Origin: Aromatoleum anaerobium
GTDB lineage: Bacteria; Pseudomonadota; Gammaproteobacteria; Burkholderiales; Rhodocyclaceae
Direction of reading: 5' to 3'
Assembly (NCBI RefSeq): GCF_012910705.2
Contig: NZ_WTVG02000039.1
Location: 434,001-498,000, forward strand
Length of the DNA stretch: 64,000 nucleotides
This document shows, in pieces, positions 1-64,000 of this stretch (positions within the stretch are counted from its first letter, which is position 1; every line of letters starts with the position of its first letter). The translations under genes and the position numbers were made by a program. Below the pieces are notes generated by a model, which saw only the letters and a program-made list of their open reading frames with translations, was not told the DNA's origin and searched no databases.

Positions 1-216
1 CTGTGCGTCGCGGTCTTGGTTCCGGTCAAGCACGGACACTCGAACATAGGCATCGCAATTCAGGCGCCGATCATGCGACTGACGGCGGACAAGGCACTCC
101 ACTTCCTGCCCGCGTTGCAGCGCGCCGCCCAAGCGCTGGCGAATGTCGAAACGGAAGCCGCTGCCACCGCCAGCCAGGGGGAACCGAACGATGCGCCGCG
201 CCAAGCACGGCGCTGA
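1..216 (+). CDS. C-terminal end of an IclR-family transcriptional regulator (cut by the window edge)
   Basis: The reading frame is open from the first base and ends in TGA after 71 codons, so only the tail of the gene is here. The visible segment has the look of the end of the IclR effector-binding domain: a beta strand (LCVAVLVPVKHG), a short strand (NIGIAIQAP), then the typical closing helix that follows an R-L-T-A-D-K-A-L segment. IclR proteins are dimeric repressors or activators whose C-terminal domain binds aromatic or acid effectors. A low-complexity Ala/Glu tail follows the domain. No DNA-binding domain is visible because it lies upstream of the window, so the assignment rests on a short stretch and the regulated genes are unknown. 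Confidence 0.55.
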   Translation: MCVAVLVPVKHGHSNIGIAIQAPIMRLTADKALHFLPALQRAAQALANVETEAAATASQGEPNDAPRQARR

Positions 217-224
217 CCTTGAAC

Positions 225-557
225 TTACGCCGCCATCGCGGCCAGTTCGCTCGCTGCTTCCTCACGGGTATAGAAGCGCCCGTCCAGCACAAAGCCGGAT
301 ACGACGCTTTCCTTGACGCGCGCTACGCGCCCGTTGGCATGACGGTGTAACACAACGCCATCGGGCAGACCGTCGAGAAGATGAAATGGCGCAGGCCGGC
401 CATCGGCAAAGCGCGAGGGGTAAATTGCGCGCGTCGCGACGTCCATGAAGGCTGGCCGGAAACCGATGGAGCAGTTTTCCTCGCTGCGTCCGCCGGTGTC
501 GCGGAATTCGTGGTTCTCGCAGCGCAGCCGCTGCGGGCTCAACACCTCGCCCCTCAT
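225..557 (-). CDS. Hypothetical protein, 110 aa, coupled to an upstream zinc-ribbon gene
   Basis: I do not recognise the family. The ATG at 557 overlaps the TGA of the preceding gene as ATGA, the classic arrangement for translational coupling, and this decided the start; an upstream ATG at 581 is possible. The protein is soluble, with no signal peptide or membrane segment, and has two Cys residues (in RLRCENHEF and SEENCSIGF). The middle and C-terminal parts (residues 35-100) look like a compact alpha/beta domain with the motif DGLPDGVVLHRHANGRVARV and a helix at the end (TREEAASELAAM). It probably acts with the zinc-ribbon protein made from the same transcript. Nothing links it to steroid metabolism. 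Confidence 0.5.
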   Translation of the reverse strand: MRGEVLSPQRLRCENHEFRDTGGRSEENCSIGFRPAFMDVATRAIYPSRFADGRPAPFHLLDGLPDGVVLHRHANGRVARVKESVVSGFVLDGRFYTREEAASELAAMAA

Positions 558-844
558 TGCAGCCCCCATCCCCACCACCATTGCCCGCTTGCCGTCGTTT
601 GCGGCCGGTCGTCGGGCTGCGTTGCGGGCCCTTGCGTATCGGCATGCACCCCGTTCGCCACGTCCTGTTCGACCCCGCGCAGATTCGCCGCGAGCGTGTT
701 GCAGCGCGCACAGCACATTCGCCCGGAGGTCGTCATGGTCCAGACGTGCTCCCCGCACACGCCACAGGCCCACAGCTCGCGCTGTGCGTCGGCTGGCCGC
801 GAATGTTCCTTCCGATACTCGTCCAATCGAATGACCCTGTTCAT
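554..844 (-). CDS. Small zinc-ribbon protein of unknown function
   Basis: A 96-residue protein with a four-cysteine cluster, CGVCG followed about 13 residues later by CCARC, which is the pattern of a small zinc ribbon. The N-terminus (MNRVIRLDEYRKEH) is helical and charged; the C-terminus is polar, ends in a Trp-rich run (QWWWGWG), and may be disordered. The ATG at 844 is chosen because GGAGG lies about 6 bases upstream; a GTG at 877 in the same frame has no comparable ribosome binding site. The gene overlaps the next one by 4 bases. Small Cys-rich proteins of this kind are common near prophage or plasmid remnants, but no phage gene is seen here. Function unknown. Confidence 0.5.
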   Translation of the reverse strand: MNRVIRLDEYRKEHSRPADAQRELWACGVCGEHVWTMTTSGRMCCARCNTLAANLRGVEQDVANGVHADTQGPATQPDDRPQTTASGQWWWGWGLQ

Positions 845-1108
845 CGCCGCCTCCGCTACGGTTACGCCGAAATTCACCTGACGCTACCGATTCTGTCCGC
901 GCGCGAAGCGAGCCGCATCGTCTCTTTCGAATAGTCCGTGTGGATGAAGGGCGCCCGAAATTGAAGGGTCAAACAGAATGAGTTTGTGCGTCGGCAAAGG
1001 GAAGGCGACGGCTGAGCAGCGACGCGTGCGGTTTCGCAACGATACACGGACCGCGCGACGTCCTGTGGGCAAACGGGGAACAGCGGAAGCACCAGCGGCC
1101 AGCGGTCC

Positions 1109-3025
1109 TCAAAGCCGCCAGCGCGAATGGGTCTCCCAGTCGCTGAATTCGCCGGCCTGAATCGGCATGCCGATGAAATAGCCCTGGGCGGTGTCGCAGC
1201 CCAGCGTCGCCAGGCGTTCCCAGATCGCCTCGTTCTCGACGCCCTCGGCGACCACGCGAAGGTCCAGGTTGTGCCCCAGTTCGATCGTCGAGCGCACGAT
1301 GATCGCCGAGTCATCGCTGGCCACCATGCTCATGACAAACGACTGGTCGATCTTGATCGCATCGACCGGCAGCTTCTGCAGGTAGCTCAGACTGGAATAG
1401 CCGGTGCCGTAGTCGTCGATGAACAGTTCGACATCCATCTGCTTGAGCCGCGAGAGCGTCTCCAGCGCTCCGGCCGGATCGTCCATCAGCGCGCTCTCGG
1501 TAAGCTCAAACTGGATCAGCTCCGGCCGGTTGCCCCAGGTGGCGAACAGCCCGCGGATGCGGTCGAGCAGACTCGGGTCGTGCAGATCCTGCGCCGACAG
1601 GTTGATCGACAGCGGCCGATCCAGCCCGGACTCCTGCCACGCGTAAGCCTGGCAGAACCCGGCTTCAAGCACCCAATGGGTCAGCGGCGTGATCAGGCCT
1701 GCACGCTCGGCCAGCTTGATGAACTCCCCCGGCGACACCAGACCCGCCTGCGGATGCTGCCAGCGCACCAGCGCTTCGGCTCCGCAGACGCGCCCCGAGG
1801 CCATATCGACTTTGGGCTGGCAGTACAGCCGCAGCTCATCGTTTGTGATCGCGCGACGCAGTTCGCCCATCAGCGTAAGGCGGCGCGTGCAGTCCTCGTC
1901 CAGACTTCCGGCATAGAGCGCGTAACCCATGGCGGTCCGCCTCGCCTGGTAGGCGGCCATGCTCGCGCGGCGGATCAGCGCGTCGGGGTCGGAACCGTGG
2001 CCGGGGAATATCGCGACACCGATGCTCGCGCGCGCATCCACCATCAGGCCGGCCAGATCCACCGGTTGCCGGAGTGCGAGCACGAAGCGGCCTGCAACCT
2101 GAGTGGCGTAATCCGCCCCGCCCCCCGGCAACAGGAGCGCGAATTCGTCGTCACCGACTCTCGCCAGCGTTTCGCCCTCCTTGAGCAGTCCTGCCAGGCG
2201 CGACGAAATCTCCTGCAACAACCGGTCGCCCTGGCGGTAGCCCAGGGTATCGTTGATCTCCCGAAAACCGCGTACCTTGATCACCAACAGCGCCAGACTA
2301 CGCTGCCGTTGCCGCGCGAGCCCGACCGCAGCGTGCAGGCACTCGCACAGTGAAAGCCGATTGGGGAGTCCGGTCAGCGCGTCCTCGTAGGCCATGCGCG
2401 CGATTGTCTTCTCCGCCTCGCGGTGATTGGCGCGGATGCGCAGGTTGGCAATGCCGTAAGCCAGATCGTCCGCCAGTTCCGCGAGCAAGCGCACTTCCGC
2501 CTCATCGAAGGCATCGGGGTCGGTCGCGGTGATGCTGAGATTGCCAAGGATTTCGCTGCCGATGCGCAGCGGAAACACACTGATTGCCGCATGTCCGTGC
2601 CGGATTGCCTCGTCTCGCCAGTGCGCCAAGGCGGGATCGTTCAATATGTTTCTGCCGATCACTGCTTGACCGGTACGCACCGCGGTGCCGGTGGGACCGA
2701 GCCCAAGTCCGGATTCACCCCACGTGAGGGGGGTGGATTCCAGTACTCCGGCCTCGACCCCCACGTACGCCATGGGCTGGATACTTTTCTGCTTATCGTG
2801 CTGGGCGTAGCCCACCCACGCCACCCGGTAGCCGCCCTGTTCGACGATCACCCGGCACATCGCGTGCAGGAGCGTCTCCTCGTCGTCTGCCCGCAGCAGC
2901 GTCCGGTTACCCGCGCTCAAGGTTCTGAGCGCGCGATTGACGCGGCCCAATTCTCCCACCGCCGACGGTGCTGGCGACTCGCGGGATTCGACATCGGTAC
3001 TCGGCGCGTCCGGGGGGACGATCAT
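1109..3025 (-). CDS. GAF-GGDEF-EAL cyclic-di-GMP signalling protein
   Basis: A 638-residue cytoplasmic signalling protein. Residues about 30-200 form a GAF sensor domain; a diguanylate cyclase fold follows (about 210-375) and then an EAL phosphodiesterase domain (about 385-635). The cyclase signature reads RVGDDEF, GDDEF instead of GGDEF, so cyclase activity is doubtful. The EAL domain looks intact: EALVRW, the E-D-D-Y-G-T-G-Y-S-S loop and EGVE are all present, so c-di-GMP hydrolysis to pGpG is the likely activity, with the GGDEF part possibly acting as a GTP sensor. No membrane segment is seen. It stands alone between the small unknown genes and the first steroid operon, and a functional link to either is not evident. 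Confidence 0.9.
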   Translation of the reverse strand: MIVPPDAPSTDVESRESPAPSAVGELGRVNRALRTLSAGNRTLLRADDEETLLHAMCRVIVEQGGYRVAWVGYAQHDKQKSIQPMAYVGVEAGVLESTPLTWGESGLGLGPTGTAVRTGQAVIGRNILNDPALAHWRDEAIRHGHAAISVFPLRIGSEILGNLSITATDPDAFDEAEVRLLAELADDLAYGIANLRIRANHREAEKTIARMAYEDALTGLPNRLSLCECLHAAVGLARQRQRSLALLVIKVRGFREINDTLGYRQGDRLLQEISSRLAGLLKEGETLARVGDDEFALLLPGGGADYATQVAGRFVLALRQPVDLAGLMVDARASIGVAIFPGHGSDPDALIRRASMAAYQARRTAMGYALYAGSLDEDCTRRLTLMGELRRAITNDELRLYCQPKVDMASGRVCGAEALVRWQHPQAGLVSPGEFIKLAERAGLITPLTHWVLEAGFCQAYAWQESGLDRPLSINLSAQDLHDPSLLDRIRGLFATWGNRPELIQFELTESALMDDPAGALETLSRLKQMDVELFIDDYGTGYSSLSYLQKLPVDAIKIDQSFVMSMVASDDSAIIVRSTIELGHNLDLRVVAEGVENEAIWERLATLGCDTAQGYFIGMPIQAGEFSDWETHSRWRL

Positions 3026-3108
3026 GATCGGTCTCGGGTGCCCTTGGCTTCATTCATATTAGCCCGACTTTCCCGGCTGATGCCGGACAGTGACCGACGC
3101 GGCAATTA

Positions 3109-3801
3109 TCAGGGGCGGCGGTGAGTGATCCGGGTCAGCATGAACACCGAGCGCAACGCATCGCTGCGGCCCGCGATCGCCACCGGCAACAGTTCGCGCA
3201 CGTCGCGCCTGCCCAACGCATCGACAAGTTCGTCGAGCGACGCGAACCACCATTCAATGATCATCGCGAACTCGTAGCCTGGCGGCGGCTCGGCGTAAAC
3301 CTCGTTCAGTACAACACGCCGGGCGCGTGCCGCCGCGGCTACAGCGAGCCAAGGCGCACCGTCGTTGCGCATGCATTCCCGATGAAAATCCCCGGGCTCG
3401 ACCGCGTCGCGCGGACGCAGGAAGGCGATCACGCAGACCTCGGTCTGCGGCGCATCGCGTAACACCGCCTCGCAACACGTCAGCGTGAAGTTGCGCACAT
3501 AGGCCGAGAACACCCGCGGCTCGTCGGGCCGCATCACGCGCAGCGTGTCCGCGTCGGTCCAGATGTCGGTCGCCGCCTGCAAGTCGCGCAACTGCAACAG
3601 ATTCACACCGTCGTAATCGTCCGCCAAGCCGTGCACCGGCACCACATCGAGCACGCGCGAACATTGCGCGACCCCGCGCACCTTGTCCTGCACGTTCGGA
3701 CATTGCCGCCCCAGAGCCGAATGCTCGCGCCAGGCCTGCGGAAAATCTTGGGGCGCGAGCGCCGGATTGCGCCGCGCGAGGTAGATCATTTTCCAGTTCA
3801 A
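3109..3801 (-). CDS. EthD-domain protein
   Basis: The N-terminus (MIYLARRNPALAPQDFPQAW followed by REHSALG) matches the start of EthD-type ferredoxin-like dimeric barrels, and a second similar module may follow after residue 110, giving about 230 residues, twice the usual EthD length. EthD proteins accompany catabolic operons but their biochemical role is mostly unclear. It is the last gene of the minus-strand operon that starts with the SDR at 7879. The start is uncertain: TTG at 3801 has GGAG seven bases upstream, ATG at 3789 matches the usual family start, and TTG at 3822 would overlap the preceding stop. I chose 3801 for its ribosome binding site. Confidence 0.65.
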   Translation of the reverse strand: MNWKMIYLARRNPALAPQDFPQAWREHSALGRQCPNVQDKVRGVAQCSRVLDVVPVHGLADDYDGVNLLQLRDLQAATDIWTDADTLRVMRPDEPRVFSAYVRNFTLTCCEAVLRDAPQTEVCVIAFLRPRDAVEPGDFHRECMRNDGAPWLAVAAAARARRVVLNEVYAEPPPGYEFAMIIEWWFASLDELVDALGRRDVRELLPVAIAGRSDALRSVFMLTRITHRRP

Positions 3802-3818
3802 GCGCTCGCTCCGGCGTG

Positions 3819-4697
3819 TCAATCGACAATCACGTCGCTATAGACCGGCGGCGCCCCCAGCATCCGGCGATAGCTCGGGGGTTGGCGACCGTCGATATCG
3901 GTGACGCCATATTCGACGGCAAGTTCGGCATCGATCCACACCTTGCCGCTGCGCGCCATGCGATCGGGCGCGCGCGACAGCGCATCGATGACACGCCCCG
4001 GAAACTGCGGCGACTGCATGCGTGCCAGTGACGGTTCGTACTTGCGCGCGAGTTCCGGATCGGTCAGTGCCCATTCGGTGCGCTCGGTACGCAGCAGCCC
4101 CATCCACAGCGACACCACGGCGACATTGTGTGAGCGCAGATCCACCGCCATGTCGTGCGCCATCTTGTCGACTGCGGCCTTGCCGGCACCGTAGGCCGGG
4201 CCGTGCATATAGCACACCGAACCGTAGGACGAGGTATGCACGATCAGGCCCGAGCGCTGCGCGAGCATGATCGGCGCGGCGTGCCAACTCGCCACGTAAT
4301 GCGAACGCATGCCGACTTTCAGCAGGTCCAGCATGTGCAGCGGTTTCTCCCAGAACGGCCCACTGCGCGTCAACTCGTCGGGAATCGAGCAGGCGTTATT
4401 GACGAGGATGTCGAGCCGCCCCTGCTCATGGCGCACTCGCTCGAACAGCGCCGCCACCTGCGCGTCGTCGCCATGGTCGCACAGCACCGGAATGCCGAGC
4501 CCGCCGGCCGCGGTCACCGCCTCGGCAGCCGCGAAAACGGTACCCGGCAGCTTCGCATCGCCCTCGGCGGCGCTGCGGCCGGTGACGTACACCGTCGCAC
4601 CGGTCGCGCCGAGCGCGAGCGCGATGCCCTTGCCAGCGCCGCGACTCGCGCCGGTCACAACGGCGATTCGCGGCTTGTCGCTGCGTTGTTCGTTCAT
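3819..4697 (-). CDS. Short-chain dehydrogenase/reductase, DHRS1-like
   Basis: A 292-residue NAD(P)-dependent oxidoreductase. It has the Rossmann glycine motif TGASRGAGKG near residue 16, the LVNNACS strand, a catalytic Ser in VHTSSYGS and the Y-x3-K pair in YGAGKAAVDK. Length and the long insert after NNA (SGPFWEKPLHMLDLL) resemble DHRS1-type SDRs rather than the classical 250-residue forms. The substrate is not known; context suggests a hydroxyacyl-CoA or hydroxysteroid. The start is ATG 4697 just upstream of the motif. A broken paralogue, missing both ends, lies at 46744-47205. It follows the ACAD pair in the operon and ends next to the EthD gene. Confidence 0.8.
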   Translation of the reverse strand: MNEQRSDKPRIAVVTGASRGAGKGIALALGATGATVYVTGRSAAEGDAKLPGTVFAAAEAVTAAGGLGIPVLCDHGDDAQVAALFERVRHEQGRLDILVNNACSIPDELTRSGPFWEKPLHMLDLLKVGMRSHYVASWHAAPIMLAQRSGLIVHTSSYGSVCYMHGPAYGAGKAAVDKMAHDMAVDLRSHNVAVVSLWMGLLRTERTEWALTDPELARKYEPSLARMQSPQFPGRVIDALSRAPDRMARSGKVWIDAELAVEYGVTDIDGRQPPSYRRMLGAPPVYSDVIVD

Positions 4698-4731
4698 ATT
4701 GCCCTTTCCGGGGATTGGCTCAGCCCGACAC

Positions 4732-5967
4732 TCAGCGCGCCAACTGGTTGAACGCCACGCCCTTGTCAGTACGCGGTTCCGGCGGCAGGCCGAGCACACG
4801 CTCGCCAACACTGTTCTTGACGATCTCGTCGGTCCCGCCGGCGATGCGCATGCCCGCCGCGCCGAACCACAATTGCTCGACAAGGCGCCAGGATTCACCG
4901 ACCTCCTTGGCCGCCAGCACGCCGCGCTCGCCCTGCAGATCGATCGCCAGATAGCCAAAGTCCTGCAGCGTGCGCGCGCCGACGATCTTCGCGATCGACA
5001 GCTCCGGTCCCGGCTCCTTGCCCTTGCCGAGCGCGGTCAGCCCGCGGCATTGCAGCAGCCACAGGCCCTGAGCATTCAGGTACAGATCGGCCAGCCGCTC
5101 GCGCATGCGTCCGTCGGCGAGCGCGCGGCCGCCGTTGAACTGCGCTGCGCGCATCAGCTCCGCAGCGGTCCGCCACAGCTCCGGCGGCATCACCCCGCCG
5201 ATCGACAGGCGCTCGTTCATCAGCGCGGTCAGCGTCACCTTCCAGCCCGCACCGATCGCGCCGACGCGCTGGCTGTCCGGGATGAACACGCCGTTGAAGA
5301 ACACCTCGTTGAACTCCGCCTCGCCGTTGGCCTGGCGAATCGGCCGGACTTCGACGCCCGGCGACTTCATGTCGATGTAGAAGGTTGTCAGGCCGTCGAA
5401 TTTCGGCACGTCCGGATCGGTACGCGTGAGCACCATGCCGAACTCCGCGAACTGTGCGAGCGTCGTCCATACTTTCTGGCCGTTCAGTATCCAGCCGTCG
5501 CGGCCGTCAGTGCAGCGCTCGGCGCGCGTGCGCACCATGCCGAGGTCCGAGCCCGCGCCCGGCTCCGACAGCAACTGGCACCACAACTCCTTGCCATGCA
5601 GCGCCGGGCCGACGTGGCGTGCGCGTACTTCGGGGCTCGCATGCACGAACAGCGACGGGATCACCATGCCGAGGCTCACCGCGAAAAGATTCTGCGGCAC
5701 GTCGAAGTGGCCTTCCTCCTCGCGGTAGATCACTTCCTGCATCGGCGTGCCGCCACGGCCGCCCAGCGGCACCGGCCACGTGATCGCGCCGAACCCGGCC
5801 GCCGCCTTGCGCCCCTGCCAGTCGCGCGAGGCCTGCATGCGTTCGGCTGCGGACAGGCCGCGCCCGTGCATCTGGTCCGGCCGCTCCTTGCGCGTCGCGT
5901 TCGCTTCGAGCCAGCTGCGGCACTCGCGGCGGAATGCCGCTTCTTCCAGGGAATCGTTGAAATCCAT
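4732..5967 (-). CDS. Acyl-CoA dehydrogenase, large subunit of a heteromeric pair
   Basis: An ACAD of 411 residues, probably oxidising a steroid-derived acyl-CoA to the 2-enoyl-CoA with FAD. The flavin/substrate segments LSEPGAGSD and LNGQKVWTT are intact. The usual loop Glu of medium-chain ACADs is missing (IAGGTDEI has Gly where YEGT has Glu), but NERLSIGG carries a Glu at the helix position used by isovaleryl-type and steroid FadE enzymes, so this is probably the catalytic subunit. It is closely similar to the protein at 40991-42220. Its partner is the frameshifted small subunit immediately upstream in the operon (5986-7077). Steroid ACADs of this sort are alpha2-beta2 tetramers in mycobacteria; that the pair here does the same is inference. 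Confidence 0.85.
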   Translation of the reverse strand: MDFNDSLEEAAFRRECRSWLEANATRKERPDQMHGRGLSAAERMQASRDWQGRKAAAGFGAITWPVPLGGRGGTPMQEVIYREEEGHFDVPQNLFAVSLGMVIPSLFVHASPEVRARHVGPALHGKELWCQLLSEPGAGSDLGMVRTRAERCTDGRDGWILNGQKVWTTLAQFAEFGMVLTRTDPDVPKFDGLTTFYIDMKSPGVEVRPIRQANGEAEFNEVFFNGVFIPDSQRVGAIGAGWKVTLTALMNERLSIGGVMPPELWRTAAELMRAAQFNGGRALADGRMRERLADLYLNAQGLWLLQCRGLTALGKGKEPGPELSIAKIVGARTLQDFGYLAIDLQGERGVLAAKEVGESWRLVEQLWFGAAGMRIAGGTDEIVKNSVGERVLGLPPEPRTDKGVAFNQLAR

Positions 5968-5985
5968 GCAATGGCTCCTTGATCG

Positions 5986-7077
5986 TCAGGCCGCGAGCTG
6001 GCTTTCCAGCGTGCGCACGAGGTGCTCGCCCCATTCGTGCCGACTGCCGAGCATCACCGCGAGCTGGCGCGCGCGGCGGTAGTAAAGGTGGCAATCCATC
6101 TCCCACGTGTAGCCCATACCACCGTGGGTCTGGATGTTCTCCTGCGCCGCGTAGCTGAACGCGTCGGTTGCCGCGATGCGTGCTCCGGCCGCCGCACGGG
6201 GAAGTTCAGGCGCATCGCTGGCGAGCGCCCACGCGCCGTAGTAGCAATGCGCGCGCGCGCCATCTCGTTGCGCGTGTAGATGTCCGCGAGCTTGTGCTTG
6301 ATGCCTTGGTAGGAGCCGATCGCACGCCCGAACGCCTTGCGCTCACGCGCATACGCGGCCGCCATTGCAAGCGCCGTGTCGGCACCGCCGAGTTGCTCGA
6401 AGGCGACGAGGATCGCCGCCCGGTCGCGCACCCACTGCAGCAACCCGGCCGCATCGGCACATCCGTCGAGCACTTCGGCCGGTGTCGCCTCGAACACCAG
6501 TTCGGCAAAGCCGCGCGACGGATCGATCGTCGCCAGTCGCCGCCGACGCACGCCCGCGGCGAGGTCGGCCACGACCAGCACCGTCTGGCCGTTCGCCGCC
6601 TCGGCCAGCACCACGGCAAACACGGCCGCCTCGCCGTCGGCAACCAGCGGCACGCTGCCGTTCAGGGTCTTGCCGTCGAAGCGCGGCAAGACTACCGGCG
6701 GATTCGCGTCGAGCGGCGCCGCGAGCGTCGCCACCGCGCCATCGGCCACGCGAGGCAGCCAGCGCAACTGCTGCGCCTCACTCGCGCCGAGCAGCAGCGC
6801 CTGCACCGCCAGATACAGCGGGCGCCGGTGCGAGCTGGCGACCGATCTCCTCGGCGACGACGCACAGCTCCAGCGCACCCATGCTGTGGCCGCCACAGCG
6901 CTCGGGCAGCATCAGCGCCGTCACGCCCATATCGGCCAGCCCGCGCCACACCTTCACACTGTGTGTCAGCCCCTGCTCCATCACCTGCCGCGCCTCGGCG
7001 AGCGGCGACTCCTTGACGAGGAACTTGCGCACCTCGTCGCGCAGCATTTTCTGGTCGTCGGAAAAATCGAAATTCAT
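5986..7077 (-). pseudogene. Acyl-CoA dehydrogenase small subunit with two frameshifts
   Basis: The start (MNFDFSDDQKMLRDEVRKFL) and the whole length match the intact paralogue at 39887-40975, but the frame changes twice. The first break, near 6830, follows EEIGRQLAPAP and loses a few residues relative to the paralogue. The second, near 6250, falls in a GCGCGCGC run right after YTRNEMAR; beyond it the expected C-terminus (CYYGAWALASDAPEL through GGMGYTWEMDCHLYYRR) is open to a TGA at 5986. The total length stays a multiple of three, so the two shifts compensate. The GC-run shift could be a sequencing error; the first looks more like a true small deletion. If real, the large subunit at 4732 would have to pair with another small subunit, for example 39887-40975. 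Confidence 0.75.
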
Positions 7078-7114
7078 GTTCGCAATCCTGTCAGCAGGCC
7101 GGCACGCGGCGGGT

Positions 7115-7879
7115 TCAGATCGTCGACGAACCGCCGTTGAGCGCCAGCGTCTGGCCGGTCATCCACGACGCCTCGTTCGCCACCAGATAACTCACCACCG
7201 CCCCCACGTCCTCCGGCGTCCCCGCACGCCCGACCGCAGTCGTCGCCTTCGCGATCTCGTCATAGCCGAAGTTGTTCATGCAGCCCAGCGACACCGCATT
7301 GACGGTCACCCCGCGGCGGCCGACCTCATGCGCGAGATGACGCATGAAGCCCAGCGCCGCCGACTTCGCCGCGGCGTAGTTCGACAGCCCCATGCCCATG
7401 CCCTGCCGCCACGACTCTGACGTAATGACGATGATGCGGCCGAAGCTGCGCTCGCACATGCCGTCGACCACCAGCCGCGTGAGCCCGAGGATTGCACGCA
7501 GGTTGAGATCGAGCTGGATCTCGAAATCCTCGTCCTTCAAATCCTTGAACTTGCGCAGCGAATCTGGCATCGCCGGCGGCACACCGGCGTTATTCACCAG
7601 AATGTCGATCTCGCCAAACTCGCGCCGCGCGGTCGCGACGATCTGCTCGCGCACCTCCGCCTTCGTGATGTCACCGGGCGCGGCACACACCTCGAAACCT
7701 TCGGCCCGCAAGGCCGCCACCGCCTGCTCCACACGCTCGGGGAAATAGTCATTGACCACGACCTTCGCCCCCTGCGTCGCCAACGCCCGCACAATCCCCA
7801 ACCCCATCCCCCGGCCGGATCCGGTCACCAGCGCCACCCGCCCCTCGATATCGAACAACCGCTTCGCCTTCGTATTCAT
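7115..7879 (-). CDS. Classical short-chain dehydrogenase/reductase
   Basis: A 254-residue classical SDR. Motifs in order: TGSGRGMGLG (cofactor), DI at the end of the third strand, LVNNAGVPP, catalytic Ser in VITSESW and Y-x3-K in SNYAAAKSA, and a C-terminal MTGQTLALNGG typical of FabG-like enzymes. Asp after the second strand (VVVNDYF) suggests NAD(H) rather than NADP(H). A beta-hydroxyacyl-CoA or hydroxysteroid is the likely substrate from context. It is the first gene of the minus-strand operon that runs to 3109, and a copy of the steroid-cluster dyad lies 61 bp upstream of the ATG. Confidence 0.8.
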   Translation of the reverse strand: MNTKAKRLFDIEGRVALVTGSGRGMGLGIVRALATQGAKVVVNDYFPERVEQAVAALRAEGFEVCAAPGDITKAEVREQIVATARREFGEIDILVNNAGVPPAMPDSLRKFKDLKDEDFEIQLDLNLRAILGLTRLVVDGMCERSFGRIIVITSESWRQGMGMGLSNYAAAKSAALGFMRHLAHEVGRRGVTVNAVSLGCMNNFGYDEIAKATTAVGRAGTPEDVGAVVSYLVANEASWMTGQTLALNGGSSTI

Positions 7880-7939
7880 TTACCGTCCCTTTCTGGCATG
7901 TGCGTGAAACCCATCTTCGGACACGCCGGTACGACCCGA

Positions 7940-7959
7940 CATCGTCCATAGAGGGTAGG
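7940..7959. promoter_or_regulatory. Candidate operator, dyad copy (weak)
   Basis: CATCGTCCATAGAGGGTAGG. The left half matches the consensus CATCGTCC-N4-GGACGATG exactly; the right half is degenerate. It lies 61 bp upstream of the SDR start at 7879 in the short gap before the thiolase gene's end. It is one of ten copies in the window. Confidence 0.5.
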
Positions 7960-7993
7960 CCGGGCCATATCGGTTGAAGAGGGCCGGAAACCC

Positions 7994-9196
7994 TCAGCAC
8001 ACCTCGAACAAGCCCGCTGCCCCCATGCCGCCGCCGATGCACATCGACACGACAACATATTTCACCCCACGGCGGCGCCCTTCAAGCAGGGCGTGGCCGA
8101 CCATGCGGGTGCCGGACATGCCGAAGGGGTGGCCGATGGCGATGGCGCCGCCGTTGACGTTGAGACGCTCGTCGGGGATGCCGAGGACGTCGCGGCAGTG
8201 GATGACCTGGCAGGCGAAGGCTTCGTTGATTTCCCACAGGCCGATGTCGCTCGCTTTGAGGCCGAAGCGGTTGAGCAGCTTGGGCACGGCGAACACCGGG
8301 CCGATGCCCATTTCCTCGGGCGCGCAGCCGGCGACGGCGATGCCGCGGTAGATGCCGAGCGGAGCGATACCGCGGCGGCCCGCTTCGGCACGGCTCATCA
8401 CGAGCGCGGCGGCGGCGCCGTCGGAAAACTGCGAGGCGTTGCCGGCGGTGATGAATTCGCCCTGCTGCACCCACTTGCCGTCCTTCCAGACCGGTTTCAG
8501 CGCGGCCAAATCCTCGAGCTTCGTCGAGGCGCGGTTGCATTCGTCGCGGTCGGCGACCACGTCCTCGTGGCCTGCGGGGTTGCCTTCCTTGTCAAACAGC
8601 GCCTTGCGCGCGGCGAGCGGCACGATCTCGTCGACGAAAAGGCCCGCGGCCTGCGCGGCGGCGGTGCGCTGCTGGCTCTGAAAGGCATAGGCGTCCTGCG
8701 CGGCGCGCGAGATGCCATAGCGGCGCGACACGATCTCGGCGGTCTCGAGCATCGGGATGTACGCCGAAGGCATCACGTCCATGACCGCGACGGACTGTGC
8801 GCGCCAGGTGTTCTTGTGTTTGGTCTGCGTCAGCGACAGCGACTCGACGCCGCCGGCGACGGCGATCTGCATTTCGCCGGCGAGGATGTTCTTCGCGGCG
8901 ACGCCGATCGTCATCAGGCCGGACGCGCACATGCGGTCGAGCGCCATGCCGGGCACAGTCTGCGGCAGACCGCCGGTGTAGGCACACAGGCGGCCGATGT
9001 TGTAGGCCTGGGTGCCTTGCTGCACCGCGGCGCCCATGATGACGTCCTCGACTGAACCCGGCTCGATGCCGGCGCGCTCGACGACGGCGCGCACGACGTG
9101 GCCCCCGAGCACCGGCGCCTCGGTGTCATTGAAAGATCCGCGGAAAGATTTGGCGAGCGCTGTGCGCGCGGTGGCGACGATGACGGCTTCGTTCAT
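7994..9196 (-). CDS. Acetyl-CoA acetyltransferase-type thiolase
   Basis: A 400-residue thiolase. The nucleophilic Cys is in DRMCASGLM, the NEAF loop in [11 protein letters not shown], the catalytic His in [14 protein letters not shown] and the second Cys in [11 protein letters not shown], so it should be active in thiolytic cleavage of a 3-ketoacyl-CoA. It is the last gene of the long operon starting at 21852, after the MaoC gene. ATG 9196 is taken as start; a GTG at 9208 would overlap the MaoC stop as GTGA. It is a different subfamily from the FadA6-like thiolase at 12981-14132, so two distinct cleavage steps are served by this operon. Confidence 0.85.
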
Positions 9197-9204
9197 GTGG
9201 TTTC

Positions 9205-9690
9205 TCACTCCGAAACTGGATTGAAGGTGTAACGGCTGATCGTGTCGACCACGCAGCCGGGGCGTTCGCTGCCCTCGATATCGATACTGACGCGCACGGT
9301 GGATTGAACGCTCGGATTGGGCGTGTTCTCGCCGATGCGCTCAACGCGCGTGATCTCGCCGCGGCCGCGGATGCGCGCGCCGACTTTCACCGGTGCCGGG
9401 AAGCGCACGCGATCGCAGCCGACATTGACGCCCATGCTCAGGTTGTCGACGCGGATCAGTTGCGGCAGAAAGAGATTGACCAGCGCGAGCGTCAGGTAGC
9501 CGTGAGCGATGCAGCCGCCGAACGGCCCTTCGCGCGCTCGCTCGGGGTCTACATGAATCCACTGATGGTCGCCGGTCGCGTCGGCGAAGAGATTGACACG
9601 GTCCTGGCCGATCTCGATCCAGTCGGTGACACCAAGGTCGCGCCCGGTCGCGGCGAGAAGTTCGTCGGCGCTTGCGAATATCGTCGTCAT
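9205..9690 (-). CDS. MaoC-family enoyl-CoA hydratase/dehydratase
   Basis: A single hot-dog domain of 161 residues with the hydratase-2 catalytic region [18 protein letters not shown] (Asp and His of the active site) followed by [13 protein letters not shown]. Proteins of this size hydrate 2-enoyl-CoA to (3R)-hydroxyacyl-CoA. It sits between ipdF and the thiolase in the C/D-ring operon, where a hydratase step is expected. Its stop overlaps a possible GTG start of the thiolase gene. It is similar in motif to the MaoC half of the fusion protein at 22059-23006, but there is no DUF35 domain here. Confidence 0.85.
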
Positions 9691-9700
9691 CGCGTCGGCC

Positions 9701-10486
9701 TCACGCCTGCTGCGAGCTGACCGACAGCACTTCGCCGGTCATGTACGAGGCGTAATCGCTGGCGAGAAAGACCATCACGTTGGCCACTTCCCAGACTTCG
9801 GCGGCACGGCCGAAAGCCTCGCGGCTGGTGAGTTGCGCGAGCAGTTCCTCGCTCGCGGCCTTCTTCAGGAAATCGTGCAATGCGATCGACGGCGACACCG
9901 CATTGATGCGTACGCCATGCTCGGCAGCCTCCAGTGCGGAACAGCGCGTCAGCGCCATCACGCCGGCTTTCGCCGCGGCGTAGTGCGCCTGCAGTTTCTG
10001 CGCGCGCCAGCCGAGCACTGAAGCATTGTTGACGATCGCGCCGCGGCCGCGTTTTTCCATGTGCGGCAACATCGCACGTGTCATGCGGAAAGTGCCGGTC
10101 AGCGTGATGTCGAGCACGCGCTGCCATTCCTCGTCGCTCATCTCGGTAACGCGTTTCTCGCCACCGAGGCCGGCGTTGTTGATCAGCACGTCGACGCCGC
10201 CAAGCCGGCTTTCGGCTGCGGCAACAAGGGCCTGCACCTCTTCCTCGACAGCGACATTGCACAGCTGGCCCCATATCGCGTCGAGGCCGGTTTCGCTCTT
10301 CAGGCGCGCCACCGCCTCTTCGAGACGCCGCGGGTGGATGTCGGAAATCATCAGCGCGCGGCACCCCTCCTCCGCGCAGCGCTTCGCCGCAGCGTAGCCG
10401 ATGCCGGCGCCGGCCGCGGCGGTGATCAGGACGGACCTGCCGGCGAGCAACTGGTGGCCGGGGACGTATTGGGGGATCTTGTTCAT
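9701..10486 (-). CDS. ipdF: IpdF-like SDR of steroid C/D-ring degradation
   Basis: A 261-residue SDR that I recognise as close to mycobacterial IpdF (Rv3559c). Shared landmarks are the N-terminal GHQLLAGRSVLITAAAGAGI, NNAGLGG, VNNASVLGWRAQ, the catalytic YAAAKAGVMALTRCSALEAA and the C-terminal YMTGEVLSVS. IpdF is reported to oxidise the 5-hydroxyl of the hydrindane propionyl-CoA intermediate (5-OH-HIP-CoA) to the ketone. The gene lies in the same operon as ipdA, ipdB, ipdC, echA20 and fadA6, which strengthens the call. The substrate identity here is inferred from homology, not seen. Confidence 0.85.
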   Translation of the reverse strand: MNKIPQYVPGHQLLAGRSVLITAAAGAGIGYAAAKRCAEEGCRALMISDIHPRRLEEAVARLKSETGLDAIWGQLCNVAVEEEVQALVAAAESRLGGVDVLINNAGLGGEKRVTEMSDEEWQRVLDITLTGTFRMTRAMLPHMEKRGRGAIVNNASVLGWRAQKLQAHYAAAKAGVMALTRCSALEAAEHGVRINAVSPSIALHDFLKKAASEELLAQLTSREAFGRAAEVWEVANVMVFLASDYASYMTGEVLSVSSQQA

Positions 10487-10514
10487 TGTTTCTCCGGGAA
10501 TTACGTGAGCCGGG

Positions 10515-12059
10515 TCACAGGACCGGACGGCGATCCTTCCATGGCGCGGCCTGTTCGAGCTGCGCTGCGAGCGAGAGCAGCGTTGCCTCGCCGCCGAAGG
10601 GTGCGGCGAACTGTGTGCCGATCGGCAGGCCGGCGGCGTTCCAGTGCAGCGGCACGGACATCGCCGGGTGGCCGCTCATGTTGAACATCGCCGTGAAGGG
10701 CGACGCGAGCATCGCGGCCTTGACGAAATCGTCGTAGGGCTGGTCAAGGGATACCTCGCCAAGCTTCGGCGGCGGCGCCGCGGTGACCGGGGACAGGATC
10801 AGGTCGTAGCTGCGGAAGAACTCATCAAGGATGCGGCCGGCCTGGTCGAACACCGCACGCGCGGCAAACACCTGCTCGGCGCTGTAGCCCTTCGCGAGTT
10901 GCAGGCTGCGCCAGTTGATCGGCTCGAACTCGTCTTCGCGCGCCGGCCGCCCGAGCGCTTTCTCGCGCGCATGCAAGGAAGTCAGCAGGCCGGTGGCGGT
11001 CACCACGCCCATGCCGGCGAACATTTCCTGGATCGGCAGCTGCAGCGTGACCGGTTCGACGCGGTGGCCGACATCGGTGCACAGCTTCGCTGTCTTGCGT
11101 ACCGCATCCAGGCAGTCCGCATGCACGCCCATGCCGAAGGGGTTGGCCTCGACCAGCGCGATGCGCAGCACCCGCGGCGGCTTGCGGATCGCGTCGATCA
11201 GCGCGCCGGGGCGCGGCGTGATACGGGTGCCGGCTTCCGGTCCTTGCGTGAGCTGCAGCAGCAAGGCGCTGTCGCGCACCGAACGAGTGATGACGTTGCT
11301 GACCGACAAACCCATCCAGCCTTCCAGCGCACGCGGTCCCATCGGCACGAGGCCACGGCTGGGCTTCAGGCCGAACAGCCCGCAATGCGAGGCGGGGATG
11401 CGGATCGAGCCACCACCATCGCTCGCATGGGCAGCCGGGAGGATGCCGGCCGCGACTGCGGCGGCGGAACCGCCGGACGAACCGCCGGCGCTGTATTCCG
11501 CGTTCCACGGGTTGAGCGTCTTGCCCCACAGGCGCGATTCGGTCGTCGGGGTCTGGCCGAACTCGGGCGACGTGAGTTTGGCGAAGATGTTGAGACCGGC
11601 TGCACGATAACGTTCGACGAGCGTCGAATCATGGTCGGCGACCGCGTCACCGAAGAACGCACAGCCATTGGTCGTGACCGTGCCTTTCAACGCGATGTTC
11701 AGATCCTTCAGCGCGAACGGCACGCCGGTAAGCGGCGCGAGGTCGGCGCGGCGCAGACGGTCTGCCTTGCCCTCGCCGCTCAGCGCACGGGCGGCTTCGC
11801 GCGCGAGGTCGAAATGCGGGATGGCGACGGCGTTGATCGCCTTGCGCGCCTCGGCCCGGGTAATCGCGGCTTCGAGCACTTCGAGCGCGGTCAGTTCGCC
11901 ACGGCGGATCAGGTCGGCGAGATCGACTGCATCGAAACGCTCGTATTCCGGCAGCGGCAGCGAGCCTGACGCGGCGACCGCGCCCTTCGAAACGCCGATC
12001 AGCGAGGTGACGCCCAGCGCAACACCGGCCTTCATGAAACTGCGTCGTTCGGAATTCAT
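10515..12059 (-). CDS. Tat-exported amidase-signature hydrolase
   Basis: A 514-residue amidase. The N-terminus has a twin-arginine signal (MNSERRSFMKAGVALGVTSL then an Ala-rich cleavage region near residue 30), so it is probably periplasmic. The Ser-cisSer-Lys triad is complete: Lys118 in FALKDL, cis-Ser about 195 in AGGSSGGS and nucleophile Ser218 in [10 protein letters not shown]. The substrate is unknown; position in a steroid operon makes a conjugated amide of a steroid acid one possibility. A paralogue at 47222-50104 is split by an insertion sequence. The start at ATG 12059 places the RR motif correctly. Confidence 0.85.
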   Translation of the reverse strand: MNSERRSFMKAGVALGVTSLIGVSKGAVAASGSLPLPEYERFDAVDLADLIRRGELTALEVLEAAITRAEARKAINAVAIPHFDLAREAARALSGEGKADRLRRADLAPLTGVPFALKDLNIALKGTVTTNGCAFFGDAVADHDSTLVERYRAAGLNIFAKLTSPEFGQTPTTESRLWGKTLNPWNAEYSAGGSSGGSAAAVAAGILPAAHASDGGGSIRIPASHCGLFGLKPSRGLVPMGPRALEGWMGLSVSNVITRSVRDSALLLQLTQGPEAGTRITPRPGALIDAIRKPPRVLRIALVEANPFGMGVHADCLDAVRKTAKLCTDVGHRVEPVTLQLPIQEMFAGMGVVTATGLLTSLHAREKALGRPAREDEFEPINWRSLQLAKGYSAEQVFAARAVFDQAGRILDEFFRSYDLILSPVTAAPPPKLGEVSLDQPYDDFVKAAMLASPFTAMFNMSGHPAMSVPLHWNAAGLPIGTQFAAPFGGEATLLSLAAQLEQAAPWKDRRPVL

Positions 12060-12075
12060 GCCGGAATCGTCCACA

Positions 12076-12954
12076 TCAGCTTCCCCAGACTTTCTGCGCT
12101 GGCACCGCTTCGGCAAGGATCGCATCGACCGCGGTACCGACTTCGGCCGGCTGCCAGCGCGCGCCCTTGTCGCGCGTCACCCCGGTGCGCCAGCCGTCGC
12201 ACAGCGAGATGCGGCCGCCTTGGCTTTCGAACACCTGGCCGGTGACGTGGCGCGACAGCGGGCTGCCGAGCCACACGACGAGCGGTGCGACGTTCTCCGC
12301 TGCCCACAGGTCGAAACTGCCGTCTTCCGGCTTCTTCACGACGTCCGCCATCGCGCTTTCGGTCATCGAGGTGCGCGCCGACGGGGCGAGCGCGTTCGCC
12401 GTGACGCCGTAGCGTGCGAGTTCGGCGGCCTGCACCAGCGTCAGCGACGCGATCCCGCCCTTCGCCGTGGAGTAGTTCGACTGCCCGATCGAGCCCTGCA
12501 GACCGGCCCCCGAACTGGTGTTGATGATGCGCGCATCGACCGGCTTGCCGGCTTTCGCCTGGTCACGCCAGCGGCGCCCAAGGATGTTCGCCAAGCAGAA
12601 ATGGCCTTTCAGATGCACGCGCATCACCTCGTCCCAGTCTTCCTCGCTGAGGCTGATGAACATGCGGTCGCGCAGGATGCCGGCGTTATTCACGACGACG
12701 TGAACCTCGCCGAAAACTTCGATCGCCGCATCGACGATGTGTTGTGCGGTTTCAAGCCGCGTGATGTCGTCGGCGCTGGCGATCGCCTTGCCGCCGGCCG
12801 CGCGAATCTCGCCGGCAACCGCACCGGCGGCCTCGCGGCGGATGTCGTTGACGACCACGTTAGCGCCCTCGGCGGCGAAGGCAAGCGCATAGGCGCGGCC
12901 GAGGCCGCCGCCGGCGCCGGTGATGATGACGGTGCGTCCGTCGCAGATACCCAT
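12076..12954 (-). CDS. SDR of the multifunctional-enzyme/Hsd4-like type
   Basis: A 292-residue SDR starting MGICDGRTVIITGAGGGLGR, with VVNNAGILRD, Ser in INTSSGAG and Y-x3-K in SNYSTAKGG. The LRDRMF segment after NNAG and the long C-terminal tail with WLGSPLSRHVTGQVFE are typical of hydroxyacyl-CoA dehydrogenases related to peroxisomal MFE-2 and to Rv3548c/Hsd4A of the cholesterol clusters. It probably oxidises a 3-hydroxyacyl-CoA during C/D-ring or side-chain removal. It lies between the fadA6-like thiolase and the amidase in the operon. ATG 12954 follows the preceding gene by 26 bases. Confidence 0.8.
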   Translation of the reverse strand: MGICDGRTVIITGAGGGLGRAYALAFAAEGANVVVNDIRREAAGAVAGEIRAAGGKAIASADDITRLETAQHIVDAAIEVFGEVHVVVNNAGILRDRMFISLSEEDWDEVMRVHLKGHFCLANILGRRWRDQAKAGKPVDARIINTSSGAGLQGSIGQSNYSTAKGGIASLTLVQAAELARYGVTANALAPSARTSMTESAMADVVKKPEDGSFDLWAAENVAPLVVWLGSPLSRHVTGQVFESQGGRISLCDGWRTGVTRDKGARWQPAEVGTAVDAILAEAVPAQKVWGS

Positions 12955-12980
12955 GCAAATCTCCAGTTCAGAAGAGCGGA

Positions 12981-14132
<1,152 letters not shown>

Positions 14133-14135
14133 GCT

Positions 14136-15194
14136 TCATTCCTCGAAAGTACGGCCGGGGCCGAGCGCGGCGGCATCGCCGAGCACGAAACCGGCGACAC
14201 GGGATTTGTGGAAACCACGGTCGCCCCACGACGCATCCAGCGCCCAGGCGCGTTTCATGAACATCTGTAGATCGACTTCCCAGGTGTAGCCCATCGCGCC
14301 GTGCACCTGGATACCGTGGCGCGCGGCGAGCCACGCGGCTTCGCCGCAGGCGAGCTTGGCATGCGACACGCGTACCGGGGCGTCGTCTTCGCCATGGGCC
14401 ACCGCGTGCGCGGCGCGATACAGCACTGGCTTGGCGAACTCGATGCGCGTCGCGACGTCCGCGAGGTGATGCTTGACCGCCTGGAAACTGCCGATCGCCT
14501 TGCCGAACTGTTTGCGTTGCGCGGCGTAATCGACCGAGAGGTCGAGCATGCGCTGCGCGAGGCCGAGCAGTTGCCCGGCCACCGACAGCACGCCACGCTC
14601 CAGCACCGCCGCCCACAGCGCACGTCCGGTGTCGCCGGTGGCGACGCGGGTCGCGGAACTCGGCTCCCATACGACATGCCCGAGCCGGCGCGACAAATCG
14701 ATGCTGGGATTCGCGATGACGTCGACGAGCGAACGCGGCACCGCGTGCACTTCGTCGTCATGGGACAGCAACAGCAGGTCGGACGGCTGCGCATCGGCAA
14801 CGAGCGGATTGACTGGATGGCCAACCGCGATGCGGATGCTGCCATCAGCGATGCGACCAAGCCATTCACTGCGTGTGGCGATGCTGTCGGGCAGCGCGGT
14901 GATCAGACCGGCCGCGACGTAGGCGGTATCGGCGAGCGAGTCGGGAATCGCGTAGTAGCCGAGTTCCTGCGTCATCAGCGACCAGGCCACGTCGTCCATG
15001 CCGAGGCCACCGCAATCCTCCGGCACCGACAGCGCCGTGAGGCCCTGTTCGGCGATCTTGTGGCGCAGGTCGGGCGAACGCCCGATGTCGGTTTCCCAGA
15101 CTTCGCGCAGCATTTCGGGCGCCGCCTCGGTCATCAGGAAACGGCTTACCGCTTCGCGGAACGCGAGCTGGTCATCGTTAAAAGTGAAGTCCAT
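14136..15194 (-). CDS. Acyl-CoA dehydrogenase, small subunit of a heteromeric pair
   Basis: A 352-residue ACAD-like protein (MDFTFNDDQLAFREAVSRFL). The C-terminal helical domain is well kept (AAQRKQFGKAIGSFQAVKHH, HGAMGYTWEVDLQMFMKRAW), but the middle domain is diverged and neither catalytic Glu position is obvious. This is the pattern of the non-catalytic partner in steroid alpha2-beta2 ACADs such as the mycobacterial FadE30-33 group. It is encoded 8 bases after its partner (15203-16369). Which of the FadE names applies cannot be decided by eye. Confidence 0.8.
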   Translation of the reverse strand: MDFTFNDDQLAFREAVSRFLMTEAAPEMLREVWETDIGRSPDLRHKIAEQGLTALSVPEDCGGLGMDDVAWSLMTQELGYYAIPDSLADTAYVAAGLITALPDSIATRSEWLGRIADGSIRIAVGHPVNPLVADAQPSDLLLLSHDDEVHAVPRSLVDVIANPSIDLSRRLGHVVWEPSSATRVATGDTGRALWAAVLERGVLSVAGQLLGLAQRMLDLSVDYAAQRKQFGKAIGSFQAVKHHLADVATRIEFAKPVLYRAAHAVAHGEDDAPVRVSHAKLACGEAAWLAARHGIQVHGAMGYTWEVDLQMFMKRAWALDASWGDRGFHKSRVAGFVLGDAAALGPGRTFEE

Positions 15195-15202
15195 GGCCGG
15201 CC

Positions 15203-16369
15203 TCAGGATTTGGGCAGACCGAGCATCCGCTCGGCGATGATGTTGCGCTGGATTTCGTTGGTGCCGGCGTAGATCGGACCGGCCTGGGCAAACAGGAAGC
15301 CTTCCAGCCAGCTCGCCGCGTCGCCGGCGTCGGGCGCTTCGGCGAGCAGTTCCCCGCGCGCACCAAGGATGCGCATCGCGGTCTCGTGCATCTTCAGGTC
15401 GAGTTCGGACCAGACGATCTTGTTGGTGCTCGCCTCGTCACCGATGCGGGCACCTTTCGCGAGGCGGCCGACGGTGTGGTAGGCCGCCAGCGCATAGGCT
15501 TCCGCGCCCATCCACGATTCGCACACCGTGTCGCGGATCGTCGGATCGCGGTCCGCGGTTTCGCGGTGGGCCTGATACAGCGCGACCAGCCGGCGCGCGG
15601 TGTGCTGGAAGCGCCCCGGCGAGCGCAGCAGCAGGCCGCGCTCGAAGCCGGCGGTCGCCATCGCGACATGCCAGCCCTGGCCCTCGTCGCCGATGCGGTT
15701 GTCGACCGGCACGCGCACGTCGTCAAAGAAGATTTCGGCGAAGGCTTCCTTGCCATTCAGCGCGCGGATCGGCCGGATCGTCACGCCCGGCGTATCGAGC
15801 GGCACCAGCACGAAGCTCAGGCCGTGATGGCGGCTCGACGCTGGATCGCTGCGGAACAGGCCGAACAGCCAGTCGGCATAGATCGCACGCGTCGACCAGG
15901 TTTTCTGACCGTTGAGCACATAATGGTCACCGTCCCTTATCGCCTTGCTGGTGATCGCCGCCATGTCGGAACCGGCATTCGGCTCGGACCACCCCTGCGC
16001 CCACATGTCCTCGCTCGCTGCCATGCGCGGCAGAAAACGCTGCTTCTGCGCCTCGGTGCCGAACTCCATCAGCGTCGGCCCGAGCAGCAGCTGGCCGTTC
16101 TGGTTCACCCGCAGCGGCGCACCGGAAGCGTAGTACTCCTCCTCGAAGATCAGCCATTCGATCAGGTCGCAGCCGCGTCCGCCAAGCGCCTCGGGCCACA
16201 TCACCATCGACAGGCGGTGGTCGAACAGACGCCGCTCCCATTCGCGGTGCTGCTCGAAGCCCTCCTTCGTGTCGTAACTCGCGAGCGGCTGACGCGAAAC
16301 GTTGTCGGCGAGCCACGCGCGCACTTCCTCGCGGAAGACCCGCTGTTTGGGCGTGTAGGCAAGATCCAT
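15203..16369 (-). CDS. Acyl-CoA dehydrogenase, large subunit of a heteromeric pair
   Basis: A 388-residue ACAD. Flavin-site segments are WSEPNAGSDMA and LNGQKTWSTRA; the terminal loop reads IYAGTNEIQRNII, lacking the Glu of medium-chain enzymes, while ATAGFERGLLL offers a Glu at the helix position used by isovaleryl-type and steroid FadE enzymes. It probably dehydrogenates a hydrindane acyl-CoA intermediate together with the 14136-15194 product. The N-terminal region (ERRLFDHRLSMVMWPEALGG) resembles the FadE30/31/32 group of the KstR2 regulon. It lies directly downstream of echA20. Confidence 0.85.
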   Translation of the reverse strand: MDLAYTPKQRVFREEVRAWLADNVSRQPLASYDTKEGFEQHREWERRLFDHRLSMVMWPEALGGRGCDLIEWLIFEEEYYASGAPLRVNQNGQLLLGPTLMEFGTEAQKQRFLPRMAASEDMWAQGWSEPNAGSDMAAITSKAIRDGDHYVLNGQKTWSTRAIYADWLFGLFRSDPASSRHHGLSFVLVPLDTPGVTIRPIRALNGKEAFAEIFFDDVRVPVDNRIGDEGQGWHVAMATAGFERGLLLRSPGRFQHTARRLVALYQAHRETADRDPTIRDTVCESWMGAEAYALAAYHTVGRLAKGARIGDEASTNKIVWSELDLKMHETAMRILGARGELLAEAPDAGDAASWLEGFLFAQAGPIYAGTNEIQRNIIAERMLGLPKS

Positions 16370-16378
16370 GATGACCTC

Positions 16379-17131
16379 TCAGAATTTCGCTTCGCGTTTT
16401 TCGACGAAGGCGCGGCGGGTTTCCGCCGAATCCGGGCTGGTGTAGGCCTGCAGCGTGAAGCCTTGTTCCCAGCGGTACTTGTCTTCGAGATTGCCGTCCT
16501 CGATGCCGTTGAGCGCTTCCTTGGCGATGCGGATCATCTGCGGACTCTTCGCGGCGATCTTCGCGGCGATCGCGAGCGCGGTCTCGCGCAGTTCGCTGCG
16601 CGGCACGACGCGCTCGATGAAGCCGTAGCGTTCGGCGTCGCGGGCACCGATCTTCTCGCCCGTGAAGAACAGGTAGCGCACCTTCTGCAGCGGGAACAGG
16701 CGCTGCAAATGCGCGCCGCCGCCCATCGCGCCGCGGTCCACTTCGGGCAGCGCGAAGCTCGCGCAATCGGACGCGACGACGATGTCGGCAGCGCCGGTGA
16801 TGCCGATGCCACCGCCGAGCACAAAGCCATGTACCGCGACGATCACCGGCACCGGGTTGCGGTGCACCGCCTTGAAAGTCGCGTAGTTCCCGCCATTCAC
16901 CGCGACGATGCGCTCCGGGTGGGCGTCGAGTTCCTTGATGTCCACGCCGGCACAGAAGCCCCGGCCTTCGGCGCGGATCACGATGACGCGCACCTCGGGG
17001 TCGGCGCCGAGTTCGTCGATGCGCCGCGCGAGCGCGAACCATTCGGCGCTGTCGAGCGCGTTGACCGGTGGTTTGTCGATCACCAGCTCGGCGATGCCGG
17101 CGTCGAGCCGGACCTGAAATGCGTTCGTCAC
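16379..17131 (-). CDS. echA20: EchA20-like ring-opening crotonase
   Basis: A 250-residue crotonase-fold protein resembling EchA20 (Rv3550): PPVNALDSAEWF, RAEGRGFCAGVDIKELDA, GFVLGGGIGITGAADIVVAS, LPEVDRGAMGGGAHLQRLFP and a C-terminal KEALNGIEDGNLEDKYRWEQ. EchA20 hydrolytically opens the remaining steroid ring of the HIEC-CoA intermediate rather than hydrating a double bond. GTG 17131 is chosen because GGAG lies nine bases upstream; an ATG at 17182 overlaps the ipdC stop as ATGA and is the alternative. It stands between ipdC and the ACAD pair. Confidence 0.85.
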   Translation of the reverse strand: MTNAFQVRLDAGIAELVIDKPPVNALDSAEWFALARRIDELGADPEVRVIVIRAEGRGFCAGVDIKELDAHPERIVAVNGGNYATFKAVHRNPVPVIVAVHGFVLGGGIGITGAADIVVASDCASFALPEVDRGAMGGGAHLQRLFPLQKVRYLFFTGEKIGARDAERYGFIERVVPRSELRETALAIAAKIAAKSPQMIRIAKEALNGIEDGNLEDKYRWEQGFTLQAYTSPDSAETRRAFVEKREAKF

Positions 17132-17178
17132 TATTGCTGTCTCCAGTGTTCGGTCGGATGTCTGTGGGGTAGTCAGCC

Positions 17179-18303
17179 TCATGCCGCCTCGCTCACCGCG
17201 GGCGCTGGCGTTTCGAGGCGCGCGTAGAGCCGCGCGAGGCAGTCCTCGGCTTCGGCTGCGATGCCGTGGATGACCTGCTCGCAGCTCTGCAATTCGCCGA
17301 TCGCCGCAGCAACCTGGCCGCTCGGCAGGATGCCCTCGTCGGGGAGGCCCTCGACCATCGAGCGCTGCAGCAGCACCGGCTGGTTCGCCGACATCACCGT
17401 CTGCGACACCGCGCCGGCATCCTCGCGCAGCGCCTGGCGCAGCACGCCGAGCATGTGGCCGACGCTCATGCCGGTCTGGGTCTTCCACTGCCACGCGCTC
17501 TTCAGCGCGATCGCCAGCCGGCCGACCGGGCCGGCCGCTTCGAGGCGGCGGATGAAGGGATTGTCGATCATGCGGTGGCGCATGCCGTCGACCGCGGTCG
17601 TCACGCGGATCTGCTGCGGGTCGCTGACGTCGAGGTAGCGCTGCAGCGTCAGCTGCGGCGTCGGCGCGTCGGTGGTCATCAGGAAACGTGTGCCCATCGC
17701 GATGCCGGCCGCGCCCGCGGCAAGCGCAGCGGCCAACCCGCGGCCGGTCGAGTAGCCGCCGGCAGCGATCACCGGCACTTTCACCGCGTCGAGCACCTGC
17801 GGCAGCAGGATCGTCGTCGGCACGCCCCCGGTGTGGCCGCCGCCCTCGCCGCCCTGGATCGTGATCATGTCGGCGCCCAGTTCGACCGCCTTCACCGCAT
17901 GCTTCAGCGCGCCGACCGTCGGGATGCATAGCACCCCCGCCTGCTTGAAGCGCGCGATGGTTTTCTTGTCCGGGCCGCGGCCGTAGCTCACTGCGCGCAG
18001 GCGGTACTGGATCGCCAGATCCACGCACTGCGCCGCGTTCTCCTGGAACATGTGGAAGTTCAGGCCGAAGTTGCCGCCGCCGGTGGCGTCGATGACGCGC
18101 CGGATTTCGGCTTCGAGCAATTGCGGCTCGATCGTCGCGCCGGCGAGAAAACCAAAGCCGCCCGCCCGCGTCGTCGCGATCACCATGTTCGCGTCGGCGA
18201 CCCACCCCATCGCAGTCTGCACGATCGGGTAACGGCAGCCGAGCGCCTCGGTCAGCGGGGTGCGCAGCAGCGCGGAGTAATCGCAGTTCGTCTCGCGGCT
18301 CAT
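17179..18303 (-). CDS. ipdC: IpdC-like flavoprotein (nitronate monooxygenase fold)
   Basis: A 374-residue TIM-barrel flavoprotein of the nitronate monooxygenase superfamily. Landmarks: IVQTAMGWVADANMVIAT near the N-terminus, FGLNFHMFQ, the FMN phosphate-binding IQGGEGGGHTGGVPT and VIAAGGYSTGRG with AAGAAGIAMGTRFL. In mycobacteria IpdC (Rv3553) acts on 5-OH-HIC-CoA in C/D-ring removal. Its ATG overlaps the upstream echA stop (18300-18303, ATGA). A decayed copy of exactly this junction exists at 26007-26317. Confidence 0.85.
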   Translation of the reverse strand: MSRETNCDYSALLRTPLTEALGCRYPIVQTAMGWVADANMVIATTRAGGFGFLAGATIEPQLLEAEIRRVIDATGGGNFGLNFHMFQENAAQCVDLAIQYRLRAVSYGRGPDKKTIARFKQAGVLCIPTVGALKHAVKAVELGADMITIQGGEGGGHTGGVPTTILLPQVLDAVKVPVIAAGGYSTGRGLAAALAAGAAGIAMGTRFLMTTDAPTPQLTLQRYLDVSDPQQIRVTTAVDGMRHRMIDNPFIRRLEAAGPVGRLAIALKSAWQWKTQTGMSVGHMLGVLRQALREDAGAVSQTVMSANQPVLLQRSMVEGLPDEGILPSGQVAAAIGELQSCEQVIHGIAAEAEDCLARLYARLETPAPAVSEAA

Positions 18304-19235
18304 GCGCCCTCCCGTACCCGTGCTTCGTCCTCGTCCGCAGCCAGCTTGTTGGCCTGCGCCATCGCGCGGGCGTCGTAGCCGCTGAGCTTGTCACCGGACA
18401 GCAGTTCGTTGTGCGCATGGGCGAAGTGATGCCACGCGAACACCGCGTCCATCGCTGTGCGCTTGCCCTGCAGATCCTCGACGTGGTTGATCGCCTGCTT
18501 CGTCAGTGCGAGGCCCATACGCGGCTGCACGGCGATGCGCGCGGCCAGCGCGTAGGTCGCCGCTTCGAGTTCGTCGCGCGGCACGACGCGGTTGACCATG
18601 CCCATCTGGTACGCCCGCTCGGCCCCCATGCGGTCGCCGACGAAGAGGAATTCCTTCGCGATGCGCGGATTCAGCTCATACGGGTGGGCGAAGTATTCGA
18701 CGCCGGGAATCCCCATGCGCACCACCGGGTCCTGAAAGAACGCATCGTCAGCTGCGACGATCAGGTCGCACACCCACGCGAGCATCAGCCCCCCGGCGAC
18801 GCAGGCGCCTTGCACCATCGCGATCGTCGGCTTCGGCAGCTCGCGCCAGCGCCGGCACATACCGAGGTACACCTCCTGCTCGCGCGCATACAGGTATTCG
18901 CCGCCGGGCTTGTTGGTGTGGTCCCACCACAGCTGCGCGCGGTCGAAAGGCTTGTTGATATCGCGCCCCGGCGTGCCGATGTCGTGCCCGGCGGAGAAGT
19001 GCTTGCCTTCACCGCGCAGCACGATGACCTTGACCGCATCGTCGTCGACCGCGCGCCGGAAGGCCGCGTCGAGCGCGTAGGTCATCTGCGAATTCTGCGC
19101 GTTGTTGAATGCCGGCCGGCTCATCGTCACGGTGGCGATGCCGTCCTGCACGGCGTACGTCACCGGCTCGGCGGTCTCGTAGTCCGAGGTGTCGGCGCGG
19201 GCGACGAAGGCGGGATCGCTGCTCGGGGCTGTCAT
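18300..19235 (-). CDS. Enoyl-CoA hydratase/isomerase family protein
   Basis: A 311-residue crotonase-fold protein with an extended N-terminus. Oxyanion-hole segments are KHFSAGHDIGTP and QGACVAGGLMLAWVCDL, and a conserved PVVRMGIPGVEYFAHPYELN follows. The acidic catalytic pair of true hydratases is not obvious, so hydratase, isomerase or hydrolase activity are all possible. It lies between ipdB and ipdC in the operon and resembles crotonases of mycobacterial steroid loci. A remnant of a near-identical second copy, carrying a CAG-to-TAG stop, lies at 26069-26317. Confidence 0.8.
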   Translation of the reverse strand: MTAPSSDPAFVARADTSDYETAEPVTYAVQDGIATVTMSRPAFNNAQNSQMTYALDAAFRRAVDDDAVKVIVLRGEGKHFSAGHDIGTPGRDINKPFDRAQLWWDHTNKPGGEYLYAREQEVYLGMCRRWRELPKPTIAMVQGACVAGGLMLAWVCDLIVAADDAFFQDPVVRMGIPGVEYFAHPYELNPRIAKEFLFVGDRMGAERAYQMGMVNRVVPRDELEAATYALAARIAVQPRMGLALTKQAINHVEDLQGKRTAMDAVFAWHHFAHAHNELLSGDKLSGYDARAMAQANKLAADEDEARVREGA

Positions 19236-19259
19236 GGGTTTTTCCTTGTTGCGTCGTAC

Positions 19260-20060
19260 TCAGGCCGCCGTGCGGATGCCCGGAGGGTTGCCCTTGATCG
19301 CGGTGGCGCGCAGGTCGTGCGGATCGAGGCGGCGGATCAGCGCGAGTTGGTCGGCGCTCGGGGACGTCGTTTCGCCCATGTCCGGCGCAGCGACGAGCGG
19401 GAAGCCGGTCTTCTCCTGCACTTCCGCGAAACTCACGCCAGGGTGCAGCGAACGCACGCGCACCGAGCGGCCGGGACCGTCGAAATCCATCACGCACAGG
19501 TCGGTGACGACGATGCGGATGTCCATCAGGTCGCGGCGCACGCCATCGTCCCAGCGCTCGGGCTTGAAGCCGACGCCGGACACCATATCGACTTCGCCTT
19601 CGACGAACACACGACGGCTGTGCGCGGGCACGAACAAGGAGTTGATGTGGTTGATGCTGTTGCCCGGCAAGCCGCGCACGCCGAGCATCGCCGACTTCGG
19701 CTTCGCGTAGTCGCCGACGCAGGACAGGTTGGTCTGGCCCCAGCGGTCGATCTGGGTCGGGCCGATCATCGCGTGGCGGCGGCCGCCCCACACGCAGTCG
19801 AACACCCGCTCGAAGGGCATGTAGCCCGAATAGCGCGGCTGGTAGTCGCCACGCGGGCCGAGCGGGATCGGCTCCTCGACGAGAAAGGCCTCGCTGTCGG
19901 TCATCAGCAGCCCCTCGCTGTGCGTCAGCTTCGCCAAGCTCGCGCCGAGACGCGGAATCACGCCGAGGCCGGACGCGAGCAGTTCGCCGTCGCCGCGCCA
20001 CGCTTCGGAGGCGGCGACGATCATCAGTTCGGCGAGGGTGAATTCAACTTTGTCGGTCAT
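19260..20060 (-). CDS. ipdB: IpdB, beta subunit of COCHEA-CoA hydrolase
   Basis: A 266-residue subunit of the class I CoA-transferase superfamily. Recognisable parts are FTLAELMIVAASEAWRGDGE, MIGPTQIDRWGQTNLSCVGD, GLPGNSINHINSLFVPAHS and the C-terminal HPGVSFAEVQEKTGFPLV. With IpdA it forms the hydrolase that opens the last carbocyclic ring of COCHEA-CoA in steroid degradation; in spite of the fold it is not a transferase. The gene follows ipdA by 12 bases. The assignment is strengthened by the presence of ipdC, ipdF, echA20 and fadA6 in the same operon. Confidence 0.88.
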   Translation of the reverse strand: MTDKVEFTLAELMIVAASEAWRGDGELLASGLGVIPRLGASLAKLTHSEGLLMTDSEAFLVEEPIPLGPRGDYQPRYSGYMPFERVFDCVWGGRRHAMIGPTQIDRWGQTNLSCVGDYAKPKSAMLGVRGLPGNSINHINSLFVPAHSRRVFVEGEVDMVSGVGFKPERWDDGVRRDLMDIRIVVTDLCVMDFDGPGRSVRVRSLHPGVSFAEVQEKTGFPLVAAPDMGETTSPSADQLALIRRLDPHDLRATAIKGNPPGIRTAA

Positions 20061-20072
20061 CGCGGGATCTCC

Positions 20073-20951
20073 TCAGAACACCGGCAGCGGCAGTTTGGCG
20101 AGACGCTCGGCGCCGCCGTTCTTTTCCTGGTAGGCAGCCTCGCCCGGCGCGACGAATTCGTCGACGTAGGCCTGCCAGCCGCCCTCATCTGTGGCGCTCG
20201 CGGCGTAGCGCTTGAAATGGCTCATGTCCCAGCCGTAATCGGACGGGCACGAAGTCGGATGCGCGCCGAAAGGTGCGTGCACGACGCCCGTCACGAGGTA
20301 GCGTTCGAAAGTGTTGTAGCGCGCCGTGGCGGCATCCAGCTCGAGACGTTCCTCGACGCGTTCGGCCGACACGAAGCACTGTTCGGCAGCGCGCGCGAAG
20401 TGATGGTCGAAATACGCATCCGGGCCGGTCACCAGCGTATTGCCGAGCCGGTCGGCGACATTCACGTGCAGCAGCGCAACGTCGAGCTTCAGCGCCGGCA
20501 TCGCGATCAGCACCTCGCCGTCGTCGTAGGGCGAGCCGATGGTGCGCAGCTCGGGATTCAGCTTCACGACATCGGTCGCAAGCCCGCAACGCGTGGGCAG
20601 GAACGGCAGGCGCATGCCGGCGGCGCGCAGTCCCCACTGAAACATGCCCTCATCGAGCTCCATCAGGTCCGTCAGCCCGCCGGCCTCGCGCACCTTGCGG
20701 TACCACGGTTCGAGCGGCATTGCGTCGAGCGTCGCGAAGCCGAACACCAGCTTCTTTACTTTGCCGGCCGCGCACAGCATGCCGACCTCGGGCCCTCCGT
20801 AGGCGGCCACCGTCAGATCCTTCAGCGGCGAACGCAGGATCTCGCGCACGATCGCCATCGGCTTGCGCCGCGGCCCCCATCCGCCGAACCCGATCGTCAT
20901 GCCATCGCGCAATCCGGCGACGACTTCCGCGGTGCTCATTCGCTTGTCCAT
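20073..20951 (-). CDS. ipdA: IpdA, alpha subunit of COCHEA-CoA hydrolase
   Basis: A 292-residue CoA-transferase-fold subunit. Landmarks are the glycine-rich DGMTIGFGGWGPRRKPMAIV, TVAAYGGPEVGMLCAAGKVK, an acidic segment LMELDEGMFQWGLRAAGMRL and VALLHVNVADRLGNTLVTGP. In the characterised IpdAB a Glu of IpdA acts in hydrolysis; the Glu of ELDEGM is the plausible equivalent here, though I cannot align it rigorously. It is the second gene of the long operon, 10 bases downstream of the extradiol dioxygenase gene. Confidence 0.88.
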   Translation of the reverse strand: MDKRMSTAEVVAGLRDGMTIGFGGWGPRRKPMAIVREILRSPLKDLTVAAYGGPEVGMLCAAGKVKKLVFGFATLDAMPLEPWYRKVREAGGLTDLMELDEGMFQWGLRAAGMRLPFLPTRCGLATDVVKLNPELRTIGSPYDDGEVLIAMPALKLDVALLHVNVADRLGNTLVTGPDAYFDHHFARAAEQCFVSAERVEERLELDAATARYNTFERYLVTGVVHAPFGAHPTSCPSDYGWDMSHFKRYAASATDEGGWQAYVDEFVAPGEAAYQEKNGGAERLAKLPLPVF

Positions 20952-20961
20952 GTCTTGTTCC

Positions 20962-21852
20962 TTATTGCTGTCCGACCGAAAAATCGTGGCCCCACAGGCT
21001 CACGCGGGTGAATTCGAAGGCGGCGTGGCGCGACCAGTCGACCTGCAGCCCGCCGTAGCCGTATTCCAGATCGAAACCCGACGGCGTCTTCATGTAGAAG
21101 GAGATCATCTTGTCGTTCAGATGCTGGCCGAGCGTTGCCGACAGCGGCACCCCATGCGCGAGGCGTCGGTCGTGCGCGCGGCCGACTTCGGTCATCGAAT
21201 CGACCTCGACCATCGCATGCACGCAGCCGCTCGACACCGGGAATTCGGCCAGCGCAAGGCTGTGGTGGCGCGCGTTGCCGCAATGCAGGAAGTGGATCCG
21301 CACCGCCGGGCCAGCCGGATCGGGGCGGAAATTGAAGATGTCCGACACGCCGAAGCCGAGCACGTCGCGATGGAAAGCAATCGTTTCGTCGAAATTCGGC
21401 GCCGGGAGCACGGTGTGACCGAGGCCCATGTCACCGGTGACAAAGCGCGGCACACCCTGCGGCGACACGAAGGGCAGACAGTCCGAGCGGTGGCCCCAGC
21501 CGAGTTCGTGGCGGTTGCCGGAGGGGTCGGTGACGATCGCGATCGCCTGCATGCCGCGCTGTTCGCACAGCCCGCCCGAAGCCGGCTCCCACTTCGCGCG
21601 CTTCTGTTCCAGCACGGTGATCGCGGCATCGAAGGCGCGCTCGTCGGCAAGCTCCCAGCCAGACGCCACGTAACGACGCTCCCGGCCTTCGATGACCAGC
21701 ATGCGGAAAGGCCGTTCGTCCATCTTCACGTACAGCCCGCTGCCAGGAGCCGGCGTCACCATCATGCCCAGGACGTCCTGCGCGTAGGCCTGCCATTCGG
21801 CGAGATTGTCGGTTTGAGCGACGAAGTAGCTCAGGCCGCGGATGTCGATCAT
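20962..21852 (-). CDS. hsaC: HsaC/TesB-like type I extradiol dioxygenase
   Basis: A 296-residue two-domain vicinal-oxygen-chelate dioxygenase resembling HsaC of Mycobacterium tuberculosis. The Fe(II) ligands are visible in the second domain: His146 in GLGHTVLP, His196/197 in ARHHSLALAE and Glu263 in GFDLEYGY; SATLGQHLNDKMISFYMKTP and SLWGHDFSVG are family signatures. HsaC/TesB cleaves the catecholic A ring of 3,4-DHSA with oxygen, so this organism should run the aerobic 9,10-seco route. ATG 21852 is the start; a dyad operator lies 72 bp upstream, making this the first gene of the ipd operon. Confidence 0.85.
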   Translation of the reverse strand: MIDIRGLSYFVAQTDNLAEWQAYAQDVLGMMVTPAPGSGLYVKMDERPFRMLVIEGRERRYVASGWELADERAFDAAITVLEQKRAKWEPASGGLCEQRGMQAIAIVTDPSGNRHELGWGHRSDCLPFVSPQGVPRFVTGDMGLGHTVLPAPNFDETIAFHRDVLGFGVSDIFNFRPDPAGPAVRIHFLHCGNARHHSLALAEFPVSSGCVHAMVEVDSMTEVGRAHDRRLAHGVPLSATLGQHLNDKMISFYMKTPSGFDLEYGYGGLQVDWSRHAAFEFTRVSLWGHDFSVGQQ

Positions 21853-21923
21853 GTTTCTGACTCCCTTGAGTACCCGGCACTTGCCGGTACGTGAGCCATT
21901 TTCGCGGGACCGCATCCCCGCCT

Positions 21924-21943
21924 CATCGTCCGTTGAGACTAAA
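21924..21943. promoter_or_regulatory. Candidate operator, dyad copy
   Basis: CATCGTCCGTTGAGACTAAA. The first 19 bases are identical to the copy at 30086. It lies 72 bp upstream of the extradiol dioxygenase start and so would control the whole ipd operon. Confidence 0.65.
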
Positions 21944-21996
21944 CAGCACATGCAGATCCGGCCATGTGAAAACCGGCCGCGGGCCGCATACTGACG

Positions 21997-22031
21997 AAAA
22001 AAAGACCGCTCGCCTGGAGGGGCGGAGCGGC
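21997..22031 (-). terminator. Rho-independent terminator after the DUF35-MaoC gene
   Basis: Read on the minus strand, the stem CCGCTC...GAGCGG with a further partly paired inner segment is followed by seven T residues. It ends the aldolase/DUF35-MaoC transcript just before the next operator and promoter. Confidence 0.65.
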
Positions 22032-22058
22032 CAAGGAGGATGACACCACAGGAGATGA

Positions 22059-23006
22059 CTACATATAAAGGATCACCAGATCGTTGATGACCGATGGACG
22101 CTCGGCGCCGACGACATGGACGTTGAGTTCCATCGTCAGCTGCACGCCGCGTTTGATGCGTTCGACAGATTTCACGCGCGCCCGGGCGTGGATGCGCGAT
22201 CCGGCCGGCACCGGGCTTGGGAAGCGCAGGCGGTCGGAGCCGTAATTGAGCATGTTCGTAAAGCCGGTGACTTCGAAGTCGAGCGGCATTTTCAGGCGCG
22301 ACACGAGCACCTGCACCAGCGCGCCGTGCGCGATCGTGCCGCCGAACGGACCCTCCTTGCGTGCGCGTTCGGGGTTGGTGTGAATCCAGTAATCATCGCC
22401 TGAGAGCTTTGCGAAGTCGTCGATCAGCGCCTGATCGATGACGATCTCGTTGCTCCAGCCGCTGAACGTGTCGCTGACCAGCGCCTGCAGCGCCGCATCG
22501 TCATCGACCCGGATCTGGCGGCGCGGCAGCGCCGCTTCGGCAGGCGGTAGCGCGTCGGCCACGTCCGGGCGCGCCAGCACCACATCCTTGTCGACGCCAG
22601 TGAAGCGCAGCAGCGTCGCTCCGTCCGGTCCGGTTGCGTCAAACACCGGCTTCACGCGCATGCCGACGCGGATCTCGTCCTCGGCGAGGCCGACCAGGGT
22701 GGTATTGATTCGCACGCCTTCGTCCAACTCGACGACCGCGAGCTTCTGTGGCATCTCGTCGGCGAAATCGGGCAGCGTCGGCGTACGCGTCACGGTGTAG
22801 GTATACACCTGCCCCGCGCCGGATACTTCGCGCCATTCGAGCGCGTGCGAGAAGCAGCGGTCGCAGTGGCGGCGCGGGTAGAAGATCCAGTGGCCGCAGG
22901 CGGTGCAGTGCGGGATCACGATCTTCCCGTCCTTCAGCCCGTTCCAGAACGGCGCCGAGATTTCGGTCGGCACCGGCATCGGTTTGTTGGTCGACATGCT
23001 CGTCAT
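22059..23006 (-). CDS. DUF35 (Zn ribbon/OB-fold)-MaoC fusion protein
   Basis: A 315-residue fusion. Residues about 15-140 are a DUF35 module: a four-Cys zinc ribbon (CTACGHW and HCDRC) followed by an OB fold (QVYTYTVTRTPTLPDF). Residues about 170-315 are a MaoC hot-dog domain with SGDDYWIHTNPERARKEGPF and GGTIAHGALVQVLV. In mycobacteria ChsH2 carries MaoC first and DUF35 last, and its DUF35 part binds the aldolase Ltp2; here the order is reversed. ATG 23006 overlaps the aldolase stop by 4 bases, so the two are translated together. The likely role is hydration of the C22 side-chain enoyl-CoA plus support of the aldolase. Confidence 0.8.
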   Translation of the reverse strand: MTSMSTNKPMPVPTEISAPFWNGLKDGKIVIPHCTACGHWIFYPRRHCDRCFSHALEWREVSGAGQVYTYTVTRTPTLPDFADEMPQKLAVVELDEGVRINTTLVGLAEDEIRVGMRVKPVFDATGPDGATLLRFTGVDKDVVLARPDVADALPPAEAALPRRQIRVDDDAALQALVSDTFSGWSNEIVIDQALIDDFAKLSGDDYWIHTNPERARKEGPFGGTIAHGALVQVLVSRLKMPLDFEVTGFTNMLNYGSDRLRFPSPVPAGSRIHARARVKSVERIKRGVQLTMELNVHVVGAERPSVINDLVILYM

Positions 23007-24214
23007 GCTCCCTGCAGAATCAGTGCGCCCTGCTCGCTCATCACGCCGCCGGTACCGGAGACGTAGACGCGGTCGCAGCGTTTCAACTGGCGGTCGCCGC
23101 CACGGCCGGCGAGCTGGGTAAAGGCCTCGATCACCTGCGACATGCCTCCGGCCGAGCCCGACTGCCCGAAGCTGAGCTGACCGCCGTGAGTGTTCATCGG
23201 GAAATTGCCACGCCAAGTCAGGTCGTGTTCGCGCACGAAGCTCATGCCCTCGCCCTTGGCGCAGAAGCCGGCGTCTTCGAGCGTCAGCAGCACGGTAATC
23301 GTGTAGCAGTCGTAAATCTGCGCGGCGTCCATGTCGGTCGGCTTGAGGCCGGCCATCGCGAACGCGCGGCGCGAGGCCGGGCCGATCGGCGTCTCGGTCA
23401 TCTCGGCCGCGTAGGACGGCGACTTGAACGCGAGGTGCTCGCCGAAGCCGGTCACAAAGGCTGGCCGGTTGCGCGCCCGCGCCGCGAGTTCCTTCGAGGC
23501 GACGATCACCGCCGCGCCACCGGCGACCGGCATGACGATTTCGAGCACGTGCAGCGGGTCGGCGACCATTTTGCTGGCGAGCACTTCGTCAGCAGTAAGC
23601 GGCTTGCCGAAAAACATCGCGTCCGGGTTGGTCAGTGCGTTGGTGCGCTGGTCAACAGCGATCTTCGCCATCGCCTTCGGATCGTAGCCGTATCGGGCCG
23701 CATAACGTTGCGCGATCATCGCGTAGCCGGTGTTCTGCCCCATGTGGCCGTACGGCAGGTCGAATTCCGCCTCGGGTGCGCCGAATGCGGTGCTGTGGCC
23801 GCCAAAGCGCATCGCCCGCGCCATCCAGGCCGGGTCCTCGTCGGGGCCGAACGGCGCCATCCGCGCCGGCAGCACGCACAGCACCGCCTGGCATAACCCC
23901 AGTTCGATCGCCGCCGCCGCACGCCAGATCATGCCGACTGAAGTCGTGCCGCCAAGATCGACAACCTCGGCGAAATTCAGACGCATGCCGAGGTATTCCG
24001 CAGCCATCGCCGGCACGAATACCGAGGCTTCATGAAACTGCGGGCCGTTGATGACCAGCCCGTCCAGATCCTCCGCGCGCAGCCCGGCGTCCTCCAGCGC
24101 GCGCGCGGCGAGGTCGGCGACCTGCTCAAGATGGAACATCCGCGGCGCGGTCGCGTATTTTTCCGGCCTGTACTGCGCCGCGCCGACGATTGCGGCGTGC
24201 CCTTTCAGTCCCAT
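23003..24214 (-). CDS. Thiolase-fold steroid side-chain aldolase (Ltp2/SCP-x type)
   Basis: A 403-residue protein with the thiolase fold but without thiolase catalysis: the position of the nucleophilic Cys reads LGGTTSVGM, and the NEAF region is replaced by IYDCYTITVLLTLEDAGF, rich in Tyr as in Ltp2 aldolases. The C-terminal glycine-rich GGQLSFGQSGSAGGMSQVIE is typical of SCP-x thiolase-like proteins. With its translationally coupled DUF35-MaoC partner it fits the retro-aldol cleavage that releases the C17 side chain as propionyl-CoA. An operator copy lies about 72 bp upstream of ATG 24214. Confidence 0.8.
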   Translation of the reverse strand: MGLKGHAAIVGAAQYRPEKYATAPRMFHLEQVADLAARALEDAGLRAEDLDGLVINGPQFHEASVFVPAMAAEYLGMRLNFAEVVDLGGTTSVGMIWRAAAAIELGLCQAVLCVLPARMAPFGPDEDPAWMARAMRFGGHSTAFGAPEAEFDLPYGHMGQNTGYAMIAQRYAARYGYDPKAMAKIAVDQRTNALTNPDAMFFGKPLTADEVLASKMVADPLHVLEIVMPVAGGAAVIVASKELAARARNRPAFVTGFGEHLAFKSPSYAAEMTETPIGPASRRAFAMAGLKPTDMDAAQIYDCYTITVLLTLEDAGFCAKGEGMSFVREHDLTWRGNFPMNTHGGQLSFGQSGSAGGMSQVIEAFTQLAGRGGDRQLKRCDRVYVSGTGGVMSEQGALILQGA

Positions 24215-24285
24215 GTCTGCCCCTGTTCCCGATACTTGCCGTTGCCGGCGATGGGATAACGATGCCATAGCCTCGTCGGCGCGGT

Positions 24286-24305
24286 AATCGTTCAAATCGA
24301 CTAGG
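24286..24305. promoter_or_regulatory. Candidate operator, dyad copy (weak)
   Basis: AATCGTTCAAATCGACTAGG, with the same geometry as the consensus but several mismatches. It lies 72 bp upstream of the aldolase start at 24214. Confidence 0.45.
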
Positions 24306-24338
24306 CCCCCGCCAACCCCTCGGGCTTGCCAGTTACGA

Positions 24339-24358
24339 TCTGGTCCGAATGAACGATG
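24339..24358. promoter_or_regulatory. Candidate operator, dyad copy
   Basis: TCTGGTCCGAATGAACGATG. The right half is well kept and the central GAAT is shared with the copies at 30147 and 50181. It lies about 90 bp upstream of the GTG at 24450. Confidence 0.55.
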
Positions 24359-24449
24359 CGCGCCCTGCCACGTAACGGAAACATCCGCAAGCCGGTAACC
24401 GCCGCACCTATGCTCGGCGAAGCCGATGCCTTATCAAGGAGAACGCAAC

Positions 24450-24728
24450 GTGGATACCATCATTCCCTGGATCGGCCTCGTCGGCCTGATCGGTCTTGCC
24501 GGGCTGGCCGGTATCAAGTCGCCCGTCGCGCGCTCGCGTCCTGGCGCGGCGATCCGCGTGCTGGGCGTGCTCGGCCTGGCCGGGCTGAGCGGTATCTGGA
24601 TTCCAGGGGCGGGTGCGATGGGGGCCTTCGGCGCACTCGGGCTGTGGAACCACCAGTCCGAGCGCCTCGCCTTCTGGGGACGCATGGGATGGATGGGGCT
24701 GGTTGGCGTTCCCTTCGCCCTCGTCTGA
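24450..24728 (+). CDS. Small Gly/Leu-rich integral membrane protein
   Basis: A 92-residue protein of unknown function, nearly all hydrophobic. Three or four short segments carry a repeated pattern: IGLVGLIGLAGLAGI, VLGVLGLAGLSGIWI, MGAFGALGLW and MGWMGLVGVPFAL. The GTG start is preceded by GGAG eight bases upstream. It is transcribed divergently from the aldolase operon, with an operator copy about 90 bp upstream and a strong hairpin directly after the stop. I recognise no family; a small membrane role in steroid uptake or tolerance is a guess from context. Confidence 0.55.
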   Translation: MDTIIPWIGLVGLIGLAGLAGIKSPVARSRPGAAIRVLGVLGLAGLSGIWIPGAGAMGAFGALGLWNHQSERLAFWGRMGWMGLVGVPFALV

Positions 24729-24737
24729 TCAGTTGCA

Positions 24738-24758
24738 GCGGCCCCGCAGCGGGGCCGC
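24738..24758 (+). terminator. Hairpin after the small membrane protein gene
   Basis: A perfect 8-bp stem, GCGGCCCC/GGGGCCGC with loop GCAGC, begins 10 bases after the stop codon. The T-tract is poor (AATTCCTC), so termination efficiency is uncertain. Confidence 0.5.
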
Positions 24759-24847
24759 AATTCCTCACACCCGCAATGTCCTGAGCAAGCGCTCGTAAAG
24801 CTGCCTGGGATACGGTGGCACCAGGCCCAATGCCTTGCGCGATCCCC

Positions 24848-25655
24848 TCAGTCGCTGCGATACACCGTGTGCCGGTGGCAGAATTCCTCGAATCCCTCCC
24901 GCCCGTGATACACCCCCATGCCCGAACCGCCCACACCGCCGAAGGGCGCATCGTGAGCGGCGACCTGAATGAGCACGTCGTTGATGGCGATCCCGCCGGA
25001 AAGGGTGTACTCCAGCACCTGCTGCTCCTCGCGCCTGTCGGTGCCAAAGTAGTACGATGCGAGAGGCTGCGGGCCATTGTTGATCCGACCGATCACCTGG
25101 TCGATGTCGGCGTAGGACTCGACCTGCAGCAGCGGGCCGAAGATCTCCTCGCGGGCGATCCGGCTGTCGAGCGGGGATTCGATCACCAGTCGCAAGGTCC
25201 GGCGCCGGCCCGACGACGCTGTCCCGCCCCCGCAGTCGACGATGCGCCCGCCGCGCGCCGCGACCTCCTCCAGATACGCATCGAGCCGCGCCCGATGCCG
25301 ATCATCGACGACCGCAGTCAGGGTCGCCGGCCCCGCGTCGGGCGGAAACAGCGTCCGATGCACGTCGACACAGGCGGAGACGAAGTGCTCCAGCGTTTCG
25401 CGCGGGACGCACACGGTGTCCGGGCTGCCCCAGATCTGGCCGGCATTCATCGAGCGAGATCTCACGCGACCGGCCGCCGAAATCCGCATCCAGCGCCGCG
25501 CAGAAGTCGTCGGCGCAGGTGCGCAGGAGCTCGAGAAGTCGGATCAGGCGATCGATGCGCACCTCCGCGGTGACTTCGCCCGCTCGGCGCTGCGCGTCCT
25601 TCATCACGCGCAGTGCTTCCAGGAGTGGGTACGGTGCCTCGTTCGGCATGCTCAT
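24848..25655 (-). pseudogene. Aldehyde dehydrogenase remnant, internally deleted and lacking the catalytic Cys
   Basis: The N-terminal part (from MSMPNEAPYPLLEALRVM to GGRSREISLDE, near 25450) and the C-terminal part (from about 25455, NAGQIWGSPDTVCVPRE onwards) lie in different frames, joined at a deletion that removed roughly 200 residues including the NAD-binding core. In coniferyl-aldehyde-type enzymes the active-site Cys follows NAGQ-x; here it reads NAGQIW, so Trp replaces Cys. The C-terminal EEIFGPLLQVESY, FGGVGGSGMGVYHGREGF confirm the family. It cannot be an active aldehyde dehydrogenase. It is the first of a row of broken genes reaching to 27716. Confidence 0.8.
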
Positions 25656-25695
25656 TTCGTTCTTCCCGCAAGCTGTAATGGGGGCCGAGGCTGCT

Positions 25696-26010
25696 TCAAC
25701 GCGAGCTGGCACGGATGAACTCGGCGGCCCGTTCGCCGATCATGATGGCCGCCGCATTGGTGTTGCCGGAAATCAGCCTCGTCATCACCGACGCGTCGGC
25801 GACGCGCAGACCCGCGACGCCGCGCACGGCGAGTTGCGCGTCGACCACCGCCGCATCATCGTCGCTCATGCGGCACGTCCCGACCGGATGGTGGCCGGTC
25901 GTTCCGGCGCGCCGGGCATAGTCGGCAAATTGCTCGCGCGTCGCCGCGCCGACGCCGGGATAGACCTCGCTCGCCGTGATCGCGGCCAGCTCCGGCGCCG
26001 CGGCGATGCG
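25696..26010 (-). pseudogene. C-terminal remnant of a GMC oxidoreductase
   Basis: About 105 residues of the end of a choline-dehydrogenase-like flavoenzyme: SEVYPGVGAATREQFADYAR, the active-site HHPVGTCRMSDDDAAVVDAQ and GLRVADASVMTRLISGNTNA with IMIGERAAEFI. The FAD-binding N-terminal domain is absent. Upstream it is fused, in another frame, to the start of an ipdC-like gene at about 26007, so this is a recombination scar rather than a short gene. Confidence 0.75.
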
Positions 26011-26072
26011 AGCCCCTGCGTGAGCGGCGTGCTGAGCAGCGGCGAGCAATCGGGCATCGCGTCGCGGTTCAT
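26007..26072 (-). pseudogene. N-terminal remnant of a second ipdC-like gene
   Basis: Twenty-two codons starting at ATG 26072 read MNRDAMPDCSPLLSTPLTQG, which aligns with the start of the intact IpdC (MSRETNCDYSALLRTPLTEA). The ATG overlaps the stop of the echA remnant as ATGA, exactly as in the intact pair at 18300-18303. Beyond about 26007 the similarity ends in the GMC remnant. Confidence 0.65.
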
Positions 26073-26317
26073 GCGTCCTCCCCGGCTTTCAGGGCCGCCT
26101 GCTTGTTGGCTTGAGCCATGGCCTTCGCGTCGTAGCCGCCGAGCTTGTCGCCGGAGAGCAGTTCGTTGTGGGCGTGTGCGAAGTGGTGCCAGCTGAAGGC
26201 GGCATCCATCGCCGTGCGCTTGCCCTACAGGTCCTCGACGTGGTTGATCGCCTGCTTCGTCAGTGCCAGCCCCATCCGCGGCGGCTGCGCGCTGCGCGCG
26301 GCGATCCCGCAGGTCGC
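26069..26317 (-). pseudogene. C-terminal remnant of a second steroid-locus enoyl-CoA hydratase gene
   Basis: About 80 codons match the end of the crotonase at 18300-19235: PRMGLALTKQAINHVEDL, then a TAG where the intact gene has CAG (Gln), then GKRTAMDAAFSWHHFAHAHN and ELLSGDKLGGYDAKAMAQAN. The nonsense codon and the missing first three quarters make it a pseudogene. Together with the adjacent ipdC start it shows that the echA-ipdC segment was once duplicated here. Confidence 0.8.
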
Positions 26318-26395
26318 CAAGGATATGCCGGAAATCCAGCGCCGGCTCGGCGTGCAGGCGCCGGGCGATTCGCTTCCAACAAGAGGAGACACCCG

Positions 26396-27716
26396 ATGAC
26401 GAAGTTGCGTGCCAATAGTGCAGCGCGACGGCGGCGCTCGCCGCGCCGCCTTCATCACCGGGCAGCTGCCGATCCGCACCGGCCTCACGACCGTCGGTCT
26501 GCCCGTCTCCCGGGTCGGTCTCCACCGGCGCGATCCGACGTTGGCCGAGGTCCTCAAGACTGCGGTTTACCGCACCGGCCAGTTCGGCAAGAATCACCTC
26601 GGCGACCGCAACGAACACATGCCGACGGTGCATGGCTTCGACGAATTCTTCGGCAATCTATATCATCCACATTCCGAGTCGGAACCGAAACTGGCGATGT
26701 GGTCGAAGGATCCCGACTTCAACAGCCGACCGGCCGCGCGGCGTTCTCGACTGTGTGGCCGCGGACGACGAGGGACGCGAGAATCCGCGCTTCGGCCGAT
26801 GGGGCAGACAGCGCTGTAAGGACACCGGCCCCCTCATCACCAAGCGCATGGAGACGGTCGATGATGAGTTCGTCGGCCACACCGAGCGCTTGATTCGCAG
26901 GTCGGTCGATGCGGGCCAGCCCTTCTTCGCCTGGTTCAGCCCCACCCGGATGCATATCTACACCCATCTGAAGGAAGCATCGCGCCGACTCGCCAACGAC
27001 ATCTCGTCCGAGTTCGACGTCTTTGGCAGCGGGCTGATGGAGCACGACGGCCACGTCGGTCAGTTGCTCACCCTGCTCGACAAGCTGAAGATCGCCGACA
27101 ACACGATCGTCGTGTATACGCGGCGGATAACGGCGCGATGAGCTCTTGGTGGCCGGACAGCGGCGCGACGCCGTTCCGCGGGGAGAAGGCAACGGCCTGG
27201 GAAGGCGGGGTGCGGGTACCCATGCTCGTGCGCCGGCCGTCCGCGATCCGCGCGGGTTCGGTCTCCAACGGCGTCCAGACGCACGAGGACCTGATCACGA
27301 CCCTGGCCGCCGCGGCCGGTCAACGCGGCCTGCCGGAACGGCTGCGCGGCAGCCATCAGGTATGCATCGACGGCGTCGACAACCTCGAGCACTGGCAGGG
27401 CAAGCGGCCGTCAGCCCGGAACTCGGTAATCTATTACAACGAGAGCGAGCTCACGGCAGTGCGGATCGGCCCTTGGAAATCGCACCTGAAGACGCGAGAG
27501 GGCTTTTTCGACCATCTGCAGCCCAGCGCGTTGACCTTCAACCTGCGCATGGACCCCTACGAGCGCCACGACGGCCACAAGGCCAACGAGCTGTCGATGC
27601 GTACGGGCGTCGCCTGGGGCGGACAGGTCTATGACCTGATCGGTGCCCACATGCGCTCGCTCAAGGAATGCCCACCCCGGCAAAAGGGCGGGACGCTCGG
27701 CTTCAGGACCAACTGA
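26396..27716 (+). pseudogene. Arylsulfatase-family pseudogene
   Basis: The ATG at 26396 has a strong ribosome binding site (GAGGAG) but the frame is broken at least three times. Recognisable sulfatase parts are [72 protein letters not shown] and WEGGVRVPMLVRRPSAIRAG. The metal-binding N-terminus is deleted, and where C-x-P-S-R should provide the formylglycine the sequence reads GGARR, so the catalytic residue is gone. It may once have acted on steroid sulfates, but the substrate cannot be read from the sequence. Confidence 0.8.
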
Positions 27717-27761
27717 CGCCGACTCCGCGCCGGCCGGCTGACGGCCAGCGCGGATGCGCGC

Positions 27762-27944
27762 CTAGCGCACCGTCAGCGCACCGAAGAACTGATCGGGCGA
27801 TGCCCGCCCAACAACGATGGCGCCGGGACAGTGGTGAACGGATGCGGCGCAGGACACGACATTGTCGTGGGTGGCGGCCCCCGTGAACCATTGGAAGCCG
27901 AAGAAGGCGCACAGGGCGCCCAACACGAGCAGCTTGATCCTCAT
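27762..27944 (-). CDS. Small secreted or membrane-anchored protein, 60 aa
   Basis: A 60-residue product with an N-terminal hydrophobic segment (MRIKLLVLGALCAFFGFQWF) that may be a signal peptide or anchor, followed by a short polar domain with two Cys residues (VVSCAASVHHCPG). The ATG is preceded by a good GGAGAG ribosome binding site. A well-kept operator dyad lies 127 bp upstream at 28071. I recognise no family. The gene could be spurious, but signal-like N-terminus, binding site and operator together argue that it is real. Confidence 0.5.
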   Translation of the reverse strand: MRIKLLVLGALCAFFGFQWFTGAATHDNVVSCAASVHHCPGAIVVGRASPDQFFGALTVR

Positions 27945-28070
27945 TGTCTCTCTCCAGTCGGGCCTCTGACGGACCTCTTTACTGACCGATCCCGATCCGC
28001 CAGTCCCGCTGCGGGGCATCGGTGGCCGGTTCGATGTATGACACAACTTGCGCCGCCCGGCCGCGGCGCA

Positions 28071-28090
28071 CATCGTCCAAATGGACTATA
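28071..28090. promoter_or_regulatory. Candidate operator, dyad copy
   Basis: CATCGTCCAAATGGACTATA. The first twelve bases of the dyad are perfect, and GGAC of the right half is kept. It overlaps the last codon of the acyl-CoA ligase gene and lies 127 bp upstream of the small gene at 27944. Confidence 0.6.
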
Positions 28091-29954
28091 TCGACGTCCC
28101 CGTGGTCGCACTGAATGCAGGAAGGCCCTCGTTCTCCAGCGCATCGGCGGAATACGGCAGGTAAGTGCGCTCCGCTTCGCTGCGGACGTACAGCGGGTCA
28201 TCGAAAGCTGCCGGGTCGTAACCCTGGCGCTGCAGATCGACCTTGCGCAACTTGAAGGTGGTGGTGAGGTCGGCCGCCCGCGGCACGCGCACGAAGAGCG
28301 GCGCCGCGTAACGCGGCAGGCGCGCCTCCGCCAGCGCATAGAAGCCCGCGGGGTCGAAACGGTGGTCCTCCTGCATCACGATCGCCGCCATCCCGGCACG
28401 GCCCTCGTGCCCGGGCACCTTCACGCCATAGATGTTGATCAGCTCGGCACCGGGATAATCGGAGAGCGCATCGGCAACCTCCATCGTCGAGACGTTCTCG
28501 CTCTTCCAGCGATAGGTGTCGCCGATGCGGTCGACGAAGTAGAAGTAGCCGTCGTCGTCGTAGCGCAGCAGGTCACCCGAACTCCAGTACGCGTCGCCTT
28601 CGGCGAAGACGTTGCGCAGGATCTTCCTTTCCGTGGCCTCCGCCGAGGTATAGCCTTCGAAGCGCCCGCCCCCGATGTCCGGGTGGTCGACGATGTAGCC
28701 GATGCCCTCCCCCACCTCGCCCGGCTGGCACAGCAGGTAGAACCCGCGCGCATCGCGCACATGCTCGCCGCTTTCGAGGTCGTAGCGCACAAGACGGAAG
28801 TTGGTCTTCTCCCAATACGGCACGCGACCGCAGGAACCGATGTGGTTGTCGACGTTGATCAGATTGGTGTTCGCCTCCGTCGATCCCCAGCCCTCGAAGA
28901 TCTGGATCGGGCCGAAGCGTTCCACCCATCGCAGCCAGGATTCGGGCGTCAGACCCGCCCCCATCATGCAGCGCAGGCCATGGTCGCGGTCACGCATCAT
29001 GGCGGGCTGGTTGAGCAGATAACGGCAGATCTCGCCGATGTACTGGCACACGGTGACACCGTAGCGGCGCACGTCGTTCCAGAACTCGCGCGTACTGAAT
29101 TTCCGGCGCACGACGATCGTCGCACCCGCCTTCAGCGCGGTAGACGTGACCGAGGTCGCTGCCGCACCGTGGTAGAGCGGCAGGAAGCAGTAGAAGACGT
29201 CATTCGGGTTCGCACCGATGGTGTCGACCATCACATCGCCCGACGACATCCAGCGCATATGGCTGTAGCGCGCGGCCTTCGGCAGGCCCGTGGTGCCTGA
29301 CGTGAAGATCAGCAGGGCCGGAGTCTCCGCAGTCAGCGGCGCGCGCAGTTCGCGTGGAAAGGCGTTGCGCGGCGCGCGCTCGACCGCATCCGCGAAGTCG
29401 GAGTCGCCGGAGCGTCGCAGGCTCGCCGGGGCCGGTTTCTCGGTATCCGGCAGCAGCCATTGCATGACATCCAGGATCCCCTCCGTCGCGCCGAAATTCG
29501 CCAGGCACTCCTCGCCGATCAATACCGCCTTAGCGCCGGTCGTCTCGATCGCGTGAGCCAACGGCCTGCCACTCACCTGCGTGTTAATGAATGCTGCAAC
29601 GGCGCCGAGCTTGGCTAGGCCGAACCAGGCGAAGAAGAATTCGGGCCGGTTCTCGATCGCCATCGCGCAGACGTCCCCCGGACCCAGTCCGCGGGCGTGC
29701 ATCGCATGTGCATATTGATTAGCGCACGCATCGACTTCGGCATAGCTGAAGTGGGCATCGCCGTAAACCAGGAAAGGCCGCCGGCCTTGCACCGCCGCCT
29801 GCGCCTCGACGCGGTCGGCGATCGTGTACAGGTCGCGCGGCTTGATCAGTGCACTGCTCTGCGCGCGGCGATCCAGCTTGGCCTGGGTCTCGTCCCGCGA
29901 CACGAGGTCCATCGAAGGCTGCGATGCGTTGCGGGCCGCGATGCCGTTATCCAT
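28086..29954 (-). CDS. FATP/FadD6-type acyl-CoA synthetase
   Basis: A 622-residue adenylate-forming enzyme. The AMP-binding P-loop is [16 protein letters not shown]; later motifs are [58 protein letters not shown] with [13 protein letters not shown], all typical of very-long-chain synthetase/fatty acid transport protein relatives such as FadD6 and FadD17. It probably activates a steroid acid or long-chain acid with ATP and CoA. It is transcribed divergently from folE2, with two operator copies in the shared promoter region. ATG 29954 is the chosen start. Confidence 0.85.
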
Positions 29955-30085
29955 GCATTTGTCTCCGTTATTTCTGTTCTCTCGCCCCCTCGTGCGCTGC
30001 GATGTCACTTGGGGACAGCAGGGCCGGCGGTGTGAGACACCGGCACTCTGACGGAACCAATCATTCACCCGGCGGGAAAGTGGAA

Positions 30086-30105
30086 CATCGTCCGTTGAGA
30101 CTAAT
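30086..30105. promoter_or_regulatory. Candidate operator, dyad copy
   Basis: CATCGTCCGTTGAGACTAAT, sharing its first 19 bases with the copy at 21924. It lies 132 bp upstream of the ligase start on the ligase side of the divergent promoter region. Confidence 0.65.
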
Positions 30106-30146
30106 GCGCGTGACGGCGGCGAACCGGCCATTTGGGTTACCTGGAC

Positions 30147-30166
30147 CATCGTCTGAATGGACGATG
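30147..30166. promoter_or_regulatory. Candidate operator, dyad copy (best conserved)
   Basis: CATCGTCTGAATGGACGATG, a nearly perfect palindrome (CATCGTC paired with GACGATG). It ends 54 bp before the folE2 ATG. Confidence 0.7.
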
Positions 30167-30220
30167 ATGCGGTCGGCGCGGCAGCGGACGATTCGACCGA
30201 GCCCTCACCGGAACGACGCG

Positions 30221-31009
30221 ATGAAACTCAACGACATCCCGGATGTGCAGTCCGCACACGACGCGCGCGCGATGCCGATCGACAAGGTCGGCATCCGCTC
30301 GATCCGCCACCCGGTGCGGGTGCGCGACCGCAGCGGCCACACGCAGGGTTCCGTCGCGGTCTTCGACATGTACGTGGGCCTGCCGCAGCACTTCAAGGGC
30401 ACGCACATGTCGCGCTTTGTCGAGATCCTCAACGGGCGCGAGCACGAGATCTCGGTCGAGGCGCTGGAGCCGATGGTGCGCGACATGATCGCCCGCCTCG
30501 AGGCCCGCACCGGGCATCTCGAAATGCGCTTTCCCTTCTTCGTGAACAAGGCCGCGCCGGTGTCCGGCGTCAGCAGCCTGATGGATTACGAGGTAACGCT
30601 CACCGGCACGGTCGGCGACGATGACCGCTTCCGGCTGATCCTGAGGGTGCTGGTGCCGGTGACCAGCCTGTGCCCGTGTTCGAAGAAGATCTCCGCCTAC
30701 GGGGCGCACAACCAGCGCTCGCACGTGACGGTCACGGCAACGTTGCGCGAGCACGTGTGGATCGAGGAGATCATCGAGCTCGTCGAACGCCTCGCCTCAT
30801 GCGAGCTCTACGGTCTCCTGAAGCGCGCGGACGAGAAGCTCGTCACCGAGCGCGCCTACGACAACCCGAAGTTCGTCGAGGATACCGTCCGCGACGTCGC
30901 AGGCGCGCTGGGAGCGGACCCGCGCATCGGCCACTTCGTTGTCGAGGCCGAGAACTTCGAATCCATCCACAACCATTCCGCCTACGCCCTGATCGAGCGC
31001 ACGGCCTGA
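30221..31009 (+). CDS. folE2: GTP cyclohydrolase I type B (FolE2)
   Basis: A 262-residue FolE2/YciA-type cyclohydrolase that opens GTP to 7,8-dihydroneopterin triphosphate, the first step of folate and other pterin synthesis, without strict zinc need. The diagnostic region [20 protein letters not shown] holds the metal-site Cys; N-terminal [12 protein letters not shown] and the C-terminal [10 protein letters not shown] are also typical. It is unusual to find it inside a catabolic locus. An excellent copy of the steroid operator lies just upstream, and the gene runs convergently into the TetR gene with stop codons 2 bases apart. Confidence 0.9.
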
Positions 31010-31011
31010 GG

Positions 31012-31650
31012 TCAGTTGCGCTCGAGCACGTGACGGACCGCGTCCATCACTTCCCGCTTCAGGAGGGCGTGATCCACCTCGATGCCGCGCACGGCGCGGG
31101 CGGTGATTCCGAAAAGGATCGCGCTGATCAGTTCGTACTGCGCTGCAATCCGCGCCTCCAGGGCCTCGCCCGCCAGCCCCGCGTTGACCAGGCGCAGACT
31201 CTGGTAAGCGCTTTCGCGCGCGCGCCGGTCGAGCGCATGCACACGCGCGGAAATGCACGGATTGCGTGCGCTCTCCGCGAGAATCTCCAGACGCAGCCGC
31301 GAGTTTTCCGGATCCGCGTAATTGAGGGCGATGTCGCCCGAGCGTGCGACGATCGCGTCCACAACGTTGTGTTCGAGGCGCACCGCGTCGTGAATTTCGA
31401 GCAGGGCGTCGAGCTCCGCCTCCGCGATCGCGGTGATGATCTCTTCTTTGTTCTTGAAGTAGTAGTAGATGTGGCCGGCGCTGACGCCCGCCACCGCTGA
31501 AATGTCCGCGATGCTCGCGCCGTGGAACCCCTTGTCGCGGAAGCACTCCTCCGCCGCCTCGAGGATCTGCCGGCGGCGAGCCCCCGGCCCGCTCCCCGGC
31601 GCGTCGCCCGCTTCCGCCTGGACCAGTCCGGTGTGCGCGTCGAGCTTCAC
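31012..31650 (-). CDS. TetR-family regulator, candidate master regulator of the steroid operator
   Basis: A 212-residue TetR protein. The helix-turn-helix is clear: RRRQILEAAEECFRDKGFHG, SIADISAVAGVSAGHIYYYF and KNKEEIITAIAEAE. The C-terminal ligand domain has the general TetR_C look with no recognised subfamily. It lies 46 bp downstream of the 3-alpha-hydroxysteroid dehydrogenase gene on the same strand, so both probably share the promoter carrying the dyad at 32539; that would make it autoregulated. TetR proteins bind dyads of this spacing, and no other regulator sits as centrally among the ten copies. Effector unknown, perhaps a steroid acyl-CoA. Confidence 0.85.
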   Translation of the reverse strand: MKLDAHTGLVQAEAGDAPGSGPGARRRQILEAAEECFRDKGFHGASIADISAVAGVSAGHIYYYFKNKEEIITAIAEAELDALLEIHDAVRLEHNVVDAIVARSGDIALNYADPENSRLRLEILAESARNPCISARVHALDRRARESAYQSLRLVNAGLAGEALEARIAAQYELISAILFGITARAVRGIEVDHALLKREVMDAVRHVLERN

Positions 31651-31696
31651 GCTTACGGCAGCCTCAAGTGAACCTTCATCGCCCAGCGCGACGCAC

Positions 31697-32464
31697 TCAG
31701 AAGCGCTCCGGGCGGGTCAGCGCATCCATGCCGCCGTCGACGAACACCGCTGTGCCGTGCATGAAACTCGCCTGCTCCGACTGCATGAAACGGACCACCC
31801 GCGCGATCTCGTCGGGGCTGCCGTTGCGCCCCAGCGGCGAGACGAAGTTCCGGATTGCCTCGCCATAGCGCGCATCCGACAACGAGGCCTGCAGCAGCGG
31901 AGTCTCGACCGCGCCGGGCGCAACCACGTTCAGGCGAATGCCGCGGCGGCCCCACTCGACCGCCTTGCGGCGCGCGAACACGGTGATCGCGTACTTCGAG
32001 CCGGCGTACGCGGCCTGCGGATTGCCCAGCACGTCGGCCTGCGCCTTGGCCGCCGCTTCGTCGCGCGCGAGCATCAACTCGACCATCGGCAGCTTGTCGA
32101 TGCCGGGGTGGGCCGAAGCCACCGAACCTATCAGCAGCGCCGCGGGTTTGTCGCCGCACGCGAGGGCGTCGCCCAGGCCGTCGACCAGCTCGCTCATGCC
32201 GAAATAATTGACGGCGACGATCAGCCCACAGGAGCTCGCGGTCGGCCCCAGCCCGGCGCAGCACACCAGTCCGTCGAGCACGCCGTTGCAGGCCTCGAGC
32301 GCGGCGGCGACCGCTGCCTGCCGCCCCTCGGTGGTGGAGAGATCGGCCACGATGTCCGCATCGCGCCGGTCGATGCCGATCACGCGATGTCCGGCCTGCT
32401 GCAACTGGGCGCTGACGGCGGCCCCGATGCCCGACGCCGAGCCGGTAACGACGGTTACAGTCAT
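31697..32464 (-). CDS. hsdA: 3-alpha-hydroxysteroid dehydrogenase/carbonyl reductase
   Basis: A 255-residue SDR that I recognise as close to HsdA of Comamonas testosteroni. Shared features are VTGSASGIGAAVS, HRVIGIDRRDADIVADLSTT, CCAGLGP, GSVASAHPGIDK with catalytic Ser114, YAGSKYAITV with Tyr153 and Lys157, and the C-terminal VFVDGGMDALTRPERF. Asp32 after the second strand fits NAD(H). The enzyme interconverts 3-alpha-hydroxy and 3-oxo steroids such as androsterone and bile acids at the start of degradation. An operator dyad lies 75 bp upstream. Confidence 0.9.
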   Translation of the reverse strand: MTVTVVTGSASGIGAAVSAQLQQAGHRVIGIDRRDADIVADLSTTEGRQAAVAAALEACNGVLDGLVCCAGLGPTASSCGLIVAVNYFGMSELVDGLGDALACGDKPAALLIGSVASAHPGIDKLPMVELMLARDEAAAKAQADVLGNPQAAYAGSKYAITVFARRKAVEWGRRGIRLNVVAPGAVETPLLQASLSDARYGEAIRNFVSPLGRNGSPDEIARVVRFMQSEQASFMHGTAVFVDGGMDALTRPERF

Positions 32465-32538
32465 GCAATGCTCCTTGTGATGACGGCGATGCCGGGAACG
32501 TCCTTTGCCAGAGTATCCGGTCCCCGTCGACGCTGCGA

Positions 32539-32558
32539 CATCGTCCAGCCGGACTACG
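32539..32558. promoter_or_regulatory. Candidate operator, dyad copy
   Basis: CATCGTCCAGCCGGACTACG. Left half perfect, right half GGAC kept. It lies 75 bp upstream of hsdA and only about 45 bp before the Cache protein gene on the other strand. Confidence 0.65.
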
Positions 32559-32604
32559 AAGGCGCTCGCGGACCGCCCTACAGCTGGATCGCGCCGAGCG
32601 CTAC

Positions 32605-33330
32605 ATGCGCGAGAAGGGCGAACAGGGGTTATCGACCTTCAGCCAGGCCGGCGAATTCCAGGACGGCAACCTCTACGTCTATGTCCTCGGCATGGACGGC
32701 AAGTTCATCGCCAGCGGCGGCTCGTCGGCCGCGCTGATCGGCCGCAACGTGCGCGAGTTGACCGATTCGGACGGCCGCCCCTTCTTCCGCGAGATCCTCG
32801 ACGGCGCCAGGACCATCAAGAGCGGAACCCTCGAGTACCGCTGGTACAACCCGGTCCGCAACCGTGCCGAACCGAAGATCGCGACGTATCACGTTGTCGG
32901 CGACCGCATCCTGGTCGTAGGCTACTACGCCCCGAACGCGTCGATCGAACTCGCCAAGTCCATGCTCTGGCGCGCGGTGCATGAGCTGAAGGTGCATGGC
33001 GAACGCGCCTTCGAGCGCTTCAACAGCCTCGACGGCGGCTTCGTCCAGGACGACCTGTACGTGTTCGTCGTGGGCCTGGAGGACGAACTGGTCTATGCGC
33101 ACGGAGGGAGCCCGCGCCAGGTGGGCCGCAAGGCGGGGGAACTCGTCGACGCGAAGGGCAAGTACTTCATACGCGAGATGATCGCGCTGGCCAAGAGCAA
33201 GGGCGAGGGCGACGTGCACTATGCCTGGCGCAACCCGGCCAACCTGAAAGTGGAGAACAAGCACAGCTACATCGTGCGCGTCGGCAAGTACCTCGTCGGC
33301 GCGGGCGCCTATGCCGGATCCGTCCGGTGA
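32605..33330 (+). CDS. Tandem Cache-domain protein, probably N-terminally truncated
   Basis: A 241-residue protein with two similar single-Cache modules, one around residues 20-115 (LYVYVLGMDGKFIASGGSSA, ELTDSDGRPFFREIL) and one around 145-235 (LYVFVVGLEDELVYAHGGSP, ELVDAKGKYFIREMI). Such modules usually bind small ligands in the periplasm, yet no signal peptide precedes them. The codons before ATG 32605 still read as protein (LQLDRAERY), continuing the first helix, and then run into the operator region. I infer that the original 5' end, with its signal peptide, was lost in a rearrangement; whether the remnant is expressed is unclear. Confidence 0.6.
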   Translation: MREKGEQGLSTFSQAGEFQDGNLYVYVLGMDGKFIASGGSSAALIGRNVRELTDSDGRPFFREILDGARTIKSGTLEYRWYNPVRNRAEPKIATYHVVGDRILVVGYYAPNASIELAKSMLWRAVHELKVHGERAFERFNSLDGGFVQDDLYVFVVGLEDELVYAHGGSPRQVGRKAGELVDAKGKYFIREMIALAKSKGEGDVHYAWRNPANLKVENKHSYIVRVGKYLVGAGAYAGSVR

Positions 33331-33407
33331 GACCGTCGGAAGCCTTCGAGCAGCAGCGAGCTTCAGATCGCTATCCAGCCATACGCCAGAATCACGGAGT
33401 TGCGCTG

Positions 33408-33872
33408 ATGGCACTGCTGGGCATCGGGCTCAAGGTCGCGACCCTCCCCGTGATCGCGCTGGGGGTAGGCGTGGGTGTCGACTACGGCATCTACATCTAC
33501 GAGCGCATGCAGCACGAACTGGCCGAACACGGCTACAGCCTGCGCGAGGCCTTCTACGAGGCGATGCGCCAGCGCGGCACGGCCGCGGTCTTCACCGCCG
33601 TGACGATGTCGATCGGCGTCGGCACCTGGGCCTTCTCGGCGCTGAAGTTCCAGGCCGACATGGGCGTGCTGCTCGCCTTCATGTTCCTGGTGAACGTGCT
33701 CGGCGCGATCTTCCTGCTGCCCGCGCTCGCGTGCTGGCTCGGCGTGGGACGCCGCGAGGCGGTCAGCGCTGCGCAACCCTTGCCTGCGACAGCCGTCCGT
33801 CCCGAATCGTCGGATACGCGGATGAACCGCACTGTCGACAAGGGGGTAACGGCGCAACCCGTGCGCTCCTGA
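33408..33872 (+). pseudogene. C-terminal fragment of an RND/MMPL-family exporter
   Basis: About 150 codons that match only the end of a large RND-superfamily transporter: ALGVGVGVDYGIYIYERMQ, TAAVFTAVTMSIGVGTWAFS and GVLLAFMFLVNVLGAIFLLP form the last three transmembrane helices. The intact protein would be about 800 residues. The sequence before ATG 33408 does not look like the family, so the gene was cut by rearrangement. RND exporters of this type occur in many steroid and fatty-acid degradation loci. It lies directly after the Cache gene. Confidence 0.7.
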
Positions 33873-33896
33873 TCACCACTCGATGTAATGGAGAGC

Positions 33897-33922
33897 GGGC
33901 GCCGCCACGAGGCTGGCGCCCC
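33897..33922. terminator. Hairpin between convergent genes
   Basis: Stem GGGCGCC/GGCGCCC with an inner GCC/GGC pair, flanked by CTTTC on the plus strand and GAAAG on the other. It separates the RND fragment from the end of the convergent TetR gene and may serve both directions. Confidence 0.5.
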
Positions 33923-33924
33923 TT

Positions 33925-34632
33925 TCATTCCTCACCCGCCAGCGGGTCGGGCTCCTCCCCCTCTTCGCGCGAGTCGTTGATCGCGCGGGCAATCCGCACC
34001 AGCATCGGCACCAGCGACGGCGACTGCAGCAATTCCGGCCGCTCCTCGACGAGGGTCGCGAGGATGCTGCGCATGCCGCGGACGAGCATGAACGACGCCA
34101 GTTGAGTGTCAGGTTCGCCGACCACGTCCGCATGCTGCTTGAGCAGCATCTCCGTGCTGGCGACGAGCTGCTCGGACGTGCGCGAGCCGCGGCCGAGCCC
34201 CTGCGCACGGCCGAACTGCATGTGGCGCGCGTAGCGCTGGTAGAAGTCGCGCCCCAGCGAGTACAGGCGTGTTTCGGTGCGCACCGTGTTGCGGAACAGC
34301 GCCTGCAGCATCTCGTCGAGCGACTTGCGGTGCAGGCGGAAGAGTTCCGGTGACGCCGCCTCGGACTCCTCGTCCATCACGCGCTTGCTGATCTCGATGA
34401 GGATTGCTTCCTTGTGCGGGAAGTACTGGTAGACCGCGCCGACGGAAACGCCCGCGCGCGCGGCGATCTTGCGCGTGGTCACCGCATCGACCCCCTGGAC
34501 ACGCAGGATCTCGCTCGCCGCTTCGAGGATGGTCTCCACCGTGAAGCGCGCACGCGCCTGGGACGGCGTGGCGCGCGGTGCAGCGCTGTCGGCGCCCGCA
34601 GGCGTTGTCGCCTGCCCTGCCCCCTTGCTCAT
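33925..34632 (-). CDS. TetR-family regulator
   Basis: A 235-residue TetR protein with a disordered, Ala/Pro-rich N-terminal extension (residues 1-25) before the DNA-binding domain. Helix-turn-helix segments are FTVETILEAASEILRVQGVD, TTRKIAARAGVSVGAVYQYF and PHKEAILIEISKRVMD. The C-terminal half is longer than usual and ends in an acidic tail (EEGEEPDPLAGEE). ATG 34632 is taken as start. Its own upstream region does not contain the CATCGTCC dyad but has another short palindrome at 34715, so it probably controls a different target, perhaps the lost RND transporter. Confidence 0.8.
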   Translation of the reverse strand: MSKGAGQATTPAGADSAAPRATPSQARARFTVETILEAASEILRVQGVDAVTTRKIAARAGVSVGAVYQYFPHKEAILIEISKRVMDEESEAASPELFRLHRKSLDEMLQALFRNTVRTETRLYSLGRDFYQRYARHMQFGRAQGLGRGSRTSEQLVASTEMLLKQHADVVGEPDTQLASFMLVRGMRSILATLVEERPELLQSPSLVPMLVRIARAINDSREEGEEPDPLAGEE

Positions 34633-34949
34633 GGTGATGTCTCCCTTTCCCTCCGCTGCGGAGGCTATCCGGCCGCGCAATCTGTTCGGATTTATGCAAC
34701 GCACAAAACGTATTGCACTTCAGTGCTTTGCGAATTATAGCGGAGCACTGTTCAGCTTATTGCTCACATTTCCATGGCGCGACCACACCTGCCATACGAT
34801 TGCCCCGTACTCCAAATCGACGCTTGGCCTGCACCGCAGCGCGACGGCTTCAAGGCGACGACGGGCGAGCGTCTTCGACTCACGAACCGAACAAAGGAAA
34901 TGGTATGGACGCCTCCCGCCCCCCGTGAGCGCTGAACACGAGTTACCCA
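34633..34949. other. Intergenic region upstream of the TetR gene
   Basis: About 300 bases without a convincing gene. The first 150 are clearly less GC-rich than the surroundings and hold a short perfect dyad GCACTTCAGTGC at 34715-34726, with a related GAGCACTGTTC about 15 bases further on; these could be the TetR operator and promoter. The remainder up to the insertion sequence shows only short shadow frames. Confidence 0.4.
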
Positions 34950-36350
34950 CCGCGCCGGTCGCCTGCGGTGATAGAGGGACCTGCGGCGCCCGGCGCCGTG
35001 GATAACTCTGCGGGGGTGGTCGATCGAGAGGTGGACCCTCACGGGCCGACGGCATCAAAGTGCCAAGGTGGAAGATACGAAGATCTTCACAGGCAAACCG
35101 GAGGGTCCGAGATGAATGATAGCAAAACGGTCGTCGGCATCGACATTGCCAAGCGGGTGTTCCAGTTGCACTGGATCGACATGGAGACGGGAGAGATCGT
35201 GAGTTTGCCGCTCAAGCGCGAGAAGTTTCTCGAGCACTTCGCCAACCGGCAGCCCTGCCTGATCGGCATGGAGGCCTGCGGCGGCGCGCAGCACTGGGCG
35301 CGGAGCCTCACGGCGCTGGGGCACCAGGTCAAGCTGCTTCCTGGCAAGGCGGTCAAGCCCTTCGTGACGGGCAACAAGAATGACCGCCACGATGCGCGGG
35401 CGATCTGGACGGCGGTACAGCAGCCGCACGTCAAGGCCGTCGCCATCAAGAGCGAGGAACAGCAAGCGATCCTGGCGCTGCATCGCATGCGCAGCCAGCT
35501 GGTCAAGTTCCGCACCGCCCAGATCAACGGCCTGCGGGGATTGCTCACCGAATACGGCGAAGTCATGGCGCAGGGAAAAGCCGCCATCCGGAAGGGCATC
35601 ACGCAAGCCCTGGCACGACTGTCGGATCGCCTGCCGGCGATCGTCATCGACACCCTGCGCGAGCAGTGGGCGCGCATCGAGAAGATGGATGCCGAGATCG
35701 CCACTATCGAGCGGCGCATCAAAGACTGGCTCAAGCAAGACGCTGCCTGCCGGCGCATTGCCGAGATTCCTGGCGTCGGGCCGCTGACCGCGACCGCCGC
35801 CGTCGCCATCATGGGCGATGCCAAGACCTTCAAGTCCGGGCGGGAGTTTGCCGCTTTCGCCGGACTGGTGCCACGACAGACCGGCACGGGCGGGCGAGTC
35901 AAATTGCTTGGCATCAGCAAGCGCGGCGACACCTACCTTCGAACGCTGCTCATCCACGGCGCCCGGGCGGTTCTTACGAACGCGAAGGATCCGGGCCCGT
36001 GGGTGACTGCATTACGCCAGCGCCGACCGCTCAACGTCGCGGTGGTGGCCTTGGCCAACAAGATGGCGCGGACGATCTGGGCGATTCTCGCTCATGAACG
36101 GACGTACCAAAGGGAGTTTGTGACTCAACCCGCGCAGGGCTGAAGCACAACGTCAATCAACCACTTTGAAGAAAGGAGTGGCCGCCGTAAAGGTTGCGAA
36201 GGTACGAAAACGTGTGATGGCAAACAGGTCAGACCGTGACCCGCCAAGCCTGTATGACGTTCCGGACTTCGAGTCCACCAAAGGAAATGAGGCGCGGGTC
36301 AGCGGATTCCATCAGGGCCAGCAGGCATCGGCCTGCACCACAGGCCGGAT
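34950..36350 (+). mobile_element. IS110-family insertion sequence (ends not resolved)
   Basis: One transposase gene with about 160 bp of structured non-coding DNA before it and about 200 bp after it. IS110 elements have no long terminal inverted repeats and make no clear target duplication, so the borders cannot be fixed by eye; the limits given are estimates. The 5' non-coding part contains hairpins (for example GGCGCCCGGCGCC and GAAGATACGAAGATCTTC), where a guide-type bridge RNA of this family could be encoded. The element separates the TetR/RND remnants from the side-chain operon that starts at 36422. Confidence 0.55.
35112..36143 (+). CDS. IS110-family transposase
   Basis: A 343-residue recombinase. 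The N-terminal RuvC-like DEDD domain begins VVGIDIAKRVFQLHWID and includes GMEACGGAQHWARSL and NDRHDARAIWTA; the C-terminal Transposase_20 domain has IAEIPGVGPLTATAAVAIMG, FAAFAGLVPRQTGTGG and GKS-like KRGDTYLRTLLIHGARA with its conserved Ser-bearing region. Length is normal and the frame intact, so the element may be active. ATG 35112 follows a GGAGGG ribosome binding site. Confidence 0.9.
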   Translation: MNDSKTVVGIDIAKRVFQLHWIDMETGEIVSLPLKREKFLEHFANRQPCLIGMEACGGAQHWARSLTALGHQVKLLPGKAVKPFVTGNKNDRHDARAIWTAVQQPHVKAVAIKSEEQQAILALHRMRSQLVKFRTAQINGLRGLLTEYGEVMAQGKAAIRKGITQALARLSDRLPAIVIDTLREQWARIEKMDAEIATIERRIKDWLKQDAACRRIAEIPGVGPLTATAAVAIMGDAKTFKSGREFAAFAGLVPRQTGTGGRVKLLGISKRGDTYLRTLLIHGARAVLTNAKDPGPWVTALRQRRPLNVAVVALANKMARTIWAILAHERTYQREFVTQPAQG

Positions 36351-36421
36351 ATAAAACTGCAGCCTATCTGTCCCAACACACCAAATCGTCCTTGCAAACG
36401 GGAGGCGTCCATATAACTGTC

Positions 36422-37630
36422 ATGACGGACGTCTTCATCTACGACCACGTGCGCACCCCCCGCGGCAAAGGCAAGGCCGACGGCGCGCTCGCCGAGATCA
36501 CCCCGGTGCAGCTCGCCGCGCAGATGCTGCAAGCGGTGCGCGACCGCAATCAGCTCGACTCCGCCTTGGTCGAGGACGTGTTCCTCGGCTGCGTGTGCCC
36601 GGTCGGCGAACAGGGGGGCAACATCGCCCGCGTCGCAGCGCTCGTCGCAGGCTTCGATCACGGCGTGCCGGGCGTGCAGGTGAACCGCTACTGCGGTTCG
36701 GGCCTCGAGGCGGTGAACTTCGCTGCCGCGAAGGTCGCCAGCGGGCAGATCGACCTAGCCATCGGCGGAGGCGTCGAGAGCATGTCGCGCGTACCGATGG
36801 GGAGCGACGGCGGTGCGATGGCGCTCGACCCCCAGGTCGCCTTCAAGATGCATTTCACGATGCAGGGCGTGAGCGCCGACCTACTGTCGACCCTGCACGG
36901 CTTCACGCGCGAGCAGTGCGACGCCTATGCGGTGGAGAGCCAGCGGCGCGCCGCCCAGGCGTGGGCGAACGGCTGGTTCGCCCGCTCGGTGGTGCCGGTG
37001 AAGGATGTCCTCGGCCTGCCGATCCTCACCAAAGACGAAGCGATCCGCCCGGACACGACGCTCGAATCGCTGGCTGCCCTGAAGCCCTCCTTCCTCGAGA
37101 TGGGCACGCAGTACGGCTTCGATGGCGTCGCGCTGCTGAAGTACCCGCAGCTCGAAGCGATCAGCCACATGCATCACGCCGGCAACAGCTCGGGCATCGT
37201 CGATGGCGCAGCGGCGGTGCTGGTCGGCAACCGCGAGATCGGCGCACGCACGGGCCTCAAGCCGCGCGCGCGCATCCGCTCGGTGGCGACCGTCGGCTCC
37301 GAGCCGACGCTGATGCTGGATGCGCCGAGCTTCGCCGCGCAGAAGGCGCTGAAGAAGGCCGGCATGAACGCCTCCGACATCGGCCTGTGGGAATTGAACG
37401 AGGCCTTCTCGTCGGTCGTCCTGTGCCTGATGGAACGCCTCGATGTACCCCACGAGCGCATCAATGGGAACGGCGGCGCGATCGCGATGGGACACCCGCT
37501 GGGCGCGACCGGCGCCATGATCCTCGGCACGCTCCTCGACGAAATGGAGCGTCGCCAAGTCGGCACCGGCCTGGTCACCCTGTGCGAAGCGGCCGGCATG
37601 GGCACGGCCACCGTCATCGAGCTCGTCTGA
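36422..37630 (+). CDS. Acetyl-CoA acyltransferase (thiolase)
   Basis: A 402-residue thiolase and first gene of the plus-strand side-chain operon. The nucleophilic Cys is in VNRYCGSGLEAVNF, NEAF in LWELNEAFSSVV, His in GGAIAMGHPLGATGA and the second Cys in VTLCEAAGMGT. It should cleave 3-ketoacyl-CoA to release acetyl- or propionyl-CoA. The ATG at 36422 is preceded by GGGAGG at a good distance. The promoter region has been approached by the IS110 element, and only a half-match of the operator motif is seen (ATCGTCC at 36386). Confidence 0.88.
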   Translation: MTDVFIYDHVRTPRGKGKADGALAEITPVQLAAQMLQAVRDRNQLDSALVEDVFLGCVCPVGEQGGNIARVAALVAGFDHGVPGVQVNRYCGSGLEAVNFAAAKVASGQIDLAIGGGVESMSRVPMGSDGGAMALDPQVAFKMHFTMQGVSADLLSTLHGFTREQCDAYAVESQRRAAQAWANGWFARSVVPVKDVLGLPILTKDEAIRPDTTLESLAALKPSFLEMGTQYGFDGVALLKYPQLEAISHMHHAGNSSGIVDGAAAVLVGNREIGARTGLKPRARIRSVATVGSEPTLMLDAPSFAAQKALKKAGMNASDIGLWELNEAFSSVVLCLMERLDVPHERINGNGGAIAMGHPLGATGAMILGTLLDEMERRQVGTGLVTLCEAAGMGTATVIELV

Positions 37631-37665
37631 GCGCCACCGGAATAATTCAAGGAATCGACCTGATC

Positions 37666-39846
37666 ATGACTGAAGTCATCCATATCTCGGTGGACGCCGA
37701 CGGCATCGCCACCCTCCTCTTCGACCGAACCGACAGCACCATGAACACCATGGACATGAAGTTCATGGACGAGATGGAGGCGGCGGTCGAGCGCCTCGTC
37801 AACGACGACGGAATCAAGGGCGCAATCTTCACGTCGGGCAAACCCGTGTTTGCCGCCGGAGCAGACCTGAAGGGAATCGAGGCCTCGCTCGAAGCTCACG
37901 ACACGCCGGTAGCCGAGCGCTTGGCACGCAATGCGTCGCTGTCGAAGCTTTTGCGCCGCATGGAGACCTGCGGCAAGCCGGTCGCCTGCGCGATCAACGG
38001 CACCGCGCTGGGCGGCGGCACCGAGATCGCGCTCGCATGCCATTTCCGCGTCGTCGCCGACAGCAAGGGCATTCAGCTCGGCCTGCCGGAAGTCCAGGTG
38101 GGTCTGCTGCCCGGCGGCGGGGGAACTCAGCGCGTGTCGCGCCTCGTCGGCATCCAGGCCGCCGTGCCCGTGCTCATGGAAGGCCAGGCCTTGAGCCCCG
38201 AGAAGGCGCTCAAGATGGGGCTCGTGCACAAGGTCGTGCCGGCCGAGGAGCTACTGGCGGAGGCCCTCCGCTGGCTGGTCGAAGAAGGCGATCCCGTGCA
38301 GCCGTGGGACAAGAAGGGCTTCAAGGTGCCGGGCGGCGCCGGCCCGATGACACCTGCGATCGCTCAGATGCTGGTCGTCAGCAATGCGATGCTGCAGGCC
38401 AAGACCTATCACAACCTGCCCGCGCCGAAGGCCATCCTCTCGTGCCTGTACGAGGGGCCGCAGCTACCGATGGACAAGGCGCTCGAAGTCGAGGCCAAGT
38501 ACTTCACGCTGCTGCAACTCGACCCCGTGTCGCGCAACATGATCCGCACCCTGTTCATCAACAAGGGCAAGGCGGACAAGCTGATGCACCGCCCGGAAGG
38601 CGTCCCGAAGACCACCTTCCGCAAGATCGGCGTCGTCGGCGCCGGACTCATGGGGGCGGGCATCGCCTACCACTGCGCGAAGCTCGGCATCGAAACGGTG
38701 CTCATCGACCGTGACCAGGCCGGCGCTGACAAGGGCAAGGCCTACTCGATCAAGCGCCTCGAAAAGGACATCGCGAAGGGGCGCATGACGCAGGAGAAGG
38801 CCGACGCGATCCTCGCGCGCATCCATCCGACCACCGATTACGCCGGTCTCGCCGACGTCGAACTGGTTGTCGAGGCGGTGTTCGAAGACCGCGCGATCAA
38901 GGCCGAGGTCACGCGCCGGCTGGAGGCCGTGCTGCCCAAGGATGCGGTGATCGCCTCGAACACCTCGGGCCTGCCGATCACCGAACTCGCCGAGGCCGGC
39001 GAGCGGCCGCAGAACTTCATCGGCATGCACTTCTTCTCGCCGGTCGAACGCATGCCGCTGGTCGAGATCATCCGTGGGCGCAAGACCTCGCCGGAAACGC
39101 TGGCGCGGGCGCTGGATCTGGTGCAGGCGATGAAGAAGACGCCCATCGTCGTGAACGACGGACCGGGCTTCTTCACGAGCCGCTTCATCGGCGCCTACGT
39201 CAACGAAAGCCTCGCGATGGTCACCGAGGGCGTGAATCCCGCGCTGATCGAGAACGCCGCGAAGATGGCCGGAATCCCGGTTGGCCCCCTCACGGTGTCT
39301 GACGAGATCGGTCTCGATACCGCCTACCACGCGAGCCAGCAGCGCAAGAAGGACGAAGGCGCGGCCTTCAAGGAGACGCCGACGTTCCGCCTCGTCGAGA
39401 AGCTGGTCGGCGAACTGGGCCGCCACGGGCGCAAGAACGGCAAGGGCTTCTTCGACTATGCCGCCGACGGCAGCAAGCGCCTGTGGAAGGGGCTGGCCGA
39501 ACTCTTCCCGCCGCTCGCCGAGCAGCCGACAGTCGAAGAGGTCAAGGCGCGCATGCTCTACGCGCAGCTTGTCGATGCCGCCAAGGCGATGGCCGACGGC
39601 ATCGTGATCGATCCGGCCGACGGCGACGTCGGCGCGATCCTCGGTGTCGGCTTCCCGGCCTACCTGGGTGGACCGTTCTCGATGATGGACACCATCGGCA
39701 TCGAACGCGTGGTCGCCGAATGCGACCGCCTCGCCGCGCGCTACGGCAGCCAGTACGCCGCCCCGCAACTGTTGCGTGACATGGCGGCGGAAGGTCAGAC
39801 CTTCTACGGCGCGCGCCGGGTGACCCCGCCCGCCGCCGCACGCTGA
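37666..39846 (+). CDS. FadB/FadJ-like trifunctional beta-oxidation protein
   Basis: A 726-residue fusion of enoyl-CoA hydratase (about 1-190) and 3-hydroxyacyl-CoA dehydrogenase (about 310-720). Hydratase catalytic regions are AAGADLKGIE, GTALGGGTEIALACHFR and LGLPEVQVGLLPGGGGTQR with both Glu residues. The dehydrogenase has the NAD motif GVVGAGLMGAGIAYHCA, IASNTSGLPITELA, the catalytic His in IGMHFFSPVERMPLVEII and ILGVGFPAYLGGPF. It performs hydration and oxidation in the side-chain or general beta-oxidation spiral together with the thiolase in front of it. Spacing to the thiolase is 35 bp. Confidence 0.9.
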   Translation: MTEVIHISVDADGIATLLFDRTDSTMNTMDMKFMDEMEAAVERLVNDDGIKGAIFTSGKPVFAAGADLKGIEASLEAHDTPVAERLARNASLSKLLRRMETCGKPVACAINGTALGGGTEIALACHFRVVADSKGIQLGLPEVQVGLLPGGGGTQRVSRLVGIQAAVPVLMEGQALSPEKALKMGLVHKVVPAEELLAEALRWLVEEGDPVQPWDKKGFKVPGGAGPMTPAIAQMLVVSNAMLQAKTYHNLPAPKAILSCLYEGPQLPMDKALEVEAKYFTLLQLDPVSRNMIRTLFINKGKADKLMHRPEGVPKTTFRKIGVVGAGLMGAGIAYHCAKLGIETVLIDRDQAGADKGKAYSIKRLEKDIAKGRMTQEKADAILARIHPTTDYAGLADVELVVEAVFEDRAIKAEVTRRLEAVLPKDAVIASNTSGLPITELAEAGERPQNFIGMHFFSPVERMPLVEIIRGRKTSPETLARALDLVQAMKKTPIVVNDGPGFFTSRFIGAYVNESLAMVTEGVNPALIENAAKMAGIPVGPLTVSDEIGLDTAYHASQQRKKDEGAAFKETPTFRLVEKLVGELGRHGRKNGKGFFDYAADGSKRLWKGLAELFPPLAEQPTVEEVKARMLYAQLVDAAKAMADGIVIDPADGDVGAILGVGFPAYLGGPFSMMDTIGIERVVAECDRLAARYGSQYAAPQLLRDMAAEGQTFYGARRVTPPAAAR

Positions 39847-39886
39847 CGGATGCCCACCTGCACGCCCCCATAGTGAGGAGCACAAC

Positions 39887-40975
39887 GTGAATTTCGATTT
39901 TTCCGACGACCAGCGCCTGTTGCAGGACGCGGTTCGCACCATGCTCGCCGAGAACAGCACCTCGCAGGTGGTCCGCGAGGTCCTCGAAGGGCGGGCGACC
40001 CATTCGGCGAAGGTCTGGCAAAACCTCATCGACATGGGCGCCGCCGCAGCCGCGATCCCCGAGGCCTACGGCGGCGCCGGTCTCGGCTACCTGGAACTGT
40101 GTCTGGTGGCCGAGGAAGCCGGACGCCACCTTGCCGCCGTGCCCTTGTCATCCTGCATCTACCTGGCCGGCGAGGCCTTGCAGCGGGCGGGCAGCGAAGC
40201 GCAGAAGCGGCGCTGGCTGCCCGGGATCGCGCAGGGCGAAGTGATCGCCACCGCGGCCTTCACGAGCACCGAGCGCTACCGGACACCAAGCCCGCTCAGC
40301 TTCGACGGCCAACGCCTGACTGGTACCAGTCCGGTCCTGCCCGACGGCGCGATCGCGCAGCTCGCGGTCCTGCAGGTCGGCAAGGATCTGGTCGTGGTCG
40401 AGCTCAACGGCCCGGGCGTGCGCCGTACGGCGCTGCCGACCATCGACCCGACACGCCCGCTGGCGCAGATCGAGTTTGCCGGGACGCCCGCGGAAACGCT
40501 GGAGGCCACCGACGGCGCAGCCGTGGCTGCCCGCGTGCTCGACGCAGCGGCCGTCCTGCTCGCCTTTGAGCAAGTCGGCGGGGCCGCGCGGATCCTCGAA
40601 CTCGCGCGCAACTACTCGCTTGAGCGCAAGGCCTTCGGCCGCCAGATCGGCAGCTTCCAGGCCCTCAAGCACAAGATGGCGGACATCTACACCCGCATCG
40701 AGCTGGCGCGTGCGCACGCCTACTACGGCGCATGGGCGCTATCGTCGGACGCCCCCGAGCTGCCCAGGGCGGCGGCCGCCGCCCGCGTCGCGGCGACCCG
40801 CGCCTTCCTGATCGCGGCCGAGGAAGGCATCGAACTGCATGGCGGCATCGGTTTCACCTGGGAAATGGACTGCCACCTCTACTACCGCAGGGCGCGCCAC
40901 CTTGCGCAACTGATCGGCAGCGAACACGCCTGGCGCGCGCGCCTCGCCGATGAACTGATCAAGGAGGCCGCGTAA
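39887..40975 (+). CDS. Acyl-CoA dehydrogenase, small subunit of a heteromeric pair
   Basis: A 362-residue ACAD-like subunit beginning with GTG after GAGGAG. It has FSDDQRLLQDAVRTMLAE, the C-terminal FGRQIGSFQALKHKMADIYT and HGGIGFTWEMDCHLYYRRAR. The residue equivalent to the catalytic Glu is absent from both usual positions (AFEQVGGAARIL in the helix). It is the intact counterpart of the frameshifted gene at 5986-7077, with strong similarity at both ends. It is expected to form a complex with the next gene's product. Confidence 0.85.
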   Translation: MNFDFSDDQRLLQDAVRTMLAENSTSQVVREVLEGRATHSAKVWQNLIDMGAAAAAIPEAYGGAGLGYLELCLVAEEAGRHLAAVPLSSCIYLAGEALQRAGSEAQKRRWLPGIAQGEVIATAAFTSTERYRTPSPLSFDGQRLTGTSPVLPDGAIAQLAVLQVGKDLVVVELNGPGVRRTALPTIDPTRPLAQIEFAGTPAETLEATDGAAVAARVLDAAAVLLAFEQVGGAARILELARNYSLERKAFGRQIGSFQALKHKMADIYTRIELARAHAYYGAWALSSDAPELPRAAAAARVAATRAFLIAAEEGIELHGGIGFTWEMDCHLYYRRARHLAQLIGSEHAWRARLADELIKEAA

Positions 40976-40990
40976 GCGGAGCACCGACAC

Positions 40991-42220
40991 ATGGACTTCA
41001 ACGATTCCCCCGAAGAAGCCGCTTTCCGCGAGGAAGTGCGCGGCTGGCTGGCGGCCAACGGCCGACGCCGCACGCGCCCCGACGAAGCATTCGGCGAAGG
41101 GCTGGACGAGGCCGCGAAGCTTGCCCTCGCCAAGGCTTGGCAGGCGAAGAAGGCCTCCGCCGGCTACGCCGCGATCGCCTGGCCGCGCGAAGCGGGCGGG
41201 ATGGGCGGCACGGCGATGCAGCAGGTGATCTACCAGCAGGAGGAAGCCGCCTACCTCGTGCCGCAGATGATCTTCGAGGTCAGCATCGGCATGGGCCTGC
41301 CCACCGTGATGCGCTGGGCCGCCCCCGAGCTGAAGGCGCGCTTCCTGCGCCCGGGCCTCGCGGGCGAGGAGATCTGGTGCCAGCTCTTCTCCGAGCCCGA
41401 CGCCGGCTCGGACACCGGCGCGGTGCGCACGCGCGCGGTGCGCGACGGCGACGAGTGGGTCATCAACGGCCAGAAGGTGTGGACCTCGTCGGCACATTTC
41501 GGCGACTTCGGCATCCTGCTGGCGCGTACCGACTGGGACAAGCCCAAGCAGGACGGGCTCACGATGTTCATCGTCGACCTGAAAGCGCCCGGCGTCGAGA
41601 TCCGCCCGATCCACCAGATGTCCGGCGACTCGGAGTTCAACGAGGTGTTCTTCACCGACGTGCGCATCCCGGACCAATATCGCCTCGGCCCCGAGGGCGG
41701 CGGCTGGAAGGTGATGCTGAGCACGCTGATGCAGGAACGCCTGTCGGTAGGCGGCAACCTGCCGACCGACCTGCACCGGCACCTCGTCGATCTCGCCCGA
41801 ACCTGCGTCTGGGACGAGCGCCCGGCGATCGAGGACGCGCGCGTGCGCGCCCGCATCGCCGACGCCTACCTCGACCAGCAGGGCGTGTCACTGATCATCT
41901 CGCGCGGCCTGACCGCCCTGTCGAAGGGCAAGACGCCCGGCCCCGAGATGTCCATCACCAAGCTTGTCGCCGCGAAGGCGATGCAGGAGATTTCCTCGTT
42001 CGCGATGGAACTGGCCGGCCCGGAAGGGCTGCTTGCTTCCGAGGCTCTGGGCGGCAACTGGCGCTACCTGCAGCGCCAGTGGCTGGGCTCGCCGGGCGCG
42101 CGCATCGCGGGCGGCACGGACGAAGTCCTGCGGAACGTCATCGCCGAACGGGTGCTCGGTCTCCCCGGCGAGGTCCGCACGGACCGCAACGTGCCGTTCC
42201 GCGAGCTCGATCGCACCTGA
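40991..42220 (+). CDS. Acyl-CoA dehydrogenase, large subunit of a heteromeric pair
   Basis: A 409-residue ACAD with FSEPDAGSDTGAV, INGQKVWTSSAHF, LMQERLSVGGNLP (probable catalytic Glu in the helix) and RIAGGTDEVLRNVIAERVLG, again lacking the loop Glu. It is closely related to 4732-5967 over the full length, including the first residues MDFNDS. It lies 15 bases after its small subunit, and the pair probably introduces a double bond into the steroid side-chain acyl-CoA. Confidence 0.87.
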   Translation: MDFNDSPEEAAFREEVRGWLAANGRRRTRPDEAFGEGLDEAAKLALAKAWQAKKASAGYAAIAWPREAGGMGGTAMQQVIYQQEEAAYLVPQMIFEVSIGMGLPTVMRWAAPELKARFLRPGLAGEEIWCQLFSEPDAGSDTGAVRTRAVRDGDEWVINGQKVWTSSAHFGDFGILLARTDWDKPKQDGLTMFIVDLKAPGVEIRPIHQMSGDSEFNEVFFTDVRIPDQYRLGPEGGGWKVMLSTLMQERLSVGGNLPTDLHRHLVDLARTCVWDERPAIEDARVRARIADAYLDQQGVSLIISRGLTALSKGKTPGPEMSITKLVAAKAMQEISSFAMELAGPEGLLASEALGGNWRYLQRQWLGSPGARIAGGTDEVLRNVIAERVLGLPGEVRTDRNVPFRELDRT

Positions 42221-42239
42221 GATGCCGAAGGAAACCCCC

Positions 42240-43418
42240 ATGACGACGAAACCCCTCAGCGGCATCAAGGTGCTCGACTTCACCCAGCTCCTGCCCGGCC
42301 CGATGTGCACGCTGCATCTGGCGGACATGGGAGCCGAAGTGATCAAGGTCGAGCCGCTCGGTACCGGCGAGGCCGCGCGCGGCCCGCAAGGCACGCCCAT
42401 TTCGCACTTCTTCCTCGCGGTCAATCGCAACAAGCGCTCGCTCGCGATCGACCTGAGGGCGCCGGGCGGGCGCGAAGTGATCCTGGCGCTGGTGCGTGAT
42501 GCGGACATCCTTGTCGAAGGCTTCCGCCCCGGCGTGATGGCACGGCTAGGTCTCGGCTACGACGCCCTTCATGCCATCAATCCGCGGCTCGTTTACTGCG
42601 CGATCAGCGGCTACGGACAGGACGGGCCGCTCGCCGCCCTGAGCGGCCACGACATCAACTACCAGAGCTACGCGGGCATCCTCGAACAGAGCGCTCCCGC
42701 AGCTGGCAGCCCGCATCCGGGCAACTTCCCCATCGCGGATCTCGCCGGCGGCGCGCTGTCGGCTGCGATGGCAATCCTCGCCGCACTGTTCGATGCGCAA
42801 CGCAAGGGTGAAGGGCGCTTCATCGACGTTTCGATGACCGACTGCGCGATGGCGCTCAACGTTCAGCCCCTCGCCGGCCTGCACACGTACCAGCGTGCGA
42901 TCCCGGCCGGACACGACACGCTGAGCGGCGCCCTGCCCTGCTATGGGACGTACGAAACGGCCGACGGCCGGCATCTCGCGGTCGGGGCGCTGGAACCGAA
43001 GTTCTGGCAGAACTTCTGCCAGACCGCGGGCTGCCCGGAACTCATCAAGAGCGGCTGGGCGTCCGGCAAGGCCGGTCCCGCCGTCAAGGCGCAGGTCGCG
43101 GCGACCATCAAGCAGCGCACGCTTGCCGAGTGGATGGCCGCCTTCGACGGCGTCGATGCCTGCGTCAGCCCCGTGCTGCGCATCGACGAAGTCCTGGCGC
43201 ACCCGCACACGCGGGCGCGCGGGATGACCGTGGACACCCCGCTCCCCGATGGAGGCAGCGCGCCCTACTTCGCCTTCCCGGTGAAGATGAGTAACTACCG
43301 CTTCAGCCTCGACCGCACACCTCCAATCGTGGGCGAACACAACGACGAAATCCTGCGCGAACTGTGCTGGGCCGACGAGGCCATCGCACGACTCAAGGCC
43401 GACGGCGCGATCGCCTGA
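42240..43418 (+). CDS. Class III CoA-transferase family, AMACR-like
   Basis: A 392-residue family III protein. Two motifs favour alpha-methylacyl-CoA racemase over formyl-CoA transferase: GHDINYQSYAGIL, with the racemase His, and NFPIADLAGGALSAAM, with the Asp partner. In sterol and bile acid breakdown the racemase converts the 25R acyl-CoA to 25S so that the ACAD can act. The neighbouring ACAD pair and FadD19-like ligase fit this. The ATG at 42240 follows the ACAD stop by 19 bases. A CoA transfer role cannot be excluded by eye. Confidence 0.75.
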   Translation: MTTKPLSGIKVLDFTQLLPGPMCTLHLADMGAEVIKVEPLGTGEAARGPQGTPISHFFLAVNRNKRSLAIDLRAPGGREVILALVRDADILVEGFRPGVMARLGLGYDALHAINPRLVYCAISGYGQDGPLAALSGHDINYQSYAGILEQSAPAAGSPHPGNFPIADLAGGALSAAMAILAALFDAQRKGEGRFIDVSMTDCAMALNVQPLAGLHTYQRAIPAGHDTLSGALPCYGTYETADGRHLAVGALEPKFWQNFCQTAGCPELIKSGWASGKAGPAVKAQVAATIKQRTLAEWMAAFDGVDACVSPVLRIDEVLAHPHTRARGMTVDTPLPDGGSAPYFAFPVKMSNYRFSLDRTPPIVGEHNDEILRELCWADEAIARLKADGAIA

Positions 43419-43450
43419 TCGGCCGCAACAACGATTACACCGGAGACACC

Positions 43451-45058
43451 ATGACCCCTCGCAGCTTCAGCCTGGCCGACCTCTTCGCGATCGCGGCCGA
43501 AACCGTCCCGGAGCGGGACGCGCTCGTGATCGGCGACAGCCGCCACTCCTACGGGCAGATGGCCGAGCGCGTCGAGCGCCTCGCCGCCTGGCTGCACGGA
43601 CAGGGGATCGGCCCGGGGGACGTGGTCGGCCTGCAGATGTACAACTCGGCCGAATACCTCGAGGCCTTCCTCGCCGCCTGCCGCGTGCGCGCCGTGCCCG
43701 CCAACATCAATTACCGCTACGTCGCGGACGAGCTGCGCTACCTCTACGACAACGCCGGTGTGAAGGCGCTGTTCTACAGCGGCGAACTCGAAGCGGCCGT
43801 CGGCGAAGCCCTCGATGCCGCGCCCGCACTGCGCGTGAAGGTGCGCACCGGCGGCGGCACGCCCGCCCTTGCCGGCGCGACGCCCTACGATGAGACGCTG
43901 ATCGCCGATCCGTCGGTGCTGCGCGACGTGCACTGCCGCGACGACGACATCTCCCTCCTCTACACGGGCGGCACCACGGGCAAGCCGAAAGGCGTGATGT
44001 GGCCGCACAAGGATCTCTTCTTCGGCAGCCTTGGCGGCGGCGCCTCCTACGTTCCGGCCGAGGGGCCAATCGCCACACCCGAGCAGCTCGCCGACCGCAT
44101 CCGCAAGGGCGCGCCGATGCGCTTCATGCCGGTGGCCCCCCTCATGCACGGCGCCGCCCATTGGGCGACGATGGTGTCGCTATTCGCGGGGCACACCGTG
44201 GTGCTCAACGAGCAGCGTCACTTCAATGCCGAACACATTCTCGACCTCATCGTGCGCGAACGGGTGAACGGCCTCACCATCGTGGGCGACGCGATGGCCG
44301 TCCCCCTGCTCGACGCGCTCAACGCAAATCCGACGCGCTGGGATCTCTCGACGCTTTTCATCTTCGGCAACGGCGGCGCGGTGCTCTCGAATCACCACAA
44401 GGAAGCGCTCAAAGCCTATCTGCCCCAAAACGTCTTCTTCAGCGACGGCATAGGGTCTTCGGAAGGCGGACAACTCGGACTCGGGAGCAAGCCCGCGGAC
44501 GGCGGCATGATCCGGATCGCCGCACGGCCCGACCTCGCGGTGATCGTCGACGGCAATCGCCTCGCTGCACCGGGAGAACAAGGCATCCTCTCGCGCAGCG
44601 GCTACCTGCCACTCGGCTACTACGGCGATCCGGAGAAGACCGCGCAAACCTTCGTCACGCTCGACGGCAGGCGCTATGTCCTCACCGGCGATGCCGCGAC
44701 GCTCGCCGATAATGGGGCGATCGTCATCTACGGGCGCGGATCGAACTGCATCAGCACCGGCGGCGAGAAGGTCTTTCCCGAGGAAGTCGAGGAAGTGCTG
44801 CGCATGAGCTCCGACGTCTTCGATGCCCTCGTCGTTGGCCTTCCCGACCCGCGCTGGGGCCAGAAGGTCGTCGCCGTCGTCGCCCCCCGCCCCGGCCTGT
44901 GTCTCGACCCGCAGCAGTTGCGGGTGCTGTGCCAGCAGCACATGGCCAACTACAAGATCCCCAAGGACATCGTCCTCGTGCCGGAGGTCAAGCGCTCGGC
45001 GGCCGGCAAGGCGAACTATCCCTGGGCGCGCGAAGTCGCCGCCGGCGCCCTGCAGTGA
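43451..45058 (+). CDS. FadD19-like steroid side-chain CoA ligase
   Basis: A 535-residue adenylate-forming ligase strongly reminiscent of mycobacterial FadD19: LLYTGGTTGKPKGVMWPHKD, PLMHGAAHWATMVSLFAGHT, VNGLTIVGDAMAVPLLDAL, DGIGSSEGGQLG, GRGSNCISTGGEKVFPEEVE and the catalytic Lys in VKRSAAGKANYPWA. FadD19 activates C27 steroid carboxylates. Here the substrate may be a sterol or bile acid side chain. It stands after the AMACR-like gene and before an NMO-like flavoprotein in one operon. Confidence 0.83.
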   Translation: MTPRSFSLADLFAIAAETVPERDALVIGDSRHSYGQMAERVERLAAWLHGQGIGPGDVVGLQMYNSAEYLEAFLAACRVRAVPANINYRYVADELRYLYDNAGVKALFYSGELEAAVGEALDAAPALRVKVRTGGGTPALAGATPYDETLIADPSVLRDVHCRDDDISLLYTGGTTGKPKGVMWPHKDLFFGSLGGGASYVPAEGPIATPEQLADRIRKGAPMRFMPVAPLMHGAAHWATMVSLFAGHTVVLNEQRHFNAEHILDLIVRERVNGLTIVGDAMAVPLLDALNANPTRWDLSTLFIFGNGGAVLSNHHKEALKAYLPQNVFFSDGIGSSEGGQLGLGSKPADGGMIRIAARPDLAVIVDGNRLAAPGEQGILSRSGYLPLGYYGDPEKTAQTFVTLDGRRYVLTGDAATLADNGAIVIYGRGSNCISTGGEKVFPEEVEEVLRMSSDVFDALVVGLPDPRWGQKVVAVVAPRPGLCLDPQQLRVLCQQHMANYKIPKDIVLVPEVKRSAAGKANYPWAREVAAGALQ

Positions 45059-45073
45059 ACCCGGAAACCCGCC

Positions 45074-46069
45074 ATGCCCATTCCCGAGATCCTCGCGGGG
45101 CGCCTGTCCCTGCCCCTCATCTGCTCCCCGATGTTCCTCGCCAGCGGCCCAGAACTCGTGATCGCCCAGTGCAAGGAGCGTGTCGTTGGCACCTTCCCCA
45201 GCCTCAATGCCCGCCCCGCCGCAGCGCTCGATGACTGGCTCGAGCGCATCCACGCCGAGCTCGACGCATGGAACGACGCGCATCCCGATACCCGCGCCGC
45301 GCCGCACGGCGTAAACCTCATCCTGCACAAATCCAATCCGCGGCAGGAGGAAGATCTCGGGCGCGTCGTCGCGCATCGCGTCCCGATCGTCATCACCTCG
45401 GTCGGCCGCCCGGACAAGGTCGTCGACAAGGTTCACAGCTACGGCGGCATCGTGCTGCACGACGTCATCAGCGTCGCGCACGCGCGCAAGGCCATCGAAT
45501 CCGGCGTCGACGCGCTGATCCTCGTCTGCGCCGGTGCAGGCGGCCACGGCGGCACGCTGTCGCCATTCGCGTTCGTCTCCGAGGTGCGCGAATTCTGGGA
45601 CGGCCCGCTGGTGCTCGCCGGCGCGCTGTCGTCCGGCCGCAGCCTGCGTGCCGCCGAAGTTCTCGGCGCCGATCTCGGCTACATGGGCACGCGATTCATC
45701 GCCACCCACGAATCCGCGGCCGACCCCGGCCACAAGGCAATGATCGTCCGCGACACTGCCGCCGACATCCTCTACACCCCCGCCTTCAGCGGCATCTCGG
45801 CCAATTACTTGAGGAACAGCGTGCTCGCAGCGGGTATCGACCCGGACGGACTCATCAGGGGAGAAAACGGAGGCAAGGACGACCTGTTCGCGGGGATCGA
45901 GCGCAAGCCCAAGGCGTGGAAGGACGTCTGGTCGGCGGGCCAGGGCCTCGGGACGATCCACGACGTCCCAAGCGTCAGCGAGCTTGTCGCCCGGCTGCGC
46001 GGCGAATATTTCGAAGCCGGGGCGACACCACTTATCCGAAGCGCAGCGCATCTGCGCCGAATAGCCTAA
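45074..46069 (+). CDS. Nitronate monooxygenase-family flavoprotein
   Basis: A 331-residue FMN TIM barrel. LSLPLICSPMFLASGPELVI, the FMN phosphate-binding ILVCAGAGGHGGTLSPFAFV and LVLAGALSSGRSLRAAEVLG with ADLGYMGTRF are the family motifs. It is a different branch from IpdC (17179-18303). The reaction is unknown; members range from nitronate oxidation to enoyl reduction, and the position after the FadD19-like gene suggests a redox step on a steroid acyl-CoA. It is the last gene of the operon and its stop overlaps the end of the convergent MobA-like gene by 4 bases. Confidence 0.75.
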   Translation: MPIPEILAGRLSLPLICSPMFLASGPELVIAQCKERVVGTFPSLNARPAAALDDWLERIHAELDAWNDAHPDTRAAPHGVNLILHKSNPRQEEDLGRVVAHRVPIVITSVGRPDKVVDKVHSYGGIVLHDVISVAHARKAIESGVDALILVCAGAGGHGGTLSPFAFVSEVREFWDGPLVLAGALSSGRSLRAAEVLGADLGYMGTRFIATHESAADPGHKAMIVRDTAADILYTPAFSGISANYLRNSVLAAGIDPDGLIRGENGGKDDLFAGIERKPKAWKDVWSAGQGLGTIHDVPSVSELVARLRGEYFEAGATPLIRSAAHLRRIA

Positions 46070-46660
46070 CGCGAGATGTCGGCCGGGGTGTCGATGTCCG
46101 CCAGGATGCCTCGATCGTCGCAGTCGATCGTGGTCAGCTGATGCGAGTTTGCTGCAACGATCCTGCCAGCTCCCGCGTCGCCGGTTAGGGCGAGCAAGCT
46201 TTCACGAAACGCCGTGGAGAATCCGACGGGATGCCCGCGAATGCTGTCCACCCGGGGTGCGGCAATCTCTGCTCCCGCTGCAAGTGCATCTCCAACGGCC
46301 CGGATAGTCTGGGGATCGATGTGGGGCATGTCGCCGAGTGCGACCGCCCATCCGGCTGCGCCGCAGGTCGCCCGGACCCCCGCACGCGATGGTCGACCCC
46401 ATCCCTTCTGCCGCATTTTCGCTCACGACGCACTCGATGCCTGCCCTTTCGAGACGGCGACGCAATTCGACGTCGTCCGGACGCACCAGCGCAACCATAG
46501 TCTCAATGCCATCCCTGAGGTTCATCGCGCTACGCACGCCGATCGGCGTGCCGTCTGGAAGGGGATGGAGCAGCTTGTCTCCGCCGAAGCGGCTCCCGCA
46601 GCCGGCCGCGAGCAGGATTCCAACCACCGGTTCTACCGCCCGCACAGATTCGGGTGCCAT
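46066..46660 (-). pseudogene. MobA/MocA-like nucleotidyltransferase with one frameshift
   Basis: The first part reads GILLAAGCGSRFGGDKLLHP, the nucleotide-binding motif of MobA-like transferases, up to SENAAEGMGSTIAC. There the frame breaks in a run of five G residues near 46386; one base less restores the frame and gives CGAAGWAVALGDMPHIDPQT, GHPVGFSTAFRESLLALTGD and DIDTPADI, the rest of a 197-residue MocA-type protein. Such enzymes attach CMP or GMP to molybdopterin for molybdenum hydroxylases. The single-base homopolymer indel may be a sequencing error, so the gene may be intact. Confidence 0.65.
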
Positions 46661-46682
46661 TCAAAGCTCACAACAACGGTCG

Positions 46683-46709
46683 AAAAAAACCGGGCTCGAG
46701 GCCCGGTTT
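46683..46709 (-). terminator. Rho-independent terminator
   Basis: Read on the minus strand: a 9-bp perfect stem AAACCGGGC/GCCCGGTTT with a 5-base loop, extended by a run of seven T residues. It terminates transcripts coming from the SDR remnant and amidase side. Confidence 0.75.
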
Positions 46710-46743
46710 CGCGTCCCAAGGAGAGAATGCTCCTGAGAAACAC

Positions 46744-47205
46744 TTAACGGCCGAGGCATTTATGCGGTCGCGGCCGTGGGTGTGACCGCGAAGCCGAGTT
46801 CGGCGGCGCGGCGCAATGTGCGGCGATGTAGCTTGAGCGCAGGCCGACCTCCAGGATGCGCACCTGGCTGCGCGGCTTGGTCCAGAACGGGCCGGGCTCG
46901 ATGAGGCTGTCGTCGATGTAGATCGCGTTGTTGACGAGAACGTCGAGCCGGCCCTGTTCGCGCCCGACGCGTTCAAACAGCGCCTCGACCTGCGCGTCGT
47001 CGGCATGGTCGCAGTGCACGGCGATCCCCCGCCCGCCGACGGCCGTGACGACCGCAGCGGTGGCGTGGATGGTGCCGCCGAGGCGCGCGTCTCCCACCCG
47101 ACAGTCTCCCTCCTGCTCGCTGCGGCCCGTCACATACACGGTCAATCCGGCCGCGCCGAGCGCTTCGGCGACGACGGCAATGCCTGTTGAGTGCGATGGG
47201 CTCAT
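46744..47205 (-). pseudogene. Fragment of a DHRS1-like SDR
   Basis: A paralogue of the SDR at 3819-4697 with both ends missing. The matching part includes LTVYVTGRSEQEGD, AVHCDHADDAQVEALFERVG, QGRLDVLVNNAIYIDD and PGPFWTKP. The TGxxxGxG cofactor loop is lost, as is everything after the fifth strand including the catalytic Tyr and Lys. It cannot be an oxidoreductase. It lies just downstream of the interrupted amidase gene. Confidence 0.75.
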
Positions 47206-47653
47206 GCGATGCGATCCAAGGTCACGCCAGCGCGGGCGGGCGGCGGTCAGCCCATGGCGCGGCCTTTTCCAGCTGCGCGGCCAGCGCGATGAGCCGCGCC
47301 TCCCCCCCGTAGGGGGCGGCGAACTGCGCGCCGATCGGCAGCCCTTCCGCGCTCCAGTGCAGCGGAACGGACATCGCCGGGTGGCCGCTCATGTTGAACA
47401 TCGCAGTGAAGGGCGAGGCGAGCACCGCGCGCTTCGCGAAATCGTCGAAGGGCTGGTCCAGCGACAGCTCGCCCAGCTTCGGGGGCAGTGCGGCGGTGGT
47501 GGGCGAGAGGATCAGGTCGTAGCGCCCGAACACCTCGTCGAAGATCCGCCCCGCCTGATCGAACACCGAACGCGCCGCATAGAGCTGTTCGGCAGAGTAT
47601 TTCTGCGCCTTCTGCTGGGAGAGCCAGTTGATCGGCTCGAATTCGTCCTCGCG

Positions 47654-47663
47654 CGCCTGACGC
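47654..47663. repeat. Target site duplication, left copy
   Basis: CGCCTGACGC immediately outside the left inverted repeat; the identical 10 bases follow the right end at 48962-48971. The direct repeat marks the insertion point in the amidase gene. Confidence 0.9.
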
Positions 47664-48961
47664 CAGGGCAATCGCATCAAATCCCCTGTAGTCCCAAGAT
47701 AGTTTCGCGGTAGGAGTCGGAAGAGGCGGCGATGATGCGTCGAGTGTGGATGCCGGTTTTTCGAGAAGAGTCGAGGCGAAAGAGATTGAGGACAAGACGA
47801 CGAATGATGGCGAGGTTGGCGCCGGCGTTCTTTACGCGGGCACGCATCTGGTCGTCGTTCAAGGCGACATCGAGGCACCAATGAACACGATTTTCTATGC
47901 CCCAATGACTGCGAACCGCATTCGCCAGCGTTGCGGCATCGGCGGCAATGCTGCCGATATAGAGGCGACGCTCGCAGCTGGTCTTGCCGTTGATCGTCCG
48001 TTCTGCCTCAATCACCCCGAACATCATGAGGTCCGGCCATTGCTGCGGATTGGCCAAACACGCCAGTTGATCGAAGGCCCAGCAGCGGCGCACTTCCAGA
48101 CGGCCGTGATCCTTCTCGACCGACTCGACGTAGGTGTGCCTGGTCGCTTTCCAGCCCTCGGACTGGCCGATCTCGAAGAAGGTCGTGATCGATTCAGCCA
48201 GGGTCGGCTGGTTGTCCTTCACGGACAGGACGTAATCGGCTTCCTTGTCCCGAATCGATTGGGCGATGTTGGCGTGGGTACCCATGGCATCGATGGTGAC
48301 GATGACACCCTTGAGCATCAGGGCTTCCAGCAGGACGGGAATCGCGGTCAGTTCGTTGGACTTCTCGGCACAGGCTTCCTGCCCCAACACCAATCCGGCC
48401 TCGGCGGCGAACGCACTGACCATGTGCAATGCCTGCTTGCCCGCCTGACGACTGCGCCGACTCGCTTTGCCGTCGATCGCCACGACCGTGCCTTCGGCCA
48501 GCGCCGGCAGCACGCCGCCGACCCAGCGGCGGAACCCTGCCTCCAGCGCTTTCTTGTCCAGCAGCCCGAACAGACGGCCAATAGTGTCGTGCGACGGAAT
48601 CCCGTTCTCCAGCTTCAAGAAGCGCCGCAACCAGTCAAGGCGCTCCTTGGACCAGTCTTCAACGCCGACAAAGTCGTCGATCCCGCACACCAGGGCGCAG
48701 ACCGTGATCACCAGTATCTCCACCAAGTCGTGTTTCGACCGTCCCGCCACACGCGGATCAGGAAGGCCAGAAAACGCCTCCACCAGCGACAACTTCTCGC
48801 TTCCAGTTCCCCGATTTCCCGTCTCCATGAGTCACCCCAAAAAGACAGAAAACTACACAAATCAAGATCCTGTGAACAGCCCCGGCGTAATCCATTGACT
48901 GTTAACGGTTTTTTCAGTGGGTCAACGACAATGGCATCCGCATTTTGATGCGATTGCCCTG
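47664..48961 (-). mobile_element. ISAs1-family insertion sequence, complete, 1298 bp
   Basis: Terminal inverted repeats of 18 perfectly matched bases, CAGGGCAATCGCATCAAA, occupy 47664-47681 and, inverted, 48944-48961. A 10-bp direct duplication (CGCCTGACGC) flanks them. The transposase gene fills the element and its stop codon lies inside the left repeat. Perfect ends and duplication indicate a recent insertion. Confidence 0.93.
47677..48828 (-). CDS. ISAs1-family DDE transposase
   Basis: A 383-residue transposase, full length and in frame. The N-terminal DDE_Tnp_1-associated domain has FSGLPDPRVAGRSKHDLVEI and GIPSHDTIGRLFGLLD; the catalytic core has VVAIDGKASRRS (first Asp), VIVTIDAMGTHANIAQSI (second Asp) and SHWGIENRVHWCLDVALNDD (Glu). 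ISAs1 elements move by cut-and-paste. The ATG at 48828 leaves about 130 bp of element upstream, enough for its promoter. Confidence 0.92.
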   Translation of the reverse strand: METGNRGTGSEKLSLVEAFSGLPDPRVAGRSKHDLVEILVITVCALVCGIDDFVGVEDWSKERLDWLRRFLKLENGIPSHDTIGRLFGLLDKKALEAGFRRWVGGVLPALAEGTVVAIDGKASRRSRQAGKQALHMVSAFAAEAGLVLGQEACAEKSNELTAIPVLLEALMLKGVIVTIDAMGTHANIAQSIRDKEADYVLSVKDNQPTLAESITTFFEIGQSEGWKATRHTYVESVEKDHGRLEVRRCWAFDQLACLANPQQWPDLMMFGVIEAERTINGKTSCERRLYIGSIAADAATLANAVRSHWGIENRVHWCLDVALNDDQMRARVKNAGANLAIIRRLVLNLFRLDSSRKTGIHTRRIIAASSDSYRETILGLQGI

Positions 48962-48971
48962 CGCCTGACGC
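48962..48971. repeat. Target site duplication, right copy
   Basis: CGCCTGACGC, identical to 47654-47663, directly outside the right inverted repeat. Confidence 0.9.
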
Positions 48972-50180
48972 CCGAGGAGCTTCTCCCGCGCCCGCACCGT
49001 GTACAGCATGCCGGTGGCGGTCATCACGCCCATGCCCCCGAACATCTCGAGGAAGGGCAGTTGCTGCAGCGAGATCGGTTCGACGTGGTGGCCGAGCCCG
49101 GCGCACAGGGTCGCCGCCTTCTGCACGGCTTCGAGGCACTCGGGATGCACGCCCATGCCGAAGAGATTGGTCTCGAAGAGGCCTATCTTCAGTCCCTTCG
49201 GGAACTTGCCGAGCGCCTTCATGAGGTCCGAGGTGGCCGGTGCCGCACGCGTTCCCGCCTCCGGGCCCTGGCTCAACTGCATCAGCAGCGCGGTATCACG
49301 CACGCTGCGGCTGATGACGTTGTGAGCCGACAGCCCCATCCAGCCTTCCAGCGCCCCCGGCCCCATCGGGATCAGGCCGCGGCTGGGCTTGAGTCCGAAC
49401 AGGCCGCAGTGTGACGCCGGGATGCGGATCGATCCGCCGCCGTCGCTCGCATGTGCGACCGGCAGTACTCCCGCCGCAACGGCTGCGGAGGCGCCGCCGG
49501 ACGAGCCGCCCGAGCTGCGCCCGAGGTCCCACGGATTGCGCGTGGCGCCGAACAGGCGCGATTCGGTGGTCCCGGTCTGGCCGAACTCGGGTGACGCGAG
49601 CTTGGCGAAGATGTTCAGCCCCGCCGCCTTGTAGCGCTGCACCAGCGTCGAGTCATGGTCGGCGAGCGCATCCTTGAAGAAAGCGCAGCCGTTGGTGGTC
49701 ACCGTCCCTTTCATCGCGACGGACAAGTCCTTCAGTGCGAAGGGCACGCCGGAAAGCACCGGACGGCTCTCGCGCTCCGCCTTGCCGGCGGCGTCGAGGG
49801 CCTTCGCCTGCTCGCGCGCGAGCTCGAAGTGCGGGACCGTCAGGGCGTTGATGGCCGAATAGGCTTCCGCGCGCGCAATGGCCGCCTCCAGCGCCTCGCT
49901 CGGCTTCACGTCGCCGCGCCGGATCAGGCGCGCGATCTCGGTCGCATCCCAGCGCTCGTACTCGGGCAGCGGCAGCGGCAGCGAGGATTGCGGCCGCGCC
50001 GCAGCCGGCGCGCAGACGCCCAGCCCCATCGCCGCAGCGCCGCCCAGCGCGGCGCCCGCTCTCAGGAAGTCACGGCGCCCCTGCGCCACGTCGTGTTGGT
50101 CCATTCCGCTTCTCCTGAGATTGCATGCAGGCATCCTCGGCCCGCCTGTTCGCAAACGATATCAGCGGCGCCGAAGGTCG

Positions 50181-50200
50181 ATTCGTCTGAATGGACGATG
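50181..50200. promoter_or_regulatory. Candidate operator, dyad copy
   Basis: ATTCGTCTGAATGGACGATG. The last 15 bases (TCTGAATGGACGATG) are identical to the copy at 30147. It lies 77 bp upstream of the amidase start and 92 bp upstream of the divergent MFS gene, so it could control both. Confidence 0.65.
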
Positions 50201-50291
50201 CCCCCTTGCAGGGGAGCGGGAGAATTGCCGGCACGGATGCGGACGGAGCCGTTCGCGTCGAGGAAAGACATCGATCTCAGGAGACAAGGCA

Positions 50292-51632
50292 GTGAGCACG
50301 AGCCCCGGCAGTCCGCATCGCGTGACCTTGCAGACGCACTACGCCCTGTTCATGCTGGCGACGATCTACGTCTTCAACTACATCGATCGTCTCGTGATCT
50401 CGATCCTGATCGAGCCGATCAAACTCGAGTTCGGCGTCTCCGACACCCAGATCGGCCTCCTGTCGGGCGTCGCGTTCGCGATCTTCTACACCGTGTTCGG
50501 CTTTCCCTTCGGCCGCCTGTCCGACCGCATCGGCCGCAAGCCGGTGATCGCGCTGGCGTGCATCGCGTGGAGCGCAATGACCATGCTGTGCGGCGTGGCG
50601 ACGAGCTTCGCGATGCTGCTGCTGTTCCGCATCGGCGTCGCGGTGGGCGAGGCTGGCGGCACGGCGCCGTCCGTGGCGATGGTGTCGGATCTCTATCCGG
50701 CGGACAAGCGTTCGCGCGCGCTGTCGGTGTTCCTGATGGGCCCCAGCCTGGGCGCGGTGTTCGGTCTCGGGCTCGGCGGCTGGATCGCGCAGACCTATGG
50801 CTGGCGCACGGCCTTCTTCGTGATCGGCGCGCCTGGGGTGCTGCTCGGCCTGCTGCTGCTGCTCACGGTGCGCACGCAACGCCCGCCTTCGGCTGCCGCG
50901 ACGAACGGCGGCGGTGTCGGCGAGAACTGGCGCCGGACACTGCGCGAACTCCTTGCGATGCCGGCCTTCCTGCTGATCGTTGCCGCCGGCACGCTGGCGG
51001 CCGTCATGGGCTATGCGATGGGCACCTGGAACCCGAGCTTCCTGATCCGCTCGCACGGGCTGAGCATGCAGGACGCCGGGCTGCTGGTCGGACTGGGCGG
51101 AGGCATCATGTCGACGATCGGCACCTTGCTTTGCGGGAACCTGACCGACCGTCTGGTGGCACGCGACCTTGGCTGGCAACTGGGCGTGCCCGCCATCGGC
51201 TGCCTGATCAGCGTACCGTTCGGGCTGGGGTTCTATCTGTGGCCGGCAGGCGTCGCCTTTCACGTCGGTTCGCTGGCGATCCCCGAAGCCTTCCTGTTCT
51301 ATCTCGGCTTCAGCTTCACGGCGACCTGGTGGGCAGTACCCTGCTTCGGCGCGATCAGCCATCTCTTCCCTCCGAATCGCCTTGGTCAGGCCACGGCGCT
51401 CTTCGTCATGGGCATGACGCTGTTCGGCGTCGGCCTCGGTCCGCTCGTCGTCGGCGGACTGAGCGACCTCTTCGCGGACCGCGTAGGCCACGAGGCGCTG
51501 CGCTACGCCTTGGCCAGCACCGTCGTGCTCTACGTTCTGACCGCGATCTGCCTGCTGAGCGCCCTGCCGCGGTATCGCCGCCGCCTGCTCGGCGGCACTG
51601 CGGTGATCGCCGGCGCCCCCGCTCGAGCCTGA
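50292..51632 (+). CDS. Major facilitator superfamily transporter
   Basis: A 446-residue inner-membrane transporter with twelve predicted helices. YVFNYIDRLVISILIEPIKL is the first helix, and the family loop between helices 2 and 3 reads GRLSDRIGRKPVI; GVAVGEAGGTAPSVAMVSDL is helix 4-5. The spinster-like MFS branch with this N-terminus often occurs in aromatic and steroid acid clusters, so uptake or export of a steroid acid is plausible. The GTG start has GGAG eight bases upstream. It opens the plus-strand operon that leads towards the F420 genes. Confidence 0.82.
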   Translation: MSTSPGSPHRVTLQTHYALFMLATIYVFNYIDRLVISILIEPIKLEFGVSDTQIGLLSGVAFAIFYTVFGFPFGRLSDRIGRKPVIALACIAWSAMTMLCGVATSFAMLLLFRIGVAVGEAGGTAPSVAMVSDLYPADKRSRALSVFLMGPSLGAVFGLGLGGWIAQTYGWRTAFFVIGAPGVLLGLLLLLTVRTQRPPSAAATNGGGVGENWRRTLRELLAMPAFLLIVAAGTLAAVMGYAMGTWNPSFLIRSHGLSMQDAGLLVGLGGGIMSTIGTLLCGNLTDRLVARDLGWQLGVPAIGCLISVPFGLGFYLWPAGVAFHVGSLAIPEAFLFYLGFSFTATWWAVPCFGAISHLFPPNRLGQATALFVMGMTLFGVGLGPLVVGGLSDLFADRVGHEALRYALASTVVLYVLTAICLLSALPRYRRRLLGGTAVIAGAPARA

Positions 51633-51682
51633 GCGCGCAATTGAACAAGACAGATACCCCTGACCCACCCGGAGACTTCTCG

Positions 51683-52513
51683 ATGACCTCGCCCGATCTG
51701 CCCATCCCCCTCGACCGGTTCGCCGATCTCGAGAACGGCCTGCGCCTGCATTACCTCGACGTCGGCAAGGGCCCGGTGGTGGTGTGGCTGCATGGCAGCG
51801 GCCCGGGCGCGAGCGGCTACAGCAACTTCAAGGGCAACTATCCGGCCTTCGCCGAGGCGGGCTTCCGCAACATCGTGCTCGACCTTCCCGGCTTCGGGCG
51901 CTCGGACAAGCCCTCCGACGTGCAGTACAACCTCGACTTCTTTGTCGCCTGCCTGCACGGCTTCCTCAAGACGATCGGCGTCGATCGCTGCACCCTGCTC
52001 GGCAATTCGCTCGGCGGCGCGATCGCGCTGGGACAGGCGCTCGCGCATCCGGAGACGGTCGAGCGCCTGATCCTGATGGCACCGGGCGGCGTCGAGGAGC
52101 GCGAGACCTATTTCCGCATGGAAGGCATCGTGCGCATGGTCGAGACCTTCGCGAAGGGGCCGATGGGGCCCGTGGAGATGCGTCATGTGATGAGCCTGCA
52201 AGTATTCGATCCGGCCCTGCTGGACGACACGATCATCAATGAACGCTCGGCCATCGCACCGTCGCAGCCCGCCAACCTGTTCTCGACCATGATGGTGCCG
52301 AACATGACGGAACGGCTGCACGAGATCGCCGTGCCGATCTTCGGTTTCTGGGGGACGGACGACAAGTTCAACCCGCATACGGGCGCGCTGAAGGTGCTTG
52401 CGAACGCCCGCCACGCGCGCATGATCCTGCTCAACCAGTGCGGCCATTGGGTCCAGGTTGAGCACCGCGACCTCTTCAACCGCAGTTGCATCGATTTTCT
52501 GACCAAGGGGTAA
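51683..52513 (+). CDS. Alpha/beta hydrolase, HsaD/MhpC-like C-C hydrolase
   Basis: A 276-residue alpha/beta hydrolase. The oxyanion region LHGSGPGASGYSNFKGN, nucleophile elbow LLGNSLGGAIALG, acid GTDDKFNPHTGAL and the catalytic His in QCGHWVQVEHRDLFN match meta-cleavage product hydrolases such as HsaD, TesD and MhpC. HsaD splits 4,9-DSHA after HsaC has opened ring A. Since the HsaC-like gene lies 30 kb away, this may serve that step or a related C-C or ester cleavage. Position after the MFS gene indicates co-transcription. Confidence 0.75.
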   Translation: MTSPDLPIPLDRFADLENGLRLHYLDVGKGPVVVWLHGSGPGASGYSNFKGNYPAFAEAGFRNIVLDLPGFGRSDKPSDVQYNLDFFVACLHGFLKTIGVDRCTLLGNSLGGAIALGQALAHPETVERLILMAPGGVEERETYFRMEGIVRMVETFAKGPMGPVEMRHVMSLQVFDPALLDDTIINERSAIAPSQPANLFSTMMVPNMTERLHEIAVPIFGFWGTDDKFNPHTGALKVLANARHARMILLNQCGHWVQVEHRDLFNRSCIDFLTKG

Positions 52514-52521
52514 GCCGAGTC

Positions 52522-54654
52522 ATGGGAGATTTCGACAACCTGCTGCAACCGGGCCGCATCGGCCGCATGCAGCTCAGGAACCGCATCGTGATGGCCCCGA
52601 TGGGGTCCAACTTCGCCGAATCCGACGGTACTTGCGGCGAACGCATCCAGGCCTACTATGAGGCGCGCGCCGCCGGCGGGGCGGGCCTGATCACCATGGG
52701 GGTGGGCGCCATCGCCTACCCGCACGGCACGGCGGAGCCCTACCAGGTCGGCCTGTCGGACGACAAATTCATCCCCGGACTGATGGGCATCGTCGAGCGC
52801 GTACACCAGCACGGCGCGAAGATCGCGATCCAGCTCCAGCACGCCGGCAAGACCGCGGTGCGCGACCTCGCCGAGGGGCGCGAGCTGTGGGTGCCGTCGA
52901 TGCCGCCGGCGCTGAAGACCGACATGTTCGCCGCGCTGACGCAGGAGGAGATGGGCGCCTTCATCAGCTCGTCGAAGAGCCGCGAGAAGGCCGGCGTGAA
53001 GATTCGCGTGATGGACAAGGCGGACATCGCGCAGATGATCGAGTGGTTCGCCGCGGCGGCCGATCGCGCGCGGCGGGCCGGATTCGACGGTGTCGAGATC
53101 CACGCCGCCCACACCTACATCATCGCCGGCTTCCTGTCCGGCTACTTCAACAAGCGCGACGACGAGTACGGCGGCTCGATCGAGAATCGCGGCCGCTTCC
53201 TGCGCGAGGTGATCGCCGCGGTGCGCGCCCGCGTCGGTGCCGACTACCCGGTGTGGCTGCGGCTCGATGCCTGCGAGCTGCGCATGGACGGCGGCATCAC
53301 GCTCGACGAGGCCAAGGTCTTCGCGAAGATGGCCGAGGACGCCGGCTGCGATGCCGTGAGCGTGTCCGCGTACGCCAATACCAGCACCGGCGTCGCCTTC
53401 ACCGAGGCGCCGCTGGTGCAGCAGAAGGCCGGCTTCCTGCACTGGGCCGCCGAGATCAAGGAAGGGCTGAAGATCCCGGTGATCGCCGTCGGCCGCCTGG
53501 AGCCGGAGGTGGCGGACAACGCGGTCGCGGCCGGCCAGTGTGACTTCGTCGCGATGGCGCGCAAGCTGCTCGCCGACCCGGAGCTGCCGAAGAAACTCGC
53601 CGAGGACCGCCCCGAGGACATCCGCCCCTGCATCTACTGCTACGCCTGCGTGAGCCAGATCTTCATCAACGAGCGCGTCAAGTGCGCGGTCAATCCGCTG
53701 ACCGGCCACGAGGCCGAGATCCGTCTGGCGCCGGCTGCCAAACCCGGCCACGTGGTCGTGGTCGGCGGCGGTCCGGGTGGGATGGAGGCCGCGCGCGCGG
53801 CGGCGCTGCGGGGCCACAAGGTCACGCTGCTCGAACGCAGCGGGCGGCTGGGCGGCACGCTGTTCTTCGCCGCGCTCGCCTATGCGGAAAACGGCGCCCT
53901 GCTTGACTATCTCGTCACGCAGATGCGCAAGCTCGATGTCGATGTGCGGCTCAACACCGCGGCGACGCCGGAGCTGATCAAGTCGCTGGGGGCGACCTCG
54001 GTGATCGTGGCGAGCGGCGCCGAGCGCAACGCCCCGCCGATCCCCGGTGCGGAACTCGACCACGTGTGGTCGGGCGACGAGCTGAGGCGTCTGATGACCG
54101 GCGACCGCGCCGACGAGATCGCCAAGCGCAAGCTCTCGCTCGCCCAGCGCGCGCTAATGAAGGCCGGCAGCCTGGTTGGCGCCACCGACAGCACCGATGC
54201 GATCCAGAACCTGTCGCGGGTATGGATGCCGCTCGGCAAGAAGGTGGCGATCATCGGCGGCGGCCTCGTGGGGGTCGAACTGGCCGAGTTCCTCGTCGAC
54301 CGCGGCCGCGAGGTCGTGGTGCTGGAGGAAGGCCCCAGCCTCGGACGCGAGCTCTCCATCGTGCGCCGCTGGCGCGTGCTCGACACCCTGCGCCAGCACG
54401 GGGTCGTGCTGCACACGAAGGCGAAGGTCGAAACGATCGACAAGAAGAAACTGACCTGGACCGACGCCGAAGGCAATCGCCACGAACTCGCGGCCGAGTC
54501 GGTGGTGCTGGCCGTAGGTGCGCGCCCGGACGACAGCCTCGCGCGGTCGCTCGAAGCGGCCGGCATGCCGGTGAGCGCCGTCGGCGATGGCGCGCAGCTC
54601 GGCTACATCGAGGGCGCGGTCAAGTCGGGCATGCTCGCCGGGCTGGCCATCTGA
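52522..54654 (+). CDS. Old yellow enzyme-type Fe-S flavin reductase (BaiCD/dienoyl-CoA reductase-like)
   Basis: A 710-residue enzyme with three parts: an FMN TIM barrel (1-350; NRIVMAPMGSNFAESDG, AIQLQHAGKTAV, GVEIHAAHTYIIAGFLSGYF), a 4Fe-4S site (CIYCYACVSQ, with Cys-x2-Cys-x2-Cys and a fourth Cys 11 residues later, the spacing of trimethylamine dehydrogenase rather than FadH) and an NAD(P)/FAD domain (VVVVGGGPGGMEAARAAALR, KVAIIGGGLVGVELAEFLVD). Relatives reduce C=C bonds conjugated to a carbonyl, including 3-oxo-delta4 bile acids (BaiCD). A steroid enone reductase role is a reasonable inference. It overlaps no neighbour and follows the hydrolase by 8 bases. Confidence 0.8.
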   Translation: MGDFDNLLQPGRIGRMQLRNRIVMAPMGSNFAESDGTCGERIQAYYEARAAGGAGLITMGVGAIAYPHGTAEPYQVGLSDDKFIPGLMGIVERVHQHGAKIAIQLQHAGKTAVRDLAEGRELWVPSMPPALKTDMFAALTQEEMGAFISSSKSREKAGVKIRVMDKADIAQMIEWFAAAADRARRAGFDGVEIHAAHTYIIAGFLSGYFNKRDDEYGGSIENRGRFLREVIAAVRARVGADYPVWLRLDACELRMDGGITLDEAKVFAKMAEDAGCDAVSVSAYANTSTGVAFTEAPLVQQKAGFLHWAAEIKEGLKIPVIAVGRLEPEVADNAVAAGQCDFVAMARKLLADPELPKKLAEDRPEDIRPCIYCYACVSQIFINERVKCAVNPLTGHEAEIRLAPAAKPGHVVVVGGGPGGMEAARAAALRGHKVTLLERSGRLGGTLFFAALAYAENGALLDYLVTQMRKLDVDVRLNTAATPELIKSLGATSVIVASGAERNAPPIPGAELDHVWSGDELRRLMTGDRADEIAKRKLSLAQRALMKAGSLVGATDSTDAIQNLSRVWMPLGKKVAIIGGGLVGVELAEFLVDRGREVVVLEEGPSLGRELSIVRRWRVLDTLRQHGVVLHTKAKVETIDKKKLTWTDAEGNRHELAAESVVLAVGARPDDSLARSLEAAGMPVSAVGDGAQLGYIEGAVKSGMLAGLAI

Positions 54655-54719
54655 GCGCGACGCGGGCCGGGGCAGCATGCCACCGGCCCGCAGTCGCCGA
54701 TTCCGCACAGGACACCCCG

Positions 54720-55175
54720 ATGAGAACCAACGCGCTGGACATCTGCAACCTTCTCTACCGCTACGCCGAGGCCATCGACGAAGGTCGCCTCGAGGACGCC
54801 GCAGCAATGTTCCGCCATGCGCGGATCGAGACGGGCACGGCGACGCTCGACGCCACGGGCCTGCTCGCGCTGTGGCGCCGCATCCTGATCATCCATCCCT
54901 GCGGCACGCCGCGCACGCGACACCTGATCACCAATCCCATCCTCGACATCGACGAGGCCGCCGGCACCGCGCGGGCGCGCTCGTGCTACACGGTGATGCA
55001 GGCCACTGAGGGCTTCCCGCTGCAGGTGATCGCCAGCGGCCGATACTTCGACCGCTTCGCCCGCATCGACGGGGCCTGGCAATTCGTCGAACGCGACTAC
55101 CGTCATCTCGATTTCACTGGCGACCTGAGCCGGCACCTGCAAATCGGCAGCCTGCGCCCGCCGCGGGGCGGCTGA
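54720..55175 (+). CDS. SnoaL/NTF2-like protein
   Basis: A 151-residue single-domain protein with a cone-shaped alpha+beta barrel pattern: ALDICNLLYRYAEAIDEGRL, AAAMFRHARIETG, TRHLITNPILDIDEAAGTAR and a C-terminal GAWQFVERDYRHLDFTGDL. The fold includes delta5-3-ketosteroid isomerases, scytalone dehydratase and polyketide cyclases; the isomerase catalytic Tyr/Asp pair is not clear here, so the reaction is open. It ends the operon that starts with the MFS gene and precedes the operator of the F420 oxidoreductase. Confidence 0.7.
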   Translation: MRTNALDICNLLYRYAEAIDEGRLEDAAAMFRHARIETGTATLDATGLLALWRRILIIHPCGTPRTRHLITNPILDIDEAAGTARARSCYTVMQATEGFPLQVIASGRYFDRFARIDGAWQFVERDYRHLDFTGDLSRHLQIGSLRPPRGG

Positions 55176-55191
55176 ACGCCAGTGCAGAGCG

Positions 55192-55211
55192 GCTCGTCCG
55201 ATCGGACGATG
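55192..55211. promoter_or_regulatory. Candidate operator, dyad copy upstream of the F420 genes
   Basis: GCTCGTCCGATCGGACGATG. The inner 16 bases TCGTCCGATCGGACGA form a perfect palindrome. It ends 89 bp before the ATG of the F420 oxidoreductase-like gene, just after the SnoaL gene's stop. Confidence 0.68.
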
Positions 55212-55300
55212 CCGTCCTGCCCCCCCTCTCTTAGCGTGGCAGGCATAGGGATCGGCCTGCTCACGCGGGCCTCCGCCGACCTCAAAGGAGAGACGGACAG

Positions 55301-55982
55301 ATGGTCATCGACAGTACAAGCACGATCGGCGTGATCGGCGGCACGGGCAAGCTGGGCGCGGCGCTCGCCCGTCGTTGGGTGAAGGCCGGCCTGCACGTGG
55401 CGATCGGTTCGCGCGATGCCGGCAAGGCCCGGGAAGCCGCCTCCGCGCTGTGCGCCGAGACCGGCGCAACGGTCGAGTCGGGACGCAATGCCGAGGTAGC
55501 CGCCCTCGCCGACCTGATCGTCGTCAGCGTGCCCTTCGCGTCGCAGGTCGCGACGCTCGAAGAGATCCGCGACGCCGTCGCCGGCAAGATCGTGATCGAC
55601 ACCACCGTCCCGCTGATTCCGCCCAAGGTGATGCGCGTGCAGATGCCCCCGGAGGGCTGTGCCGCGCTGCGCGCGCAAGCAGGTGCTGGGAGACGCCACC
55701 CGCGTGGTGTCCGCCTTCCACAATGTCGCGGCCCACAAGCTCGCCACCGACGAGACCGTCGCCTGCGACGTGCTCGTCTTCGGCGACGACAAGGATGCAC
55801 GCACCCGGGCGGTCGCACTCGCCGAGGCCGCGGGCCTGCGCGGCCTGCACGGCGGCGCGCTAGCGAATTCGGCGGCGGCCGAGGCGATGACCTCGGTGCT
55901 GATCTTCCTGAATCGCAATTACAGCGTCGACGGCGCCGGCATTCGCATCACCGGCGAACTCGACATGACTGCCCATCCTTGA
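55301..55982 (+). pseudogene. F420:NADPH oxidoreductase-like gene with one frameshift
   Basis: The N-terminal half shows the Fno/NpdG nucleotide-binding pattern TIGVIGGTGKLGAALARRWV with HVAIGSRDAGKARE and LIVVSVPFASQV. The frame breaks near 55672 in a GCGCGCGC run; dropping one base continues with VLGDATRVVSAFHNVAAHKL, ANSAAAEAMTSVLIFLNRNY and GIRITGEL, giving a normal 226 residues. Fno transfers hydride between F420H2 and NADP+. The indel is in a simple repeat and may be a sequencing error. The operator at 55192 lies upstream, and cofE begins 11 bases after the stop. Confidence 0.75.
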
Positions 55983-55992
55983 GGCAAGCGTG

Positions 55993-56760
55993 ATGCGTCG
56001 CCGACTCTGCTTCGAGGCGCTTCCCGGGATTCCGGAGGTCCGGTCGGGCGACGCGCTGCACGAGCTCATCGGGCAAGCGCTGGATACGCACGCGATCGCG
56101 CTCGAGCCCGACACCATCGTCGTCGTCGCGCAGAAAATCGTCTCGAAGGCCGAAGGACGCTTCGCCTGGCTGGACGAGGTCAGACCCTCGAACAAGGCCC
56201 TCGAACTCGCCCGCATCACCGGCAAGGACGCGCGTCTGGTCGAGCTGACGCTGTCGGAGTCGACCGACGTGCTGCGTGCGGTGCCGGGCGTGCTGATCGT
56301 GCGCCACCGCCTCGGCTACGTCATGGCCAACGCCGGCATCGACCTGTCCAACGTTCCCGGCGAGGCCGGGCGCGAACGCGCGCTGCTGCTGCCGCTCGAC
56401 CCCGACAGATCCGCCGCGGCGCTGCGCGAGGGGCTCCGCGCTCGCACCGGGAAGACCGTCGGCGTGATCGTCAGCGACAGTTTTGGCCGGCCCTGGCGCA
56501 ACGGCGTCGTGAACGTCGCCCTCGGTTCAGCCGGCGTTCCGGCCCTGATCGACCGGCGCGGCGACCCCGACCGCCACGGCCGCACGCTGCAGATCACCCA
56601 AACCGCCTTTGCCGACGCCATCGCCGCGGGGGCCGCGATCGTGATGGGGGAAGGCAGCGAGGGGATGCCGGTGGTGCTGGCGAGCGGGTTCATGCCCACC
56701 GCGCCGGAAGTCGATTGCAAGGCGCTGCTGCGCCCGCTTGAGGCGGATCTTTTTCGATGA
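55993..56760 (+). CDS. cofE: Coenzyme F420-0:L-glutamate ligase
   Basis: A 255-residue CofE enzyme that adds glutamates to F420-0 with GTP. Recognisable segments are [60 protein letters not shown] and [20 protein letters not shown]. It lacks the C-terminal nitroreductase domain present in mycobacterial FbiB. ATG 55993 has GAGG eight bases upstream; the GTG at 55990 is an alternative. The stop overlaps the cofD start as ATGA. Confidence 0.9.
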
Positions 56761-57707
56761 ACAATCGGCACATCCTCGCGCTGAGCGGCGGCGTGGGCGG
56801 CGCGAAGCTCGCCGACGGCCTGCTGCATGCACTCGACGATGCGCGGCTCACCGTGGTGGTGAACACCGGCGACGACTTCACGCACCTCGGCCTGCACATC
56901 TCGCCCGACGTCGATACCGCGCTCTACACACTCGCCGGGGTGGCCAATCCCGAAACCGGCTGGGGGCGGCGCGACGAGACCTGGAGCTTCATGGACGCGC
57001 TGGCCCGGCTCGGCGGCGAGACCTGGTTCCGCCTCGGCGACGGCGACCTCGCCACCCACGTCGAGCGCACCCGCCGGCTCGCTTCCGGGGAAACGCTCTC
57101 CGCGATCACGGCCGACTTCGCGCGCCGCCTGGGCATCCGCGCCGACATCGTGCCGATGTCCGATCAGGCGCTACGCACGCGCGTTCATACCGACGAAGGC
57201 GTCTTTGACTTCCAGGACTACTTCGTCCGCCACCAGTGCCGTCCGGTGACGCGCTCGATCGAGTTCAGCCTCGCGCCCGACGCGGCCCCTGCGCCCGCCG
57301 TGCTGACGGCTCTCGCCGACGACGCGCTTGACGCGATCGTGATCTGCCCCTCCAACCCCTACCTCAGCATCGCGCCCCTCCTCGCCGTCCCGGGGCTGCG
57401 CGCCCGTCTGCAGGCGGCCGGGGTGCCGATCGTCGCCGTCTCCCCGCTGGTCGGCGGCACGGCCGTGAAGGGGCCGACCGCGAAGATCATGGCCGAACTC
57501 GGCGTGCCGGTCTGCGCGGACGAGATCGTGCGCTACTACGGCAACCTGCTCGACGGCTTCGTCCTCGACGTTCGCGACGCGCATCTGCAGGCGCGCATCG
57601 CGCTGCCCGTGCATGTCACCGACACCCTGATGCGGACGCCGCAGGATCGCGTCCGCGTCGCGCGCGAAACCCTGGCGTTCGCCTCCCGCCTCACGTCCCG
57701 ACGCTGA
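56757..57707 (+). CDS. cofD: 2-phospho-L-lactate transferase family (F420-0 synthase)
   Basis: A 316-residue CofD/FbiA protein. The phosphate-binding start [71 protein letters not shown] and [20 protein letters not shown] are family signatures. It joins FO with the guanylylated phosphoacid made by CofC to give F420-0 or its relative. It is translationally coupled to cofE by a 4-base overlap. Confidence 0.92.
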
Positions 57708-57914
57708 AGTCCTTTCGTCGCCCCGCGAAGGAATCGTCACGCCCCAAAAACCGAGCTTTCTCATGTTTGCCCGCAAAGCATAAATATAAATCAACCAAAC
57801 TACTGTTTCATATGACTTTTTTAAGCCATTAAACTTTCTGAATAACAGTCCAAAGCGAGTAGCCGGCGCCATATCCGAGGTGTTTCAATTTTCCCAAGGA
57901 AGCGCACACAGACC
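57708..57914. promoter_or_regulatory. AT-rich promoter-like island before cofC
   Basis: From about 57745 to 57860 the base composition falls far below the surrounding two thirds G+C, with runs such as ATAAATATAAATC and CTTTTTTAAGCCATTAAAC. No CATCGTCC dyad and no clear gene is present. It probably holds a separate promoter for cofC and cofGH; exact -35/-10 boxes are not certain. Confidence 0.4.
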
Positions 57915-58019
57915 ATGCAGACACGACGCCACGACCTTCACTTCGCCCGCCGGACCCAGCGCACCGCCCCCCAGCGGGCGGCCGACGCGATGGCCCGCGC
58001 GGCGGGAGCGCCGCGATGA
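57915..58019 (+). CDS. 34-codon leader ORF coupled to cofC
   Basis: ATG 57915 opens a 34-residue Arg/Ala-rich reading frame (starting MQTRRHDLHFARRTQRT) that ends in TGA overlapping the cofC ATG (ATGA at 58016). A GGA lies upstream at a usable distance. The peptide has no recognisable domain. It may serve only translational coupling or be chance; the exact ATGA overlap is the argument for it. Confidence 0.35.
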   Translation: MQTRRHDLHFARRTQRTAPQRAADAMARAAGAPR

Positions 58020-58648
58020 GCTGCTGGGCCCTCGTACCGCTCAAGGCGCGCCGCTTCGGCAAGAGCCGTCTTGCGGGCGTGCTGGACGACGCGGAGCGGG
58101 CGAGCCTCGTGCAGTCGATGCTCGAGCGCGTTCTCGCCGCGCTGGCCGATGCGCGCGAGATCGACCGGATCGCCGTCGTGTGCTGCGAACCCGAGCGCGT
58201 TCCGCCAGCCATCCTGAGCCTGCCGGACAGCGGCCAGGGCCTGAACGACGCCCTCGCGGCCGGCGCCTCGCGCCTGTGGGCCCGGGGTGCCGACGAACTG
58301 CTCGTGATCCACGCCGACCTGCCGCTGGTCCGCGCCGCCGACATCGACTGTTTCGTGCGTTGCGGGCGGTCCCAGGGCATGGCGCTGGCTGCCGACCGCC
58401 ACGGCTCCGGCACCAATGCCCTCTTCGTCGCGGGGGTCACGGATTTCAGTTTTCAATTCGGCGCGCACAGCCTGTCCCGCCACCTCGCCGCCGCTCACGC
58501 CCGCGGCATCGCCCCCGCGCTGCCCGAGCTGGATTCGCTCGCGTTCGACATCGACACGCCCGCCGATCTCGCCTGCCTGCCGCCCGCAGCGCTCGCGCCC
58601 ACCCCCCACCTCCGCCGGAGTCCGACGCCATGCCTGATCACCTGTTAA
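58016..58648 (+). CDS. cofC: Phosphoacid guanylyltransferase of F420 synthesis
   Basis: A 210-residue CofC/FbiD enzyme. ALVPLKARRFGKSRLAGVLD is the GTP-binding start, with QGLNDALAAGASRLWARGAD, LLVIHADLPLVRAADIDCFV and HGSGTNALFVAG in order, and a C-terminal LAFDIDTPADLACLP. It activates 2-phospholactate, phosphoenolpyruvate or 3-phosphoglycerate with GTP; which one is used cannot be read by eye. GGGAG stands upstream of ATG 58016. Its 3' end overlaps cofGH by 19 bases. Confidence 0.9.
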   Translation: MSCWALVPLKARRFGKSRLAGVLDDAERASLVQSMLERVLAALADAREIDRIAVVCCEPERVPPAILSLPDSGQGLNDALAAGASRLWARGADELLVIHADLPLVRAADIDCFVRCGRSQGMALAADRHGSGTNALFVAGVTDFSFQFGAHSLSRHLAAAHARGIAPALPELDSLAFDIDTPADLACLPPAALAPTPHLRRSPTPCLITC

Positions 58649-61080
58649 GCCATCTCGCGAGCGCCCGTGCAGGCTTGCGCCTGCCCGGCGACGAAGTCCG
58701 CCAGCTTTCCCTGCATGCCCCGCTCGACGCGCTGCTCGACACGGCGGAAGCCCTGACCCTCGCGGGCCATGGCCCCCGCGTCGGCTATTCGCGCAAGGTT
58801 TTCATTCCCCTCACCCGGCTGTGCCGCAACACCTGCGGCTACTGCACCTTCGCGACCACGCCCCGGCGCGTGCCCAGTGCGTATCTCGACGCCGAGGAGA
58901 TCCTCGCGATTGCGCGTGCGGGCGCCGAGGCGGGCTGCCACGAGGCCTTGTTCACCCTCGGCGAGCGCCCCGAGTCGCGCTACCAGGCAGCGCGCGACGC
59001 CCTCGCCGTGCTCGGACACACCTCGACGATCGAATACCTCGCGGAAATGGCCGCGCTCGTCCATCGCGAGACCGGCCTGCTCCCGCACCTGAACCCCGGC
59101 ACCATGAGCGCCGACGAGATCGCGCTGCTGCGGCCGGTGGCCGCGTCGATGGGCATCATGCTCGAATCGGCCTCTGCCCGCCTGTGCGAACCCGGCGGAC
59201 CGCACTGGAAGTGCGTCGACAAGCACCCGGACGCCCGCCTCGCGACCTTGCGCCGCGCCGGCGAGCTCGCCGTGCCGATGACCACCGGCATCCTGATCGG
59301 CATCGGTGAAACACGCGACGAACGGATCGACTCCCTGCTCGCCCTGCGGGAATTGCACGAGCAGCACGGCCATCTGCAGGAGATCATCGTGCAGAACTTC
59401 CGCGCCAAGCCCGGCACCGTGATGGCGGGCGCGCAGGAACCCGGGGTCGATGATCAGGCCTGGACGATCGCGATGACCCGCCTCATCTTCGGCGCGCACA
59501 TGTCGATCCAGGCGCCTCCCAACCTGCGCCCCGGCGAACTCGAACCGCTCCTGCGCGCCGGCATCAACGACTGGGGCGGCATCTCGCCGGTCACGCTCGA
59601 CCATGTGAATCCGGAGGCGGCGTGGCCCCAGATCGACGCCCTGGCGGCCGAGACCGCCCGTCACGGACGCCACCTGCGTCAGCGCCTGCCGCTGATCCCG
59701 TCCTACGTGCGCGAGCTGGCGCGCTGGACCGCACCTGCGGTCGGCAGTGCCGTGCTGCGCCGCGCGGATGCGAGCGGATACGCGCGGCCCGACGACTGGC
59801 TGGCCGGCAGCGGTAAACCCCCCTCCGCGGCGGCCTTGCAGGGCTTCGCCCGGACATCCGGTCGCGAACCCTCGCATGCCATCCGCACCGTGCTCGACAA
59901 GGCGGCCGCCGGCGAGGCGCTGAACGAGGCCGAGATCACGCGTCTGTTCGACGCCGACGGCGATGACCTGCACGCCGTCCTCGCGGCAGCCGACGCGCTG
60001 CGCCGCCAGACGGTCGGCGACACCGTGACCTACGTGCGCAACTGCAACATCAACTACACCAACATCTGCCAGCACCGCTGCGGCTTCTGCGCGTTTGCCA
60101 AGAGCCATGCCGCTTCGACGCTGCGCGGCCCGGCCTACCGGCTCGAAGCCGACCAGGTCGCGGCGCGCGCCGAGGAGGCCTGGCTGCGCGGCGCGACCGA
60201 GGTGTGCATGCAGGGCGGCATCCACCCGCACTACGACGGGGAGACCTACCTGTCGCTGCTTGCGGCCGTGCGGCGCGCCACCCCGCAGATGCACATCCAC
60301 GCCTTTTCGCCGCTGGAGATCCGCCATGGTGCCGCGACGCTAGGCCTGTCGCTGCGCGACTACCTCCTGCGTCTGCGCGAGGCCGGACTGCGCACGCTGC
60401 CCGGCACCGCGGCGGAAATCCTCGACGACGAGGTCCGCACCATCATCTGTCCAGACAAGCTCGACACCGCGCAATGGCTGGAAGTGATGCAGACCGCGCA
60501 CGAACTCGGCATCCGCAGCACCGCGACGATCATGTTCGGCCACGTCGACGCGCCGAAGCACTGGGCGCGCCACCTCCTCGCGATCCGCGGGCTACAGGCG
60601 AGGACCGGCGGCTTCACCGAGTTCGTGCCCCTGCCCTTCGTGCATATGGAGTCCCCGCTGTGGCACAAGGGCCGCGCCCGCTCCGGCCCGACGCTGCGCG
60701 AGGCAGTGCTGATGCACGCCGTCGCCCGCCTCGCACTCCATCCGCTGATCCCGAACATCCAGACCTCGTGGGTGAAGATGGGCGCGGAAGGCGCCGCGCT
60801 CTGCCTGCAGGCTGGCGCGAACGATCTGGGCGGCACGCTGATGTATGAGTCGATCACCCGCGCAGCCGGCGGAGCGAACGGACAGCTGATGGAAACCGAC
60901 GACCTGCGCGCGATTGCGACGCGCTGCCAACGGCCGCTGCGGCAGCGATCCACCCTGTACGAAGCGATCGGGCAGGAAAACGATTGCGACGGCGAGGCCC
61001 CGAAGGCAGCCGACGCGGGCGACGGCACGGGGCCGACGTCACCACCCCGGCCGGTACTGCGTCTCCGCGCACCGGCTTGA
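58630..61080 (+). CDS. fbiC: FO synthase, fused CofG-CofH (FbiC)
   Basis: An 816-residue double radical SAM enzyme making the deazaflavin FO from tyrosine and 5-amino-6-ribitylaminouracil. The CofG half (about 1-370) has its cluster in RLCRNTCGYCTF (Cys65, 69, 72); the CofH half (about 420-790) in NICQHRCGFCAF (Cys480, 484, 487). Supporting motifs are HLNPGTMSADEIALLRPV and IHAFSPLEIRHGAATLG. The fused form is typical of bacteria such as actinobacteria, while archaea have separate proteins. The last 30 residues are a low-complexity tail. ATG 58630 overlaps the cofC end. Confidence 0.93.
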   Translation: MPDHLLSHLASARAGLRLPGDEVRQLSLHAPLDALLDTAEALTLAGHGPRVGYSRKVFIPLTRLCRNTCGYCTFATTPRRVPSAYLDAEEILAIARAGAEAGCHEALFTLGERPESRYQAARDALAVLGHTSTIEYLAEMAALVHRETGLLPHLNPGTMSADEIALLRPVAASMGIMLESASARLCEPGGPHWKCVDKHPDARLATLRRAGELAVPMTTGILIGIGETRDERIDSLLALRELHEQHGHLQEIIVQNFRAKPGTVMAGAQEPGVDDQAWTIAMTRLIFGAHMSIQAPPNLRPGELEPLLRAGINDWGGISPVTLDHVNPEAAWPQIDALAAETARHGRHLRQRLPLIPSYVRELARWTAPAVGSAVLRRADASGYARPDDWLAGSGKPPSAAALQGFARTSGREPSHAIRTVLDKAAAGEALNEAEITRLFDADGDDLHAVLAAADALRRQTVGDTVTYVRNCNINYTNICQHRCGFCAFAKSHAASTLRGPAYRLEADQVAARAEEAWLRGATEVCMQGGIHPHYDGETYLSLLAAVRRATPQMHIHAFSPLEIRHGAATLGLSLRDYLLRLREAGLRTLPGTAAEILDDEVRTIICPDKLDTAQWLEVMQTAHELGIRSTATIMFGHVDAPKHWARHLLAIRGLQARTGGFTEFVPLPFVHMESPLWHKGRARSGPTLREAVLMHAVARLALHPLIPNIQTSWVKMGAEGAALCLQAGANDLGGTLMYESITRAAGGANGQLMETDDLRAIATRCQRPLRQRSTLYEAIGQENDCDGEAPKAADAGDGTGPTSPPRPVLRLRAPA

Positions 61081-61173
61081 TCCCCACCCACCAATCGTAC
61101 CCACCCCGCGCCGGCAAACCGGCACGGCCAGACCACCCACGTCCCGAAATCCTGCAACCAAGCTGGAGAACCC

Positions 61174-62073
61174 ATGACACTCACCCACCTGCAACGGCTC
61201 GAAGCCGAGAGCATCCACATCATGCGGGAGGTCGTCGCCGAGGCCGACAACCCCGTGATGCTCTACTCGATCGGCAAGGACAGCGCGGTGATGCTGCATC
61301 TCGCGATGAAGGCCTTCCACCCGGCGCGCCCGCCCTTTCCGCTGCTGCACGTCGACACGCGCTGGAAGTTCCGCGACATGTACCGGTTCCGCGACGAGAT
61401 GGTCACCAAGCTCGGCCTGGACCTGATCGTGCACATCAACCCCGAAGGCATGGAAAAGGACATCAATCCCTTCACCCACGGTTCCGCGATCCACACCGAC
61501 ATCATGAAGACCGAGGGTCTCAAGCAGGCGCTCGACAAATACGGCTTTGACACAGCCTTCGGCGGCGCGCGCCGGGACGAGGAGAAGTCGCGCGCCAAGG
61601 AACGCATCTTCTCCTTCCGCACCGCCCAGCACCGCTGGGACCCCAAGAGCCAGCGCCCCGAGCTGTGGAAGCTCTACAACGCCCGCAAGCACAAGGGCGA
61701 GTCGATGCGGGTGTTCCCGCTTTCGAACTGGACCGAGCTCGACATCTGGCAGTACATCCATCTCGAAAACATCCCCATCGTGCCGCTCTACTACTCGGCC
61801 GAGCGCCCCGTGGTCGAGCGCGACGGCGCGATGATCATGGTCGACGACGAGCGCATGCCTCTGAAGCCGGGCGAAGTGCCGATGATGAAGAAGGTGCGCT
61901 TCCGCACGCTGGGCTGCTACCCGCTCACCGGTGCCGTCGAATCCGGGGCCGACACGCTGCCGGCGATCATCCAGGAAATGCTGCTCACGAAGACCTCCGA
62001 ACGTCAGGGCCGCGTCATCGACCACGATTCGGCCGCCTCCATGGAACGCAAGAAGCAGGAAGGATATTTCTGA
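61174..62073 (+). CDS. cysD: Sulfate adenylyltransferase small subunit
   Basis: A 299-residue ATP sulfurylase subunit of the PP-loop type: [20 protein letters not shown] carries the SGGKDS-like loop, followed by [40 protein letters not shown] and [20 protein letters not shown]. With CysN it makes adenosine 5'-phosphosulfate from ATP and sulfate in assimilation. It begins about 90 bp after the FO synthase and pairs with cysNC; a link to steroid or F420 metabolism is not evident beyond proximity. Confidence 0.93.
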
Positions 62074-62074
62074 C

Positions 62075-63982
62075 ATGGCACATATCTCCGACCTCATCGC
62101 CACCGACATCGAGCAGTACCTGAAGGCGCACGAAACGAAGAGCCTGCTGCGCTTCATCACCTGCGGCAGCGTCGACGACGGCAAGAGCACGCTGATCGGG
62201 CGCCTCCTCTACGAATCGAAGATGCTCTTCGAGGACCAGCTCGCCGCCGTCGAAGCCGACTCCAAGAAGTACGGCACGCAGGGCGATGCAATCGACTTCG
62301 CGCTGCTCGTGGACGGCCTCGCCGCCGAGCGCGAGCAGGGCATCACGATCGACGTCGCCTATCGCTTCTTCTCGACGGACAAGCGCAAGTTCATCGTCGC
62401 CGACACGCCGGGCCACGAGCAATACACGCGCAACATGGTCACCGGCGCCTCGACCGCCGACGCCGCCATCCTGATGGTCGACGCGCGCAAGGGCATCCTC
62501 ACCCAGACCCGGCGCCACAGCTACCTGATCAGTCTGCTGGGCATCCGCCACGTCGTGGTGGCCGTCAACAAGATGGATCTGGTCGATTATTCGGAGAAGG
62601 TCTACCGCCAGATCGTCCAGGACTACCGCGTGTTCGCCGCCCAGCTCGGGCTCGCCGACGTGACCTTCATCCCGATGTCGGCGTTCAAGGGCGACAACAT
62701 CACGGGCCCGAGCGAGGCGATGCCTTGGTATCGCGGCACCACGCTGATGGGCTACCTCGAAACGGTGGAGGTGGACGACACCCGCATGCAGCGCACTCCC
62801 TTCCGCCTGCCGGTGCAGTGGGTGAACCGCCCGAACCTCGACTTCCGCGGCTTTGCCGGCACGGTCGCCAGCGGCGTCATCGCGGCGGGAGATCGCATCC
62901 GCATACAGCCCTCCGGCAAGGAGAGCACCGTCGCGCGCATCGTCACCCGTGACGGCGACCTGGAGCGCGCGGTTGCGGGGCAGTCGGTCACGCTGACCCT
63001 CGCCGACGAGGTCGACATTTCGCGCGGCGACGTGATCTCCACGGTGGAGGCGCCGGCCGAGGTGGCCGACCAGTTCGAATGCACGATCACCTGGATGCAC
63101 GACGAGCCCATGCTCGCCGGTCGCCCCTACCTGCTGAAGATCGGCGCAAAGACGGTCACCGCGACCGTCACAGACATCAAGTATCAGGTGAACGTGAATA
63201 CGCTCGAACACGTCGCAGCGAAGACGCTCGAGCTCAACGCGATCGGCGTGTGCAACCTCAGCCTCGACCGTCCCGTCGCCTTCGACCCCCATCGAGACAA
63301 CCGCGACACCGGCGGCTTCATCCTGATCGACCGGCTGTCGAACAGCACCGTCGGCGCGGGCCTGCTGCACTTCGCGCTGCGCCGCGCGCACAACATCCAC
63401 CTGCAGCACATCGACGTGGACAAGGCTGCGCGCGCGGCGCTCAAGCATCAGAAGAGCTGCATGCTGTGGTTCACCGGTCTGTCCGGCGCGGGCAAGTCCT
63501 CGATCGCCAACCTGGTCGAAAAGAAGTTGCACGCGCTCGGCCACCATACCTACCTGCTCGACGGCGACAACGTGCGCCACGGCCTGAACAAGGACCTGGG
63601 TTTCACCGATGCCGACCGCGTCGAGAACATCCGCCGCGTGGCCGAAGTCGCCAAACTGATGGTCGATGCCGGACTGGTCGTGCTGACGGCCTTCATCTCC
63701 CCGTTCCGCTCCGAGCGGCAGATGGCACGCGCCTTGGTCGACGAAGGCGAATTCGTCGAGATCTTCGTCGACACGCCGCTGGAGGTCGCCGAGCAGCGCG
63801 ACGTCAAGGGCCTGTACAAGAAAGCCCGGCGCGGCGAGCTGAAGAACTTCACCGGCATCGACTCGCCTTACGAGGCCCCCGAGAACGCCGAGATCCGACT
63901 TGAAACGACGCGCCTGTCGCTGGAGGCGGCCGCCGAGGCCGTGATCGCCGCGCTGCGCCAGCGCGGAATCATCTCCAACTGA
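62075..63982 (+). CDS. cysN: Bifunctional CysN-CysC: sulfate adenylyltransferase GTPase and APS kinase
   Basis: A 635-residue fusion. Residues about 20-440 are the EF-Tu-like GTPase CysN, with the P-loop GSVDDGKST (31-39), [17 protein letters not shown] and NKMD. Residues about 455-635 are APS kinase CysC with P-loop GLSGAGKSS (about 469), [17 protein letters not shown] and [20 protein letters not shown]. It drives APS formation and then makes PAPS. cysD ends one base before its ATG. CysNC fusions are common in proteobacteria. About 18 bases remain to the window end. Confidence 0.93.
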
Positions 63983-64000
63983 CATCCCGCCGGCCCCGCG

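Follow-up and report, generated by a model that had tools for sequence, protein, structure and literature searches.

Genes for the biosynthesis of coenzyme F420 lie in a steroid-catabolic region of the Aromatoleum anaerobium genome. This raises the question of whether a proteobacterium supplies F420H2 to steroid breakdown. We examined a stretch of 64,000 nucleotides (contig NZ_WTVG02000039.1, positions 434,001 to 498,000), here called the window, together with the genome around it and related genomes. If the link to steroids is tight, proteobacterial F420 would gain a role, the enzymes to examine would be named, and the idea could be put to the test in non-pathogenic strains, Thauera butanivorans among them. 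It might also shed light on the F420-type oxidoreductase in the cholesterol regulon of mycobacteria.

Proteobacterial F420 clusters described previously also comprise cofE, cofD, cofC, cofGH and an Fno/NpdG gene, and NADPH has been proposed to be the main, if not the sole, reductant of F420 in Betaproteobacteria (PMC8498797). The words steroid, cholesterol and sterol do not occur in the main text of that paper, and the portions of it used here give proteobacterial F420 no catabolic user enzyme. Judged by the titles and abstract openings that searches of open-licence papers listed, no paper dealt with F420 in proteobacterial steroid degradation. The original prediction knew of no such coupling in a proteobacterium; its novelty is smaller than claimed because of two precedents. 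According to a figure legend, the cholesterol gene set of Sterolibacterium denitrificans (SEDNCHOL_10763-10772) includes cofC, cofD and cofE beside genes for an acyl-CoA synthetase, a steroid delta-isomerase, an enoyl-CoA hydratase, an SDR and acyl-CoA dehydrogenases; in that review this legend is the one mention of F420 (PMC6678751). The locus described here differs from that set in having two clusters, a common operator, partners of the luciferase-like hydride-transfer (LLHT) type, and co-occurrence across a family. In mycobacteria, a KstR motif is located at Rv3520c, whose annotation is F420-dependent oxidoreductase (PMC1995591, PMC12855090, PMC6429209). The likeness is that an F420-type oxidoreductase annotation is found at the motif of a steroid repressor. 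The operator described below differs from the KstR motifs printed in these three papers, and the parts of them consulted name no F420 biosynthesis gene among the regulon genes.

Two cof clusters

The segment from 55301 to 61080 of the window contains npdG, cofE, cofD, cofC and a fused cofGH, all on the plus strand and 3' of a palindrome. We judged four of the products by NCBIfam equivalog cut-offs and all four exceeded them: CofE, the F420-0:gamma-glutamyl ligase (55993..56760; TIGR01916, 252.9 bits, cut-off 180.65), CofD, the 2-phospho-L-lactate transferase (56757..57707; TIGR01819, 290.9 bits, cut-off 257.45), CofC, the guanylyltransferase (58016..58648; TIGR03552, 142 bits, cut-off 105), and CofGH, the bifunctional FO synthase (58630..61080; NF006687, 1103.8 bits, cut-off 1018), which also passed the cut-offs of TIGR03550 and TIGR03551. 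To this extent the set is as complete as originally described. The exception is npdG, predicted to encode NADPH:F420 reductase, which is read in two frames. Its 5' part (55301..55675) matches TIGR01915 from 3 to 126 with 96 bits and PF03807 with 65.7 bits, and its 3' part (55683..55982, match 55683-55979) covers TIGR01915 from 131 to 220 with 79.5 bits; either frame is below the TIGR01915 cut-off of 149.8 bits. DNA alignment with four relatives showed that the two parts are separated by a one-base insertion. Third codon positions are the most variable on both sides of the break when compared with one relative, and each of the 19 relative loci examined has npdG in one uninterrupted frame. These observations suggest that the split in this assembly reflects either a frameshift of recent origin or a mistake in assembly.

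Beyond the window, 103 kb on, lies a second cof cluster, which is likewise 3' of an operator and is 73-74% identical in DNA to the first in the two longest aligned pieces. Its npdG is intact (TIGR01915, 182.1 bits against the same cut-off) and its cofD stops at position 187 of 301. The damage in each cluster could mean that this strain is losing the ability to make F420 and that the clusters are remnants, and six relative loci carry npdG-cofC-cofGH without cofE and cofD. We consider such a loss very improbable, given that the clusters are complementary and between them retain one unbroken copy of every gene, that cofD over its cut-off is kept in each of the 20 genomes examined through named loci, and that the break in npdG may be an assembly error.

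A putative operator common to cof and steroid genes

The window encodes a steroid C/D-ring CoA-transferase-like hydrolase subunit, ipdB (19260..20060, minus strand), which matches PDB 6co6 with 180.7 bits. The entry is titled as a probable CoA-transferase beta subunit, and we take it to be IpdB. The contig also contains matches to 3-oxosteroid 1-dehydrogenase (7p18, 718 bits) and to KshA (4qdc, 183 bits).

Upstream of npdG is the perfect 16-bp palindrome TCGTCCGATCGGACGA (55194..55209), a predicted operator. The original prediction had placed a perfect palindromic core of the steroid operator at this promoter; the match is exact and the site belongs to the steroid operator family. The genome (4.56 Mb) has a single copy of the palindrome's 14-bp core, CGTCCGATCGGACG. 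A 20-bp matrix was derived from 13 further sites, with both cof sites excluded, and used to scan 264 kb. The held-out site of the first cof cluster scored 21.1 bits, rank 16 in the 264 kb, and that of the second 22.2 bits, each higher than every score in 20 first-order Markov sequences (top score 17.7) and 20 plain letter shuffles (top score 20.8). In the operator scan of these 264 kb, sites of at least 12 bits were intergenic in 21 cases and genic in 2, with intergenic DNA accounting for 14%, a split that is partly built in because the refinement of that scan's matrix used intergenic sites. Likewise, 15 of the 25 genomic places of the operator pattern fall in this region, a clustering that is partly circular because the operator model was derived from the same region. 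One 14-bp match, at contig position 401432, gave merely 9.3 in the 20-bp test. A promoter scan detected no sigma-70-like site at the operator.

Further members of the operator family in the window are located at 21927..21940 (16.3 bits), at 28074..28087 (18.7 bits), and, as a pair, in the stretch that separates folE2 from an acyl-CoA synthetase gene (30089-30102, 16.3 bits; 30150-30163, 18.3 bits). Another predicted operator (50184..50197, 18.3 bits), kept in three relatives, precedes a row of plus-strand genes that ends just upstream of the cof operator. These are predicted to encode an MFS transporter (50292..51632; PF07690, 181 bits), a meta-cleavage-product hydrolase of the BphD/HsaD-like type (51683..52513; PDB 2og1, 167 bits; 7zjt, 142.9 bits; NF045632 HsaD, 188.1 bits, under its cut-off of 400), an OYE/2,4-dienoyl-CoA-reductase-type flavoprotein (52522..54654; PF00724, 248.6 bits; BaiCD, 457.4 bits, under its cut-off of 825) and a SnoaL-like protein (54720..55175; PF13577, 60.9 bits).

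The operator of the first cof cluster is kept in the promoters of six relatives, apart from a single G/A difference in one relative, and contains the longest invariant run of this promoter in the seven sequences. The site of the second cluster differs by one base among four sequences. Before npdG in three Pseudomonas loci there is no operator of at least 14 bits, and one further locus has a weak one (14.7 bits). Overall, these comparisons support the idea that the cof genes have a putative operator in common with the steroid genes and that it is kept in relatives.

We propose a likely reading of these sequence features: the supply of F420H2 would be part of a steroid regulon in a proteobacterium and would serve hydride-transfer enzymes of the luciferase-like type that act on a steroid-derived intermediate. 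The cof cluster of the window would be one of two in the steroid-catabolic regulon of this Aromatoleum/Azoarcus-type bacterium. A putative regulator, probably of the TetR type, would bind CATCGTCCRATYGGACGATG-like operators before the steroid genes and both cof clusters. NpdG, intact in the second cluster, would reduce F420 with NADPH, and the F420H2 would be used by luciferase-like enzymes whose genes lie in this stretch, chiefly a TIGR03617 protein, to reduce (or oxidise) the intermediate.

Co-occurrence with a steroid marker

Using ipdB as the steroid marker, we counted genes in 199 genomes of the family; these genomes are related and the counts treat them as independent. Far from being absent from related steroid degraders, cofD was found in 12/14 genomes with ipdB compared to 7/185 without it, and TIGR03617 in 12/14 compared to 0/185. 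By genus the figures are 5/7 and 4/61 for cofD, and 6/7 and 0/61 for TIGR03617. With the common putative operator, this co-occurrence is what upholds the predicted tie between the cof genes and the steroid locus. The association has exceptions. Two genomes of the family sample, one of them 81% complete, and one of the order sample carry ipdB without cofD, indicating that not every form of steroid breakdown requires F420; the family sample also has seven genomes with cofD but no ipdB, and one with ipdB and cofD but no TIGR03617. Thauera butanivorans, a relative with an unbroken cluster, has one cofD together with ipdB and LLHT-A, the TIGR03617 protein. The order sample (200 genomes) is too sparse for co-occurrence, with ipdB in 2/200.

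In a CofGH tree made by a quick method, the protein of the window groups with those of Azoarcus and Thauera, and one node further out are Pseudomonas saliphila and a gammaproteobacterial MAG, from which cofGH seems to move between classes. Such mobility, together with the frameshifted npdG and the shortened cofD, would fit a cof cluster gained by horizontal transfer that accompanies the steroid genes as a passenger and has no role in the pathway. This is quite improbable in our view, since a passenger would not be expected to keep a promoter whose best-conserved block is the operator or to co-occur with ipdB in five genera, and an unbroken copy of every gene is present across the two clusters.

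Candidate F420 users and the sulfotransferase block

The window contains no match to PF00296 (luciferase-like) or PF01243 (PPOx), as had been predicted, and the user enzyme was expected to be elsewhere or unrecognised. In our analysis a candidate user is only 6.2 kb past the end of the window and two more are on the same contig. These are the only three PF00296 matches of the whole genome (E up to 0.001), all between the cof clusters at 504-590 kb of the contig, and all three pass F420-type cut-offs: LLHT-A, the one nearest the window, with TIGR03617 (343.2 bits, cut-off 278.15), and LLHT-B and LLHT-C with TIGR03619 (203.2 and 186.1 bits, cut-off 166.9). We rejected a PPOx-type user, as 0/4 PF01243 proteins reach an F420-type cut-off (best scores 26.8 against 84.9 and 32.9 against 79.05). 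Membership of LLHT-A in the Rv3520c subfamily (TIGR03559) was also rejected (72.2 bits, cut-off 335), unlike the KstR-regulon enzyme; LLHT-B and LLHT-C score 32.1 and 43.6 bits with this model.

The top PDB sequence match of both LLHT-B and LLHT-C is an FMN-dependent dimethylsulfone monooxygenase (71.2 and 53.2 bits), raising the alternative that FMN is the cofactor of the luciferase-like proteins and that some other, unrecognised enzyme needs F420. We think this improbable. In addition to the family cut-offs, seven of the eight PDB matches of LLHT-A are methylenetetrahydromethanopterin reductases or F420 alcohol dehydrogenase, four of them named with F420, and the second match of LLHT-C is an F420-dependent hydroxymycolic acid dehydrogenase (50.5 bits). 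Moreover, 11 of the 12 family-sample genomes with TIGR03617 also have cofD, the exception being 81% complete, as do all three with TIGR03617 in the order sample.

Whether the substrate is a steroid is a separate matter. LLHT-C adjoins two acyl-CoA dehydrogenases and an enoyl-CoA hydratase, and a CoA-transferase is near LLHT-B; none of these is steroid-specific by our scans. F420 might thus serve another isoprenoid or xenobiotic, such as terpenoids, degraded by the same stretch, the operator being common because the regulon is broad. Two of the three order-sample TIGR03617 genomes have no ipdB match, and similar clusters of F420 and luciferase-like (LLM) genes occur on sphingomonad plasmids, where the stretches examined include no gene with a steroid-specific annotation. 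We hold this explanation to be possible but unlikely: all 12 family-sample TIGR03617 genomes carry ipdB, the operator-led row upstream of the cof operator includes a meta-cleavage hydrolase, and in Pseudomonas saliphila ipdA and three further window homologues adjoin the cof block.

Among the plasmids, pSA2 of Novosphingobium resinovorum has cof genes next to F420-type LLM genes, which are possible F420 users, in catabolic surroundings, with sulfotransferase, SDR and DUF1214 genes. On plasmid 2 of Aromatoleum aromaticum EbN1 the cof genes adjoin a PPOx-family gene, a possible F420 user, also in catabolic surroundings; the EbN1 CofGH is in a branch of the tree distant from that of the window. 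Both plasmid clusters differ from the window's in gene order and flanks.

Sulfotransfer is also encoded at the present locus. Starting 93 bases 3' of cofGH, cysD (sulfate adenylyltransferase subunit; 61174..62073, plus strand; NF009214, 563.3 bits) opens a PAPS-sulfotransferase-LLHT block that extends beyond the window and is conserved, as judged by synteny in relatives. It is followed by cysNC (sulfate adenylyltransferase subunit 1/APS kinase; 62075..63982, plus strand; NF004035, 1073.9 bits), and LLHT-A is in the same block as these PAPS synthesis genes and the sulfotransferase. The pSA2 sulfotransferase is not among the matches to this sulfotransferase at E 1e-20, and a plasmid search with it returned two records, both below 30% identity. 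The cof genes, sulfotransferase and LLHT-A occur together in nine relative loci from beta- and gammaproteobacteria. There are two cysD-cysNC-cysQ sets, the second with its own putative operator. A tight link of F420 to steroid breakdown would also bring in PAPS-dependent sulfotransfer as possible partner chemistry. It is a rather doubtful idea that F420H2 and PAPS form one steroid-modifying module, in which the TIGR03617 enzyme would use F420H2 to reduce a steroid ketone, the sulfotransferase would sulfate the resulting hydroxyl, and an elimination would be driven by departure of the sulfate; such a joint module would account for the duplication of both cofactor supplies in the regulon.

F420 biosynthesis genes in two clusters

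The original prediction recognized a set of F420 biosynthesis genes in the window, and profile searches bear this out. The genes npdG, cofE, cofD, cofC and cofGH lie in the same direction at window positions 55301-61080 (cluster 1), and CofE, CofD, CofC and CofGH all exceed NCBIfam equivalog cut-offs. The Fno/NpdG-like gene that had been reported is also present, but it is split across two frames in this assembly. Its 5' part (window 55301-55675) matches positions 3-126 of the TIGR01915 profile and its 3' part (window 55683-55979), in a different frame, matches positions 131-220. DNA alignment with four relatives revealed one surplus base, third codon positions are the most variable against the relative locus L019 on either side of the break, and npdG is one open frame spanning at least residues 17-220 of 225 in all 19 relative loci examined. 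Together, these observations indicate that the split stems either from a recent frameshift or from an error in the assembly.

The region studied, with genes called by a codon-score script, was C13:374001-638000, where C13 is the contig carrying the window (C13:434001-498000) in a genome of 4.56 Mb and 40 contigs. It contains a second npdG-cofE-cofD-cofC-cofGH cluster (cluster 2, C13:592050-597138) that starts 103 kb after the first and is 73-74% identical to it over the two longest stretches of DNA alignment. In cluster 2, npdG is intact at 182.1 bits, cofE and cofC both score above their cut-offs, and cofD ends past profile position 187 of 301. CofGH, 714 aa long from the start chosen by the script and with a frame open further upstream, scores 1005.5, slightly below the cut-off of 1018. 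Because npdG is split in cluster 1 and cofD is short in cluster 2, the first lacks a whole npdG and the second a whole cofD; jointly, the two clusters keep an unbroken copy of every gene of the set. A quick-method CofGH tree of 59 rows placed the two copies in separate supported clades within one proteobacterial branch, with EbN1 far off.

A short npdG-cofC-cofGH cluster is recurrent. It occurs with no cofE or cofD found within the locus at six relative loci (L028:8501-12418, L029:8652-12415, L030:8576-12337, L033:69-3818, L034:8640-12430 and L085:63-3739). The CofGH tree joins L029, L033, L034 and L085 to cluster 2 and places L028 and L030 elsewhere. The Novosphingobium plasmid pSA2 also carries cofH-npdG-cofC with neither cofE nor cofD.

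A putative steroid operator at both clusters

The same contig encodes one protein scoring 718 bits to 3-oxosteroid 1-dehydrogenase 7p18 and another scoring 183 bits to 3-ketosteroid 9alpha-hydroxylase. Window 19260-20060 matches PDB 6co6, which we take to be IpdB, at 181 bits. Window 51683-52513 encodes a meta-cleavage hydrolase that is nearer to BphD than to HsaD by PDB score and is below the HsaD cut-off.

As claimed, an exact palindrome (window 55194-55209) precedes cluster 1 npdG. A 14-bp matrix, seeded by six look-alike sites and refined on the best intergenic sites, found 21 intergenic versus 2 genic sites of at least 12 bits in 264 kb, of which 14% is intergenic. Operators lie 123 bases upstream of a KshA-like gene (C13:408234) and ahead of the row of genes that includes the meta-cleavage hydrolase (window 50184). 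The predicted membership of the palindrome in the operator family of the steroid genes was supported by a 20-bp matrix built from 13 sites excluding both cof sites: the cluster 1 site scored 21.1 bits (rank 16). A second site, between the operon of LLHT-C (a luciferase-like protein) and cluster 2 npdG, scored 22.2 bits (rank 14). Null maxima were 17.7 in 20 first-order Markov sequences and 20.8 in 20 plain letter shuffles. An earlier 14-bp hit at C13:401432 reached only 9.3 with the 20-bp matrix. The consensus pattern has 25 genomic occurrences, of which 15 fall within C13:389-601 kb (4.6% of the genome; binomial 2e-14), a clustering that is partly circular because the pattern was derived there.

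Across seven aligned cluster 1 promoters (window and L019-L024), the longest stretch without variation falls in the operator, whose palindrome shows a single G/A change, and the cluster 2 operator has one differing base among four promoters. L025 has a weak site before npdG, and no site of at least 14 bits was found before npdG in the three Pseudomonas loci that carry the block described below.

The putative steroid regulon also contains an unexpected pterin gene, a folE2-type GTP cyclohydrolase gene (window 30221-31006; PF02649, 319 bits) that has two operators (30089 and 30150) in common with a divergent acyl-CoA synthetase gene. Two 603-aa ORFs (C13:418192-420003 and C13:431387-433198) have identical first 40 residues and coding score and are likely a recent duplication.

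Co-occurrence of F420 and steroid genes

We sampled 199 genomes from the family, with one search per marker, and found cofD in 19, the steroid marker ipdB in 14 and the F420-type luciferase-like subfamily TIGR03617 in 12. With kinship ignored, cofD was in 12 of 14 genomes with ipdB versus 7 of 185 without it (Fisher p 7e-13), TIGR03617 in 12 of 14 versus 0 of 185 (p 2e-17), and cofD in 11 of the 12 TIGR03617 genomes (p 2e-12). Thus, cof genes are not absent from all related steroid degraders; such absence is what the original prediction had said would count against it. Counted per genus (n=68), the figures were 5/7 versus 4/61 for cofD (p 2e-4) and 6/7 versus 0/61 for TIGR03617 (p 6e-8). Counter-cases in the family were ipdB without cofD (G326 and G374) and ipdB with cofD but no TIGR03617 (G386, apparently Aromatoleum diolicum, with which it shares identical cofD coordinates). 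In an order-level sample (n=200), ipdB occurred in two genomes, one without cofD (G093), and TIGR03617 in three, all with cofD and two without ipdB. Among 20 genomes chosen non-randomly via 80 named loci, cofD exceeded its cut-off in 20 and ipdB was in 17.

Judged from sequence, the link between F420 and steroid genes is real and better supported than could be known at first reading. In the literature, cofC, cofD and cofE of Sterolibacterium denitrificans are among listed cholesterol genes (PMC6678751), a KstR motif is printed at Rv3520c/Rv3521 (PMC1995591), Rv3520c is named an F420-dependent oxidoreductase of cholesterol degradation (PMC12855090) and Thauera are named as steroid degraders in passages of PMC5790920 and PMC9980454. 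The words steroid, cholesterol and sterol do not occur in the main text of an F420 review (PMC8498797). Four papers on steroid degraders (PMC11061730, PMC6016249, PMC5790920 and PMC9980454) do not use the term F420 in their main text.

Candidate user enzymes and a conserved sulfotransferase block

The user enzyme had been expected elsewhere or unrecognized; the candidates do lie outside the window, but they are recognizable and on the same contig. The genome search that had been suggested for F420-dependent families returned three PF00296 matches (E up to 0.001). All three sit on C13, flanked by the two cof clusters, and exceed F420-type cut-offs: LLHT-A (C13:504246-505283; TIGR03617, 343.2 versus 278.15), LLHT-B (C13:530960-531883; TIGR03619, 203.2 versus 166.9) and LLHT-C (C13:588579-589448; TIGR03619, 186.1 versus 166.9). 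None of four PF01243 proteins passed an F420-type cut-off. Seven of eight PDB matches of LLHT-A are methylenetetrahydromethanopterin reductases or F420 alcohol dehydrogenase. For both LLHT-B and LLHT-C an FMN enzyme ranks first, and for LLHT-C an F420 enzyme ranks second. The analysis names candidate user enzymes and quantifies the link within the family.

Downstream of cofGH are cysD, cysNC, cysQ, a TetR gene, a transposase-like ORF, Sulfotransfer_3, a DUF1214-like gene (22.8 bits, below the cut-off of 25), an SDR gene and LLHT-A. The transposase-like ORF, identified by eye (C13:500049-500708; L007:2049-2708), separates TetR and sulfotransferase genes that almost adjoin in L019, L021 and L023. 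A cof cluster with the sulfotransferase, DUF1214-like and LLHT-A genes occurs in 9 of 19 loci (L019, L021-L027 and L066), from Azoarcus, Thauera, Pseudomonas and two bins, with the second half inverted in L027 and L066. L020 stops before the LLHT-A half and the remaining nine are other cof clusters. The genes cysQ, cysD and cysNC occur once more at C13:538995-543718 (L009:995-5718), where the divergent promoter carries an operator (C13:539792, 22.05 bits) outside the 13 matrix sites. We saw no PAPS reductase gene between cofGH and LLHT-A, which would fit PAPS supply for sulfotransfer.

NpdG reduces F420 with NADPH, and F420 LLM enzymes transfer hydride between F420 and carbonyls, alcohols or imines. 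The substrate of the candidate user enzymes is probably a steroid or steroid product. In a bold reading, LLHT-A would reduce its substrate to an alcohol, the nearby sulfotransferase would sulfonate it and elimination would follow; we consider this coupling of LLHT-A and sulfotransferase improbable, its support being synteny and two PAPS sets linked to operators. Novosphingobium resinovorum pSA2 carries a comparable inventory of genes, but its sulfotransferase is absent from the matches to ours. Positions 17910-37250 of this alphaproteobacterial plasmid (L105) combine a short cof cluster and a pair of F420-type LLM genes with genes for a ring-hydroxylating oxygenase, a sulfotransferase, an SDR and a DUF1214 protein.
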